A program made the translations under genes and the position numbers. A stretch of 64,000 nucleotides of DNA from Apostichopus japonicus (taxonomy: Eukaryota > Echinodermata > Holothuroidea > Aspidochirotida > Stichopodidae). Every line of letters begins with the position of its first letter. Positions within the stretch are counted from its first letter, which is position 1. The notes under the pieces were generated by a model. That model searched no databases and was not told the origin of the DNA. It worked only from the letters and a program-made list of their open reading frames with translations. The DNA lies in contig NC_092563.1 of assembly GCF_037975245.1 (NCBI RefSeq), forward strand, positions 8,307,501 through 8,371,500. The letters run 5' to 3'. Positions 1 through 64,000 of this stretch are shown here, one piece after another.

Positions 1-21
1 TACTTTTTATCTTAGTATATA

Positions 22-262
22 TGTATGTATTTTAGATCCTGCAAGCAGCAACTCTCAAAGAAACCTCATTGGCTTATAAAATCAAAGCCGCAAGCTGACT
101 GAAGTCAGTCTCCTTAGATTCATATTTAACGTCCATGATTATGAATTGTCAATTGTCAACAACTCTGTAACTGGAGGACATACATTAATCTTGGAGTGAC
201 TCGAACTCGGGACCTTATGATTGAAAGGCACCGGCGTTAACCACTGGGCTATAACACTCCAT
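22..262 (-). repeat. tRNA-derived SINE (family A), copy 1
   Basis: Read on the minus strand, this starts with a tRNA-like head: an A-box-like stretch around AGTGGTTAACGCC and a B box GAGTTCGAGTCACTCC. A conserved body follows (CAGTTACAGAGTTGTTGACA, then GACTGACTTCAGTCAGC), and it ends in GGATCTAAAATACATACAT. The same body and tail recur at 16123, 18555 and 25245, which defines the family. The head-to-tail order and the simple-repeat tail are typical of SINEs. Ends are approximate. Confidence 0.8.
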
Positions 263-1414
263 ATACTATGCTCATTCGTTCAATGTAAATTAAGGATTAG
301 AAATATCCACAGAATATTCTTAATAGACCTTTGTTATGTTTCGTTATGTTTGTATTAAAACAAAGAGTGGTTTTGTAACTGATTTGAGGTCATGCAATTT
401 CTGTTCAAATGCATCTCACTCTTGAAGTCTCACTACGTACGTGTTTGCCGATGAACTTCGGAAAACAAACTTCCGAAGCAGATTCAATGTTTCTTATTCT
501 AAATGCACTCTGACCAGATGATGGGTTAAATTGAGAAAAGCTGTCGCAATCGAAAGAAATATAACTTCTGTTGCCCCTATGGCGAAAATGATTTACCGTA
601 AAATCACTGTCACCCCCTATATGAACATGTTCATTACACAAATGTAACCTATATATAATACTCGCACCGTCAACTTTTTTGACCCAATTCGACAGAGGAA
701 ATGTCTGAAAACACCTGTTTATTCATTGCAATGGAAGGAATTCTGACACAATGTTGTAAGCTACATCAGTAATATCAAAAAAAAGATACTATTCAAGAGA
801 AGAAACCTAACAGGCTATTACATGAGGCTATATAGCCACGCAAGTGAAAGTAGTCCTAGGCCTAACGGCCGTAAACAAAACAGAAACATTTGATTGGTGC
901 AGGATTTGTTGGGCGGGGCTTGCAAATTTTGATTGAAGTTTGTAGAATCTACGGACTTGTTAATAAATCTGGCAAATTTTATTCAGCTGGCTCAAAATGT
1001 TTAACGACAGATAACTCAATAAATATAAAGAATATTAATATGAAAATTGCATAGAACGGTGTTATTTTCACTGAGCTTTTAGGGCAGTAAGCTGGATAGG
1101 TCAAAGTTTAAATTTGGCAAACACTACATTGAGACTTTAAGTTAGTCAAATTTCACTGAGTCACAAACTCACAATATTTAGGTACTTTAGGCATCAAAAC
1201 TGTGACACCATTAGTGAAGAATACAGTACCTTTAAGAAAATTGGCCACAATTTCATGAATAGTTTGTCAAAATACATGAAGAAGAAATATATGAGAGACT
1301 AACTTAAATTGACTATAACTAAAGCTTGCCCAGTTCATATTTTTAAATTTGCATTATAATTGAGCCCACCATGCTACTACTATATTAATTCCTGCATTGA
1401 CTTTCAATGTAGGC
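263..1414. other. Intergenic stretch, no gene seen
   Basis: AT-rich unique-looking sequence. Open frames are short and match no family I recognise. No clear repeat structure was seen. Confidence 0.5.
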
Positions 1415-1724
1415 CAGGCGCGTAGCCAAGGGGGGGGGCGAGGGGGGCAGCCGCCCCCCCTTGAGCATATTTAAAAATTTTTTTTTTAATGTTTTTATGA
1501 TATCGCTAGTAATTTCAAAAGAGAAAATGCTAAGATGCAACTTACAAGGCCTGGGAAGTGCTATTTCCAGCAATCTGGGAGGCATTTTCAGCCAAAATTT
1601 TCTTGTATGTTCGCGCCAACCATGGTGGCTCTACGCTTAGATAGTTTGCAATGCCGTATCTACGGCTCTGATAGCTTGCCTACATTTTCGCCCCTCCCTT
1701 GGCCAATTCCTGGCTATGCGCCTG
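1415..1724. mobile_element. Short hAT-like non-autonomous element with perfect target duplication
   Basis: The left end CAGGCGCGTAGCCAAG and the reverse complement of the right end (CAGGCGCATAGCCAGG) are terminal inverted repeats starting with CAG. The element is flanked on both sides by the identical 8-mer ATGTAGGC (1407-1414 and 1725-1732). An 8-bp duplication with CAG..CTG ends is the hAT signature. The 310-bp body has a G-rich block near the left end and the shared hairpin module (about 1548-1655, GCGCCAACCATGGTGGC). It contains no transposase. Confidence 0.85.
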
Positions 1725-2829
1725 ATGTAGGCACTTTCCAGCTTGGTGCCTACTGCCCAGTGCATTCTGTAGAAGCGTTCAACTGACATGTCCTGCCAAT
1801 TATTTAAGGCATTCTGATAGGATACGTGATGGCTTGAATAATGCTTCATTTTAAGATGGAAGCAAATTTGAAAGTTGCATGATTGTGAGCAACACATGTA
1901 TTGTTTAGAAATTCATGTACCAGATCTATCTCAATCTTATTGCATAAACATCTTATTTCAGCAAGGAATCTCTAGAATACCTTAAATTACATATCAATCC
2001 ACCTGAAATTTCTGTCACCAGTAATTCCAAAATGGAAGGAGTGAGGGGTCAAGATTGGGGGGGGGGGCAAGCAAACAACTTGGGGGGAATTGGAAGTGCA
2101 TAAAGTGTATAAAGTGCACATCATGCATAATTTAGGGGCTAAGGTGAACAACTTCTAAGGGAGTGTTTCATTTTCATTTTACTGAAACAAACTGCATGGG
2201 GAGGGGGGGGGGGGGAGGTTGAACATGGGGTGGCAAGCATAATTATTGAGCAAATGCCCCACTTTCCACTAGCTGCTACTGCTTCATACTCTTCAAGATC
2301 AGGGCCCAGTCATTAGCTAATGTTGCCAATGTTATCCACTTTGCACAATCAGTAGCCTATAAGATGTTTCTTTTTGATAATTAACATAGTCTATTAATAT
2401 ATTGTAGCTAAATTGTCTTTTGCATGAAGTATCGTAAACTGCATCCGGTAATAAATACTCTGTAAAATTTGTAGTACTAAAACCATATTGATATTCATTT
2501 TTCTAGGGTCATAAACTTTCAAATTATACTTGTTTGTTTGTTTACAGCAAAATGAATAATCCCTCTAAAAGTAAATGTTCCGTGAAGAGACAAATGCATG
2601 TAATTACACTCAGAGACTAAAACAAGAGTACAGTATTAGTATCATACAACAGTATACCATCTGTAGAGCTGCTTTTAGTTCTAAATTAACTGTTATCTCA
2701 TCTCTTCCGTCCATGTAATATAGGGAGATGAGATATTGTACTACAACCCAAAATCAGTGTGTACCCGGGTTCGTGTTTGCATGTGTGTGGGTGAGCAAGA
2801 AAAGTGTGTCGCAAACTCCTCCGACACGG
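1725..2829. other. Intergenic stretch with poly-G tracts
   Basis: No gene recognised. Runs of G occur near 2058 and 2203. Otherwise the stretch is AT-rich and featureless to my reading. Confidence 0.45.
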
Positions 2830-3806
2830 TTATAAGTCTGATCTAGTTTAAACTTGGTGGGTAGGTGCCTGACCATGTAAACTCATGCCTGAGTGATTTA
2901 TAAATTAGTCACAGGTAAAAGGTCAAGAAACATAAAAATTTGCTTTTAGCTATATATATCTGTCTGTCAGGATGTAGCAAAGGCATTTAGCCACAAGATG
3001 TGTAGATAATGAAAAGATGAAATATTAAAATAGGACAGATGCAGGTGTCTTGGGTCGGGGTTAAAGGTCATTTGAGGTCAAAAGGTAAATTGGCCTAACT
3101 TATGCGAAAATGTGGGTCGTGATCTCCTGGACTGTTAATCCGATCAAGTTCAAACTTGGTGGTAGGTTCCTGACCATGTAAGCTCATACCTGTGTGGTTG
3201 ATGATGTAATAGGTTAAAGAGCAGAGTTAGAAGGTCAAGAAACCTCAAAATAAGTTTTTGCCATTTCTGCTTGTCAGCATGTCAGTAAAAAGCATTAAAT
3301 TAAACCACATGGTATGTAAAGAATGATGAGACAAGTTTTAAACAGAACAGATTTGGTTGTTTAGTGTCGCAGTCAAAGGTCAAATGAGGTCGAAGGTCAA
3401 AATGGCCTAAATTATGCAGAACAATTTGTCATGTACTAACTCCACTTAGACTGTAAGTCAGATCCAGTTCAAACCATGTGGGTACGTGCCTGCATGATCA
3501 TGTAAACATGTGCCTGCGTGATTGATGACATAGTAATTGGTCTAAGGTCAGAGGTCAATAAACCTAAAAATTGGTATTTAGCCATTTTCTGCTTGATCAG
3601 CCTGTCGAAAATGCCAATAAACCTCAAGATATGTATAGAGAATGATGGGACAAAGTATAAATAGTACTTCTGCAGTTTTTAAGGGTCGAGGTCATAGGTC
3701 AATGTAAGTCAATGGTCAAATTGGCCTAACTTGTGGGAAAATTAGGTGCATCGAGCTCAGCTCCAACACCGTAATTCCGTTCAAGTTTAAACTAACTGTG
3801 TGACCA
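2830..3806. repeat. About 310-bp divergent tandem repeat, three units plus a partial
   Basis: The segment GATCNAGTTNAAACTTGGTG followed by GGTNCCTGACCATGTAAACTCATGCC-like sequence recurs at about 2841, 3144, 3462 and 3779, a spacing of 303-318 bp. Each unit also carries an AAGGTCAAATGAGGTC-like stretch. The last unit is cut by the inverted-repeat element that begins at 3809. Confidence 0.75.
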
Positions 3807-3808
3807 TA

Positions 3809-5530
3809 TGGTCAATTCCATGGTGACTCGCGTGACATTTTTACTAAAATTCCTCTCTTTTTGATATCATTAAACAAATAAAGAAATTACCTGGGAGAAA
3901 AGCATTCATGTAGCAGTGAAGGTACGCCTTAATGCATACAACAGTAGACAAAAAATGTTTATACCTCAAGTATTGGGGGTGAAATTGGCGAAAACTAAAC
4001 GTGACTCGCGTGACAGTTACTATTAGCAAAAATCAGAATGCACACACAAATGTTCGATTTCTTATGTCTTATTAAAATTTTTCCAATCACTTTTTATAAT
4101 CATACCGAAGTTGAAAAACACCTCTACCTCAATTGCTATGCAACTTTGAAAAAATGTTGTAATGCATGAAAATAACGATGAAGATGTATTGTGACTCGCG
4201 TGACAAGAAAACGTGACTCGCGTGACAAGTTCACTTTTCGGATAGTTCTAGACCAAATGCAGTAGTGAATCGAAGGTATAGATCTTGCATAGTGCAATAT
4301 AACATTCATTGGTCTAGAAAGTGTCCAAAAGGTACTTCCCTTGGGAATGTCCAGATGATATTAATGTCCCCAAGTTACCTTCATGACTGCAGACAGTAGG
4401 TAATATACTGTACGGGTAGTACAGTTGTTCAGGCAATATATCTTGTCAATTAATATTTATAACAATATTTAGTCTGTTGAAGTCACTCATTTGAAAATTA
4501 TAGAAGAAACAGATCTATCAAAGTGTGATTCAAATTACCATTCTCATTTGTTATATTTGAATAAACCAAAAGTGTAATATTTGAGAAGATTCATTAGCTC
4601 CTAGGATTTTGGGAATGATTGAGCAGTTAAGACCTTAAGGTTGTCAAGTCATAGCACATGGCATTGCCAGATACAAATATAGATTATGTTTTTGTATATA
4701 ACTAAAAAATCAATGACATGTGCTAACTTTCCAAATGTGGTGATAAAATAGGCATTATATTGCGAATAAATATTCATGATTTTAAATTCTGATATTTCAG
4801 ATGAAATTATTATAATTAGTTGCATTATGTGTGCCCATATTATTCAAGTTGCCTAATTAAAGGGGAATGCATATATGATATCTTTAATCAGTGATTAATT
4901 CATCAAACTATAACATCCCTGTAATTTTCACACAGTAAATACAGGTAGGTAGAAACACTATCTTGATTTGACGTGACTCGCGTGACGTGACTCGCATGAC
5001 ATTCGTAAAGGGTGATTTTCTGCAAAATTTGAATATCTTCTGAAAAGGAAAATTAAGTAATCCTTTTGGTATCTATGTGAAGACTTGATATTCACTATTT
5101 GGAGTAAAACTTTTGTGCAGGCAAGGAGAAAAAAAACAAAAACAGTAAATTTTGTAACTCGCGTGACAGTAAATCGCGGGTGTTTTCAATTCACCATGAT
5201 TGTCTAATGCCTTGATATCGAAAAAAAAATTGAAGCTATTAAGTGAGCACTATGCTATAGCAAATATAATTAGTCCAAAAAACTGATGATACCTATGATT
5301 ACTATGTACAAATCTGCACAAAATGAAATTTCACTGTATTTTTCATAATTTAGTTACTACGGGAACCATTTGTTATTACCGACCCCATAATCAAACAAAT
5401 GATGTTTCGGGGGTGAAAAAATTATTTTTAGTAACTACAAGTATTCTATTTATTGGAAACTTATACCATTTTAATGTACAATGATTTTAAATTTTTTGGT
5501 ATGATGTTGACCTTATCATGGAATTGACCA
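3809..5530. mobile_element. 1.7-kb inverted-repeat element carrying seven copies of a 14-bp motif
   Basis: The ends are perfect inverted repeats TGGTCAATTCCATG..CATGGAATTGACCA, each flanked by TA inside a CCATATGG palindrome (3804-3811 and 5528-5535). That fits a TA-target (Tc1/mariner-like) insertion into the 310-bp tandem repeat. No transposase frame is present, so it would be non-autonomous. Inside, GTGACTCGCGTGAC or a one-base variant occurs at 3823, 4001, 4191, 4213, 4973, 4987 and 5154, all in the same orientation. Because the flank is itself palindromic, the exact boundary is ambiguous by a few bases. Confidence 0.65.
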
Positions 5531-5535
5531 TATGG

Positions 5536-7824
5536 CATACTTTTTAGCCAAATTAGGATGCCAATTAGTTAAGTCATGATGTAGATGAGATCTGCAACTC
5601 CGTGGGCAATACTAGTCTTACTGATGAAGTTGTTTCCTGCAGATTCAAATCTGAGCATAGAGAGATTTCTCATATAATTTCCATAAGAAATGATTGGATG
5701 TACTTGATATGTAAGCATATATATGGTAGTGCAGTATGTAATTAATGTACCTCTGTGTGCTAGAAATGTTAAGTATCTGAACTATATATTGTCAACTTCA
5801 AGTTTGAATGAAATTTATACAGCTGATGAAGAGATTTTTAGCCAGCCTTTTAACACAGCCATAAAAAACTATCATCCATCTTAGAAATGCTAAAAAAGTG
5901 TGATAAAAATGTTGTTGTTGCTGTAGGAAAAGTGTGTATTTTGACGTAGGACATTGTTACAATCAGTGTAGAGAATACACAGGGTCAACCAGCGTTTTGC
6001 TGTTTTTTTCAAGACAGCCCTCTGAAAAGAGAATCGCATTAAGAATCACCCCCAGTATTATGTTACTAAGATATGTCATTACTAATTTCAGTTACAGTAT
6101 AAAACAACTCAGTAGTTATACATATGTAGATTACTTCAGGTTGAATAGAACAACTTGGCTCCGTAAAGTGTTGATATTTTGCTGCACCCATTCCGGGAAA
6201 TTTGCATCAGTGCCGTAATTCATTCATTGCTGCAGTTGAAGTGTATATATTAACATTTTTTTTTAATTAGGTATTAGTGTACGCTCCATTGTTATTCCTG
6301 CTGATGCACGTGGCCTGTTTGTTTCACTATTCCAGCCAATAATTAATGTTTTGAAATGTTTGTTTTTGGTATGGCCTACCATATGTTACGTTAGGGCTGT
6401 ATACGATCGATCAATAATAGCCTGGGTTCTCAGCTTTATCGTACAGCGATGATATGGAGAGTTTTTTTTTTTAGCTGTGGGGCCCATCCCAGCAACCCCT
6501 GTGTGTAATAGAAAGAACAACAAAGCTGTTTATTTTCTGTCCAGCATGTAAAGATTCGTCACACGGTCAAAGTGCAAAATTTAAATATGGTGCTATGAGA
6601 GTTGATCCATTTCTCAAGGGAACAATCAACATTAAGAACTTTAACAGTTGATCTGCATACATTTTCATGATTGATTTTCCATTTAGAAAATGTTGTTACA
6701 ATTAACTGATAAAATGGTCCCTATTGTCCCTAAAGTAACTCCCTAAAAGTTGTCACAGGAGCTCTTTTTTTTGGGGGGGGGGGTTGCCTCCATAAAATAT
6801 ATTTTAGATTGTTTATCCTGGTTACAATGCTGTTTTTATAACCATTCAACAAGGTAAAGAAGTTATTAGCAAATTTGATAAAGAGCGATGTTTGATTTGT
6901 GTAAATGCAGTGTTCTTGTCAGGCTTTTAGCTATAAGTAATGTTAATTATTTTAAGAGACTTAGAATATGCATTGTGAGGTTTTGCAAAGCATACTTACC
7001 ACACAATTTAGAACTGAGGCAACGTTGGTCTCAATACCCTACCCCCCTCCCACTCTTGACACCAGTTTGATACTTCACCACACAGTCATAATGAGGGTGC
7101 ACCTTCCAATAGTTCAATAACTTTGTATAAATTCATGTATTTCCAATCACCTCATTGCACATTTAATCAGAATTATAAAATATTAACATCTATATATATA
7201 GGCATTTACATTGCTTCACAAAATATTTCAATAGAATTACCTGGAAGACCTGCTATCAAATATTTCATTTATAAAATAGCAGATATGGACCTGCACTCAG
7301 CACCTTCAGCATGCAGTGTAGAGTTATTCATTGAAGAAAAACAAGTTATCAAAAGGTGTATACAATAGCATTAATCTGACATTGAATCAACATGTGAACG
7401 TTTTGATAGATGATTATAACCGTAACATGCAAAACACAGTTATATAAGGTTTGATTCATTTTTTTGAAATTCATAAAAAAATAATCACCACAAGAGATGG
7501 GAATATTTCCTGCTGATCTTGCAAGAAGATTTTTTTTTCCAACTCACAGGCCGGTATGACCAGTGAGTTACTGTGATCACCGGCAGGAATGTCAAGATTG
7601 TTTGTGTCAGTGCGTGCTTAGAATGTTCTCATTCACTCACATTAATTTATGCAAATGAAATTTGGTGGGTGTTTAGACCTTATAAGGGAATTTCTGAATG
7701 TGGTGTTTTTAAAGGCATTTCAAGGCTATTTGTGGTCATTACAGTAGAAGGCATTACTTAAAATTTGAACACCTCCATCAATTTTTGATCAACGCATATA
7801 TTCCAAGTTTACCATACAGTATAG
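5536..7824. other. Intergenic stretch, no gene seen
   Basis: AT-rich sequence. The longest open frame is 94 codons (5934-6218, plus strand). It has no recognisable domain and a composition like its surroundings, so I do not call it a gene. Confidence 0.4.
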
Positions 7825-8184
7825 CAAGGGCGTAGGAACCGGGGGGGCTGGGGGGCGCCAGCCCCCAGTGAAAAATATGGGGGGCGGAAGTATCGTTCTG
7901 CCCCCCCGCTCCGCAAGTCAGAAAACCCCTTTTTCATTTCCAAATGAGAAAAAAATCTCATTTGAAGCACCAAATTGCATCTAAGGCCAGGTGAAAATGC
8001 AAAATTCTTTACAAAATGGAGTGGGTGTTGAAGTGTGCTATATTGCACCGAATTGCATCTGAGGCCACCTGGAAATGCAAAAAAATTCCAAAGGGGAGGG
8101 GGACACCCCTTCCCCAAGACCCCTCCCCCAGGCCGGCCATCAGTCTTCAGCCCCCCCACTCAAAAGTACCTTCCTACGCCACTG
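7825..8184. mobile_element. Short hAT-like element with perfect target duplication
   Basis: The left end CAAGGGCGTAGGAACC and the reverse complement of the right end (CAGTGGCGTAGGAAGG) form imperfect inverted termini. The 8-mer CAGTATAG lies directly outside each end (7817-7824 and 8185-8192). The 360-bp body contains two partial copies of the TTGCATCTGAGGCC / GGGGAGGGGGACACCCC module seen in several other elements of the window. The G- and C-rich blocks produce incidental open frames. Confidence 0.85.
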
Positions 8185-10246
8185 CAGTATAGTGAATGTT
8201 GTGATATCGGGGAGTAAAAAAAGTTAAGGGATTTTGGAAATTCTTTGGCAAAGGTAACTTTGGGTAATTTTTGGTACAACATGTATGTCTTTTAATTACT
8301 GCAACTTTTCAGCTACACTGAAGATGGCAAATTCAATTAATTTACCCCCCTCCTCCCTCCTCCCCTCCCCCCATTTGGAATTGTTCCTCTTTCCACTGAA
8401 TTCATTCATATTTGTTATTTCACATTTTTTAGTGCATAATTTTTATGATTTTCTTCAAGTAGAAGGACTTGAGTTATGGTCCTTTTTCATGGCCTATCAA
8501 GCAGCCTCAAAGAGAGATGATCACAGGCCAAGAAGGGGAGGGGAGGTGTTTTTTTGAAGCATTTCTTTGGAAACCACTGCTTTAACAATACAAAAATATC
8601 TTTACTATATATGTCACTAGTATGCTTAAGGATGGCGATCACTGGGGTGCTGTGGGCCAAAATATTTTGACTGGAATTTCTGGTCGGAAAAATTAATAGG
8701 TCGTTTAAGAGAGTTTTAGTAGTAATCCTATACTTCCAATGTCAATTTAACCGCCACACTCTGACCTGACATGACTTACAATCACCAGTCGGGGTATGTC
8801 ATTCTGCACGTTGCTGTCAAAAGGCCAAAACAGCATACGCAACAAGGCTTACATTAACTAGCACAACTGTTAAAACACCCATTCCGTTGTCACATTTCAT
8901 ACAGTCTTCTTGTGGTAATATAATGGACTAATTGAATATGAATATATATTGTTATAAGTTATATGGCAAGCGCCATGTCTATTTAGGTAGGAACTGGATA
9001 ATAACTCTTTTATTGACAGGCCACCATGATTTATCAGTTTCATTTGTTTTGGTTTCTGTTTAAATACTGCTTCGCCATTTGACCTGAACTGTCATTGTAG
9101 GTATGTACAGGTTACTACAGTTGTAGAGAGCACTTATTCAAATTGCCCATCAACAATTAAATGTGCCATATGCCTATGTTCATGCCTGTATCGTCTTCTT
9201 TTGATAATACAAGAGTTGGGGGAAGTGGGGGGGGGGAAGGGGATGGGTTATCATTAAGAAATGGCAAAGGTACAGTATTTTGAGTCAGAGTATGAAACAA
9301 TTAGAAGTTCTCACATGGTGTGGAAATAAATCGGAATGATTCATTTAGGGGATTAGTCAGGAGAAGAAATTGTTCCACTGGTGAGGACACACATAACATA
9401 ACTTTATATATGATTCACAATATGCAATGGTGGCAACCTAGTTGTGTGTTTTGTTGTTTCCAAGAAACTTTCCATGACTGTAGAATCTCGAACAATCCAA
9501 ACAGCATCTCTGTACTTGAGTGTGTAGCAAAGTTACTGTGAAAAAGTGACGCAATATAAGTATAAATAAACTGCTTACACGTGATATGCAGTACCTTGTC
9601 CGAAGCAGAAAAACGTTGGCGTTGCTAAATTAATTCATACATCTTTTGTCATGAGCAAAACGATTTAGAGCAAATCATTCTCCATTGATTGTGTTGGTTT
9701 CTTTCACCTTCTCAGTACTACGTATGTCTATGAATACCGACTATTGTTCAGACATGATATGGTTCAGTAGCCATCTAATTAAAAGCCATCTACCTAATTA
9801 GGTAGATTATTAGCCTTCTACCTAATACAAGAGTTATACCAAAGACATTCATCCCAAAAAGCTTGATCATTTGGAAACATGATATAGGTTAATTGTATTG
9901 CTGTTAGAAATGACACCCCATTCGACAGAGTGGATTCACGCAAGTATATATGAAAAACACACACCTCGTTTCTTTTTCCTAATTTGAAGAGTTCACGTGT
10001 TGCTGTTGAAGTTTTCTGACAAAAATATTGAAGCCTAAAATATTGAATTTTCAAGCATTAGATGAAAATCGTCAGGAATGACGGAATATTTGAACGTATT
10101 GGGTTTGACTTAGATACGTCAACGCAGAACAGTAGAAACAGTAGGAGTTGCAACAACTCAACAAGTCACCGCCATTTTGCACCTTTTGATTCATTTTGAC
10201 TCGAGAATTTCTCAAAAATGAAATTAACGTTCACTCTTTGAATCAT
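8185..10246. other. Intergenic stretch, no gene seen
   Basis: No recognisable coding sequence or repeat family. A short palindrome, CTACCTAATTAGGTAG, lies near 9790. Confidence 0.4.
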
Positions 10247-10810
10247 TCCCAAATGGCATTCCCAATGGCATTCTCAGTGGCATTCCCAGTGTTATTCCCA
10301 AATAGCATTCCCAGTTCTTGGCAAATTTTAGTCATTCCCAAATGACAGTCCCTATATTATTCCCAATATTATTCCCAATGGCGTTCCTAGTTCCCAATCG
10401 TAGGGTTACTCTTGAATCATTCCCAAATGGCATTCCCAATGGCATTCTCAGTGGCATTCCCAGTTCCCCAAAAGGCATTCCCAAATGGCATTCCCAACTG
10501 GCATCCCCAAATTGCATTCCTTATATTATTCCCAATATTATTCCCAAATGGCATTCCCAGTGGCATTCCAAGTGGCATTCCAAGTGGCATTCCCAATGGC
10601 ATTCTCAGTGGCATTCCCAGTGGCATTCCCAGTGGCATTCCCAGTGGCATTCCCAGTGGCATTCCTAATGGCATTCCTAATGGCATTCCTAATGGCATTT
10701 CCAGTGGCATTCCCAGTGGCATTCCCAGTGGCATTCCTAATGGCATTCCCAGTGGCATTCCCAGTGGCATTCCCAGTGGCATTCCCAGTGGCATTCCCAG
10801 TGGCATTCCT
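10247..10810. repeat. 12-bp minisatellite (TGGCATTCCCAG)n
   Basis: The unit TGGCATTCCCAG is irregular with TATTATTCCCAA variants up to about 10540. From there to 10808 it is nearly perfect. Because 12 is a multiple of three and the unit lacks stops in most frames, several frames stay open on both strands and read as GIPS, MPLG or VAFP repeats. These are side effects of the repeat, not evidence of genes. Confidence 0.9.
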
Positions 10811-11917
10811 AGGCATACTGACATTACTTACTACATACTACTCATAGCACTGCAACCATGGATCCCAATTCCCTGGTATGGCAGGAAAATATATATATAT
10901 GACATATAACCAACACACATTTTGGACTTGTCATGGATAAATCACATTTTTATGATGCAACTTAAGTCGAGTGCAAAACTCTGATCAGGTACCACTATTA
11001 CTCATTGAAGTTCTCTGGTACATTCGTGGCTGTGTGCACTCAACCATAGGGCTTTATGTATAACGAGGTTCCCTCTACCAGGCCATCAGTGCAAGCGATT
11101 ACATTTGCGAGCTTTCCCTAACTAGTCTGGAATGTATCATTCAACATTGATAAAAAAGATCAATTATTTAGAACTTGTACTCAGTGTTTACTAAGTACTG
11201 TATTAAGAAAGTATTCATATAATCTCTGATATAGCTGTACAATGATGAAAAAGTATGAAGTGAAAGAGTTCTCAGTCTAATAGTACTGAATAATTAACAG
11301 TGCATTGTAATAAACAAAGCACATGATATATATAGACAATTGATGCAATATTTACAAATCAAACCGAAGTCAATTATAGACACTAGTAGTTTTTACAAAA
11401 TTGAAAGTTAAATAGACCAGCGACAGTCATGAGTGTGATACATGTAGGAGAAGAATTTAAAGCCGTAATATCTATTTCCCAAATTCCAACACTTGACCTA
11501 CCCAAAACATGACATCATTATTATAGCTAGATAATATCAAAATGTAGCCATAATTAAGAGACACTCGAGGCAGGATTTCCAACCCGTTTCTAATAGTTTG
11601 CGCAGATTAACTTCTAAGCTAGGCTCAAGTTTTTTTTGCTCCTAAAGTGAGTAGTAATACCTTTTGATAATATTTGGAATATATTGATCTACTCTGAATG
11701 TAAATATTTGTTGTGATAAAGTATCAATGCGAGAGCTGCTGGACATATTTTCAGATCATTCTGTGGCGGCTGGAGGCAAGTATTATATGGCTACATGCAC
11801 CCCCTATCTGCAAAGATGGTATGATAATTTATTTTAGTCTTGACTAACTGCCAGAGGAACATTGTTGGTATAACCTGCTGAAATTTGCCCTTGAAATTTT
11901 CCAAACGATACACAAAA
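10811..11917. other. Intergenic stretch, no gene seen
   Basis: AT-rich. It holds nothing I recognise apart from an AATAAA on the minus strand at 11828-11833. That could serve as a distal polyadenylation signal for gene A, about 550 nt past its stop. Confidence 0.35.
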
Positions 11918-12056
11918 TCTATAGCATCTAATAGCATATATAGATCTAATAGCAAGTCTACAAAATATATAGCATCTATTAGCATATAGATCTAATAGCA
12001 CTACAAAATCTATAGCATCTAATAGCATATTATATATCTAATAGCAAGTCTACAAA
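11918..12056. repeat. Short tandem repeat built on ATAGCATCTAATAGCATAT
   Basis: About three units of 45-55 bp, each with CTATAGCATCTAATAGCATA and a following AGATCTAATAGCAAGTCTAC. It lies just beyond the 3' end of gene A, possibly in its 3' untranslated region. Confidence 0.7.
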
Positions 12057-12382
12057 ATCTTGAAAGTTATTTGTTTATAATAGTCATTGAATTGTATGGG
12101 TTTTAACTTTTGTACATTTCTGTGTGGAATGTGGATGATAAATGATAATTATACGATTACTTAAAAAAAAATATATAAAAACTATTCAGGTTATTTGTGT
12201 TCGATAGAATCACTCACTCCACCAACTTGGTCCGATGATCAGGTTTATATAGTACACTTACAAGTATATTACAGAAGTATATTACATATTACAAAAGTAA
12301 TATAATAGCAAAAGGACACAGGGCCAATACAATCTGCAAGCAATTATACCCAAGATATTACTAAATATCATGGGTGTGCAGA

Positions 12383-12565
12383 TTAACGGAACCCTTTGAA
12401 CATCCTTATCTTCTTGGCCTTTACCAGTTTATTAAGCAATCCAGTTTCAGCTTCGCTGTCATGAACCAAAGTTTCTCGAAACTGAGAATTCGTCTCACCA
12501 TTGTTGTCTTCAAAGTAGTGATCCCAATTGCCTTTATGGTTAGCACCAAATCCAAAAATATTAAC
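12383..12565 (-). CDS. ST3GAL1/2-like: Gene A coding exon 6 (motifs III and VS, C-terminus)
   Basis: 183 bp including the TAA stop, acceptor TTTTGACAG. It encodes VNIFGFGANHKGNWDHYFE (motif III HYFE), then VHDSEAE (motif VS), and ends KKIRMFKGFR. The GFGA..GNW.HY pattern is what points to the ST3GAL1/2 branch. Confidence 0.9.
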   Translation of the reverse strand, partial: VNIFGFGANHKGNWDHYFEDNNGETNSQFRETLVHDSEAETGLLNKLVKAKKIRMFKGFR

Positions 12566-15500
12566 CTGTCAAAATAGAACAGAGATTATTACTATGATTG
12601 CTGCCAGTGTGTGAATTGCACTAGTTACATGGAAGCAGCATTTTGCGTTTTGGTCGCCGTTTTCCACCCTTTTTGACACATGTCCATCCAGATATATCAA
12701 TCACAAAACAGCAAACTAAGATATATTAGCCAAGTTTTTCTCGCTGCCAACCATGATCATTAGTAATTAAAGACTTCTACAAGATAATGAGTAAAGTGTA
12801 CAGAGATAAAGTGTAAGAATAAAGAGATAAAGAGTAAAATTAGTTCTGCAGTTCCCCCAAACCCACTAGTTTGAATTTAACCAATCAGTGAATAGCTATC
12901 ATATATATGTTAGTTATGAGCTGTTGCTTAAAATAGACAATCTATAGACAATGTATACAAATATACCATGGTGTTATTTTACGTAGCGTTCAATGACATT
13001 CCGAGTTTAAACGTAGGGGCAGGGTTTATTGCGCTGACCTCATGGAAAATATCTTTGAGGAAAACAACGCTGAAAGTTTTATATTTAATGCCACTTTTAT
13101 GCCACCATTTGAAGTAAGATTTGAATGTGTGTATGTGTGCAGTATGTGCATATATGTATGTATGTATACGGATACGGATACTGAATACGGATATTAGCTA
13201 GTTATGTATGTTGTTATGGCATCGTGGAGTCAGTGAGGGCGGAAAGATAATATGAACAGGATGCAAAACGCTGCTTTAATGACATACTTAGTTTAGTTTA
13301 GTTTCGTTATTTCTACCATTTCACAACTTACAAAGAAAGTTTCATTACTATTTTACAGTATACGTGCATAGATAAGACATGGTTTGGATCGTTTGCACCA
13401 ACTCACACTGATGTAGGATTAACAATAAAGATGATGTGATGGTAGAGGAACCAGAATAAACACAAGCTTATTTAGTCTGTTCCCTTACCCCCCCCCCCCC
13501 CAACCCCACCCCCCAAAAAAAACATGATTGTGGAAGTTAATTATATGCACTAAATTCTACAGTACTGTATACAAAAACAACATTTAATACATCTGGACTG
13601 TGTATTGCAACATCATATATACTTTGTGGTGTAATACTATATTCTAGGTCATTATGTATTCCCTATTTAAAGTTCAGCAGAGTTGTATTAGCTGTACATA
13701 TTACAGTATATTGGCAACTGTATACAGTTGCCATAATACTGTTATATGTACTGTAGATATGTAAGTTACAAATAAGCTATATCTATATAAACAACCTGTG
13801 TAATCAACTGTATGTTATGAAAGTTACAAATAAGCTATCTATATAGATAGCCTGTGTACTCAACTGTATGTTATGAAAGTTACAAATAAGCTATCTATAT
13901 AGATAGCCTGTGTACTCAACTGTATGTTATGAAAGTTACAAATAAGCTATCTGTATAGACAGCCTGTGTACTCAACTGTATGTTATGAAAGTTACAAATA
14001 AGCTATCTATATAGACAGCCTGTGTACTCAACTGTATGTTACATATGAAAGTTACAAATAAGCTATCTATATAGACAGCCTGTGTAATTAACTGTATATT
14101 ATGACAGTTACAAATAAGCTATCTATATAGACAGCCTGTGTACTCAACTGTATGTTATGAAAGTTACAAATAAGCTATCTATATAGACAGCCTGTGTAAT
14201 CAACTGTATGTTATGAAAGTTACAAATAAGCTATCTATATAGACAGCCTGTGTACTCAACTGTATGTTATGAAAGTTACAAATAAGCTATCTATATAGAC
14301 AGCCTGTGTAATTAACTGTATATTATGACAGTTACAAATAAGCTATCTATATAGACAGCCTGTGTACTCAACTGTATGTTTTGAAAGTTACAAATAAGCT
14401 ATCTATATAGACAGCCTGTGTACTCAACTGTATGTTATGAAAGTTACAAATAAGCTATCTATATAGACAGCCTGTGTACTCAACTGTATGTTATGACAGT
14501 TACAAATAAGCTATCTATATAGACAGCCTGTGTACTCAACTGTATGTTATGAAAGTTACAAATAAGCTATCTATATAGACAGCCTGTGTACTCAACTGTA
14601 TGTTATGACAGTTACAAATAAGCTATCTATATAGACAGCCTGTGTACTCAACTGTATGTTATGATAGTTACAAATAAGCTATCTATATAGACAGCCTGTG
14701 TAATCAACTGTATGTTATGAAAGTTACAAATAAGCTATCTATATAGACAGCCTGTGTACTCAACTGTATGTTATGAAAGTTACAAATAAGCTATCTATAT
14801 AGACAGCCTGTGTAATCAACTGTATGTTATGAAAGTTACAAATAAGCTATCTATATAGACAGCCTGTGTACTCAACTGTATGTTATGATAGTTACAAATA
14901 AGCTATCTATATAGACAGCCTGTGTACTCAACTGTATGTTATGAAAGTTACAAATAAGCTATCTATATAGACAGCCTGTGTACTCAACTGTATGTTATGA
15001 TAGTTACAAATAAGCTATCTATATAGACAGCCTGTGTAATCAACTGTATGTTATGAAAGTTACAAATAAGCTATCTATATAGACAGCCTGTATAATCACT
15101 AACTGTATATTATGAAAGTTACAAATAAGATAAACAACCTGTGTAATCAACTGTATATTATGCAGCCCCCCCCCAACCAAATATGTTTGTGAAAATTTGG
15201 GCAATATGCTGAGAATTTTTCGGGCACCTACTGAAAGAAATATAAATTGCAATATGTTTTTCAATGGTTAAACTTATATTATTATTATCATGATTATATA
15301 TAGTAATATTGCCCAAAAATGATAACCAATATTGGAGGGTAATAACATGGCAAATATGATTGTATGTAATTGGCATGCGCTGCAATAATCTATGCATGCC
15401 TATATGTACATTAAAATGTTGAATGCGTGGGAAAAACTTTGGTTATTTTTTTGAGCAAGTCGTTACAGCCCCCCCCCCCCCCCCCAAATCAAATTGGGCT

Positions 15501-18500
15501 CCTACGTCTATGGTTACATTAAGGACACAGTTTAATGACACAGATCTGATCAGCTAGGTCTGTTCTAAGAATGACTTCCTCTTTCCAGCTCTCTACTTTT
15601 GGTTTCCAATATTTGAAGGGATTTTTCCAGCTGCATAGTCCATTGTTATGCCCATGCTCAGGCTCACGCTGATGTAGGATTAACAAAACAGATAATGTGT
15701 TGGTAGAGTAACCAAAATAAACATTTAGCTTTTCTAGTCTGTTCCCTTGTGAAGCTGAACTTACTATGACTTAGGCTATTCATGGTTTGTGTATGTTGCA
15801 ATAAGGACACTGTTTAATGACACAGATCTGCCCAACTAGGTCTGTTCTAAGAATAATACCGTATGACTTCCTTTTTGCTCTATATGTTCGTTTACCTATA
15901 TTTGAGGGGAGTTTTTCCAAACATTGTTATGCCCATGCACCAATCATGTGATGAGTGTATAGCATTCATCACATGATTAACTTCTAGCTTTCATAAGGTT
16001 AACAACAAGCTTTCAGATCCCCTAACATGTGGGAAAAATTTGCTTTTGCTCTTATATATGTTCATCAGGTCGGTGTGATGTTGTCACAGGTGACATTTTC
16101 CCCTTTTACCATGCCAAATTACGGAGTGTTAGCTCAATGGTTAACGCCTGTGCCTTTCAATCATAAGGTCCTGGTTCGAGTTACTCCAAGATTATTGTAT
16201 GTCGTCCAGTTACAGAGTTGTTGACAATTGACAATTCATAATCATGATGGACGTTAAATATGAATCTAAGAGACTGACTTCAGTCAGCTCAGTTGTGGCT
16301 TTGATAAGCCAATGAGGCTTCTTCACGAGTTCCTGCTAGCAGGAGGATCTAAAATACATACATACAAATACTGTCAATAGACCAATATTGACACGATAAG
16401 TAATGGCTCATTTGACCTATGATTATTAAACCATGGCAGAAACCAGTCATAGCTAAATATACAACAAACACTCAGCCAATGGTGTTAGTGATGGCCGCAC
16501 ACCTAAAGGTAAGAGAGCATCAAATGACTTTGAAGATGCTGCTTCTCTACCGAAAAATTTACAGATCTATAGCAATGTGACTTGTAGAAAGCCACATTTT
16601 TTCTAGTCCCATCATATTGCTTGAACATCATCATAAAGACCTCTAGATTATTTTGCAATGTTTACTTACCTCGTCGCATTGTTGAAGAGCAAAGAAGACA
16701 CTGAGAAGACCAGTGGAGGCCCATTTACCCTTCCCAAGACCCCACTGGTGCTTAATGTGCCACATCAGCTCTGGATTAAACAGAAATACCTAGTAAAGAG
16801 AAGATAGGAAATGTCATGAGTTCACTAGTGTTGTGTGGACATTTTTAGCTAGGCCTGAACTCAGTTGGAAGTTGATTTTTGATAAAGCTTGGTAAAGATC
16901 AGAAACAAAATATACTGTTTTTGGTTCACTACAGAAAAGAAAAAAATGCAAAGCAAAGCAAATATATTGCTTGCATTAAACTTGAGTGATTGGATGCATT
17001 TTAAAACTTAACAAATATTAAGAATCAGAAAATTGTCATAGTGGTTTTCTGAAGTTTCAAAAGATGGGTATATATCTTAAATGGGGAAAAATAAATTGTA
17101 ATAGAAAATATTTGAAATGCTTTTATTTTGTATGGGGAGCAAAACAAGTAAATAAAAGACATGAGATTGACCTTTGACTGTGCCCGAAATGAAATCTATT
17201 ACCCCCCTCCCCCCACCTCCCCTCTCAAAGAAATGCTATGAAAGAATTACATTGGCAAAGTGACCATTAATTGCCCTTTTAACCTTACCTTATTTTTGTC
17301 AATCAAATTTGCATCGTCAGACTTGGTAATACTGAAGGAAAAGAGGATTACATAAATAAAAATATTTAAAAGAGGGTAAAAATATAAGAGAATTTAAGAG
17401 GTTGAACTGTATCATTAACTATGTCCTGCACTTTATTATTCCAAGCGATTTAGTTTAAACTTTCTTTAGGTTTACTGACTTGATAGCTATTCCAACAAGA
17501 GCCACAGCAAAACCGCAGAAGCTCAGCTGAGCATCTATTTGAGAAAGTTATTTTGATTGGCAATATTTCTGAACAAGATATATCAGTCCATATGTTTGTG
17601 ACATATGCGGGATAACAGTGTCATTTCCATTCCTAACATCTCCTTTTCCCTTGCCTTAAGATCCTTCTTAGCAGACATAGTTTGTTGCCATGTTAGCCTA
17701 AAGTTGTAAAAAATTGTTGTGCAAAAAAGAAGACATTTAGATAAATTTAATTTTTTATTTAACGGGTGTGAAGACTCGTCGCGCACCAAGAAACGTCTCA
17801 TGCCGGTAATCTGACCTAGTTTCGAATGAGGTGTAACAGAAGTGATAGACACCACCATCGATCCTAGAAAATACAATGTTTATAATGATGAAATGAAACT
17901 ACATCAATGTATGCATGTATGTACAGTAGGAAGGAATGCTACTGCGATGACCAAAGTAATATTTTGGATGCAGACATGCAGGTTGCTAGGGAAAGGCTGT
18001 GAAAAGAGAAATGTTCGGTGTGGTTGGAAGGCACAACTCTTATCTGACCTCGGAAGGCACTAAGTCTGGTCAGACAACTTGCAATCTTGGATCTTTTTGA
18101 GAAAGCCATGCTTTGTGTGCTAAATATGACCCCCCTCCCCCCCCAATATTTGCACCATCCTATGTAACTTCAGGTTTATCATAGAAAGAAGGTGAATCAT
18201 GGGATGATAGCCTGGGTCTGTTCCTTATAATAAAGTTTAGTAAATTTTATGCATGTACAGTTAGTATTTGTCTCACTTTGAACTATCAATCAGTTTGCTC
18301 TTTAACCATTTCATGTCTTCCAAGTTAAATGCAGCAAAAACCAATGATGCATCTGCAGTCAGGTAGTCATCATTGAAACTGCTTGGATAGGCTATATAGT
18401 GTGTTGTCCGACTCCCCACATCCTTCTCATAACCTTTTGTCGGGCATTGATTCATTCTGAAAAAGACAATTTAATTAGTCTGTATTACTCATTTTTATTA

Positions 18501-18732
18501 ATGATTAAATATTTATTACTCATTTTTATTATGAGTATTATTATCTGTATTACTCATTATCATCCGAGTTCGAGTCTCTCCCAAGATTAATGTATGTCGT
18601 CTAGTTACAGAGTTGTTGACAATTGACAATTTGTAATCATGGACGTTAGATATGAATTTAATTAAGAGACTGACTTGGGTCAGCTTGCGGCTTTGATAAG
18701 CCAATGATGGCTTCTTCGCGAGTTCCTTTATA

Positions 18733-18764
<32 letters not shown>

Positions 18765-19540
18765 AATGAAAATCGTATATATATATATTTGTAAATATAT
18801 ATATATATATGTATAAAATTGTCGAGGCCTGATATATATATAAATATATATCAGGCCTCAACAATTTTTTTTAAAAACTACTCGCCAACTGGCGACCGAA
18901 TCTAAAATTCTACTTGCCAAATTGTTAAATATACTCGCCATTTTTGCTAGCTAAGTGTTTGTGTGATATAAGCCTAGGTAGTATGGCGTAATTTAGGATA
19001 TCGCGTTATAGTGTTTCTGTTAGTTGTTTACAGCAAAAATGATCTATTTAAATTGTGTTCAGCAAAATTTAAAACATATGAAAATATAAAACGGTGAAAC
19101 GATTTTACTTATTGACATGTCAGGTTACTCGATAGGCCTTATCGCATGATTGCGGTTAACCGACTGACAAACTTGTATTCATTTGTAACGATCGTACACA
19201 CAAGATACCCAGTTGTCGTTTCGCATTTATTTAAGTTTGTTGTTTTCCATTTTGGTTACACCTATCGTGCATCATTTAGTTTGAGAGATTAGTATCAAAT
19301 TAGTTTCGAGCTGGTGAACAGAGCTGTTCCTAGGACATACTTGTAACAGTGCACTTGATAATTCTACTGTGATGTTTAACATTAGGCCTTTGTTGATTGG
19401 CTCACAAGTAAATAATGAGCCTATCGTATAAAGGCAGTGAGTGAATGAGCCACTCGCCAAAATGTCGCGCGTAATGCATTTTTTACTCGTCAGTCGCAAA
19501 ATTCTAGTCACCATTGGCGAGTTGGCGCATTTGTCGAGGC

Positions 19541-19590
<50 letters not shown>

Positions 19591-22500
19591 CACACATACT
19601 CAAGACTAATTGTAAAAATTTTCTTATAAATTGCTCAGTAATTCTTGGAGTTCCTTATTTAACCTTGAAATGAATGCTTTTTAACGCTTTAACTTTGTTG
19701 TTCAAAACACTGATGATACACAATACATCCTGGCCGGCAGCCTTGGGTATACTCAGAAAGGAAGTTTATGATTTCAAGGAAATTATTTCAACATTTCATG
19801 AGGTCATTTAACAATGGGTAGGAATTTCCATTGTTATGGGGTGAATTCCCTCTTCATCCACGACACTGTTTCCTTGTTTCATTTGAGTACAATTATAGTA
19901 GAGTAATTAATCAAGCAAACACAGTATTGAATCTGTCTGAAATGTAATATTACCAACGATTCACTTAGTCTGCTATCTATGAATATTAACAAATATTTCT
20001 CTGGATCGGCAAGTCAATTGAGATAATGAAAAAAATCAACAGAAAGAAGTTGATACTCCTTATTTTAATACCTAATAATCATATTGTGTTTGTTGATGAG
20101 CTGCCCGTAACCACTCCGCTTCAAATTTTGTGAGTTACCCACCACCGCACATCTGATGCAAGACGTTGATGTAGAGCGGTTCAAGAAACCGTCTCGGTCT
20201 GCGTCCACCAGTTCTTTGGCGAGATGAAGGACTGCATCGTACGTCTCATTCGAAGACGATAAACTCTGCGAAGAAAAGCCAACAATTGCAAGCTATAATA
20301 TCCATGGCAGCTTATTTTTTTCATCCCATCGATTTTCTCATTTTAAAGTTCATCCGAAAATAAGCTCATCATAATAATAATGATAATAATATGGAGGTTG
20401 ATAAGCCCAGACATTTAATCCACTGATAACGGTGCTGGAGGTGCATCACAATATTTACCCCAGTGGTCAACAATAACCTGTCAAACATAGAGAGAAATCA
20501 CTTCCCATGCAGGGGCGTTGGAAGCTATTTGGATTGGTACGGCAGATCAGAAGTTTGGTAGGTCAAACTACGCTACGCGCCACCATGATTGGCGCGTAGC
20601 GTAATGGAGAAAATTTTGAAAAAATGTCTCCAAGATTGCAGGAAATGGCACTTCCCGAGCTTGAAAACAAGACCCCTGCCACCCGACTAATCTTCTGAAA
20701 CACATTTTGAAGTATGTTTCATTTTGGTTCTTTATTCTTTGCCATTTTTTTTCTTAGTCCTACTTTTTTTTTGCGCCATGAATATTGGTCCGGCGTTCGC
20801 CGGACCTGCCGTATCGGCTCCGACTCCCCTGCCATGGCAGCTGCTAAACAGTCCCCGGCTGACAGTTTTATATCACAGGTCCCCTTAAAGCAGCATTTTG
20901 CATACTTTTCTATAGTTTTTCTCAACCTCACTGACTCCACTATGCCATAACGATTTACATAACTAGCTTATCTATTCAAATCTTACTTGAAATGGTGGCA
21001 GAAAAGTCGAAAAATTTACAACGTTCAACTTTGCTTTACTCGAAGATATTTTCCGTTGGGATCCAAATGAACCCTGCCCATAATATGAATATTTAATAGC
21101 TACAAACGTCATTGGCCAATACTTAATACAAAACCATGCTTGATTTGTGTAGATTGTCTATGGCAGTTGTGTCCAGGGAGCTGTTAGAGTTCAGCTCGCT
21201 GGTTTTACCAAGTTATTAACTCAACGTTTTGAATCTATTTTTAGCAATGGCTCATAACTAAACCTGCATCTCTGATTGGTTGAATTCAAATTAGTGGGCT
21301 GGGGGAACTGTATGCGATTAATATTAAATATGTAATTTGTCATAAAACACTTTTCTTGTTATCTGCAATTTGCAAATGTCCTTAATTACTCGCCAATTAA
21401 CGCTTTTTACAGGGAAAAACTTGGATCTTAGTTGCTGGTTTTGTGATTGATATGTAAAAAAAACTAAAAAACGTGGAAAAACGGCGACAAAACGCAAAAT
21501 GCTGCTTTAAATGGAGAGAGGCAATGGAGACAAAGTGCCTTGCCCAACGTAATGTTCTGGCCAGGACTGGAACCTGCAAACCTTAGATCAAAAGTCCACT
21601 GCCTTAACCACTTGACCACAACACTCTCAAGTTAACCGAATGTTATACCCATAGCACTGCAATGTAAATTTAACAATTTAAGGTTAAGCCCACATCTCAA
21701 TAGCATTCCATATAATACTAGAAGAGTTCTAGATCTTGGGACAATTTTGTTAATATGTATGTGACTGAGTATTTGCATAAAGGCGATGATTTCCCAAACT
21801 GTCCTGAAAGATGAAATTAACAAGGATTTGAATAATAATAATCAAAGACATCTTCAGCTAAAATATTTGCATAGTATTTGCATATATTTAAAGTTGATGA
21901 TTTCCCAAACAAGGATTTGAATAATAATAATAATAATAAAAGACATCTTCAAGTACAATGTCATATTGAGGTCACTCAGTCGCCTATTGCCATACAAATT
22001 GTAGAAATTAATCAAATTAGGATGATTAATGTTGCACAAGCATGAGGAGGGTTTTAGCAAATACTATGTTACAGCAATTGATAAAGTATGCAGGTATCTG
22101 ACATGTACCGCCATGTAGTACAGTACTTTAATCATTAACTTTTTAACTTGATAACATGAGAGTAATTAATAAAACCCTTTCCCTTCTTCAATATGCTCAA
22201 GTATCATCTGATACGTACTTCCCTGTTTCAGGTTTCAGTTTTTCTATATATTTGTCTACAGTGTCTGACATTTTTTACATTCAATTTAAGTACTATATAT
22301 ATTGAGCTGTGCTGGTACACTTAATTCAGTTGAAGGCAAAATTTAACTTCTGTATCTCATTGTGTCTTCAAGCAATTTTTTTTTCAATAGCCAAACCTAG
22401 ATGCAAACAGTATAAATATACCTGGACACTGAGTACTTTGTCCTACAGAAGTGTATAACAACTCCCTGGTAATACAGTTGGTAAATTTTATGGCATGGAT

Positions 22501-23787
22501 CAATCAAGCCTTTATTTAAATACTCTGTATGACCAGGGAGTTGTTATGGAATTCCCTGGTATGACCTCACTAATAGTGGCCCAGCACTGAGCAAAGAGCA
22601 TGATGCCAAGTAGGGCCATGGCAGCTGTGCGTCCAATGATAATGGATCAAACTTTTAGATTTTGTTTGACCTAAAAATAGTTGGCCAGCATACAAAGTAT
22701 AGGGCCATGGCAGTGCGTCCAATAATAATGGATCAAGCTTTTAGATCAGGGGTGGGCAACCTTTTTGAATGAATGGGCCAGATATAAGGAGTGAAAAATT
22801 GACTGGGCCGCACCTAACCAACAACCTGCTGTTGATTTCAAACCTTTGATTCCGAGGACTTTCAAGCAAATAGGTGTGTACACTTAATCTGTATTCACAA
22901 AGACATAATGTCAATACAGTACAGTTGATAATAAATGGGGATAATAGGCCTACCTGACAGCATCCTTAGTGCCGAAAAATTCTAAGCAGCTAGATTGTTT
23001 TTTGTGATGATGTAAAATGATTGATTTTTTCTATTTTTCTTGAGACATCTCACGGGCCGCAAGTCAGTCACTGGCAGGCCGCATGTGGCCCACAGGCCGT
23101 AGGTTGCCCACCCCAGCTCTAGATTCTGTATGACTTAAAAATGGTTGACCAGCACTATATGGCATAAAGCATGTCAAGTAGGGATATGGCAGTGTGTTCA
23201 GTCATAATGGATCAAACCTCTAGATTCTATATGACCTCAAAATAGTTGACCAGCATGATGCACTAGTCTTTCCTGTTTAGAAATCGATTCTGAATATTTC
23301 ATAAAACTGATATTATCTGGGTAATAATAATTCCAGTGATGATTTGGATGTATTTTTAAAGGTATTCTGTGTTAGATATTAAAATGATAGCTTAATCATA
23401 ATAGTGTGTCCTGATAAAAGTCTGTATATACTGTAGTTAAATATAATTCTTTGTACTCACCATCCACCACTGGAAGGCGTCCATAGAGATGTTATCATGT
23501 GTAGCCGTCCAGGTCGGCTTCAACGATGATTTGAAGTTTTGTTCGAACCAACCATCTGCAGTCTTGGCCTTCCAAAGGTACTGGCATTCACTTTGATTAT
23601 GATCATGATTATTACTATTATCGACATTATATAACATCAATGCAGTCATCACATCCACTTCTCGTTTCATGGATTGCTCTATATCCGTCTGCTTCCGAGT
23701 CACATTGACTTGATACATTAACACTCCCATAGAATATATAAAGTAAAATAACAAAATAATTGCTAAACATTCCTTGATTTTCCTCAT
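12383..23787 (-). CDS. ST3GAL1/2-like: Gene A: ST3GAL1/2-like beta-galactoside alpha-2,3-sialyltransferase, six coding exons
   Basis: Predicted type II Golgi enzyme of the GT29 family. Members transfer sialic acid from CMP-sialic acid to terminal galactose; ST3GAL1/2 act on Gal-GalNAc of O-glycans and glycolipids. Coding exons (minus strand): 23787-23461, 20265-20072, 18456-18277, 17331-17289, 16789-16670, 12565-12383. Together they give about 348 aa, the usual family length. Residues 1-6 (MRKIKE) are the cytoplasmic tail, and 7-27 the membrane anchor. The stem contains WFEQNF and FQWW. Sialylmotif L starts at CAVVGNSQNLK; motif S spans NPELMW to STGLLSVFFALQQCDE. Motif III is HYFE, and motif VS is HDSEAE (H, four residues, E). 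The L and S cysteines expected to pair are present. All junctions are GT..AG and phases match gene B. The frame stays open upstream of the first ATG, so the start rests on tail length and the gene B parallel. Acceptor preference within ST3GAL is inferred. Confidence 0.88.
12634..13275. mobile_element. TTAA-target MITE, copy 1 (intron 5 of gene A)
   Basis: Inverted termini: the left is AGCAGCATTTTGCGTTTTGG, and the right is GCAAAACGCTGCT followed by TTAA. The left TTAA is degraded to TGGA. The interior matches the copy at 20889-21506 in opposite orientation (shared TATCAATCACAAAACAGCAA- and GGCATNGTGGAGTCAGTGAG-like stretches). A TTAA target with these ends suggests a piggyBac- or Kolobok-type parent. 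There is no coding capacity. Confidence 0.75.
13385..13490. repeat. Relative of the 270-bp duplication at 15520
   Basis: The stretch ACTGATGTAGGATTAACAA through TAGTCTGTTCCCTTA also occurs at about 15668-15750, on the other side of the 56-bp satellite. It ends in a poly-C run near 13490. Confidence 0.55.
13765..15162. repeat. 56-bp satellite array, about 25 units (intron 5 of gene A)
   Basis: The unit contains GTTACAAATAAGCTATCTAT, then ATAGACAGCCTGTGTACTCA and ACTGTATGTTATGAAA. The first units carry GCTATCTATATAGATAGC, a perfect 18-bp palindrome; later ones read ATAGACAGC instead. Variant positions (ACTCAA/AATCAA, GAAAG/GACAG/GATAG) recur in blocks. The distinctive unit AATTAACTGTATATTATGAC at about 14087 returns at about 14311, hinting at a local four-unit higher-order period. 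Confidence 0.95.
15163..15512. mobile_element. Probable DNA-transposon remnant next to the satellite
   Basis: Bounded by poly-C tracts, with a right edge reading GGGCTCCTACGTCTATGG. The reverse complement of that edge resembles the GGCGTAGGAGCC-type termini of the other elements here. No clean left terminus or target duplication is visible. Confidence 0.35.
15520..15925. repeat. About 270-bp tandem duplication
   Basis: TAATGACACAGATCTG and the following AGGTCTGTTCTAAGAAT occur at about 15532 and again at about 15813. The flanking sequence through ATTTTTCC is also shared. The units are diverged. Confidence 0.65.
16123..16375 (+). repeat. tRNA-derived SINE (family A), copy 2
   Basis: Most complete copy: A box TTAGCTCAATGGTTAACGCC, B box GGTTCGAGTTACTCC, a body with GTTACAGAGTTGTTGACAAT, and a tail GGAGGATCTAAAATACATAC. 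The head has tRNA proportions but does not need to be a functional tRNA. It lies in intron 5 of gene A, antisense to the gene. Confidence 0.85.
16670..16789 (-). CDS. ST3GAL1/2-like: Gene A coding exon 5 (sialylmotif S)
   Basis: 120 bp, 40 codons, acceptor TTTACTAG and donor GTAAGT. It encodes NPELMWHIKHQWGLGKGKW and STGLLSVFF, ending at CDE. By my count 34 of 40 residues are identical to the matching exon of gene B. Confidence 0.9.
17289..17331 (-). CDS. ST3GAL1/2-like: Gene A coding exon 4 (43-bp mini-exon)
   Basis: Very short exon between the acceptor TTTCCTTCAG and the donor GTAAGG, encoding ITKSDDANLIDKNK. Its size is exactly that of gene B exon 4, and it restores phase 0 before motif S. 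This is why I accept such a small exon. Confidence 0.8.
17583..17876 (-). other. Open frame of 97 codons in intron 3 of gene A, unrecognised
   Basis: The frame has no domain I recognise and lies between well-supported exons 3 and 4. I regard it as intronic sequence that happens to be open. Confidence 0.2.
18277..18456 (-). CDS. ST3GAL1/2-like: Gene A coding exon 3 (end of motif L)
   Basis: 180 bp after the acceptor CTTTTTCAG. It continues motif L as MNQCP..DVGSRTTHYIAYP, then a linker, and ends before the donor GTGAGA, leaving two bases of a codon. Confidence 0.88.
18555..18727 (+). repeat. tRNA-derived SINE (family A), 5'-truncated copy 3
   Basis: Begins within the B box (GAGTTCGAGTCTCTCC), keeps the body through GATAAGCCAATGATGGCTTC, and runs into a TA-rich microsatellite instead of the usual tail. 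Confidence 0.75.
18735..18851. repeat. (TA)n microsatellite with an orphan hAT end
   Basis: TA-rich tract interrupted at about 18818-18833 by AATTGTCGAGGCCTG, which matches the right terminus of the element that follows. A solo end of the same family therefore lies beside the full copy. Confidence 0.7.
18852..19543. mobile_element. hAT-like element inserted in (TA)n
   Basis: The ends are CAGGCCTCAACAA and, as reverse complement of the right end, CAGGCCTCGACAA. Both flanks are ATATATAT, which fits an 8-bp duplication but is not diagnostic inside TA repeats. Subterminal CTCGCCAACTGGCGA-like sequence appears at both ends. It lies in intron 2 of gene A. Confidence 0.65.
19544..19586. repeat. (TA)n microsatellite
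   Basis: Pure TA run directly after the hAT-like element, in intron 2 of gene A. Confidence 0.9.
20072..20265 (-). CDS. ST3GAL1/2-like: Gene A coding exon 2 (sialylmotif L, first part)
   Basis: 194 bp between the acceptor TTCTTCGCAG and the donor GTATTA. It encodes a short helical stretch and then CAVVGNSQNLKRSGYGQLI, the CMP-sialic-acid-binding L motif. It ends two bases into an arginine codon that is completed by exon 3. Confidence 0.88.
20510..20831. mobile_element. Probable hAT-like element in intron 1 of gene A
   Basis: The left end CAGGGGCGTTGGAAGC and the reverse complement of the right end (CAGGGGAGTCGGAGCC) form inverted termini. A minus-oriented copy of the hairpin module (GCGCCACCATGATTGGCGCG) lies near 20577. 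The flanks TTCCCATG and CCATGGCA share only CCATG, so the target duplication is not clean. Confidence 0.55.
20889..21506. mobile_element. TTAA-target MITE, copy 2 (intron 1 of gene A)
   Basis: Starts AGCAGCATTTTGC and ends GCAAAATGCTGCT, with TTAA directly outside on both sides (20885-20888 and 21507-21510). It is 618 bp, non-coding, and homologous to 12634-13275 in reverse orientation. Confidence 0.85.
21511..21632 (-). repeat. tRNA-derived SINE (family B)
   Basis: On the minus strand, TGTTGTGGTCAAGTGGTTAA gives an A box and GGTTCCAGTCCTGG a B box, followed by GTTGGGCAAGGCACTTTGTC. It is a different family from the 16123 SINE. It abuts the TTAA element. Confidence 0.7.
21780..21960. repeat. 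About 110-bp direct duplication with AAT repeats
   Basis: GATGATTTCCCAAAC, then AACAAGGATTTGAATAATAA and AAAGACATCTTCA, occur twice (from about 21785 and from about 21896). Confidence 0.75.
22600..23260. repeat. About 100-bp tandem repeat, four units, split by a hAT element
   Basis: Each unit has TAGGGCCATGGCAG (or a variant), TAATGGATCAAAC, CTTTTAGATTTTGT and AAATAGTTGACCAGCA. Two units lie left and two right of the insertion at 22747-23116. Confidence 0.8.
22747..23116. mobile_element. hAT-like element with CAGGGGTGGGCAACCT termini
   Basis: The left end CAGGGGTGGGCAACCT pairs with the right end AGGTTGCCCACCCC(AG). The body contains the GGGCCGC..TGGCCCACAGGCCG stretch typical of a widespread hAT non-autonomous type. 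The flanks TTTTAGAT and CTCTAGAT match at six of eight positions, a decayed 8-bp duplication. It sits in intron 1 of gene A. Confidence 0.8.
23461..23787 (-). CDS. ST3GAL1/2-like: Gene A coding exon 1 (tail, membrane anchor, stem)
   Basis: Starts at the ATG whose complement is at 23785-23787, reading MRKIKECLAIILLF. An in-frame TTG lies 15 bases upstream but is not a plausible eukaryotic start. The exon ends at FQWWM followed by the donor GTGAGT, phase 0. Asn-linked glycosylation sites occur in the stem (for example NQS and NIS). Confidence 0.85.
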
Positions 23788-23802
23788 TCTGTCAATTCCC
23801 AA

Positions 23803-25244
23803 AGATGTCCCTTTTTGTTTAAAATCCTGATGTTCAAGGTCTAATATAAGGCAAATCCAAATGGTTTAATAATATTAAGCAAATCCAAATCGTTTATATC
23901 AGAGTGTCAAGTTATTAAATATAAGTGGAGCGTCTCTCCCATTATAATTGTCGCTGCTTTATCCAGTTAGTTTGTCAAAATGAAAATCGTTTCCCAACTC
24001 CGACATCGGTTAATGGTATATGTGCCAAGTTTCATTCCCTTTGATTGAAATATATGTTACTACATATATGTTTCTCAGAAACACAGACAATGATGATTTG
24101 CTGTTTATTCCACACCGTAGCTGTGCAATGTGAGGATTGGTGTGATCATGAAGCATGTTTAACCAGCTGTATATATATATATCAATGAGGAAGTTAGTTT
24201 GTCCTGCTGTTACACTCGGAAGGTTGCAATGTTGTATACAGTAAAACTTAAAGGAGCCTTATTGAGTCATATTTAACCAATATATTCACTTTGATTTATA
24301 AATGCTGATATCATATAATGTATGTCATTCTCATTGACTACTGTTATTATCATGTCAAATAATTAAGTAGATTAGTAATAAAATAAAAGAAAGCTCTGTT
24401 TTCTGGACGAAAACGACTGTGAGAATCGGATGAAATCGGATACCAAATACACCCTTGGTAAACTTCATTTGGAGAAATGTCAGAACGGTGTCTTCATTTA
24501 CTTTTCTGACTTTGAGATATCTTATCAACCATCTGACTGTTTATTCAATAGGCTGAGCAACCATAAAACTGACTGCTTTATGATGACCACTGAAGTGAAG
24601 ATCAAGTCATTCGTCCATGTACAGCACTTGAACTATGATACAGTATGATACAGTTGGCAACTATGATACAGTTGGCAACAAATGATTGTTGCCAAATTGC
24701 ATGCAAACATCATACATAATTCCAGCAGAGATTCCATGACTCTGGTCTATATTGCTTCCTGTGACATTTACTACTGGTAAGAGCGCAGCTTATATCATTC
24801 ACACTGTGTCATTGTAGATCCATAATGGCAGGATTCGAGGGGCCATCCAGTCACCACCAACATTTGGCATGCATTAGATTGTAGGTTTTGCCTGGTTTCA
24901 TTTCAAATAATCACTAATTTAGCCAAACTACGCTCCCGAATTTTCCAGTTTGCTCTTTGTATATGTGATTATATACTTACATATAAAACTGTTTGGGCTA
25001 TGAAATGCTAAGTATTGAATCAATTCCTTAGACTTGTGCTCTCCATGGCCTGTACTTTATGAAAGCAAAAGTTTATTATATAGCAAGGCACTTAAGATTT
25101 TATGAATTGTAATCATCATGTTAGATATTAAAAGTCAGTAGGTTTTTAATTACTTGCTGACCGAACTAATAATGCAGTGAATATCAGGTTTGATGAATAT
25201 AGATTTTCAAGCAGGGTGATCAGTTCAGTTCAGTTCAGTTAATA
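23803..25244. other. Region upstream of gene A, no gene recognised
   Basis: Would contain the gene A promoter and 5' untranslated region, but no convincing TATA box or upstream exon could be picked out. A 72-codon open frame at 24430-24648 (plus strand) has no recognisable domain. Confidence 0.35.
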
Positions 25245-25465
25245 CATTATGCTCAGTGGTTAACCCCGGTGCCTTTCAATCATAAGGTCCCCGGTTCGAG
25301 TCACTCCCAGATTAATGTATGTCGTCCAGTTACAGAGTTGTTGACAATTAACAATTCATAATCATGGACGTTAAATATGAATGTGAGAGACTGACTTTGG
25401 TCAGCTTGCGGCTTTGATAATTGCCAATTAGGCTTCTTTGCGAGTTCCTGCTTGCAGGAGGATCT
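25245..25465 (+). repeat. tRNA-derived SINE (family A), copy 4
   Basis: Head GCTCAGTGGTTAACCCC, B box CGGTTCGAGTCACTCC, body as in the other copies, and tail CAGGAGGATCTAATATACATAC running directly into a long microsatellite. Confidence 0.85.
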
Positions 25466-25640
25466 AATATACATACATACATACATACATACATACATAC
25501 ATACATACACGCATACATACATACATACATACATACATACACACATACACACATACATACACACACACATACATACATACATACAGACATACATACGTAC
25601 ACGCATACATACACGCATACACACATATACATACAAAACA
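25466..25640. repeat. (ACAT)n / (ACAC)n microsatellite
   Basis: Tetranucleotide array that grows directly from the SINE tail. All frames on both strands read as Y/I/H/T or V/C/M repeats and are not genes. Confidence 0.95.
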
Positions 25641-26608
25641 GTGCAGTAATGGTATATACAGGATACTAGAAAACACAAAATGTTTATCAAAGCTAGTAAC
25701 CCTAAAGAAAAAGAAAGAAAATAACAGAACAAAGTAAGAAAGAAAATCAAAATGTACAAAAAAAATTGACAGTAATATCAATTACAGTACTTGGAAGTTA
25801 GATAACTCTTTCAGTTGGTACCTAAATGAAGCAAATGACTTTGAATGTCTAATACCAGTTGGGAGAATATTCCATATGTTATAACACTAATTGTTTAGCA
25901 GAAACTTTCCATGTTTAGAGCTGTGTCTAAGTGACAGGGTGAAGCACTGCAACAGATTTCATGGTTGTATCTTTTCTTTTGTTGTTTTTGGATACAGTGT
26001 GTTAAAGAAGATGGAGCTATTTCAGTAATAGCTGCATGGTAAAACTAAAAGCTGTACTACTCCACACTGTCACTGACATGCAGGTAGTGGAGAAGTGACC
26101 CTGAAGAATCACAGATTTGGGAAGGATGAAGAGATTGATATATTAATTGAGTCCTAGAGATGCCATTCGGTATAGATTCAGATTAGTTAAGACAATGAAA
26201 ACTGATTTGGCGGTGTAGAGAATAATTAAGCAGCGAGCCATCGATGTGTTAGTAAGAAGGATAATACAAGGATATGAATATAGACCAAACTCTCAGGCCA
26301 CTTAGACTAGTGTTTAAAACCTTTGTATAGTGTACAGTATCTTGTATTTCCGTGCTAAACCATGACGACAATTAGTCCATTAGGTTGCATTTTTCAGCTC
26401 TCTTGACCTCAAGTTATTGAAACTTTATCTCCCCTGCAAACAGAACATTGGTGGGTTTGGAAGAATTGATTTGTTCACACCTTGCCATGTCTGCCTTGAA
26501 CTGATAGTGATTTGGCTACTTCTAGCTGTGTGATGAGTTGCACAATAGAACAGGCAGCTCAACTAAGGTGCGAAAATATGGGACTGATCACTCAGCTAAC
26601 CAACTGGA

Positions 26609-26643
26609 AAAAACCTGCCGTTCAGTAAAAACGGCAGGTTTTT
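26609..26643. repeat. Perfect 14-bp hairpin
   Basis: The arm AAAAACCTGCCGTT (26609-26622) and its exact reverse complement (26630-26643) are separated by a 7-base loop CAGTAAA. No surrounding element was identified. Confidence 0.7.
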
Positions 26644-26989
26644 GGATGTAACCTATAGCTATTGGACATTTTCCCAGCATGACCCACGCAAGAAGCTGTT
26701 TCCACTGATTAGCTTACGTACAAGGATTCTACAAGAATCCAATAATTTGGTAAAATGATATGTCAGAGCTATTGAATTGAATGGTTTAGGTATAATCAAC
26801 ACAGTGAAACTAATTGATCATATATAGGCCTACCACCAGTGTCATTATATGCACATATCAAAGTAAAGCTGACCAGTTTCCTTTTTTTAATTTATTTGCT
26901 TTTGCATTGTAATGTTGTAAGTTATGTAAATGTTCTAATAACAATAATAATTATACATTTATCTAATAGTCAAGTTTACAAATAATACA

Positions 26990-27184
26990 GTGAATTCTCA
27001 ACTACTGAGAACAAGACGGAAACTAAAATCTACTGGTATCGTCATACAAGAAGACCTCACTGCCAGAAACAGAGCACTACTGGAAAAGGTATCAGATCAT
27101 CTGCCCCGTATTTCCTCATCTTGGTCCATTGATGGTCGGATCTATAGATTAATCAAATCATCAGATGGCACCAAAATAAAGTGA
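26990..27184 (+). pseudogene. Possible retrotransposon ORF1 C-terminal fragment
   Basis: The frame contains RTRRKLKSTGIVIQEDLTA, then NRALLEKV and SWSIDGRIYRLI. The order LK..GI.I.EDLT..N..LL....... W..DGRI resembles the C-terminal part of ORF1 proteins in some invertebrate non-LTR retrotransposons. That assignment comes from pattern memory. No linked reverse transcriptase is seen nearby. Confidence 0.35.
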
Positions 27185-27576
27185 AGAGTTGCCAATCTGA
27201 GTGACGAATTACTAACTTATAACCACTGAAGTTGACTAGTAGGCCCATGTACTTTTTCATGAGGACTCTATATCGACTTCATGGACTCATTACCATTTGC
27301 AAAATTTGAATGATTTTGCTTTTCCAAGGGCTTTGGGTATAACCCTTCCTCATTAAATGATATTTTTTTTGTGAGCAGCTAAACCTTTCACATGATGATA
27401 ATGATATTTCACCCTTTAATCTTAATTCAACTTTATATTCAGCCTGAGTGATGTAGCCATCCATTTGTTATTGTATTAATTTCCCCTAATATATATGTTT
27501 ATGTACATGATTGTACATGTGTTTTTGTAAGTAAGCATACATGTTTATATTAAATGGGTGTATATATGTATGTTTA

Positions 27577-27579
<3 letters not shown>

Positions 27580-27610
<31 letters not shown>
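27580..27610. repeat. (TA)n microsatellite
   Basis: TA run directly abutting a sequence CAGACGCGTATCCGGGG at 27611, which looks like one end of a hAT-like element. The matching opposite end was not found. Confidence 0.8.
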
Positions 27611-27614
<4 letters not shown>

Positions 27615-27654
27615 CGCGTATCCGGGGGGGCGTTGGGGGGGGCGCGCCCCCCAG

Positions 27655-27770
27655 GTAAGAAAAAGAGGAGAGAAAAAAGAGAAGAAAAAAGGAGGGAGAA
27701 AAAAAGAGGAGGAAGGAAGGGAAAAGAAAAAGAAGAAAGAGAGAAAAAGGGGAAAAGGAGGGAGTAGAAG
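27655..27770. repeat. Purine-rich low-complexity tract
   Basis: Almost pure A/G on the plus strand (AGAAAAAGAGGAGAGAAAAA and similar). Its open frames read as K/E/R or F/S/L runs and are incidental. Confidence 0.9.
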
Positions 27771-28450
27771 ATAAACGCCAAGATACCGGGAAGAGAAGAG
27801 GAACAGTCATAATTACAGCGCTGATCACTATTATATACACAGGGTAGCCAGTGACGAATCGAGGATTACGGAGGGGTGTGCGCCTCACCCTACCCCTAAC
27901 ACCGACCAACTCCATTTTTGACGTTTCCATTTTTCCTCTCTCACTAATGTAGATATCACTCGGTCAGTTGTTTAGTTGTTACTTGTCAGCTGTACTGTTA
28001 GTAATTATTCAGTCATTTCTTGTTTACCTTGTTGTTATAAATAGCCTTTTATATCAGTGTCTTACATTAATAAATAGAAGTGTTTCGTGACTGATTTTGG
28101 AGCTACAATGTTATTCTTTGAACAGTCAACTTTTCCGTGAAAGTTTCCTCAATTTACGGTGGAACAGTTCCGTTAAACTTTCTACAATTTAACGGCAACG
28201 CTACAATATATCATACCGGTACTATATATGATAACGCGTGTGTGTGTGTATGGATGCCTTAAATTGTACAATTGTGCTATGAAACCAACTGTGGCTGGTC
28301 TCGAACTCGACCGAGTCGTCGGAGAACATGACGAACCCATCACTTCTTGAGATTGTTCCCATCTGCATGGAAACGCGCGCCCACAAACATACGCCCACCC
28401 CTCTGATCGCTTCCCGATGAGTTACGAAACTTAATGAATGACCTTCGCCC

Positions 28451-28964
28451 GTATGGCAAGCCGTTTTACTTTTTATTCGATATTTGATGATATCATCAAA
28501 TATTTGGTGATATCAGCAAATAATTGTTGATATCATCAAATCATTTGATGATATCATCAAATAATTGCTGATATCAACAATTATTTGCTGATATCACCAA
28601 ATAATTGTTGATATCAGCAATTCATTTACTGATATCACCAATTCATTTGCTGATATCACCAATTCATTTGATGATATCAACAATTATTTGCTGATATCAT
28701 CAAATAATTGGTGATATCAGCAAATCATTTGATGATCTCAACAATTCCAACATATCACTTATTCATTTGCTGATATCAACAAATCAATTGGTGATATCAG
28801 TAATTGATTGAATGATATCAGCAAATGAACCGTACATATCACTAATGCATGCTTTTGTTGATATCACCAATTCATTTGTTGATATCACCAATTCATTTGA
28901 TGATATCACCAATTCATTTGCTGATATCAGTAATTCAACCGTGACGATGATATCAGTAATTCAA
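28451..28964 (+). repeat. Foldback left arm: GATATC-centred 20-21 bp repeats
   Basis: About 22 units such as TGATATCACCAATTCATTTGC. Each is centred on the palindrome TGATATCA and linked by CAAAT/ATTTG segments that can pair with each other. Confidence 0.85.
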
Positions 28965-29058
28965 CCGTGACAGCCCGTCTTACAAGCATGCGCACACGAT
29001 GTCAGTGTACTAAGCAGTACATGCAAATGACAGTGACGAGACAACAGGGTACGGGTAG

Positions 29059-29385
29059 CGTTACTTTCACCTTGGCGATTGCGGTAAACTTGATGAAGCA
29101 CAGATCGTTATTGACAGAAGTTCTCGGATTTTGGGCGAAGTAGAGAGGCTCTTAACTGGCAATGATAATGCTTCTGAAGCGAAAGAACGTCTTCTCCAAG
29201 GCAAAGAGAAATTTAGAACGGATTAACGCGAGCATCGATGAGCACAGGTTCAATTCAATAGCAGCTGTGCACGATCAGCTCCTTTCCATCGCAGATGCAC
29301 AGGCACAGCCAGACGGAACGTTGCATGCCATGAGCGGCGATCATGGGGGGGGGGGGCATATTTTAGGTGGGGGATATAGTATCTA
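29059..29385 (+). pseudogene. Possible frameshifted coding remnant just inside the foldback left arm
   Basis: One frame reads KLDEAQIVIDRSSRILGEVE and continues to EAKERLLQGKEKF before a stop. The next frame takes over with LERINASIDEHRFNSI and AVHDQLLSIADAQAQ. The charged, helical composition on both sides of a single-base shift suggests one decayed protein. No family is recognised. Confidence 0.3.
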
Positions 29386-29711
29386 ATATCCTCCTCCCCA
29401 ATATTTGGTGGCATAGTGTTTTTGTGTGGCTATAAATAGAAACTAATGCATGAGATTATTTATCCAAATCCTATTTGGCGGTGGCTAAAACTTCATCCAA
29501 CACATGCGCTATGAGGTAAATGACTCTTCGTCGTCGTTTCTGTGACCTGTGACCGTATAGCATGTTGTCACTCATGATTATTATCATAATGTCTGTACAT
29601 CTCTTGTGTATGAGTGTAAGTACGTACAATCATATATATGATCCACATCGATATGGGTTCACTGGGTCACTGGGTTTCCATTTGGCCTGTTTCCTACAAG
29701 ATTTCTAACCG

Positions 29712-30327
29712 CAGGCACGTAGCCAAGTAGGGGGGGGGTGGGGCGAAGATCTTTTTTGTCTTTTTTAACGATATCGAAGTTTTATATTTATAAAATTTGT
29801 ACACAATAAATTAACTGTGTCTGAATTTTCGAAAATTCCCTGACCAACATTCTTCATCATACTTCCCTCTACTGACCGGTCTGTTAGGGGTTGAAGTTTT
29901 TTTTTTATATATTGGTTGACCATAGATGAAATTTTGTGCAACATTTATGGATATGTTTTGAAGTGAATTTATAATTCAAATTCTGAACAAATAATGGGCT
30001 TCAAACCTTGAAAAGTGGGGCTGACGGGTATTGTATAGGCCGTTACGTAGTATTACCTTCCAAAGCAATGATCCACAGGAGAAGCGATGAGGTCGAACAT
30101 GATGTGTGACTGGTGACAATCTTGAAAAGGTTATGGATAGAAAAAAAAACTATTGGGAAAACTTGATTCTCAGGCCAAAGTATACAACTTGTTGATCATT
30201 TTCAAGCCCGAGAAGTGCCATTTCCTGTGATCTGGGGGGCTATCAAAACCAGAAATTTTCTGTGGCGCTCCGCTTAGATAGTAATTCGATCGCGCCCCCG
30301 GGTTAGAAAATCCTGGATACACGCCTG
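29712..30327. mobile_element. hAT-like element, copy 1 of a family
   Basis: Left end CAGGCACGTAGCCAAG; reverse complement of the right end CAGGCGTGTATCCAGG. The interior (ACTGTGTCTGAATTTTCGAA, TGATCCACAGGAGAAGCGAT) is also found at 39690-40254. It contains a partial hairpin module near 30210-30285. No 8-bp duplication is visible; the right flank has become a TA microsatellite. Confidence 0.65.
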
Positions 30328-30337
30328 TATTTATATT

Positions 30338-30462
<125 letters not shown>

Positions 30463-30792
30463 AATTTAAAATTTTAATTTGGGGTGGGGGAAATGTTACG
30501 CGTCTGCACCCAAGTTAAAGTCCCCCCACCCCAATATTTGAAACAAATCTCCCGCCACTGGTTGCAGCCACCATCGGGGAGCCAGTCTAATGGACACAGT
30601 TCCCAGCCTGTTTCTGTCGCCCGCCGACCAGGGTATACTTTTTACATTTTGGTATTTCATATTGAGCTACTTAACCACCCCGATATTATTTTTCATAGGT
30701 TTATAGGCCTGGCCTACTCGGTGCTTGCCCAATGTTTGTCCTCCCTGTCACAAGTGCATGAGTAGCCACGGTACTTCTCCCAGTGGCAGTAG

Positions 30793-31880
30793 CAGTGGCG
30801 GCGGAACCGGGGGGCTTGGGGGCTTGGGGGGGCTCAGCCCCCCCAATAAAAAAGTTGAGGGGGCAAATGCATGATAAGCCCCCCAATATTTACCAAGGCT
30901 CCGAAACGTGCATCTGCCCATTTTCCAATGCATACTTGTCGATCTGTCCGATGCACACTATATAGGTGTAATAATTTTAGTAATTGCTGGGGGACCCTCG
31001 GCCCGTCCCCTGGCTATAGACCACATTGTCACCCCAACCGCGTCTTCACGCCCCGTGAAAAGTGGAAGCAGTGAGTGTGAGTACCAGTAAGCGTAACACA
31101 ACTTCGTCTTAGGCCAATGACTTGCCTCATTTCAGCCAGTTCTCCAACATCCCCTTACTTAGTGGCGGAGCGTCCATATATACAGTCAGGGGGCGGATGC
31201 CCCCCCCCCCCTGACAGACTCAAATGGACTGCTGGCGCCCTTTTCAGCTTTTCACTATACTTTTTACTTATTCGCTATTATGACTATTTTATTGCGCTCT
31301 CATATACCTATTGACATTTGTCATATTCTGTTGGTGTAATTTTCCGACAAAATGGCGACGACACCTATTTATTCTCCGTTTATATGCAAATTAGCAAGGC
31401 CCGGAAAGGGTAATTTCCTGCAATCTAGGGAGTATCTTTACTCAAAATTTTTCTGTACGCTCCGCGCCAACCTGTGGTGGCGCTCCGCTTAGATAGTGTC
31501 GAGAGCGCCCCTACAGACCATTTTTGCCCCCCCCCGACCAATACCCCTAGCTCCGCCACTGTCCTTACTACACTCAAAAACGTCTTTGCGAGTACACTAC
31601 GAGTATAATAGCTACTCTCTTAAAACACCATCGAATATACAAATTACAATGTTTTTACAGACTTTTACGTGCAATCTGAGAAATTGCAGATTTGAGACCC
31701 ATATTTTAGGGCTAGGTATTCGCAGCATAAAACACACGGGAAGTGCCGTGTCCGGCCATCTGGGGGTTTGAAATAACCCAAAATTTTCTTGTACGCTCCG
31801 CGCCAACCGATGGTGGCGCTCCGCTTAGATAGTCTCCACACATTAGCCCCCCCAATAATTTTTCCGTTCCGCCGCGCCTG
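30793..31880. mobile_element. Composite hAT-in-hAT element, copy 1
   Basis: Outer ends CAGTGGCGGCGGAACCGGGG and, right, CCGTTCCGCCGCGCCTG. The inner element (31160-31561) has ends TAGTGGCGGAGC and GCTCCGCCACTG with flanks CCCTTACT / TCCTTACT. The 8 bp left of the outer element are GGCAGTAG and the 8 bp to the right are GAGAGTGG, so the flanks do not match. Both outer and inner parts carry a hairpin module (31403-31500 and 31735-31832). Confidence 0.85.
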
Positions 31881-33274
31881 GAGAGTGGTGGGTATGGGGG
31901 GGGGGGGGGGGTGGGGTCGACATCGTAAATGTTTACTTATGGATGGATATGCGTCAAATGTAGTGATGCTTCTAGATGAGAAACATCTCAAACACTTTCT
32001 ATTGATATCTGATAAAAGGTCAAGAAAGGAACTTCGTCTTTTCAAGTAAATTGTGACGTATTAACATTCACAGAATTGTAGTTTAGGTTATTTGATTAAG
32101 TCATGCTTGCATAAATTATTATTAGTGTTGGTTTGGTTTAAGTTTACATTTGTAACAGTTTGTTTTAGTGTGGAAAACGAATCTACTTGAAGTTCTTTAT
32201 TTGAGATTCATAAGGAAGGCCCATGTCTTATGGATACTCTCAAACATAACGTGTATTTCTGATACGGTAAGGACATTTCTGATACTACGAAGCTACAAGC
32301 GATAGGCTTCATTCCTTTCCAAATACATATTTAGAATAGATATAACTACACGCTACACAAATATTCGGACACCTTAGTGTGTAAAAAGAGTGATTTCAAT
32401 CACGTTAGTCTACCTTAACCCCCCAGACTGTTCAAAGTGCTTGAACCCGGAAAGAAGAGCCATTATCCCTATTGAGACCATGACAGTGTGAACGTACTTT
32501 AAGGATCAATTCGAATTCCTTCAAGTTTCTTTTATTATGGTCAGACAAATTACCCATGATTATGGCAAACTTTAGACAGTCGATATTGTGTTGTGGAAGA
32601 TTAAAATGTTCGGACACTGGAAAACTGGTTTTATTGAGTCTGATTGTGCTTTTATGACATATATGGCGGCTTAAGGAGTTTTTAAAAACATATCTAATTT
32701 ATAAGAAATTTCACCGAAAATTAAGGAAGAAATGAATCTGTATACAAACGCGGTTTTTGTTGTGATTACTGTAGGTAGTACGGTACTGTACGGAGCGTGG
32801 GTTATATCGCAATCTGCAATTGCGAAAATGACGTCACGTTCGAGGCTGTTCAAATCATATTTGAGATGTCCATTATTAACGATTAAACCTCGTTTCTCTG
32901 TCAAACGCAACATTAGCGTTCTCATACTTTGATACTTTGACTACATGTTTGAAAAATTAATTATCATTTTTTTAGGTTAATTTTCAGGGCTACCAGACAA
33001 TCCTTTTAAGCTGCTTTCCACTTAGAAAATTGTTTCCTACCTCGTTTTCTGTTGTAGAATATACGCGTTGACGAAGATTGGCTGCCCTCGAAAGAAAGGG
33101 TTTCAATTAAACCCAAGTTTTAAAAGTTAAAATGATACCAAGAACGTTTTTTGGTAAACATCCCAAACTTTGAGGATTTTTCATTTTAAAATAAGGCAAA
33201 TTACTCTCCTCAAATTTTTGGTACAAACAGCTAGGGTGGCACTATATCTCTTCTAGAAAGAGAACCCAGATATT

Positions 33275-33985
33275 TTCAAAATGACGCGTTTTGAGTTATC
33301 GGCTGTCATATACGACCTCTTTTGTACATCAGAGCAAGTTTACTACCTCCTAAACTAATATTGAGAAATGCTAGAACCATGAAATTTGTAAAGGTGTAAG
33401 AAATTTATACTTATAATTAAAGTAGAAGACCCTCACAGCTCTAACATGGTTACGTTGGTATAACTTTGGCATCAAAACCCCTTCCTCATGCTGAATCGCA
33501 GCATGAAATAGCAACTTTAGAGCTGCACAACTTGCAAATATATTATAGGAAAGCATTTTTATCATTATTTTGCATTGTTTGTACTAGACATAATAGCCTC
33601 TGAAAGAATCAAGTACCCTAAAGCAATGATTTAGGAACAATTTAAAATTTAAAATATCACATATTTCAGTTGTGAAAGATACCAAAATCGTATATTTTGA
33701 AACAGTTAACCTAACTCCACAAGACAATGTTTTTATAGATTATTTTTTTAAATTCATATTCTTTGGGATAGACTCTATAGGCATCTGTAATAGGAAGGTA
33801 GAAGAATATTTAATTGCTGAGAAATGAGACCTCAAAAATCAAGAAAATGCCAAAATGACACGGTGGGGACAAATTGTGGAATTTCAAGGTGTGATAAATC
33901 GGCCAATTTTGAAGCAATGTAACTGAAATTGTCAGAATATGCTTATTTTATGGTGTTCCAAGCATACAATAAATTTGGGGATCTT
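33275..33985. repeat. Dispersed repeat of unknown type, copy 1
   Basis: About 700 bp homologous to 55905-56600. Shared stretches include CATCAAAACCCCTTCCTCAT, ATGCTGAATC, TTATACTTATAATTAAAGTA and TGATAAATCGGCCAAT/TGATAAATCAGCCAAT. No open frame, no termini. Confidence 0.75.
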
Positions 33986-34938
33986 TGAAAAATGTCGAAG
34001 TACAAGATACTCCAAAATTGGTGATTTGATACGGTATGGAATGAACCTGATATGATTCTACCTGCATGGTAAAGTATTAATTTCTTGTATCATGGCAGAG
34101 ATGTATCGTTATCAGAGAATCGCTGATAATCTGAAAACGATCCACCGAAAGTGCAGTGACTCACTCAGTGAGAAATATAGAAATATCATGTCACCTCTAA
34201 CTTGGTATAAGATTCCACATATCAATATGATCAGAACCACACGGGGCATGTTACCAAGGTCATCTACGTTAAATTAATATCATTGTAACTTGATTCTAAT
34301 TTAACTCAGGGTTTTATTGAGGAAGTTCGATTGTTTTTTCCTTGTTGCATATGACCACACTTATCACTTCCTTAAGAATTCCTTAACAAATCTTGTCTAG
34401 AGGGGCTTTCTCCTACTTATACCCCCCTCCCCGCCCCTACCCCACCCCACTCCGCCAGACTGACTCACAGAATAGTATACAACAAGACAAATCCTGGTGT
34501 ACAGTACACATAAATTCATAACTTTGTTTGTTATACAATATTGTTATACAATATTGTTTGTTTCAAAAGCTGCAACTATAACTACACTTTGCATCTAAAC
34601 AGCCCGATTTTTACCTAATTTATTTTTAACGGGAAGCGGAGATCTCCCTTCTTCAGACCTCTCCTATCTCCTTATCAAAGATGGTGGTTGCGCGCCTGCT
34701 CTTTCTTGATAAATTATCTTAAAACCCGGAAATATTGCTTTGTGCTTGGGCTTGTAGTTATTATTACAATGTTGCCAGGCAATGATCAATCAAAAGTTTG
34801 GCAGAGTCAAATATTTGAGGTGGGGAAGGGGAGGGGGAGTGGGGTGTAGTTACACTAATAGGGTTGTTAACATCAGCTAATTCACCAAATCGATGAAATA
34901 TCAGCTTCCAAAACATTACTCGGAATCATAAAATGACT

Positions 34939-35888
34939 CACTGGCGGATCCAAGGGGGGGGGGCCAAAAGGCCATGGCCCCCCCAAAGGTGAGCCAAAAA
35001 GTGTTTCCGAACATCCGCTAAATCATATGATTGGAAATTAAAAAATCGAGAGGAATAGCAGTGGTAGACTAGTCTAAACCTTTTCGTTTTCTGGTTTAAA
35101 ATTAAATGCAGAGCTCCCAACTGACCCGCAATTCGCGGGAATTAGACCCGCATTCTAACACCCAAACCCGCTGACCCGCACAAGCGTCCGAAAAAACCGC
35201 ATTGTAATTGTCAAGTATACATAAAAAAATTTGCATCAAATTTTGACTTAGCAACCATCATTTCTTTAGCATTTAGCATAATAGAGTATAAAACCTCCTT
35301 TACAGCATCATTTGAACCTCAAATTAGCCTATATTTCTTTTCATTGGGGCGAGCAGCGAACATTTTCATGCCACGGGAAAGAATGAATTATCACCTACTA
35401 TTCAATTTATTGATGTTACACACAGAAAAAATGCATATTTCTCAGAAAATTTTGGGTGACAAAAGCCTTTCTAAGTGCCACCATTTTACATGTAGGCATC
35501 ACCAGGATTCCAAAAAAAATCAAAAGGGGGAGGGGAACACCCCCTCCCCTTATACCCCTCCCGCAGGACAGCGATTCGTGGCATGGACCAGCATTTGCCT
35601 TCTCAAGAGTTGGGAGCTATGTAAATGTATGAGCATGAGGATTTACAGTTTAACACCGTTTTGCAGTTACAGGCTGGTTGTAAGAAATTTATAACCTATG
35701 AGAAATAAAATTTCTTGAGAAAGATGATCCCAACTTTGTTTCACAAATATTTTAGAAAATTACACCTGGGTAACATTTTTTTTTAGAAGTAAATTAACAT
35801 CACCATTGTACACTTTTGTTGCACCAAATTGCATCTGAGGGCATTCAGCAATAGAAAATTTTCAAAAGGGGAGGGGGCACCCCCTCCC
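34939..35888. mobile_element. CACTGGCGGATCC element, right-truncated copy
   Basis: Starts CACTGGCGGATCCAAG and is nearly identical to 46629-47638 for about 950 bp. At 35889 it is cut by composite element copy 2, and its right end does not reappear on the other side. Confidence 0.8.
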
Positions 35889-36959
35889 CAGTGGCGGCGG
35901 AACCGGGGGGCTTGGGGGGGCTCATCCCCCAATGAAAAAGTTGAGGGGGCAAATGCATGATAAGCCCCCCCCCCCAATATTTACCAAGGTTCCGAAACGT
36001 GCATCTGCCCATTTTTCAATGCATACTTGTCGATCTGTCCGATGCACACGTATACTATATAGGTGTAATAATTTTAGTAATTGCTGGGGGACCCTCGGCC
36101 CGTCCCCTGGCTATAGACCACATTGTCACCCCAACCGCGTCTTCACGCCCCGTGAAAAGTGGAAGAAGTTAGTGTGAGTACCGGTAATCGTAACACAACT
36201 TCGTCTTAGGCCAATGACTTGCCTCATTTCAGCCAGTTCTCCAACATCCCCTTACTTAGTGGCGGAGCGTCCATATATACAGTCAGGGGCGGATGCCCCC
36301 CTCCCCTGACGGACTCAAATGGACTGCTGGCGCCCTTTTCAGCTTTTCACTACTTTTTTACTTATTCGCGATAATTGACTATTTTATTGCGCTCTTATAT
36401 ACCTATTGACATTTGTCATATTCTGTTGGTGTAATTTTCCGACAAAATGGCGACGACACCTATTCTCCGTTTATCTGCAAATTAGTAAGGCCCGAAAGGG
36501 TGATTTCCTGCAATCTAGGGAGTGTCTTTACTCAAAATTTTTCTGACCGCTCCGCGCCAACCTGTGGTGGCGCTCCGCTTAGATAGTGTCGAAAGCGCCC
36601 CTACAGACTATTCTTGCCCCCCCCCTGACCAATACCCCTAGCTCCGCCACTGCCCTTATACTACACTCAAAAACGTCTTTGCGAGTACACTTCGAGTAAT
36701 AGCTACTCTCTTATTAAAACACCATCGAATATACAAATTACAATGTTTTTACAGACTTTCTCGTGCAATCTGAGAAATTGCAGGCTTGAGACCCATATTC
36801 TAGGGGTAGGTATTCGCAGCATAAAACACTCTGGAAGTGCCGTTTCCGGCCATCTGGGGGTTTGAAAAAACCCAAAATTTTCTTGTCCGCTCCGCTCCGC
36901 TTAGATAGTGTCCACACATTAGCCCCCCCCCCAATAATTTTTCCGTTCCGCCGCGCCTG
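35889..36959. mobile_element. Composite hAT-in-hAT element, copy 2
   Basis: Same outer ends as copy 1; inner element 36257-36652. The left 8 bp are CCCTCCCC-like sequence belonging to the truncated CACTGGCGGATCC element. The right 8 bp (36960-36967) are GGCAGTAG, identical to the left flank of copy 1 rather than to its own left flank. Confidence 0.85.
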
Positions 36960-37151
36960 GGCAGTAGTGGTACTGTGTAACTTAGTCCACTTTCCCCTCC
37001 CGTTGATCGCTATAACCAAGGCTGAAATTAACCGCGCACCAGGCGCCTTTCTGTGCCCGCTACCAGTCAAACAGCGCCCTTAAGACCCAAAAAGAATGCC
37101 GTTGATGGCGCTCGTTTCTAATTCCTTTTTGTAGACGTTGGTTCGATACGC

Positions 37152-37570
37152 TTGAATTACTGATATCAGCAAATGAATTGGTGATATCAGCAAATGAATT
37201 GTTGATATCAGCAATTCCAACATATCGCCAATTCAATTGCTGATATCAGCAAATCTTTTAGTGATATCACCAAATCATTTCATGATATCAGCAATTCCGT
37301 TCCTCATATCACTAATTAATTAGTGATATGTCGGAATTGTTGATATCAGCAAATGATTTGCTGATATCATCAATTCAATTGCTGATATCACCAATTCATT
37401 TGCTGATATCAGCAAATATTTGTTGATATCAGCTATTATTTATTGATATCAGCAATTATTTGGTGATATCACCAAATGAATTGGTGATATCAGCAAATGA
37501 ATTGGTGATATCACCAAATATTTGATGATATCATCAAATATCGAATAAAAAGTAAAACGGCTTGCCATAC
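37152..37570 (-). repeat. Foldback right arm: GATATC-centred repeats
   Basis: Inverted counterpart of 28451-28964 with the same outer 60-odd bases and the same 20-21 bp unit type. The units themselves are diverged in order and number. Confidence 0.85.
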
Positions 37571-37784
37571 GCCCGTAGTACCAAGACCTTGACAAAATCC
37601 GACAACACACCACTTCATCGATAACAAGTGATCGGGTATATTAGTGACGTCTAGACTGGTCGTGCACTGACCTACATATATAGTGTGACCACTTCCGACT
37701 TTGCAATTTCCCAAGATCAGGCCCGAAAAATCCAAGAAAACCCAAGGGCACTGTACTGTATGGATATCTAGCAATATCTAGCGA

Positions 37785-38877
37785 CAGTGGCGGCGGAACC
37801 GGGGGGGGGGGGGGGCTTGGGGGGCTCAGCCCCCCAATGAAAAAGTTGAGGGGCAAATGCATGATAAGCCCCCCCCCAATATTTACCAAGGCTCCGAACG
37901 TGCATCTGCCCATTTTTCAATGCATACTTGTCGATCTGTCCGATGCACACGTATACTATATAGGTGTAATAGTTTTAGCAATTGCTGGGGGACCCTCGGC
38001 CCGTCCCCTAGCTATAGACCACATTATCACCCCAACCGCGACTTCACGCCCCGTGAAAAGTGGAAGCAGTGAGTGTGAGTACCGGTGAGCGTAACACAAC
38101 TTCGTCTTAGGCCAATGACTTGCCTCATTTCAGCCAGTTCTCCAACATCCCCTTACTTAGTGGCGGAGCGTCCATATATACAGTCAGGGGGTGGATGCCC
38201 CCCCCCCTGACGGACTCAAATGGACTGCTGACGCCCTTTTCAGCTTTTCACTACTTTTTACTTATTCGCGATTATTGACTATTTTATTGCGCTCTCATAT
38301 ACCTATTGACATTTGTCATATTCTGTTGGTGTAATTTTCCGACAAAATGGCGACGACACGTATTTATTCTCCGTTTATATGCAAATTAGCAAGGCCCGGA
38401 AAGGGTCATTTCCTGCAATCTAGGGAGTATCTTTACTCAATAATTTTCTGACCGCTCCGCGCCAACCTGTGGTGGCGCTCCGCTTAGATAGTGTCGAAAG
38501 TGCCCCTATAGACCATTCTTGCCCCCCTGACCAATACCCCTAGCTCCGCCACTGCCCTTACTACACTCAAACACGCCTTTGCGAGTACACTACGAGGAAT
38601 AGCAACTCTCATAAAACACCATCGAATATACAAATTATAATGTTTTTACAGACTTTAACGTGCAATCTGAGAAATTGCAGGCTTGAGACCCATGTTTTAG
38701 GGGTAGGTATTCGCAGCATAAAACACTCTGGAAGTGCCGTTTCCGGCCATCTGGGGGTTTGAAAAAACCCCAAATTTTCTTGTACGCTCCGCGCCAACCG
38801 ATGGTGGCGCTCCGCTTAGATAGTGTCCACACATTAGCCCCCCCCCCCCCAATGATTTTCCCGTGCCGCCACGCCTG
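37785..38877. mobile_element. Composite hAT-in-hAT element, copy 3
   Basis: Outer ends CAGTGGCGGCGGAACC and GCCGCCACGCCTG; inner element 38158-38554. Flanks TCTAGCGA (left) and CCTTCGGT (right) do not match, so this copy is also missing its original target duplication. Confidence 0.85.
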
Positions 38878-39004
38878 CCTTCGGTGTATCTGGTAAGTAA
38901 AAAAGCACAGGAAATTAGGCTTAGATGGAGACAAAGTTTCAGCCGAAATTAGGTTAATGCTAAGGTTTGATTACTGTATTTGTACAGTAGTCTCCATTAT
39001 ACTC

Positions 39005-39390
39005 CATACAGTATAGGGGGCACTTGCCCACCCCCCCTGGAAAATCACAAATTAAAAAAAAAGTTAAGCATTTGACATTTCAATGATTTCCCCCAACCGA
39101 CAGTTCTCTAGTTATGTTCATTGCATACGGACCCATAATGCATTACTGAAATTATTGAAAGTCAAAATCCTAAGACATGAGATCTCAAAAAACCGATGTG
39201 TAAATGCAACTTGAACGGGAAGTGTCTTTTCCGACGATCTAGGAGTATTTTTTGGCAAAGAAATCGTCGTGCGCTCCGCGCCAACCGATGGTGGCGCTCC
39301 GCTTAGATAGTATCAAGTAGTGTGTTACACCTTTATGACCTACTGACCCCCCCCCCCTTGTAAACATTTCTGAGGACGCCCTTGCTTAGA
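39005..39390. mobile_element. Probable hAT-like fragment with hairpin module
   Basis: C-rich blocks near both ends, a full hairpin module at 39208-39312 (GCGCCAACCGATGGTGGCGC), and an edge GAGGACGCCCTTG reminiscent of the other termini. Exact ends and target duplication were not found. Confidence 0.45.
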
Positions 39391-39689
39391 CCTCCTGATA
39401 GGGGCCCCTTTGGGCCAGGAGCCCGCCAGGCTCATCGTTACACCCGGGTGGAGCATTACACAATAAACATAATAGTTACTTATTTCAGTCTCCTTTCAAC
39501 TATTCGAATTTTTAAAGCAAACAGCAGATATCACATCATATCAGTGAGCATGAAAATGGCGCTCCGGGATGAACAGCCTCCAACTGTAGATATGTGTAGT
39601 GTTCGGTTTCGGAAATATCTGGTATTTTTTCATTTCCTTCAACGAAGTTTTATAGTAGCCGTTATAAGAGGTTTTAATAGATGTACACC

Positions 39690-40254
39690 AATAAATTAAC
39701 TGTGTCTGAATTTTCGAAAATTCCCTGACCACCATTCTTCATCATTATTCCCTCCATGCAATTTTGACCGGTCTGTTAGGGGTTGAAGGTTTTCCTGTAT
39801 TGGTTGTCGATAGATGAAATTTTGTGCAACATTATGGGTATATTTTGAAGTGAATTTATTCACGAGAATTTGTGAATTTTCAAATTCTGAACAAATAATG
39901 GGCTTAAAACCTTGAAAAGTGGGGCTAACGGGTATTGTGGGCCGCGACGTAGAATCACCTACAAAAAGCAATGATCCACAGGAGATGCGATGACGTCGAA
40001 CATGATGTGTGACTGGTGACATCTTCAAAAAGGTTATGGATGAAAAAAAAAAACTATTGGGAAATTCTTGGTTCTCAGGCAGAAGTGTACATCTGGTTGG
40101 TCATTTCAAGCCCGAGAAGTGCCATTTCCGGTGATCTGGGGGGTATCAAAACCAGAAATTATCTTGTACGCTGCGCGCCAACCGATGGTGGCGCTCCGCT
40201 TAGATAGCAATTCGCGCCCCCCCCCCGGGTTAAAAAATCCTGGATACGCCCCTG
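39690..40254. mobile_element. hAT-like element, copy 2 of the 29712 family, left-truncated
   Basis: Matches the interior and right end of 29712-30327, ending CCTGGATACGCCCCTG. It includes a hairpin module at 40101-40208. The left terminus of the family is missing. Confidence 0.65.
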
Positions 40255-40378
40255 ATTACCATTGACATAATCATGATGAACACCCTTGCTAGCTTGGTAA
40301 ATTTGGAACTATTTAATTATTCGCCCGCCTTGTCAGGTGACTGCACGTGATGTATCTTCACATGTCAATCACCAAAAT

Positions 40379-40947
40379 CGGAATTTGGAATATGTTAATG
40401 AGCTATATCGATGATATGTCGATTTAAATAGGTATATGTCAATTTGAGTTGCTAGAAACTGATATAAGTCCAAGGCAATTGACTTCTACCGATTTAATTC
40501 GACATATCATCGATTTAAACTAGTAGATGTCGATTTAAATTGACATATACCGATTTATTTTACATATCATTGTTTTAAATTGGTATATGTCGATTTAAAC
40601 TGGTATAAGTCGAGTTAAATTGGTATATGTCGATTTTAATTGACATATACCGATTTAATTCGGCATATCATCGATTTAAACTGGTATATGTCGATTTAAA
40701 TTGACATATACCGATTTATTTTACTTATCATCGTTTTAAATTGTATATGTCGATTTAAATCGATGATATGTCGAATTAAACTGGTGTATGTCGATTTAGA
40801 TCGATTATATGTAGAATTAAACTGTTATATGTCGATTTAAATCGGTAGAAGTCAATTTAAGCTGCTGGAAACTAGTATAAGTCGAAGGAAATTGGTATAT
40901 GTCGATTTAAATCGGTATAAGTCGATTCCCGATATGTTAGGCCATAC
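40379..40947. repeat. 20-bp palindromic repeat array (TATATGTCGATTTAAAC type)
   Basis: About 25 units of TATATGTCGATTTAAACTGG and its reverse-oriented partner TTGACATATACCGATTTAA. Both orientations alternate, so neighbours can pair. The right edge GGCCATAC (reverse complement GTATGGCC) matches the GTATGGC at the outer ends of the foldback arms. Confidence 0.8.
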
Positions 40948-41456
40948 GTAAGGGTTCTAGCCTTTTAGTAACTGCCGTAGCAACCGAGTCCAAAATCATC
41001 CGTTTCGAAGTAATCATAAATTACCGTTTTTTGGGCCTCTTCAAAAACCAGTGAGTTTGGCGTACAATGAATGATAGTTTATTAGATTTAAGTGGACTGT
41101 CATTCAGTTTGTTCTAGTCTCACGAACTGAACGGTGACTTTTATGCAGTGTTGGTCGAATCGGTGCGAAGAAAAATAAAATGTGTTCACTTATAACGTCG
41201 TTAGGTAGTGTTTCTGTTAAGAAAGGCCCGGCCTGACATTTGAACAAACACAACGTTGGTATACCTCACGCCTACTGCACGTTCAAAAATACCTACCAAA
41301 TTACAACTGGATAGAGCGGATATTATAACTTATAAGTCGGAAATCTCAGGTCACCATAAGTCCCGGCGACCGTTCACATTACATTTATCAAGAACGCAAG
41401 AGGGATTGCAGAAACCCCGAAAGAAGGATTATTCTTATAAACGCACGCGGACTTGA

Positions 41457-41533
41457 AGTACGAGTACGCGAGCGTTCACACAAACATACATACACATGTA
41501 TGCAAACATACATACACTCAAACATACATACAC
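41457..41533. repeat. CA/ACAT-rich microsatellite (left flank of the nest)
   Basis: ACAAACATACATACACATG-type sequence that stops at the left end of the large nested insertion. Similar sequence resumes at 45828. Confidence 0.75.
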
Positions 41534-42623
41534 CAGGGGCGGATCCAGGGGGGGGGGGCCGACCCGGCCCCGGCCCCCCTTTTTGGAAATCAGTTGCTTT
41601 TTTTTATGTGGGAGTACTTCAAATTCCTAATAGGCATAACTTGGTGAAAGAAAAGCCTAATATATATCCAGCTGCTCTTCCAAGAAACGCTATCGTTTTT
41701 ATTCCAAATTTGAAACTAAGGCAATTATCAGGCCTACGCGACATCACGTATTAATTAGAAACGGCTCAGTACTATAGTGCTGACTATTACTGTCAGGGAA
41801 AATCAATGCACAGTTAGCAAGTATATCATAATTATCTGAATGAAAGGGGGTGTAGGCGGTTTTACACTATCTAACGCAACGTAGTCGCCAAGAACCTGAA
41901 GTATTTTTAAGGGAGGGCCCGAGGAACATGAACTTATAGCATGCTCCTCGTGGTGAAACATAATTGCACCTATTAGGTGAATTGAGTGTACTGTTAATAG
42001 TAGGAGAGACTAGTGTAGGTTCTTATGACCAACTAGACCGGTTTCTGTTCTCAAACTTTATAGGAGGAGCTTCATCAGTAGTAGCCTTTGAATATTTTAT
42101 ATTCGGCCTGGGCGTCTCGTTCTCAAAATGCATCTATTTTCTGTGCACGAGTTTTTATGGACTCATAGTGCAGCTATAAGAGCATCTAAAAGAGCTTCGT
42201 GTGAACCTTGAGAGTCAGCTGATTCTTCGTTAGTAAGAAACCTTGAGTTAACAAGTAAATCTTTGAGATTTTGGGCCCTTTTGTAGGCTAGAATCGGTTC
42301 TTTTGGAAACAGTTTGGATAATTCCGCGTGCAGGGGCGTAGCGAGCGGGGGGTGGGGTGTGGGGGTGTCACACCCCCAATAATTTGGTCGCTGTCGGCAA
42401 ATTTTGGGTCTGTCGGCAAAAGGAGAAAAGGTGAAGAGAGCGGAAGGGGAAGAAAGAAGGAAAGCTGAATAGAGAAAAGGAGAACGGGAGCTTCTTTATC
42501 GGTTATTTCGATTTTCCAGTTCTTCATCTGATAAACTCATTCACCAATCCAATCACCCGACGCCTGCAAGTTAAAAACCTCTCGGCAAATAACTGATAAT
42601 GTCACAGCCGTCAGTATAGATAC

Positions 42624-43717
42624 CAGTGGCGGCGGAACCGGGGGGCTGGGGGGGGGGGGGCTCAGGCCCCCAATGAAAAAGTTGAGGGGGCAAATGCATG
42701 ATAAGCCCCCCCCCCCAATGTTTACCAAGGCTCCAAAACGTGCATCTGCCCATTTTTCAATGCATACTTGTCGATCTGTCCGATGCACACGTATACTATA
42801 TAGGTGTAATAATTTTAGTAAATGCTGGGGGACCCTCGGCCCGTCCCCTGGCTATAGACCACATTGTCACCCCAACCGAGACTTCACGCCCTGTGAAAAG
42901 TGGAAGCAGTGAGTGTGAGTACCGGTAAGCGCAACACAACTTCGTCTTAGGACAATGACTTGCCTCATTTCAGCCAGTTCTCCAACATCCCCTTACTCAG
43001 TGGCGGAGCGTCTATACAGTCAGGGGGCGGATGCCCCCCCCCCCCCAACGGACTCAATTGGACTGCTGGCGCCCTTTTCAGCTTTTCACTACTTTTAACT
43101 TATTCGCGATTATTGACTATTTTATTGCGCTCTCATCTACCTATTGACATTTGTCATATTCTGTTGGTGTAATTTTCCGACAAAATGGCGACGACACCTA
43201 TTTATTCTCCGTTTATCTGCAAATTAGCAAGGCCCGGAAAGGGTCATTTCCTGCAATCTATAGAGTATCTTTACTCAAAAATATTCTGTACGCTCCGCGC
43301 CAACCTGTGGTGGCGCTCCGCTAAGATAGTGTCGAAAGCGCCCTATACAGACCATTCTTGCCCCCCCCCCAACCAATACCTCTAGCTCCGCCACTGCCCT
43401 TACTATACTCAAAAACGTCTTTGCGAGTACACTACGAGTAATAGCTACTCTCTTAAAACACCATCGAATATACAAATTACAATGTTTTTACAGACTTTCT
43501 CGTGCAATCTGAGAAATTGCAGGCTTGAGACCCATATTTTAAGGCTAGGTATTCGCAGCATAAAACACTCGGGAAGTGCCGTTTCCGGCCATCTGGGGGT
43601 TTGAAAAGACCCTAAATTTTCTTGTACGCTCCGCGCCAACCGATGGTGGCGCTCCGCTTAGATAGTCTCCACGCATTAGCCCCCCCCCCCAATAATTTTT
43701 CCGTTCCGCCGCGCCTG
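42624..43717. mobile_element. Nest level 4: composite hAT-in-hAT element, copy 4 (intact flanks)
   Basis: Ends CAGTGGCGGCGGAACCGGGG and CCGTTCCGCCGCGCCTG. The perfect 8-bp duplication ATAGATAC lies at 42616-42623 and 43718-43725. This is the only one of the four composite copies with matching flanks, and it shows that the composite moved as one unit. Confidence 0.92.
42998..43396. mobile_element. Nest level 5: inner hAT-like element
   Basis: Ends CAGTGGCGGAGC and GCTCCGCCACTG. The perfect 8-bp duplication CCCTTACT lies at 42990-42997 and 43397-43404. The 399-bp body contains a hairpin module at 43229-43330 and the stretch ATTTTCCGACAAAATGGCGA. Confidence 0.92.
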
Positions 43718-45827
43718 ATAGATACTGTAGCCAGGCTCAGCTAGACGAGTGCCAGAATCGCCGGCAACTCAGTGAAAGAAATGGAATTAAAGGCTTCCGT
43801 ATAGGCCGCAGCCCATGAGTCTTGCTATCGTGTGACAACGTGTTGTTATTATCCTCTGTTCAGAATGACGTCATCGCAGATGTCATTCGTTCTCCGTGGA
43901 AAACTTAAGGACACGGCTCACGAATTGTACACAATTTTTAACGTTTCTCGCTTGTATATCAATGAATGTTGTTATTACTCATTACCGGAAAGTTTTCTGA
44001 ACATTTTCATCACGAAGTTTCACTATTTCAACGATCGGTGAGAAGAGAAAACACAGTTCGATAATTGGTCCCAATTAATTCTTCTTCTGCCGACTGCCAT
44101 AAAAATAATATCGAAATGGAAATTCTACGGTGCCAAATTTGACTTAAAATATGCACCAGATTGCATCTAAGGACGTTTCAAAACTAAAAATTTTCCAAAA
44201 GGGAGGGGGACATCCCCTCCCCTTAGACCCCTCCCCCATTTCAGTCACATCTTCCAGATCCGTCGGCAAATCAAATCCTCCACACCCCCCAACAAAAAAA
44301 AACTTCGCTACGCCCCTGTCCGCGTGTTGCGAGATTAAGTGCCAATGTTTAAAAAGTACATTTTTCAAATGCGTGGTTTTGATATGGGGTGTATAGGTAA
44401 GCTTGAACACCATTGGTGGTTCCTTTTGTTTAGGTTTGGTAGTGAGGTATTGCCCACGGTTTTCAAATTTTATGCCTTTCGTGGCTGAGGCAATTTCCTC
44501 TTTCTTATAGTTACGGAGTAATAGTTTCTCTGTGAGCGCATTCTTTTTCTGTAAGAAATCAGTCTCATTGTTACATAGACGTGCGTATCGTAAGACTTCC
44601 CCTTTAATAAAGCCTTTAAAAGTTGCAATTGGGTGTGCAGAGTTTCTGTCGAGGTATTGGAAGGTTTCCGTGGGTTTGGTGTAGACTTTGGTGTCTAATA
44701 ACCCATTGGTTTCAAACCTTGGACCTTTGAAGATTTTCAAATCTAGGTATGTTACCTCGGTGTGTAATATTTCTACCGTAAACTTTAAGAAGCGGTGAAT
44801 TTCATTCAACCTGTTTACTAGTTGTTCAAGTTCCTGAGGTGAACCGTCGTAAAGCAATAGAATTTCATCTCTATAGCGGAGCCATTTTAAGATTTTATTA
44901 TCTGTCGGTAAAATCTGGTTTTCCAGTCTATGCATGACGATATCAGAGATATCCGGAGAGGCTTGGCTACCCATGGCGCAACCGATCTTTTGTAGATAGA
45001 ATTGGTTATTGAACTCGAAACAGTTTCTTGTTAAAAATAAGTTCAATTAGTTTGCGCATGGATATGGAAGATATTTTATTTATTCCATATTCGCTTTTTT
45101 CCGCCTTTTCATAGACTTCTTGACATATATCTAATGCCTCCTCTTGGGGAGTATTGGTATACATGGCGACGACATCGAGTGTAGCAAGTACTACTGCTTT
45201 TGGTAACGGGGTGGCTTCCACAATTTTCAGAATGTGATTTGTGTCTTTCACATAGGTGCTTTGTTTTAATACAATAGGAAGCAAGAAATAGTCCACAAAT
45301 TCCGATATTTTTTCGGTCGGTGATCCGTTTCCGCTTATTATCGGGCCCTCCCTTAAAAATACTTCAGGTTCTTGGCGACTACGTTGCGTTAGATAGTGTA
45401 ATACCGCCTACACCCCCCTTTCATTAATAAGTATATCATAATTATCTCATTGAATATATCTTGTTTTATGTTTTTTCTTGGGGTGAATCTGGTGTCATAA
45501 TTTTCGCGCAAAAGAAAAAACGAATCGACGCAATAATAGTGTATCCATTGTACATGCACTGTTGAGCGTTGTTAAATATGTGTCTATCGAGAAAAAATAT
45601 GTGCACAAAAAAGCATGTCTGCGACGTTTCTGGTTTTTCTAGTTTTTGGCGAAATGTTTCACCATTTTGCATCTAAGCACTCACAATTAACCAAAAATTT
45701 CCAAGGGGGAGGGGGACAACCCCTCCCCCTAGACCCCTCCCCCAGGACGCAGATCACTAAAGTGCTACCATCGGGATGTCGGCCCCCCCCCCCTTTCTCA
45801 AAATCCTGGATCCGCCCCTGTGCACCC

Positions 45828-45905
45828 ATACACACGTACACACTCACACATACACGCACACATACACACACATACATACACACACACATACATACACGCA
45901 TAGAC
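45828..45905. repeat. CA-rich microsatellite (right flank of the nest)
   Basis: CATACACACGTACACACTCA-type sequence, the continuation of the tract interrupted at 41533. Confidence 0.8.
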
Positions 45906-46628
45906 ATGCACTCAAACCGATGAAAGCATCATACTTCTATGACATCGTGCAATAGCACCAACATAATATTGGGTTAACATTATCACAAATTCATTTCTAT
46001 GCAGAGCATCTTTTTTTATTCAAAATGGTATCTTTAATGATTTGATTTAATATATGTTTTTTGATATTTCCTTATTATTTTCTGTTGACTAACACTTTGA
46101 AAACTGTTGCTTTTTTTACTAACTCTTAATTTGCCTTTAATCGCTTTTATGGAATTTATCTATCATACGTTTTATTCTCTCTTATTAAACATAATTGTAT
46201 TTTATGCTATTTATACTGGAATGAATGATCGGAAACTGAAACTATAACTAGATCTAACAGCTAGGACATGTTTCTTTTGAATTTATGTGTGCTATGAAAA
46301 AGAGGTTCGACCCACACCCTCTATCCACCCTTGTTCAAGCACATATTTATTGGATGCCACCACAAACAATTGAAATGATAAAACTACCATTAATTTATCA
46401 TGCACAACCAACCTGAACATTCTGCAGCTTGCTTGCATTTTGTGTACATTGAAACCTTAGCTTTTTTTTAGTAAACTTGTCTAACATTCTGTCCAGATGT
46501 TTGTTGATCAAGGAATGAAAAGAATGTAGTTTTACAGGTTTACATTAGCAAGACTTGAGAAATCAGCAGAAAGCTGTACAAATAGATAAATCTTATATTA
46601 CTACCAAGTATTATTCTCAGTATTGTTA

Positions 46629-47638
46629 CACTGGCGGATCCAAGGGGGGGGGGCCATGGCCCCCCAAAGGTGAGCCAAAAAATGTTTCCGAACATCCGCT
46701 AAATCATATGATTGGAAATTTTAAAAAATCGAGAGGAATAGCAGTGGTAGACTAGTCTAAACCTTTTCGTTTTCTGGTTTAAAATTAAACGCAGAGCTCC
46801 CAACTGACCGGCAATTCGCGGGAATTAGACCCGCATTCTAACACCCAAACCCGCTGACCCGCACAAGCGTCCGAAAAAACCGCATTGTAATTGTCAAGTA
46901 TGCATAAAAAAATTTGCATCAAATTTTGACTTAGCAACCATCATTTCTTTAGCATTTCGCATAATAGAGTATAAAACCTCCTTTACAGCATCATTTGAAC
47001 CTCAAATTAGCCTATAATTCTTTTCATTGGGGCGAGCAGCGAACATTTTCATGCCACGGGAAAGAATGAATTATCACCTACTATTCAATGTATTGATGTT
47101 ACACACAAAAAAATCCATATTTCTCAGAAAATTTTGGGTGACAAAAGCCTAAGTGCCACCATTTTACATGTAGGCATCACCAGGATTCCAAAAAAATTCA
47201 AAAGGGGAGGGTGACACCCCCTCCCCTTATACCCCTCCCCCAGGACGGCGATTCGTGGCATGGACCAGCATTTGCCTTCTCAAGAGTTGGGAGCTATGTA
47301 AATGTATGAGCATGAGGATTTACAGTTTAACACCATTTTGCAGTTACAGGCTGGTTGTAAGAAATTTATAACCTATGAGAAATAAATTTTCTTGAGAAAG
47401 ATGATCCCAACTTTGTTTTATAAATATTTTAGAAAATTACACCTGGGAAACATTTTTTTTAGAAGTAAATTAACATCACCATTGTACACTTTTGTCGCAC
47501 CAAATTGCATCTGAGGGCATTCAGCAATAGAAAATTTTCCAAAGTGGAGGGGGACACCCCCTCCCCTTAGACCCCTCCCCCATATCACTCTAATGCCACT
47601 TTGGCCCCTCCCAAACAAAGGCCCTGGATCCGCCAGTG
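46629..47638. mobile_element. CACTGGCGGATCC element, full-length copy
   Basis: Left end CACTGGCGGATCCAAGG; reverse complement of the right end CACTGGCGGATCCAGGG. TA lies outside both ends (46627-46628 and 47639-47640), which allows a TA target but could be chance. Two copies of the TTGCATCTGAGG / GGGGAGGG module lie at 47165-47250 and 47497-47584. Non-coding. Confidence 0.75.
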
Positions 47639-47640
47639 TA

Positions 47641-47780
47641 CTAGACAAGCCCTTTGGATTGTTTGGAGGGCTTCCTTTCACAATTTTCCCAGGCCTGTTG
47701 TTGATATGTTTTGTCACTTAGTTAACTTCTCTGTATTTATATTGTGGAGAAACAAATAAATGAATGAATGAAATACCGGT
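47641..47780 (+). repeat. Probable non-LTR 3' tail
   Basis: Ends ACAAATAAATGAATGAATGA, a (TGAA)n tail of the kind left by some non-LTR retrotransposons. The element body to the left is interrupted by the CACTGG element. Confidence 0.4.
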
Positions 47781-47884
47781 AATTTATTTCATAATTCCAT
47801 AAGTACTTTTTCTTTGCTTTATGAAAATGCCTGTAGTATATCAAGAAATTTTGATGCCATAAATGAAATTTTGATTTTTCCTTC

Positions 47885-49880
47885 ATGTAATTTTAGCAAT
47901 TACAGAAACCTGGCTTCATCCTGATTCAAACCTTTGCTCAATTCAAATTCCAAATTATACTTTCATGCACAGGGACAGGAGTGTTAAACTTGGCGGGGGG
48001 AGTTGGATTTTATATTAATAAATTAGTACCATGTGTTATTAGAAACAATCTTTGATCAAACCCACATACATATATATTTTTTTAATTTGGGTGCACATAT
48101 ATTTTTATATTAATTTTCAAGCTGCGTCCATTTTATTTTTCGTATTCATATTTTAAGGGATTTGTCTTTTTGTTACTTAAATTTACTTAAAACTCACTTT
48201 TTTCTTTGTAGGAATTTCACTGTAAATATACAATATTTTTAAAATTATTCCTACGTTTATATATATATATTTTTTATATTAATGTCAATTTTATTCTTCA
48301 TATTCATATTTTCAGGGTTTTGTCATTTTGTTGTCATTGTAAAGCGCTCTTGAACATGCTTAAGCAGGAAAAGAGCGCTATATAAATTTGGTAAAATAAT
48401 AATAAAAAATAATAATAAATAAACCCTCTCTTTTTTGAATCCATGTTAGTTGAGGTTAAACTCAACAATGAAACTGTTATATTGGGAGTTATTTATAAAC
48501 CCTCTGATGTCCCAATAATTGCATTTAATGATGAATTATCTGGTATTCTGCAAAACATACAATAACGTAAAGAAAACTTGCTATATTACAGGTGATTTTA
48601 ATATTAATATTTTGAAGCATGACCATTTGCCTCATATTTTACATTTTCTTGATTTAATTGTATTCTCATTCATATTTACCATTAATATCAAAACTTACAA
48701 AGATTACAGCCACATCTTCATCACTAATTGATAATATTTTTGGTAATGATTATATTGTTAATTCACAATCTGGCATTCTATTATCTGACATTATCTGACA
48801 TTATCTGACATTAGAGACCACTTACCAAGCTGTTGTTAAAGGGATTTTGGTATAGTTTATCTGTTAACACAAATAAGCTTGTTTACCACAGGAGGTATAC
48901 TAGTGTAAAAGTACTACACAATGTCCAACTTGAACTTTCTTCTTTCGATTTGGGACCCTCTATTTAATGAGACCGATGCAGATGTGGCTTATAATTTATT
49001 TGTTGATAATGTTCACCATATTATATCTAAGCATTGTATTATTAAAGAATTTAAGGTTAACTCTCATAATTAAGCGCCAGTCCCCATGGATGATCACACC
49101 TGGTATTTTAAGATCTATTTCCAAAGAGAACAAGCTTGATAAGAAATATCTTTCTCACAACTCTTTTATTAATAAAGTACTGGTACACTGAATGTAAAAA
49201 TAAGCTAACCAATATTAACAGATCGGCTAAAAAGATGCATTTTCAGAAATGTTTTGATGAAACTTAAAAACAACCTAAAGAAAACTTGTGATATCATTAA
49301 TAAAATTCTTGTTCGTACTTCACCCAAAACTCCAATTGATAAAATTAAAGAGAATGGCAGTTATATCACCGATAAACATGTAATGGCTGACACATTCAAT
49401 GATTAGTTTGTAAATATAGGTAGCAGTCTTGCAAGGTGCAATCCCCACTTGTAATTCAAATTTTCGTGATTTTCATCCTGAGGCAAACCCAACATCTCTA
49501 CTTCTATTACCAACTAATTACACTGAAATTAATTGACTAAATTGTGAATATGAAAAAATGTGCGTGTGGTATTGATAACATTTCTGTCAATTTTCTCCAA
49601 GATATTCTTTTTGCTTTAGGAACTCCTCTTACATTTATTTTTAATTGATCAATTTCAACTGGTGCTGTACCACTTCTTTACAAGGAAGCTATTGCCACTC
49701 CGATATTTAAAGGTGGTGATAGTTTATGTGTTTCTAACTATAGACCTACAGTATATCTCAGTACTTTCATCTTTACCCAAAATTTTAGAATTTTTAGAAA
49801 TTATTTACAATCGTACCATTAAATTCCTTGATAAAAATAAGACTCGTGATTGTTCACTGCGGGAGGCAGGGCTTGAATAA
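47885..49880 (+). pseudogene. Decayed non-LTR retrotransposon (endonuclease and reverse transcriptase pieces)
   Basis: Around 47893 the frame reads ITETWLHPDSN, followed by an IPNYTFMHRDRS-like stretch. After an insertion it resumes near 48440 with VILGVIYKPSD. These are apurinic-type endonuclease landmarks (ITETWL, HRDR, GVIYRP). Around 49300-49850 come TPIDKIKENGSYITDKHV and the plus-strand pieces LLYKEAIATPIFKGGDSL and VSNYRP, which match RT block PI.KGGD....NYRP. Several frameshifts and stops make it non-functional. It is CR1/Jockey-like in pattern. Confidence 0.75.
48040..48423 (+). repeat. Inserted retroelement tail ending in AAT repeats
   Basis: Separates the two endonuclease pieces. 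It ends GAGCGCTATATAAATTTGGT then AATAATAATAAA-type repeats, a familiar 3' end of short retroelements in invertebrates. Start is approximate. Confidence 0.5.
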
Positions 49881-50246
49881 ACATTTTGGGGCTAGTGGGC
49901 CCAATTGGCCAACCTGATTGGCTTCTTCACTTTTCCGAAGCAAATCTGCCAAAAATTAAAGGAAAACATTAGCTTGGGAAGTTGGGAGAAATGTGCAAGA
50001 CCCTAGTATCAATCTAAAGCGTTGCTGCGGGCGTTCCCTAAGCAGTACAGCAAATAGATACAGGAAAATAGCTTTGTGAAAAAGAAATGTACACTAGGCT
50101 GTATATGTCTTAATAAGACTAAAAGTGGGCTTGCAAACTGATTAATCGTAAACCTTAATGAAATTTGTGTATATGCGAAGAAAGAAGTGTGTCAAGTCAA
50201 TAATGACATAATGGAAACCATAGCATTACAAAGCATATAGCTCAGT

Positions 50247-50786
50247 TGACCTTTTAAAATACGAACAGCCGATGAGATCATTCTCAGAAGCCTTTTGTCT
50301 GAAACATGTAGTCTACAAAAAACAATCAAACATGGCTAAAAGAGCAATTGTTCATACAAAGTGAGTGCGGTCCATTGCTTTATGCTCAAGTCTTCTTTGA
50401 AAGTAGTATTTGAAGACAGAGTGAATGAATAGCACAATAACACAATATAAAATATAAAAATTTGGCCTGATAGAATTTTTTTCCAGGAAAATTGCAAGGA
50501 GGACATAATCAACAGCCCGAATGAGACTTCCTCTTGTAATATAGTTCCGAATACTCGGATTAAACGATTCTTTGGTTAAAAAAATATCTTAAAAAAAATG
50601 TTTAGAACAATTCAGTTTGTGTGATTATTTAAGGCAGCCAGCTGGTTGAGTTGATCCAGCAATTTGACTAAACGTCTTGTTAGTGAACAATAATTGCTCT
50701 GTAAAGTTTGACAGTGATTAAATTACGACACATGATCGCCTACAGTATGTAAAGGTACAGTATATATATATATTTATATATATACA

Positions 50787-50845
<59 letters not shown>

Positions 50846-51470
50846 AGTTTCTTGTATGCAAAATTAACTATATATGTTACTTTACTATAGGGGGAGGTTG
50901 GGCACAGTGGATCGGATTTTATGAGGTGCCAGTTATCCAACTTTCCTTGATGTATATTATTACTATTTTACATGGATAAAATGGAAATTGTCTATTCATA
51001 AAATACCTAATAACCTAGATATTTAAACTGCATAATTAATTATTGAATAATTAAGACATTTTCAAAAATTGATCCACTGTGCCCCATACACAGGGCAGAG
51101 TGAATCAACCCTATGGGGTACAGTGAATACGTAGTAAAGAACAGCTTAGCTTACATTTTCTAGTGAAAACATACACTAACAATTGTAAAGAGCTCAGGTT
51201 ATTTAAAAGGCAAGAAGAATATAGTAATAGAACACTAAAATATCAACTATATAAGGCCTAACATCAAAACAATGAAACCATTGCAGCCTACTTTTTTAAA
51301 TATGACAAGTTTCGATATCTTCCTCAACTGATTTGCATTTATCAACATATCGACAAGGAGATAAAAGAGCTCAAAGGTCATTTAAATTTGCAGCAAGAGT
51401 AATAAACACACTAAAACGCAACTATGACTATATGCCTTAAATCCAAACATTTAATCCCTATCCTACTTTT
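50247..51470. repeat. Segmental duplication, downstream copy
   Basis: The stretch from ACGAACAGCCGATGAGATCA through GGTTGAGTTGATCCAGCAAT to GTAAAGGTACAGTATATA matches 53963-54540 in the same orientation. After the (TA)n tract the match resumes at 51347 (ATCGACAAGGAGATAAAAGA versus 54596). The duplicate therefore spans gene B intron 5 sequence but carries no recognisable exon. Confidence 0.8.
50760..50845. repeat. (TA)n microsatellite
   Basis: Long TA run inside the downstream duplication copy. Its partner lies at 54535. Confidence 0.95.
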
Positions 51471-51692
51471 AAAATGTACAATTTTATAAAAGTTTCTTGA
51501 AATGTATGATGATGATGATGGTGATGATGATGTTTGTGGTGGTGGTGATGATCAATATTAATATGAATATGGACACAATTCAAAATTAAAACAGTTTCAA
51601 AAGTAATATTGCTAGCAACCCACAAAGCTTAAATACAGTTAATCAATGTACATAAACTAAACATATTAGTTTTCAGATCTCTCTTGTATGAG

Positions 51693-52115
<423 letters not shown>

Positions 52116-52918
52116 GCTTACGTTCACGCTCAGCTACTTGAAGAACTATCTCGTCAAACTTAGAAGATAGCATGACATTGTTCTTTGTCAGCACATTACA
52201 TTACTACGCCATAGAAAAGTAATCCATTGGAATTAATTAGCCCAGGATAATCAGTTACACTGAGCTGGCATTCAGTCTCTCTTATCTCTCTGTTCTCAGA
52301 TTAAGGCACAAACAATTAATTCAGTTCATGTTGCTGAGATCTGATAAAAAGTCTTTTGAAATTCTACAAAGTAGGAAGGAATATTTAAGGATGTATTGAG
52401 TTGCTAAGCTTAAAGCATTCTTATTCCACAGTTTAACCACACTCATGTACTTATTCAGTAAACATATATCTAGAGCTTGCCAATAAGTTATGAATATGAT
52501 GTCACACATAATGTGTTTTCATACAATTAGAAGAATTCTTATTTAGTTATAGAAGGAAATTAACAGAGGTGGCTCTAAAGACATTTAACATTGTGAATTC
52601 TCCAATTGTTTTACTTAACATTTAGGTTTACTTCCTTCAGATCATTTTAATCCACTCTATAGTAAGACTGCTGTTCATTTTTCACCACTGCCCACTTCTT
52701 CACCTTTCAAGGTTATCAGTCTGTTTGTTTGGTAATCAATTCGCCAAGCTAGCAAAGGAAACGAGCGTGGAAAAGTCACTTCCTCAGCTCAAATTTCCCG
52801 CGATCTCCAGCGAGAGCGGGGTGTTGTTAAGATAGTGGTATTAAAGGGTGGGTGCATTTTCAAATGTCAAGCTAAAATTCCTTATTTCAAATAAACATAT
52901 TCTTAACAATTCGAAACG

Positions 52919-52924
52919 TTTATT
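52919..52924 (-). terminator. Candidate polyadenylation signal of gene B
   Basis: AATAAA on the minus strand, about 147 nt past the gene B stop codon. Position is suitable, but the hexamer is common in AT-rich DNA. Confidence 0.4.
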
Positions 52925-53070
52925 GTGGTTTGCATCAATAATATATCTGTTTTGAAAGAACTGACATCTAGTTTTTCCGTTAAGTCTTAGCATCAGCTGA
53001 CCTTCTTTGACCTTGTTAGCATAAAAACAATAGTCTTTGTGTGGTTAAAGGTGAAAAAAAGCTAAAGATT

Positions 53071-53253
53071 CTAGTCAGGACCTCTAAATATTGTCACTTT
53101 CTTAGCATCAGATAACATTTGTAAGATCTTTTCTTCAGCATTACTGTCATGAACTTTGGTGATACGAAATTGTGAATTTTTCTTCCCGTCGTTACTCTCA
53201 AAATAATGATCCCAATTTCCTTTAGAGTTTGCACCAAAACCAAAGATGTTGAC
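53071..53253 (-). CDS. ST3GAL1/2-like: Gene B coding exon 6 (motifs III and VS, C-terminus)
   Basis: 183 bp including the TAG stop, acceptor TTATTTCAG. Encodes VNIFGFGANSKGNWDHYFE and VHDSNAE, ending FRGPD. Confidence 0.9.
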   Translation of the reverse strand, partial: VNIFGFGANSKGNWDHYFESNDGKKNSQFRITKVHDSNAEEKILQMLSDAKKVTIFRGPD

Positions 53254-54530
53254 CTGAAATAAATAAAAGTCATATAATACAGACAGACATATTTACTGTT
53301 TGTATTGTTAAACCATGAAAATGTTTTCAATTCAAGCAATATAAAAAGCTTTCAAGCATAAATTTGTTTGCTCTCCTGCAAAAGATGAGGAATTATTTCT
53401 GTATCAAAACACGATGTCATTTCCTTTTGTTTCCATTCTCGATTGTGACAAACAATGTGCCCTCATAGACAACACCGGACAGAATTTAAGTGTAAATCTG
53501 ATAACATAATATTGAAGTTTGTAAATATTTAGTAATTAAGTTCTTTTTTTTTTCTGCTTATAGTATGGAGACCATCTAGTATAACATCCTACAAACTTGT
53601 ACAAAGAGTTTCATTAATAAAGAGGGCGCTGTTCATATTCTTTATCAAGGCTGAGTCTGGAAAATTCTAAAATGTCTGGAGTTGAATTGTCTGTTGTTTT
53701 CTAACAATGTACGCCAGCCGACTGTACTGTAAAACTACACAGCTCTCAACAAAGCAAACCAAATGATGGAACTGGCCATATTAAAGCATCCTCCAGCTAT
53801 AACAAACAAATCCATTAGTCTTTGTTATTGTTTCAGCAAAGCTCTCAATAGCTTCTACCTGGTCTATTATTATGAGTTTATTGACAAATTTAGAGCTTTC
53901 AGAGATGGAATAAGAAGCAGGCATGTTGCTTTGTCACTGAAATTGCTTCTTTAATGTAAGTGTTGACCTTTTAAAGTACAAACAGCCGATGAGATCATTC
54001 TCAGAGGCCTTTTGTCTGAAACATGTAGTCTTTAAAAAACAAACATGGCTAAGAAAGCAATTGTTCATAAAATGTGAGTGCAGTCCATTGCTTTTATACT
54101 TCTTCTTTGAAAGTAGTATTTGAAGACAGAGTGAATGAATAGCACAATAACACAATGCTTATGGGTCTACATGGCTGCTGAATGAATACTAGAAATCTTA
54201 GAGTCATGCATTAAATATAACATTATGCCTAATAGAATTTTTTTCCAGGAAAATTGCACGGAGGACTATAATCAACAGCCCGACTGAGACTTCCTCTTGT
54301 AATATAGTTCCGAATACTCGGATTAAATACGATTCTTTGGTAAAAAAAACAAAAATCTTAAAAAAAAATTGTTTAGAACAATTCTGTTTGTGTGATAATT
54401 TAAGGCAGCCAGCTGGTTGAGTTGATCCAGCAATTTTACTAAACGACTTGTTGAACATTAATTGCTCTGTAAAGTTTGACAGTGATTAAATTACAATACA
54501 CCATCGCCTACAGTATAATGTAAAGGTACA

Positions 54531-54599
<69 letters not shown>

Positions 54600-55692
54600 C
54601 AAGGAAATAAGAGAGCTCAAAAGGTGATTTAAATTTGCAGCATGAGTAATTAATGCAAGTGTTCAAACCTCCTCCTCTCTCCCCTCCTCTCCACTCCTCT
54701 TGCCTCCTTCCCATCTGCCCAGTCCTATGCCTCCTTCTCCTGCCCCTGCCCCTTCTCCCATCTCTTCCCCTCGCCTTCAGATTGAGAGGAACCATTATCA
54801 TATCCTTAATGAATGGTGACAACATAAACCAAACATTTAATGTTCCACGTTTAATGTAAATAAAACAGTGAGTGCTCACCTCATCACATATATGAAGACC
54901 AAAGAATACACTGAGTAGACCAGTGGAGGCCCATCTACCCTTACCAAGACCCCACTGGTGCTTAATGTGCCACATCAGCTCCGGGTTTAAGACAAATACC
55001 TTTGAAAATGTAAAAGGTTACAAACAAAGATTGAGAACCTACTATTTGTCCTGTATGTGGGTATAGCATTGTATATAAATGTTAATCATTCACCATGATA
55101 TCATCAAGTTATATGTAGTCATCTTGAACTTTGAATCTTGAACATGAATCATCTTTAATAATCATCTTGAACTTGAAGTAAATGTTAGTACTACTTAAAA
55201 GATTTGATATCTTTTTTTTCCAGCTGGTAGAAAATTGGGAGTATGCAATCCCTATACTAATTCTACTGACTCCTAAATATCAACTCTACGATCAGCAGGT
55301 AAAGATTACCAGTACTGCCTAGGTACTTCCTTCTTCTTAATTTGCACTTCATAATATACATTCAAGCTGACTGTTGTTTGATTGTGATAATAACATAATC
55401 GCAGGTTATCATGATAAACATGATCAGGGGTAAACATCCTCCATTAGCTGTGAGAGTGCATGGGTATGTTAGCCCATCAATAGCATGAACAACATAGCAT
55501 GGGTATGTAACCATAGACAATTGCATGGGCAGTGTGGTTTAAGATAATACTTGCCAGTATGTAGAAACAAACCTTACATGGCTGTGTTGGCTAAAGAATA
55601 CAGTCTGGGAATAAGTCTAGTGATGGGCCGGGCTCAATTACCTGCAGTGTACAGCTACTCTAGGCTGTCCTCTATTACCTGCAGTGTACAGC

Positions 55693-55767
<75 letters not shown>

Positions 55768-58320
55768 AATACTGTATGAATAATTAAAAACTAAAAATGC
55801 ATTTTTTCATTTATTTGTACATTGACCACAACCTCAGTCAACACTGTATAGTTACTCAATATATACTCTAGATATACATACCTTGAAAGAAATAATCAGA
55901 TTTGTTAAACTGAAAGTGATGTATTTTGAGTTATTGGCTGTCAAAGATGACCTCTTTTGTACATGGGAGCAAATTTACCTCCTCATACATTGATATTGAA
56001 TAAAGCTAGAACCCTGAAATTTGGTTATTTGTAAGAAGTTTATACTTATAATTAAAGTAAAAAAAAAACTCACAGCTCTATTGGTTACATTGGTAAAAAA
56101 AATGGCATCAAAACCCCTTCCTCATGCTGAATCTCAGCATGAAGTAGCTGTTGTAGCACTGTATAACTTACACAGATAGTACAGAAAAGCATTGTAATCG
56201 TTATTTTGTATTGTTTGGACTGGACATAATAACCTCTGAAAGAACCAGTTATCTTGAGTCAATAGTTTAGGAGCAATTAAGCACTAAAAATAGCTCATTT
56301 ATTTAGCGAAAACTATACTTTTAACACCTTTAAGTTGACCAGACTCCACAAGACAATTCTTTTGTAGCCTAGTTTTTTATTTTCCAATTCTATGGGATAG
56401 AATCTATGGGTTTTTGTAATAGGAAGGTAGTAGGATGCTTAATTGCCGAGAAATCAGACCTCAAAAATCAAGCAAATGCCAAAATATGGTGGTGACAAAT
56501 TGCAGAATTTCAAAGTGTGATAAATCAGCCAATGTTGAAGCAGGGAGTTGTCCATAACTACTCCCTGGTTGAAGCAATGCAACTGAAATTTCAGAATATC
56601 ATGCAATGAGGGTAGTTAATTTTGGGGAGGGTCCGGCAACAGACATCTATGATTGGACATGGAATAACCCATGTATAAGACCATGGAGGTAAAACAGATA
56701 AGACTTTTTTTATATTTATTTTTAGGAATTTTGATTCAAAGTGACCACCTACCTTATCTTTATCAGCTGCTATGGGGTGTACAATTGATCTTCGCCTGAA
56801 AAACAAGACATATATGTTTGCTTTTTTTTCCTTTCTGAAAAGTTCCAATATGCAAAGACACCACTCAACATCACTGCAATGTATACAGGATCAAATTATA
56901 CCGGTGCTGTGACTGAGTGGAAAAAGACGGTGGCATTTGAAACTATGAGGCTGAGCAATCGGGAGGTTCCGATACCCGGCCGGGTCATAGTTAGGTGGGT
57001 TTTTCATCCAAGAGCTATCTACGGTTTTCCCATCTGAAATGACTTTCTATTAACTTGAATAGATTCCAAATTTGAAATAAAATGTTGAATTGGAAGCCAC
57101 CGGACGTGTAAGTATACTAACCTGTATTTCATGTATTTTTTTAGCCATTGCAAATCTTTGATACTAAATGCTGCCATAACGAATAGTGCCTCGCTTAAAT
57201 CGTCACGTTTTCTATAGCTGTTAGGATAAGCAATATAATGGGTTGTCCTTGAACCAACATCTGTCTCAAACTTCCGGACTGGACAATTGTTCATTCTGAA
57301 AAGAAAGCAATTAATGAACAAAAATATTTATATATATTATTTATATATGATTGCTTATGTCAAACTACACCGTTACATGACCGCTTATGTCAGACCTTTC
57401 TTTTGGTTTATTTTGTGTTGTATATTAAAATTGAGGCTAAGACTAATTAATAGCTACTAGAAGTAATAGTTAAGAAGAAAGATGTATAGATTGATATAAG
57501 GCATCTCCGACCACGATAAAAGGCAGCCAGAAGAGCTAAAGAAGATAAGTTATCAAAAGTGACTCTTGATACTGACACATACATACATACACGCATGCAC
57601 ACACACGCACGCAGACACGCGCACGCACACATACACACACACATACACCCACACATACATACATACACACATACATACATACAAAGGAGACTCTGGATAC
57701 TGACACACAGTTTGTGACTACTAGATATGCTAAATTGGCCACAAGAAAGTTGAGAAAATCCAGCTTGAGAAACTTTACCTTTTATTTAACATTTTTGGGA
57801 ATATTTGCACTTCATGATTTCGTGACAATATTTAGTGTTTACAAACAGGTATTATTTTCGGTGACTGAAAATGCATTAGCAAGGCATATACAGTGCATGT
57901 CTCGCTTATGTAGGATAACAGTATGTGATCTTAAAGCAACCTTGTCATAACTTTCTACTTGTTACTGTTATATCTTCCTACTGATATCCTATGGAACCAT
58001 AATATAACATATATGTATGTGATCTTTATATCATTCATTAGTTATAAATCCCATCGTAATATATAATATATAATATAAATATGTAATAATATGTGAGTCT
58101 CCTTCAATGTGTTAGCAATTTCTTTATGTGTTTCTAGCATTTTCTTTAGTAATAAATCCCATCTTCATATGTAATAACATATGTGTCTCCTTCCATGTGT
58201 AAGCAATTTCTTTAGTAATAAATCCCATTTTAATATATGATATATATATATATGTATTAACATGTGTGTCTCCTTCCATGTGTAAGCAATTACTTTAGTA
58301 ATAAATCCCATTTTAATATA

Positions 58321-58379
<59 letters not shown>

Positions 58380-58625
58380 ATAACATGTGAGCCTCCTTCC
58401 ATGTATATAGCATATATAGTAGCATGTTTGTCTTTCAGGAATAACCACCTCCTTGCATATTAAATAACCCATAACATACATATTAGCAAGTGGCTTGTTG
58501 TAGTGTCATAACAAAATCACCACATTTTTTCCATAATAAATCCACTTGTAACATATATATATATATATATTAGAATGTGTTTTCTTTATGTAATAACCAC
58601 TCTTTTTGTAAGCAAATCTCATATA

Positions 58626-58709
<84 letters not shown>

Positions 58710-61700
58710 CAGTTCTTTGTTTTAAATTTAGTAACCAATATATTTGTAATAAATCTTATCATTAGCAATGTTTGATTTTAATGTAATATTCACTTTTTTT
58801 GTGGTATTCAATCCAATCTTAACACATAGTTGCATGTGTTTTCTCATTAATGTATGACACACTTTCTTTCGTATAATACATGCCATATCCTACCGTATAA
58901 TTAGATCGTTCTTGTCGATAATCTTCCCGTAGGTACTTTTCTTCAAGTTTCCGGAGTTACCAACGACAGCGCACCTGACAGAGCCTGCTGGTTTCTTGCC
59001 GTTGAACACATCTTGATTTCGTACTATCTCTTTTGCCAGGTCTTTGTACGTCTCATATGATAAGTTGCTCGGAGATAACAGGTTCTGAATGCAAAAGAGA
59101 AAATGACAAATTTTTGGACTCTAATATTTATCATCCAAATTTTGTGGGGAAGTAAGAGTTCATTGGTTTGAGAAGTAAATTGTGTTAGTAACATAAAAAA
59201 TTATTTTCATGTAAGTTCACAAAATATGTTTTTGCTAAATTGTTACATTTTTATTTGCAATACATTTCTATTAAAGATTTCGAGGAAGCCTCTTAATAAT
59301 ATTCCAAAGAAGCATTAATAAATAAGCATAGCCTAAATTTGCATATGAGAATGTTTCCATATAAGTTGATATGGTACGCAACAACCCCACATATTTTTTT
59401 GGGGGGGAGGGGGCGGGAGGAGGGAATTGTAATTGGAAGACAAATGGGAGAGAGTTATATTTAAGGGGTTTCCAACTGTCCATTCATAGCAGGGGTTCCC
59501 TAACTGGGGTGCATGAATATATTCTTTATTTATAATATGGGCATATACGAACAGCTTCCTTAGAAATATGCCTATATTGGTATTAATCAGTTGGCTTACC
59601 AGGGCAATTCTTTAAATGATATAAACATAAAATTAAAGCAGGTTAGCTTACTGCATTTTTTTGTTTCTTATTAACGCTGTTCTCATCAGTCAGTCAGCCC
59701 CAGTTAGGGAATTCTGGAACGTTTCTCAACTCTCCAAAAGATTGCTAACTTGCAACTTCACCGGGAAATTTCCATTTAACTCGAAATTTTAACTTTCCAC
59801 GCTACAGTGTAGCTTACTAATGATAACGTCCCTGCAGCCCCAAGCTGAAACGAAGTGCCGCGATGACGTCACAGTTGCCCATCTTTCTCCACTATTCAAA
59901 ATATATCAGATTAAGTTGGCGCCAGGTACAAAAATTCACTTCTCCTGAATCATGAGATGAAAAATCCCCTAACTTCGACTTCGGCGATGATAAAATTATG
60001 GTCATTTCTTTTGTATACCCAATAGACAGCCACTAAAACATCCCTTTAATACATACATTCATGTCACGAATATACGTAACCAGCGTAAAGTCTAAGCAAT
60101 AAATATGTTGTGACTAGCTTGTATTTGTGACATATATAAGCAAACAGTCAGTCTCCATACAGATTTCAATTCATTAAATGAACTTAGCTGCTACTTACAT
60201 GGGCGGTACTCTTAGGTACAAGTAAGAAGTGTCTCTATAAGAAATTTTTATTTGACATTTGGGTTAACTTCTCAGCACATTTAATATTTGTGCATAATTA
60301 GATGCAAGGCTTTTATTTGACTGTTTGTTAATATTAGCAGCATACTAACTGTTTACCCCGAATACGATAATTACAAAGTTATTGTACCAAATGTTTTTGT
60401 ATTTCGTTGACATGAACTCTCTCATAACTTTATGTCTATTTTTTATGAACATTGCTGGTGATAAATTTTGGTGGGCTAAAGATCACTTTTCTAGGTACCT
60501 GATTATGGTACTTGCAATAACAATACCAACCACCATTCAACTGTGACAAATTCAACAGAAAATGCTACTTTCAATCAAATGAGTTTAATAACCAAATGAT
60601 GCAATTTCTGTAAAATAATAGATACTTTCCAAAAAAGTAGATCTTAGTTCATAGCAAGGAAGACTGACATCAAATCTGTAGTGCAACATATAGCATAAAT
60701 TAAATTGAAAATTAAAGCAACTAATTGGTATTTATATTAAATTCAGTTACATTCCGTGTAAACTATAACTATTCAATGTGAAATGTTTTAAAAGAACCTC
60801 TAGTACAGTGATCAAGGATGAAGCTGGTGATAAGAAACAGGTACATAAATTCTGAATCTATTTACAATTACACTTCAAATTGAAGCTTTTAGGTATAAGA
60901 GGCTGCACATATGGCGCCTTCCTCTACAGCTAACTTGTGCAGAAGTTCCACCAATGCCAACCCTTACTTCATTGCCCTTTTATCTGGATTTTTTGCAATA
61001 GGACTGTTTATAATTAAACATCAACTTCTTTAGTTCATATTTCAAGGAAAGGCTGGTTTGGTAAACAATTCTTCCAAACGTACATTGAGTATATCTCAAA
61101 ATAAGATTGCTACGGAAGCTTAAAGTGCCATCAACATAATAAAACTTTGCCCCAATAAGTCAACATTTTTCAGTAAATTGTTTAGATAACAAGATCATAT
61201 CTTATCAAAAATCAGAAAATGATGGATTGCTCTGTTGCTTTAACTAAGCAATTGAATATGTTTCTTTAGCATCCTATAATTGGGTGCCTGAACTGACTAC
61301 CTTTGAACTGAGAAGACTGGACCTGTGTCAGGTCTTACAATAATACATGCAAAAAATGCTCACTGAATTTGCGTTCATTGAAATGGTATTTTAATTGGGA
61401 CTTAAACAATCAATGAGACTATTTAGATAGCATTAACAGAAAAGATGTGCAAGTATTGTTGTCTGTTTTACAACCATGGTTACTGAGCTTATAAATTGAC
61501 TCCCTGCATAATTGAGATACTTAGAACCACAATTATACAACTTTTTTGCAAAGGTCATGCAAGAATATTTGTTTCATGTATCCAGGACCCAAAATTATTA
61601 TGACGTAAATCCAGTTACTTCTGTGATGGTCTATATACTATATGAAGAGTAAAACTGAATTATAATGATGCAAATCCAGTTACTTCTGTGATGGTCTGAT

Positions 61701-63079
61701 ATATGAAGAGTAAACCTGAATTATAATGACTCAAATCCAGTTACTTCTGTGATGGTCTATGATATATGAAGAGTAAAACTGAATTATAATGACGCAAATC
61801 CAGTTACTTCTGTGATGGTCTATGATATATGAAGAGTAAAACCTGAATTATAATGACGCAAATCCATTTACTTCTGTGATGGTCTATGATACATGGAGAG
61901 TAAACCTGAATTATAATGACGCAAATCCAGTTACTTCTGTGATGGTCTATGATATATGAAGAGTAAAACTGCTCGTTGAGTCATCCTTTCTTGTTTATGT
62001 TTTGCTGCATTATTCTTGACATGCCACGTTAGTACATTGTAAAGAAAACCCCCCAAAAGAACACACAGAAACAAGGGATAATAGTAAGCTAGTGTGAACT
62101 GTTTAGTCAGTATGATGTATGACGCCATGTCTGATTCTGGAGAGGCTACATTGTTATGTAATATGTGACTTGTGACATACATGACAGACAATTCCCTCCT
62201 CTAGCTATCTCCCCCACTGCCACCCTTTTCAGTGTTAATCGCAAAGTATCATTACGCAGATCTTGCCCATGAGAAAATCCGCCCTAGATAGGCTACCCCA
62301 CTTTCTCCGTAAAAACCGGGGTACCATACCCGACCTTGGTATCCAAACAATGGCTCATTACTTTTTATGGGAAAATTGGGGTATCTAGGACGGTTTTTTT
62401 TATAGGCAATCTGATCTGCTTTATGTTTCATAAACTTGAAATATTCCATCCCATTTATTTCTGAGCATGAGTATAGGGAATTTTGTACATGGAAATATTA
62501 ATTGATGACAGTGATATACATGTATATTCATAAAGTCAACAATTTCAGACAGGAAAAAGATTATGAAAGAGTAACGCATACATGTTATGGATATTGGTTT
62601 ATTGCACTAGGCCTATGCAGTCTCTAAGAAATCTAACACGGCTTAAGTTTAAATAATTATGACAAATTAGTTCAATCAAATATTTTGATACTTACGTTCC
62701 ACCATTGAAAGATGTCCTGGGATATATTAAAGTTGTCTTTTGTCATGATAGGATTCAGAAATGGATCGAAGTTTTCCTCAAACCAACCCAAGCTAGAGCT
62801 GTTTGCCCTCGGGAGGTATCTACATTCGAGTTTTTTACTCTCAGATTTATTTCCGCCCTGGTTTAGTTTCTCTACCTTATCAATAACGTTTGCTGATGAA
62901 GTTGTATTGCTTGAACCGTTCCGCAAGGATAAATTGTACTCCCCATCAGCTAGTTTTCTTTCCTGATGGGACGGCACAGAATTTTGAAGTTCCGCAAAGT
63001 AAAAACCCACCATGAACCCGAACAGTATCAAAATGTAACTTTGAAAAAGATAACAAACACACGATTTAATTTTCGTCAT
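53071..63079 (-). CDS. ST3GAL1/2-like: Gene B: ST3GAL1/2-like beta-galactoside alpha-2,3-sialyltransferase, six coding exons
   Basis: Tandem paralog of gene A with the same predicted role: a Golgi type II GT29 enzyme adding sialic acid to galactose. Coding exons (minus strand): 63079-62696, 59084-58894, 57295-57122, 56795-56753, 54999-54880, 53253-53071, giving about 364 aa. I chose the ATG at 63079 because it reads MTKIKSC, parallel to MRKIKEC of gene A, directly before the anchor YILILFGFMVGFYF. An in-frame ATG at 63160 would add 27 residues and cannot be excluded. The stem is longer than in A, with WFEENF and FQWWN. Motif L begins CAVVGNSGNLK; motif S runs NPELMW to STGLLSVFFGLHICDE. Motif III is HYFE, and motif VS is HDSNAE. 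Internal exon lengths and phases match A. By my count identity to A is 34/40 in exon 5 and 39/60 in exon 6, so the duplication is not recent. Confidence 0.88.
53963..54540. repeat. Segmental duplication, copy in gene B intron 5
   Basis: Same-orientation homolog of 50247-50760 (shared TTCTCAGAGGCCTTTTGTCT-like, GGAAAATTGCACGGAGGAC-like and GGCAGCCAGCTGGTTGAGTT stretches). Both copies are followed by a (TA)n tract and then by ATCGACAAGGA. Confidence 0.8.
54535..54597. repeat. (TA)n microsatellite
   Basis: TA run in gene B intron 5. Present at the same relative place as the TA tract at 50760 in the duplicated copy. Confidence 0.95.
54880..54999 (-). CDS. ST3GAL1/2-like: Gene B coding exon 5 (sialylmotif S)
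   Basis: 120 bp, acceptor TTTTCAAAG, donor GTGAGC. Encodes NPELMWHIKHQWGLGKGRW and STGLLSVFF, ending CDE. The Cys expected to pair with the motif L Cys is present. Confidence 0.9.
55694..55766. repeat. (TA)n microsatellite
   Basis: TA run in intron 4 of gene B, preceded by two copies of ATTACCTGCAGTGTACAGC. Confidence 0.95.
55905..56600. repeat. Dispersed repeat of unknown type, copy 2 (intron 4 of gene B)
   Basis: Homolog of 33275-33985. Near 56540 it carries an extra GGGAGTTGTCCATAACTACT-type palindromic insert flanked by repeated GTTGAAGCA. Confidence 0.75.
56753..56795 (-). CDS. ST3GAL1/2-like: Gene B coding exon 4 (43-bp mini-exon)
   Basis: Between the acceptor GTTTTTCAG and the donor GTAGGT. 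Encodes RRSIVHPIAADKDK. Same length and phase as gene A exon 4. Confidence 0.82.
56905..57020 (+). repeat. tRNA-derived SINE-like unit (family C)
   Basis: GTGCTGTGACTGAGTGG resembles an A box and GGAGGTTCCGATACCCGGCC a B box, at tRNA-like spacing of a long-variable-arm type. A short body follows. Single copy in the window, in intron 3 of gene B. Confidence 0.5.
57122..57295 (-). CDS. ST3GAL1/2-like: Gene B coding exon 3 (end of motif L)
   Basis: 174 bp, acceptor CTTTCTTTTCAG, donor GTTAGT. Encodes MNNCP..DVGSRTTHYIAYPNS and a linker. Two residues shorter than the gene A exon. Confidence 0.88.
57575..57690. repeat. (ACAT)n / (ACAC)n microsatellite
   Basis: Flanked by two copies of a CTC(T/A)(T/G)GATACTGACACA-like sequence, so the array may have grown between short direct repeats. 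It lies in intron 2 of gene B. Confidence 0.9.
58020..58470. repeat. About 100-bp tandem repeat with internal TA tracts
   Basis: GTCTCCTTCCATGTGTAAGC, then AGTAATAAATCCCATTTTAA and ATATGATATATA, recur about four times. One unit has expanded into the (TA)n tract 58322-58376. Confidence 0.8.
58627..58705. repeat. (TA)n microsatellite
   Basis: TA run in intron 2 of gene B. Confidence 0.95.
58894..59084 (-). CDS. ST3GAL1/2-like: Gene B coding exon 2 (sialylmotif L, first part)
   Basis: 191 bp, acceptor TTTGCATTCAG, donor GTAGGA. Encodes SVRCAVVGNSGNLKKSTYGK, with the invariant Cys and GNS. Ends two bases into the Arg codon finished by exon 3. Confidence 0.88.
59085..61604. other. Gene B intron 1, first part
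   Basis: AT-rich intron sequence without recognisable genes or families. Confidence 0.5.
61605..61975. repeat. About 63-bp tandem repeat, nearly six units (gene B intron 1)
   Basis: The unit contains CAAATCCAGTTACTTCTGTG, ATGGTCTATGATATATGAAG and AGTAAAACTGAATTATAATG. Units differ by a few substitutions. Confidence 0.9.
62696..63079 (-). CDS. ST3GAL1/2-like: Gene B coding exon 1 (tail, membrane anchor, stem)
   Basis: From the ATG at 63077-63079 to FQWWN followed by the donor GTAAGT, phase 0. The stem is rich in Ser/Asn with NXS/T sites. The frame is open upstream of the chosen ATG. A TTTCCAG just upstream could be an acceptor of a 5' noncoding exon. Confidence 0.82.
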
Positions 63080-64000
63080 CCCTGGAAAGTTGGTGGACGG
63101 CCTGATTGTATTCATCCACATAAAATTCATCAAGCTTTCTTGGTCCTGGATGGATTGCATCACACTTTGAAAATATTCCTCTCTGAATAGACTTCCTTGC
63201 TATTTATTATAACCAAAAAACCATTGTTAAGCCGTGCGTTACATGCCATCCTTCAGTGCCATAAACCTATATACATTATGATATACCATTTTATGGACTT
63301 TGATGTTTGCTCAAGCTGTGTTTTTTATCACCCAATTCCTAAACAGACTTATTTGAGATTGTTCTTCAGTTGAATTCATACATATTTATGAAGTTCGTCG
63401 GTGTATTTTGATTCGCTCGATCTGTGTGCTAATAATCTAGCTAAGATTTCAATATCACTATACTGTACATAACAAGGTGACAAGTAAAAACATTATACTT
63501 ATCAAATATCTTTGCAACACGGAAAATGATTCTGAAACTTCAAGTCAAAGAAAAAATTAGAGGAGAATGATTTGTTGAGAGTATACCTGGCAATAACATG
63601 AGATATGGCCGAAAATTATATTAGAAAAAAAAAGTAACAAGCTATAGTGCTGACCAATCCGGCAAAATGCGTGGCTTACAATCAATTGCTCCATTGACTA
63701 AAAAAGTAACTAAATTTGTCCCATCCTGAAGTTGCTAGGGCCTAAATTAGAAGAGTCCATCTTGGTATATCTTGCTCACCACAAGATGGTTGATTTGTTG
63801 GACTATTGTGGCAATTGCAAAGTCACCCATCATGGGTGTAAATTTGAGCTAGAAGAGACGAAAGTTGAGTTAATTCCCAATTAATGCTTGTACCAGCCCT
63901 TGTCATGTCTAATCTTCCCATTTTTACCCATTCATGAATTTTGTTTAAAAGATTCCAATCACCATGATCAATTCTCCTGATCATATTCTACAACACCTGT
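63080..64000. other. Upstream region of gene B
   Basis: Expected to hold the 5' untranslated region and promoter of gene B. No convincing promoter motif or upstream exon was recognised. Confidence 0.4.

Follow-up and report, generated by a model that had tools for sequence, protein, structure and literature searches.

Analysis of a 64,000-nucleotide stretch of the Apostichopus japonicus genome (NC_092563.1, positions 8,307,501 to 8,371,500; here called the window, position 1 being its first letter) revealed five transposable elements nested one within another, designated L1 to L5 from outside in. Very probably, the nest is a pair of non-autonomous composites, both DNA transposons, with unit 2 (L4[L5]) lying inside unit 1 (L1[L2[L3]]), and would have required only two local insertions.

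An earlier note on this DNA had proposed the five nested levels, and all five coordinate pairs were correct; the element classes assigned in it (hAT-like and Penelope-like) and the exact target duplications at four of the five levels (19 bp at L2, 8 bp each at L3, L4, and L5) were likewise borne out. L1 (41534 to 45820, plus strand) is a hAT-like, hAT5-like, non-autonomous element with a 16-bp perfect terminal inverted repeat (TIR), CAGGGGCGGATCCAGG, and forms the outer shell and the mobile ends of unit 1. L2 (41838 to 45428, minus strand) is a 5'-truncated Penelope-like retroelement (PLE) with a reverse transcriptase fragment, internal to unit 1. It is flanked by an exact, apparently inherited 19-bp duplication, AAGTATATCATAATTATCT (41819 to 41837 and 45429 to 45447), which occurs nowhere else in the window. 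L3 (42331 to 44318, plus strand), a hAT-like element that is also internal to unit 1, is flanked by the 8-bp duplication TCCGCGTG (42323 to 42330 and 44319 to 44326). L4 (42624 to 43717, plus strand), the shell of unit 2, is flanked by ATAGATAC (42616 to 42623 and 43718 to 43725). The hAT-like L5 (42998 to 43396, plus strand) lies within L4 between copies of CCCTTACT (42990 to 42997 and 43397 to 43404), a scar that was probably inherited with L4. L1, L3, L4, and L5 all have CAG...CTG ends.

At L2 to L5, the boundaries coincide with exact duplication pairs at predefined ends. An 8-mer match between positions drawn at random from the window has a probability of 0.00011 (0.0017 for a random 5-mer), and such pairs are therefore far above chance. 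The hAT-like ends in the window (41 left-type and 32 right-type) were scanned for duplications with one mismatch tolerated; five pairs were obtained, all exact, at L3, L4, L5, 7825 to 8184, and 30793 to 36959. Two independent checks agree with the L3 boundaries: the reverse transcriptase frame runs into the 8-bp target copy with identical phase from either side, and all 40 scored genome matches to a probe for the empty L3 site in the PLE read straight across it. L3, L4, and L5 thus carry, exactly, the 8-bp target site duplication typical of the hAT superfamily. Among 10 loci read for relatives of the L3 family, exact 8-bp duplications were present at all 8 loci in which both ends were found; these relatives carry two to five tandem subterminal modules of about 143 bp. 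One L4 copy elsewhere in the genome (L053) is flanked by the 8-bp duplication TATGTAAC.

The outer level had been read in the earlier note as lacking an exact duplication. This description holds for the window copy, in which TACAC (41529 to 41533) and TGCAC (45821 to 45825) match at 4 of 5 positions; for the family it had to be replaced by a 5-bp scar. An exact 5-bp duplication in register was present in 18 of the 21 L1 genome copies read, and its sequence was locus specific (GTATA occurred twice, all others once). Two of the remaining three copies (L029 and L034) match when shifted, and the third (L038) is the only one with the 8-bp duplication expected of the hAT superfamily. According to the excerpted text of PMC12730594, the hAT5 group of hAT DNA transposons has 5-bp target duplications, and the canonical hAT superfamily usually has 8-bp duplications. 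With its CAG...CTG ends and 5-bp duplications, L1 appears to fit hAT5, a group classified under hAT; unlike the group as excerpted there, L1 is non-autonomous, with no transposase seen and two foreign elements as its internal sequence. L3, L4, and L5, with CAG...CTG ends and 8-bp duplications, resemble canonical non-autonomous hAT elements as described in the same excerpt, from which they differ in lying mostly within composites in the copies read.

Alignment of each level to its other copies, as the earlier note had advised, was the right test and changed the reading from five events to two. Copies were sought in the genome from which the window comes (671.6 Mb), with 40 candidates scored per DNA search. 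Unit 1 has a length of 3185 bp without L4[L5]. In all 27 other copies read, parts of L1, L2, and L3 occur together in the order of the nest. A probe for the empty PLE site in L1 gave 405 candidates; all 40 scored matches, the window included, start no more than 5 bases from the start of the 19-bp duplication, and none crosses the join. An uninterrupted outer copy of L1, which the earlier note had suggested looking for, was accordingly not found among the 40 scored of these 405 candidates. Twenty of the other 39 matches were read, and all 20 show L1-L2-L3-L2-L1 parts in order. Several of them carry deletions or extra insertions. With the L3 probe, 7 of 39 other matches were read, and 7 of 7 show L1-L2-L3-L2 in order, in stretches that stop short of the right part of L1. 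Single alignments span the L1|L2, L2|L3, and L3|L2 junctions in 26, 25, and 24 of the 27 copies, respectively, and the L2|L1 junction in 20, the remaining 7 stretches ending too early. The exact 24-base L1|L2 junction occurs at 97 places in the genome, window included (reversed-pattern control, 0).

The copies have their internal order and scars in common, as would be expected had one locus spread by segmental duplication instead of by transposition of a composite element. This source of the unit 1 copies was tested by comparison of the flanks outside L1 (600 bp per side in 21 fetched copies and the window; 176 bp for the left flank of copy L060) and was rejected. Only 1 of 231 copy pairs revealed any similarity, located away from the element ends, and 18 of the 21 copies have their own exact 5-bp flanking duplication, which makes segmental duplication extremely improbable. 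The shared order, the 97 L1|L2 junctions, and the unrelated outer flanks instead indicate that levels 1 to 3 are one composite element of about 3.2 kb that moves by its outer ends. Compared with the consensus of the copies read, the unit 1 pieces of the window copy carry 21 differences in 2857 sites (0.74%), a divergence that is biased low since the consensus (15 to 25 copies per piece, long homopolymers masked) was built from the best matches.

Unit 2 measures 1094 bp with L5 included. The window contains four full-length copies, namely the one in the nest and copies B (30793 to 31880), C (35889 to 36959), and D (37785 to 38877), all on the plus strand, and levels 4 and 5 occur together in 4 of 4. 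Genome-wide, the L4/L5 junction is present in 40 of 40 scored matches, window included (2361 candidates). A search with an L4/L5 module pattern yielded no relative in the viral collection. The four window copies diverge pairwise by 3.6 to 5.2%, which hints, short of proof because mutation rates and sampling differ, that the family of unit 2 may be no younger than that of unit 1. L4 also occurs without L5 (40 of 40 scored matches, 2152 candidates), and in 9 of 10 such copies read it is carried by a host element, designated X, which represents a third composite.

Copies B and C were also considered as the ends of a local macrotransposon (30793 to 36959). The left flank of B and the right flank of C have GGCAGTAG in common, and a related element (34939 to 35888) is cut by C and lacks its last 73 bp. 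Among 40 scored places, the H/C junction (35789 to 35988) is spanned in 19 (window included), crossed partly in 6, and matched on one side only in 15. At the three loci read for this junction (L073 to L075), the repeat takes in the flanks, and the event behind the junction is therefore probably ancestral. The macrotransposon was rejected as a local event, since the H/C junction is common to other loci.

The junction between the two units behaves differently from those within them. At full length, the L3/L4 junction was found in 1 of 40 scored matches (1484 candidates), which is the window itself; the other 39 end at base 100 or 101 of 200. The empty L4 site in L3 is read uninterrupted in 25 of 27 unit 1 copies. 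Within the scored set of 40, the L3/L4 junction is unique to this nest, and a second locus that carries it is unlikely. Five successive insertions at this locus, the outermost being the oldest, would account for the clean boundaries and for the exact duplications that flank four of the levels. Of the four level-to-level junctions, however, all but L3/L4 (namely L1/L2, L2/L3, and L4/L5) recur at many other places, and we consider such a series highly improbable. For the same reason, recurrence at many independent places, these junctions, as read from sequence, cannot be an artifact of this spot in the assembly; the private L3/L4 junction would depend solely on its exact 8-bp duplication for its soundness. 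Of the relative chronology claimed in the earlier note, the order L1, L2, L3 can be retained, as successive events in a single ancestral element. A clean chronology fails for the locus itself, where the parts of L1 to L3 travel together (27 of 27 copies), L4 and L5 do likewise, and only L3/L4 is private. The insertion of L5 into L4 appears to have occurred in another source element, before L4 arrived here, and the innermost scar therefore cannot be ranked in age against L1 to L3.

Ancestral stages appear to survive in the genome as L4 without L5, PLE without L3, and one L1[L2] without L3. All 40 scored matches to the probe for the empty L3 site in the PLE (511 candidates), some of which may lie inside L1, cross the site uninterrupted, and the site lacks L3 in 3 of 4 places read in which the PLE lies outside L1. 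Copy L060 is an L1[L2] that lacks L3; AAAAA flanks it at either end, and its L2 and L1 are rearranged in ways particular to this copy. hAT elements excise, and L060 might have lost L3 by a secondary precise excision, in which case it would provide no independent proof that L2 preceded L3; its site reads TCCGCGGG, one base different from the duplication. We regard this origin as unlikely. hAT excision generally leaves footprints, and L3 is missing at the same site in 3 of the 4 PLE copies read outside L1. The order of L2 and L3 is set in any case by the position of L3 within L2, flanked by an 8-bp duplication of L2 sequence.

L2 has the inverted pLTR-like ends and the target duplication of Penelope-like elements. 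The arms (80 bp, 98% identity) consist of its 3' end (41839 to 41922, minus strand) and an inverted copy of this end (45341 to 45425, plus strand), which meets the reverse transcriptase region at a 4-bp microhomology, CCGA. Over about 85 bp they are separated by roughly two substitutions or differences at the ends, plus a single indel, which gives no date for the locus because the element was copied later. The RVT_1 match of the window L2 (26.5 bits, E 6.4e-6) lies below the Pfam cutoff of 29.6 bits, and that of a relative (L059) lies above it (37.6 bits, E 2.4e-9); the domain search used this general profile, and the motifs in L2 are, we take it, of the PLE type. A phmmer search of a reverse transcriptase piece against solved structures gave weak matches only (best, group II intron LtrA, E 0.23), and no relatives of the PLE protein were found among prokaryote and viral sequences (viral and genome_contigs collections). 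Pfam gave no GIY-YIG endonuclease for three pieces of the window, nor for five open frames from L059 and L060; L2 is 5' truncated, and such truncation would remove an endonuclease located at the N terminus, as it is in permuted PLEs. A hammerhead ribozyme, suggested by a CTGATGA...GAAAC string spotted by eye, was dropped without Rfam support. The window contains no Rfam match at gathering score, and at E ≤ 1 the region from 41838 to 42330 matched only a miRNA family (E 0.75, far under its own gathering score); a hammerhead motif may sit in parts missing from the truncated L2.

In the available text of PMC3846280, self-priming at palindromes is proposed for Adineta vaga PLEs with inverted pLTRs, and in that of PMC11167929, Anolis PAc is described as cleaving and extending both target strands in vitro. 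L2 resembles such elements in its reverse transcriptase piece, 5' truncation, inverted 3'-end copy, and target duplication, which at 19 bp is longer than the 8 to 10 bp given for Adineta (PMC3846280, in the part available). Further differences from those elements are that neither a GIY-YIG endonuclease nor a hammerhead ribozyme turned up in the pieces searched, and that this copy now owes its spread to a DNA transposon.

The following history very probably accounts for these data. A hAT5-like L1, whose stage alone is suggested by its TIRs and duplications, would have been hit by the Penelope-like L2, and L2, inside L1, would in turn have been hit by L3, a hAT element with 8-bp duplications. 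The L1[L2[L3]] stack retained its outer ends and would then have multiplied as one element, presumably driven by a hAT transposase acting in trans. Similarly, the hAT-like L4 would have been hit by L5 and multiplied as a single element. Each composite probably goes back to a single founding copy. At this locus, unit 1 would have inserted into a CA/TACA microsatellite, and unit 2 would then have entered unit 1 within its L3 portion.

In TinT (transposition in transposition) dating, as outlined in the excerpt of PMC3014933, the activity of families is ordered by element-in-element insertions. Unlike this premise, several element-in-element events here appear to be copies of a few founding events, and counting each nest as independent would therefore mislead. 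Such dating can fail, as in this five-level nest with readable scars and two local events, because most scars travel with their carrier element. In Medicago truncatula, PIF/Harbinger-like single elements with nested insertions are described (PMC2213677, in the part available); these are likewise TIR elements with nested transposons, and the present case differs in that the nest itself turned into a multicopy family.

With 97 exact L1|L2 junctions, a DNA transposon appears to have multiplied a defective retroelement that it carries as cargo, and copy counts of the retroelement would therefore overstate its own activity. Nesting followed by amplification was seen, as judged from sequence, at least three times (L1[L2[L3]], L4[L5], and host X with L4). 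GC-rich subterminal modules are common to these families, and insertions there may be favored or tolerated. We tentatively suggest that nesting could give rise to new mobile elements in this genome: an internally hit non-autonomous hAT element would retain its ends and found a multicopy family with a retrotransposon and a transposon as cargo, and composites would then enter composites.

Inspection of the sequence at 41534-45820 revealed five nested levels, and every boundary was found where the earlier note had placed it. From the outermost to the innermost, these are L1 (hAT5-like; 41534-45820), L2 (Penelope-like; 41838-45428), L3 (hAT-like; 42331-44318), L4 (42624-43717), and L5 (42998-43396), with net lengths, minus the inner parts, of 677, 1595, 886, 687, and 399 bp. 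An exact 19-bp duplication lies on both sides of L2, and L3, L4, and L5 are each bordered by an exact 8-bp duplication. The L1 ends are 16-bp perfect inverted repeats; an 8-bp duplication is absent. The scars of the nest are real, because the chance rate of an exact 8-mer match between two random window positions is only 0.00011. The L3 boundary was confirmed independently, since the minus-strand reverse-transcriptase (RT) frame is in the same phase on entering the TCCGCGTG copy on either side of L3.

The window's own assembly (671.6 Mb, 35 contigs; window at C3:8307501-8371500) was searched with junction and empty-site probes. Counts from these DNA searches are lower bounds, because the best 40 candidates were scored per search; exact-string counts are complete for the assembly. 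An uninterrupted L1 was not found with a probe of the joined L1 flanks (best 40 of 405 candidates, window included), and all 40 scored matches start at most 5 bases from the start of the 19-bp duplication. Empty-site probing works where such sites exist, since it found L4 without L5 (40/40 scored, best 40 of 2152 candidates) and the Penelope-like element without L3 (40/40 scored, best 40 of 511), both of which are abundant.

The composite of L1, L2, and L3 (unit 1) was read in 27 other copies, comprising 20 of the 39 other L1-probe matches and 7 of the 39 other L3-probe matches. All 20 of the former contain parts of L1-L2-L3-L2-L1 in that order, several with deletions or extra insertions; all 7 of the latter show L1-L2-L3-L2, the stretch stopping short of the right part of L1. 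Single alignments crossed the L1/L2 junction in 26 of the 27 copies, L2/L3 in 25, L3/L2 in 24, and L2/L1 in 20, the stretches of L002-L008 being too short to show the last. The exact 24-base L1/L2 junction occurs at 97 places in the genome, window included (reversed control, 0). The L4 site is empty in 25 of the 27 copies and deleted in the remaining two (L035 and L044). By string search, both Penelope-like duplications were located in 15 copies out of 28 (locus L060 added to the 27), and both L3 duplications in 13 of the 27 (10 exact, the others 1 or 2 bases off); where the search found none, the stretch was not long enough, had been deleted, or had diverged too far from the search string.

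Both L1 ends were readable in 21 copies (the 20 loci L029-L048 and L060). An exact 5-bp duplication was found at these ends in 18 of them, GTATA occurring in two and every other sequence once; in L029 and L034 a shift is needed for a match, and the match in L038 is 8 bp long. The window copy is flanked by TACAC/TGCAC. The hAT5 group is described as making 5-bp duplications (PMC12730594), and L1 fits this group with its CAG...CTG ends and 5-bp duplication. The L1 scar had thus seemed missing because it was sought at the wrong length, 8 bp instead of 5 bp. Segmental duplication as the origin of the unit 1 copies was ruled out by their unrelated outer flanks: over 600 bp outside L1 (176 bp for the left flank of L060), similarity was found in 1 of 231 pairs among the 21 copies and the window, and there away from the element ends. 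The locus-specific duplications together with the unrelated flanks indicate that unit 1 transposed via the L1 ends as a single 3185-bp element, presumably with a transposase supplied in trans.

The composite of L4 and L5 (unit 2, 1094 bp) has three further full-length copies in the window, at 30793-31880 (B), 35889-36959 (C), and 37785-38877 (D), all with L5 at the same place. The CCCTTACT motif beside L5 is exact on the left in all three; on the right it is exact in one, with a base change or a 2-base insertion in the other two. Because L5 occupies an identical site in all window copies, it arrived in the nest inside L4. The four window copies differ pairwise by 3.6-5.2%, mostly through private changes. 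The L4/L5 junction probe matched over 197-200 of 200 bases in 40/40 scored places (best 40 of 2361 candidates, window included). The L3/L4 junction was full length in only 1 of 40, the window itself (best 40 of 1484), and the other 39 matched the L3 half only. The clean chronology that the earlier note had drawn from five levels is therefore not upheld, since the L1/L2/L3 and L4/L5 junctions recur elsewhere and L3/L4 is private among scored places. Two private events occurred at this locus: a CA/TACA microsatellite received unit 1, and unit 1 received unit 2. Comparable private insertions are present in other unit 1 copies, such as L031 (an L3-family element with CCTCGTGG on both sides) and L030 (CATCGAGT on both sides).

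Earlier stages survive elsewhere. Among ten L4-without-L5 copies read, L053 is flanked by an 8-bp duplication of its own, TATGTAAC. Of four Penelope-like elements read without L3, those at L059, L061, and L062 lie outside L1 and that at L060 inside L1; L060, with AAAAA flanks and some rearrangements of its own, is probably the stage of L2 in L1. A pattern count gave 353 L3-type left ends without the preceding G, which are therefore not at the Penelope-like site. Ten such loci were read; both ends were present in eight, all with exact 8-bp duplications. None of the ten is a free-standing element with the L3 interior, and in the L3-family relatives L063-L072 the interiors are unlike L3, with 2-5 tandem subterminal modules of ~143 bp between conserved ends.

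L2 is 5'-truncated, and a second, inverted copy of its 3' end is fused to the RT region at CCGA; in the relative at L059, RT sequence runs uninterrupted across this position. Inverted pLTRs in Adineta, with palindromes at the joint, are interpreted as self-priming (PMC3846280), and a lizard Penelope-like protein is described as cleaving and extending both target strands in vitro (PMC11167929). Going by these accounts, either route could yield the L2 structure; we lean toward inferring dual-strand priming with microhomology joining. One host flank is common to nine of the ten copies read that have L4 without L5 (from 40 scored): with L049 as the reference, the match in the eight others spans 272-282 bp to the left (94-99%) and 103-130 bp to the right (88-97%). 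This indicates that L4 also multiplied inside yet another element, which makes a third composite.

Other elements were observed in the window. A 9.1-kb element at 28452-37569, whose inverted ends (TATGGCAAGCCGTTTTAC...) are accompanied by subterminal GATATCA-type repeat arrays (~20-bp unit; 28480-28937 and 37155-37539), carries unit 2 copies B and C. Its 6-bp flanking duplications, read by eye like its ends, are CGCCCG in the window and CGCCCT in one further copy, also on C3, which alone among the others was followed out to its ends. Three other loci carry the segment 30593-37159 at 97.6-98.9% similarity, L074 having it as a single piece only to 36898. Within 30793-36959, the 8-bp flank GGCAGTAG occurs at the outer sides only of copies B and C, and copy C truncates an element at 34939-35888, which has lost its last 73 bp and is a relative of the full element at 46629-47638. 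This arrangement looks like ancestral macrotransposition or gap repair within the 9.1-kb element. Several hAT-like families share a GC-rich subterminal module of ~90 bp that contains an inverted repeat (44154-44238, 45660-45744, 8040-8142, 35479-35569, 35817-35889, 47157-47252, and 47493-47582), and L4 lies inside such a module in 9 of the 10 L4-without-L5 copies read. A 360-bp hAT-like element at 7825-8184 has the exact 8-bp duplication CAGTATAG, and 13750-15129 is a tandem array (56-bp period, 24.5 copies, 95% match). Two minus-strand open frames, similar by eye (23437-23865 and 62672-63199), gave no Pfam match above the cutoff; the former weakly matched alpha-2,3-sialyltransferase structures (E = 0.0082), and the two may represent exons from a family of sialyltransferase genes.

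The components of the nest are ordinary hAT-like, hAT5-like, and Penelope-like elements. Searches of open-access text on nesting did not yield the same exact arrangement, and we do not claim it as unreported. The nest clearly exemplifies the amplification of nested composites as whole units.
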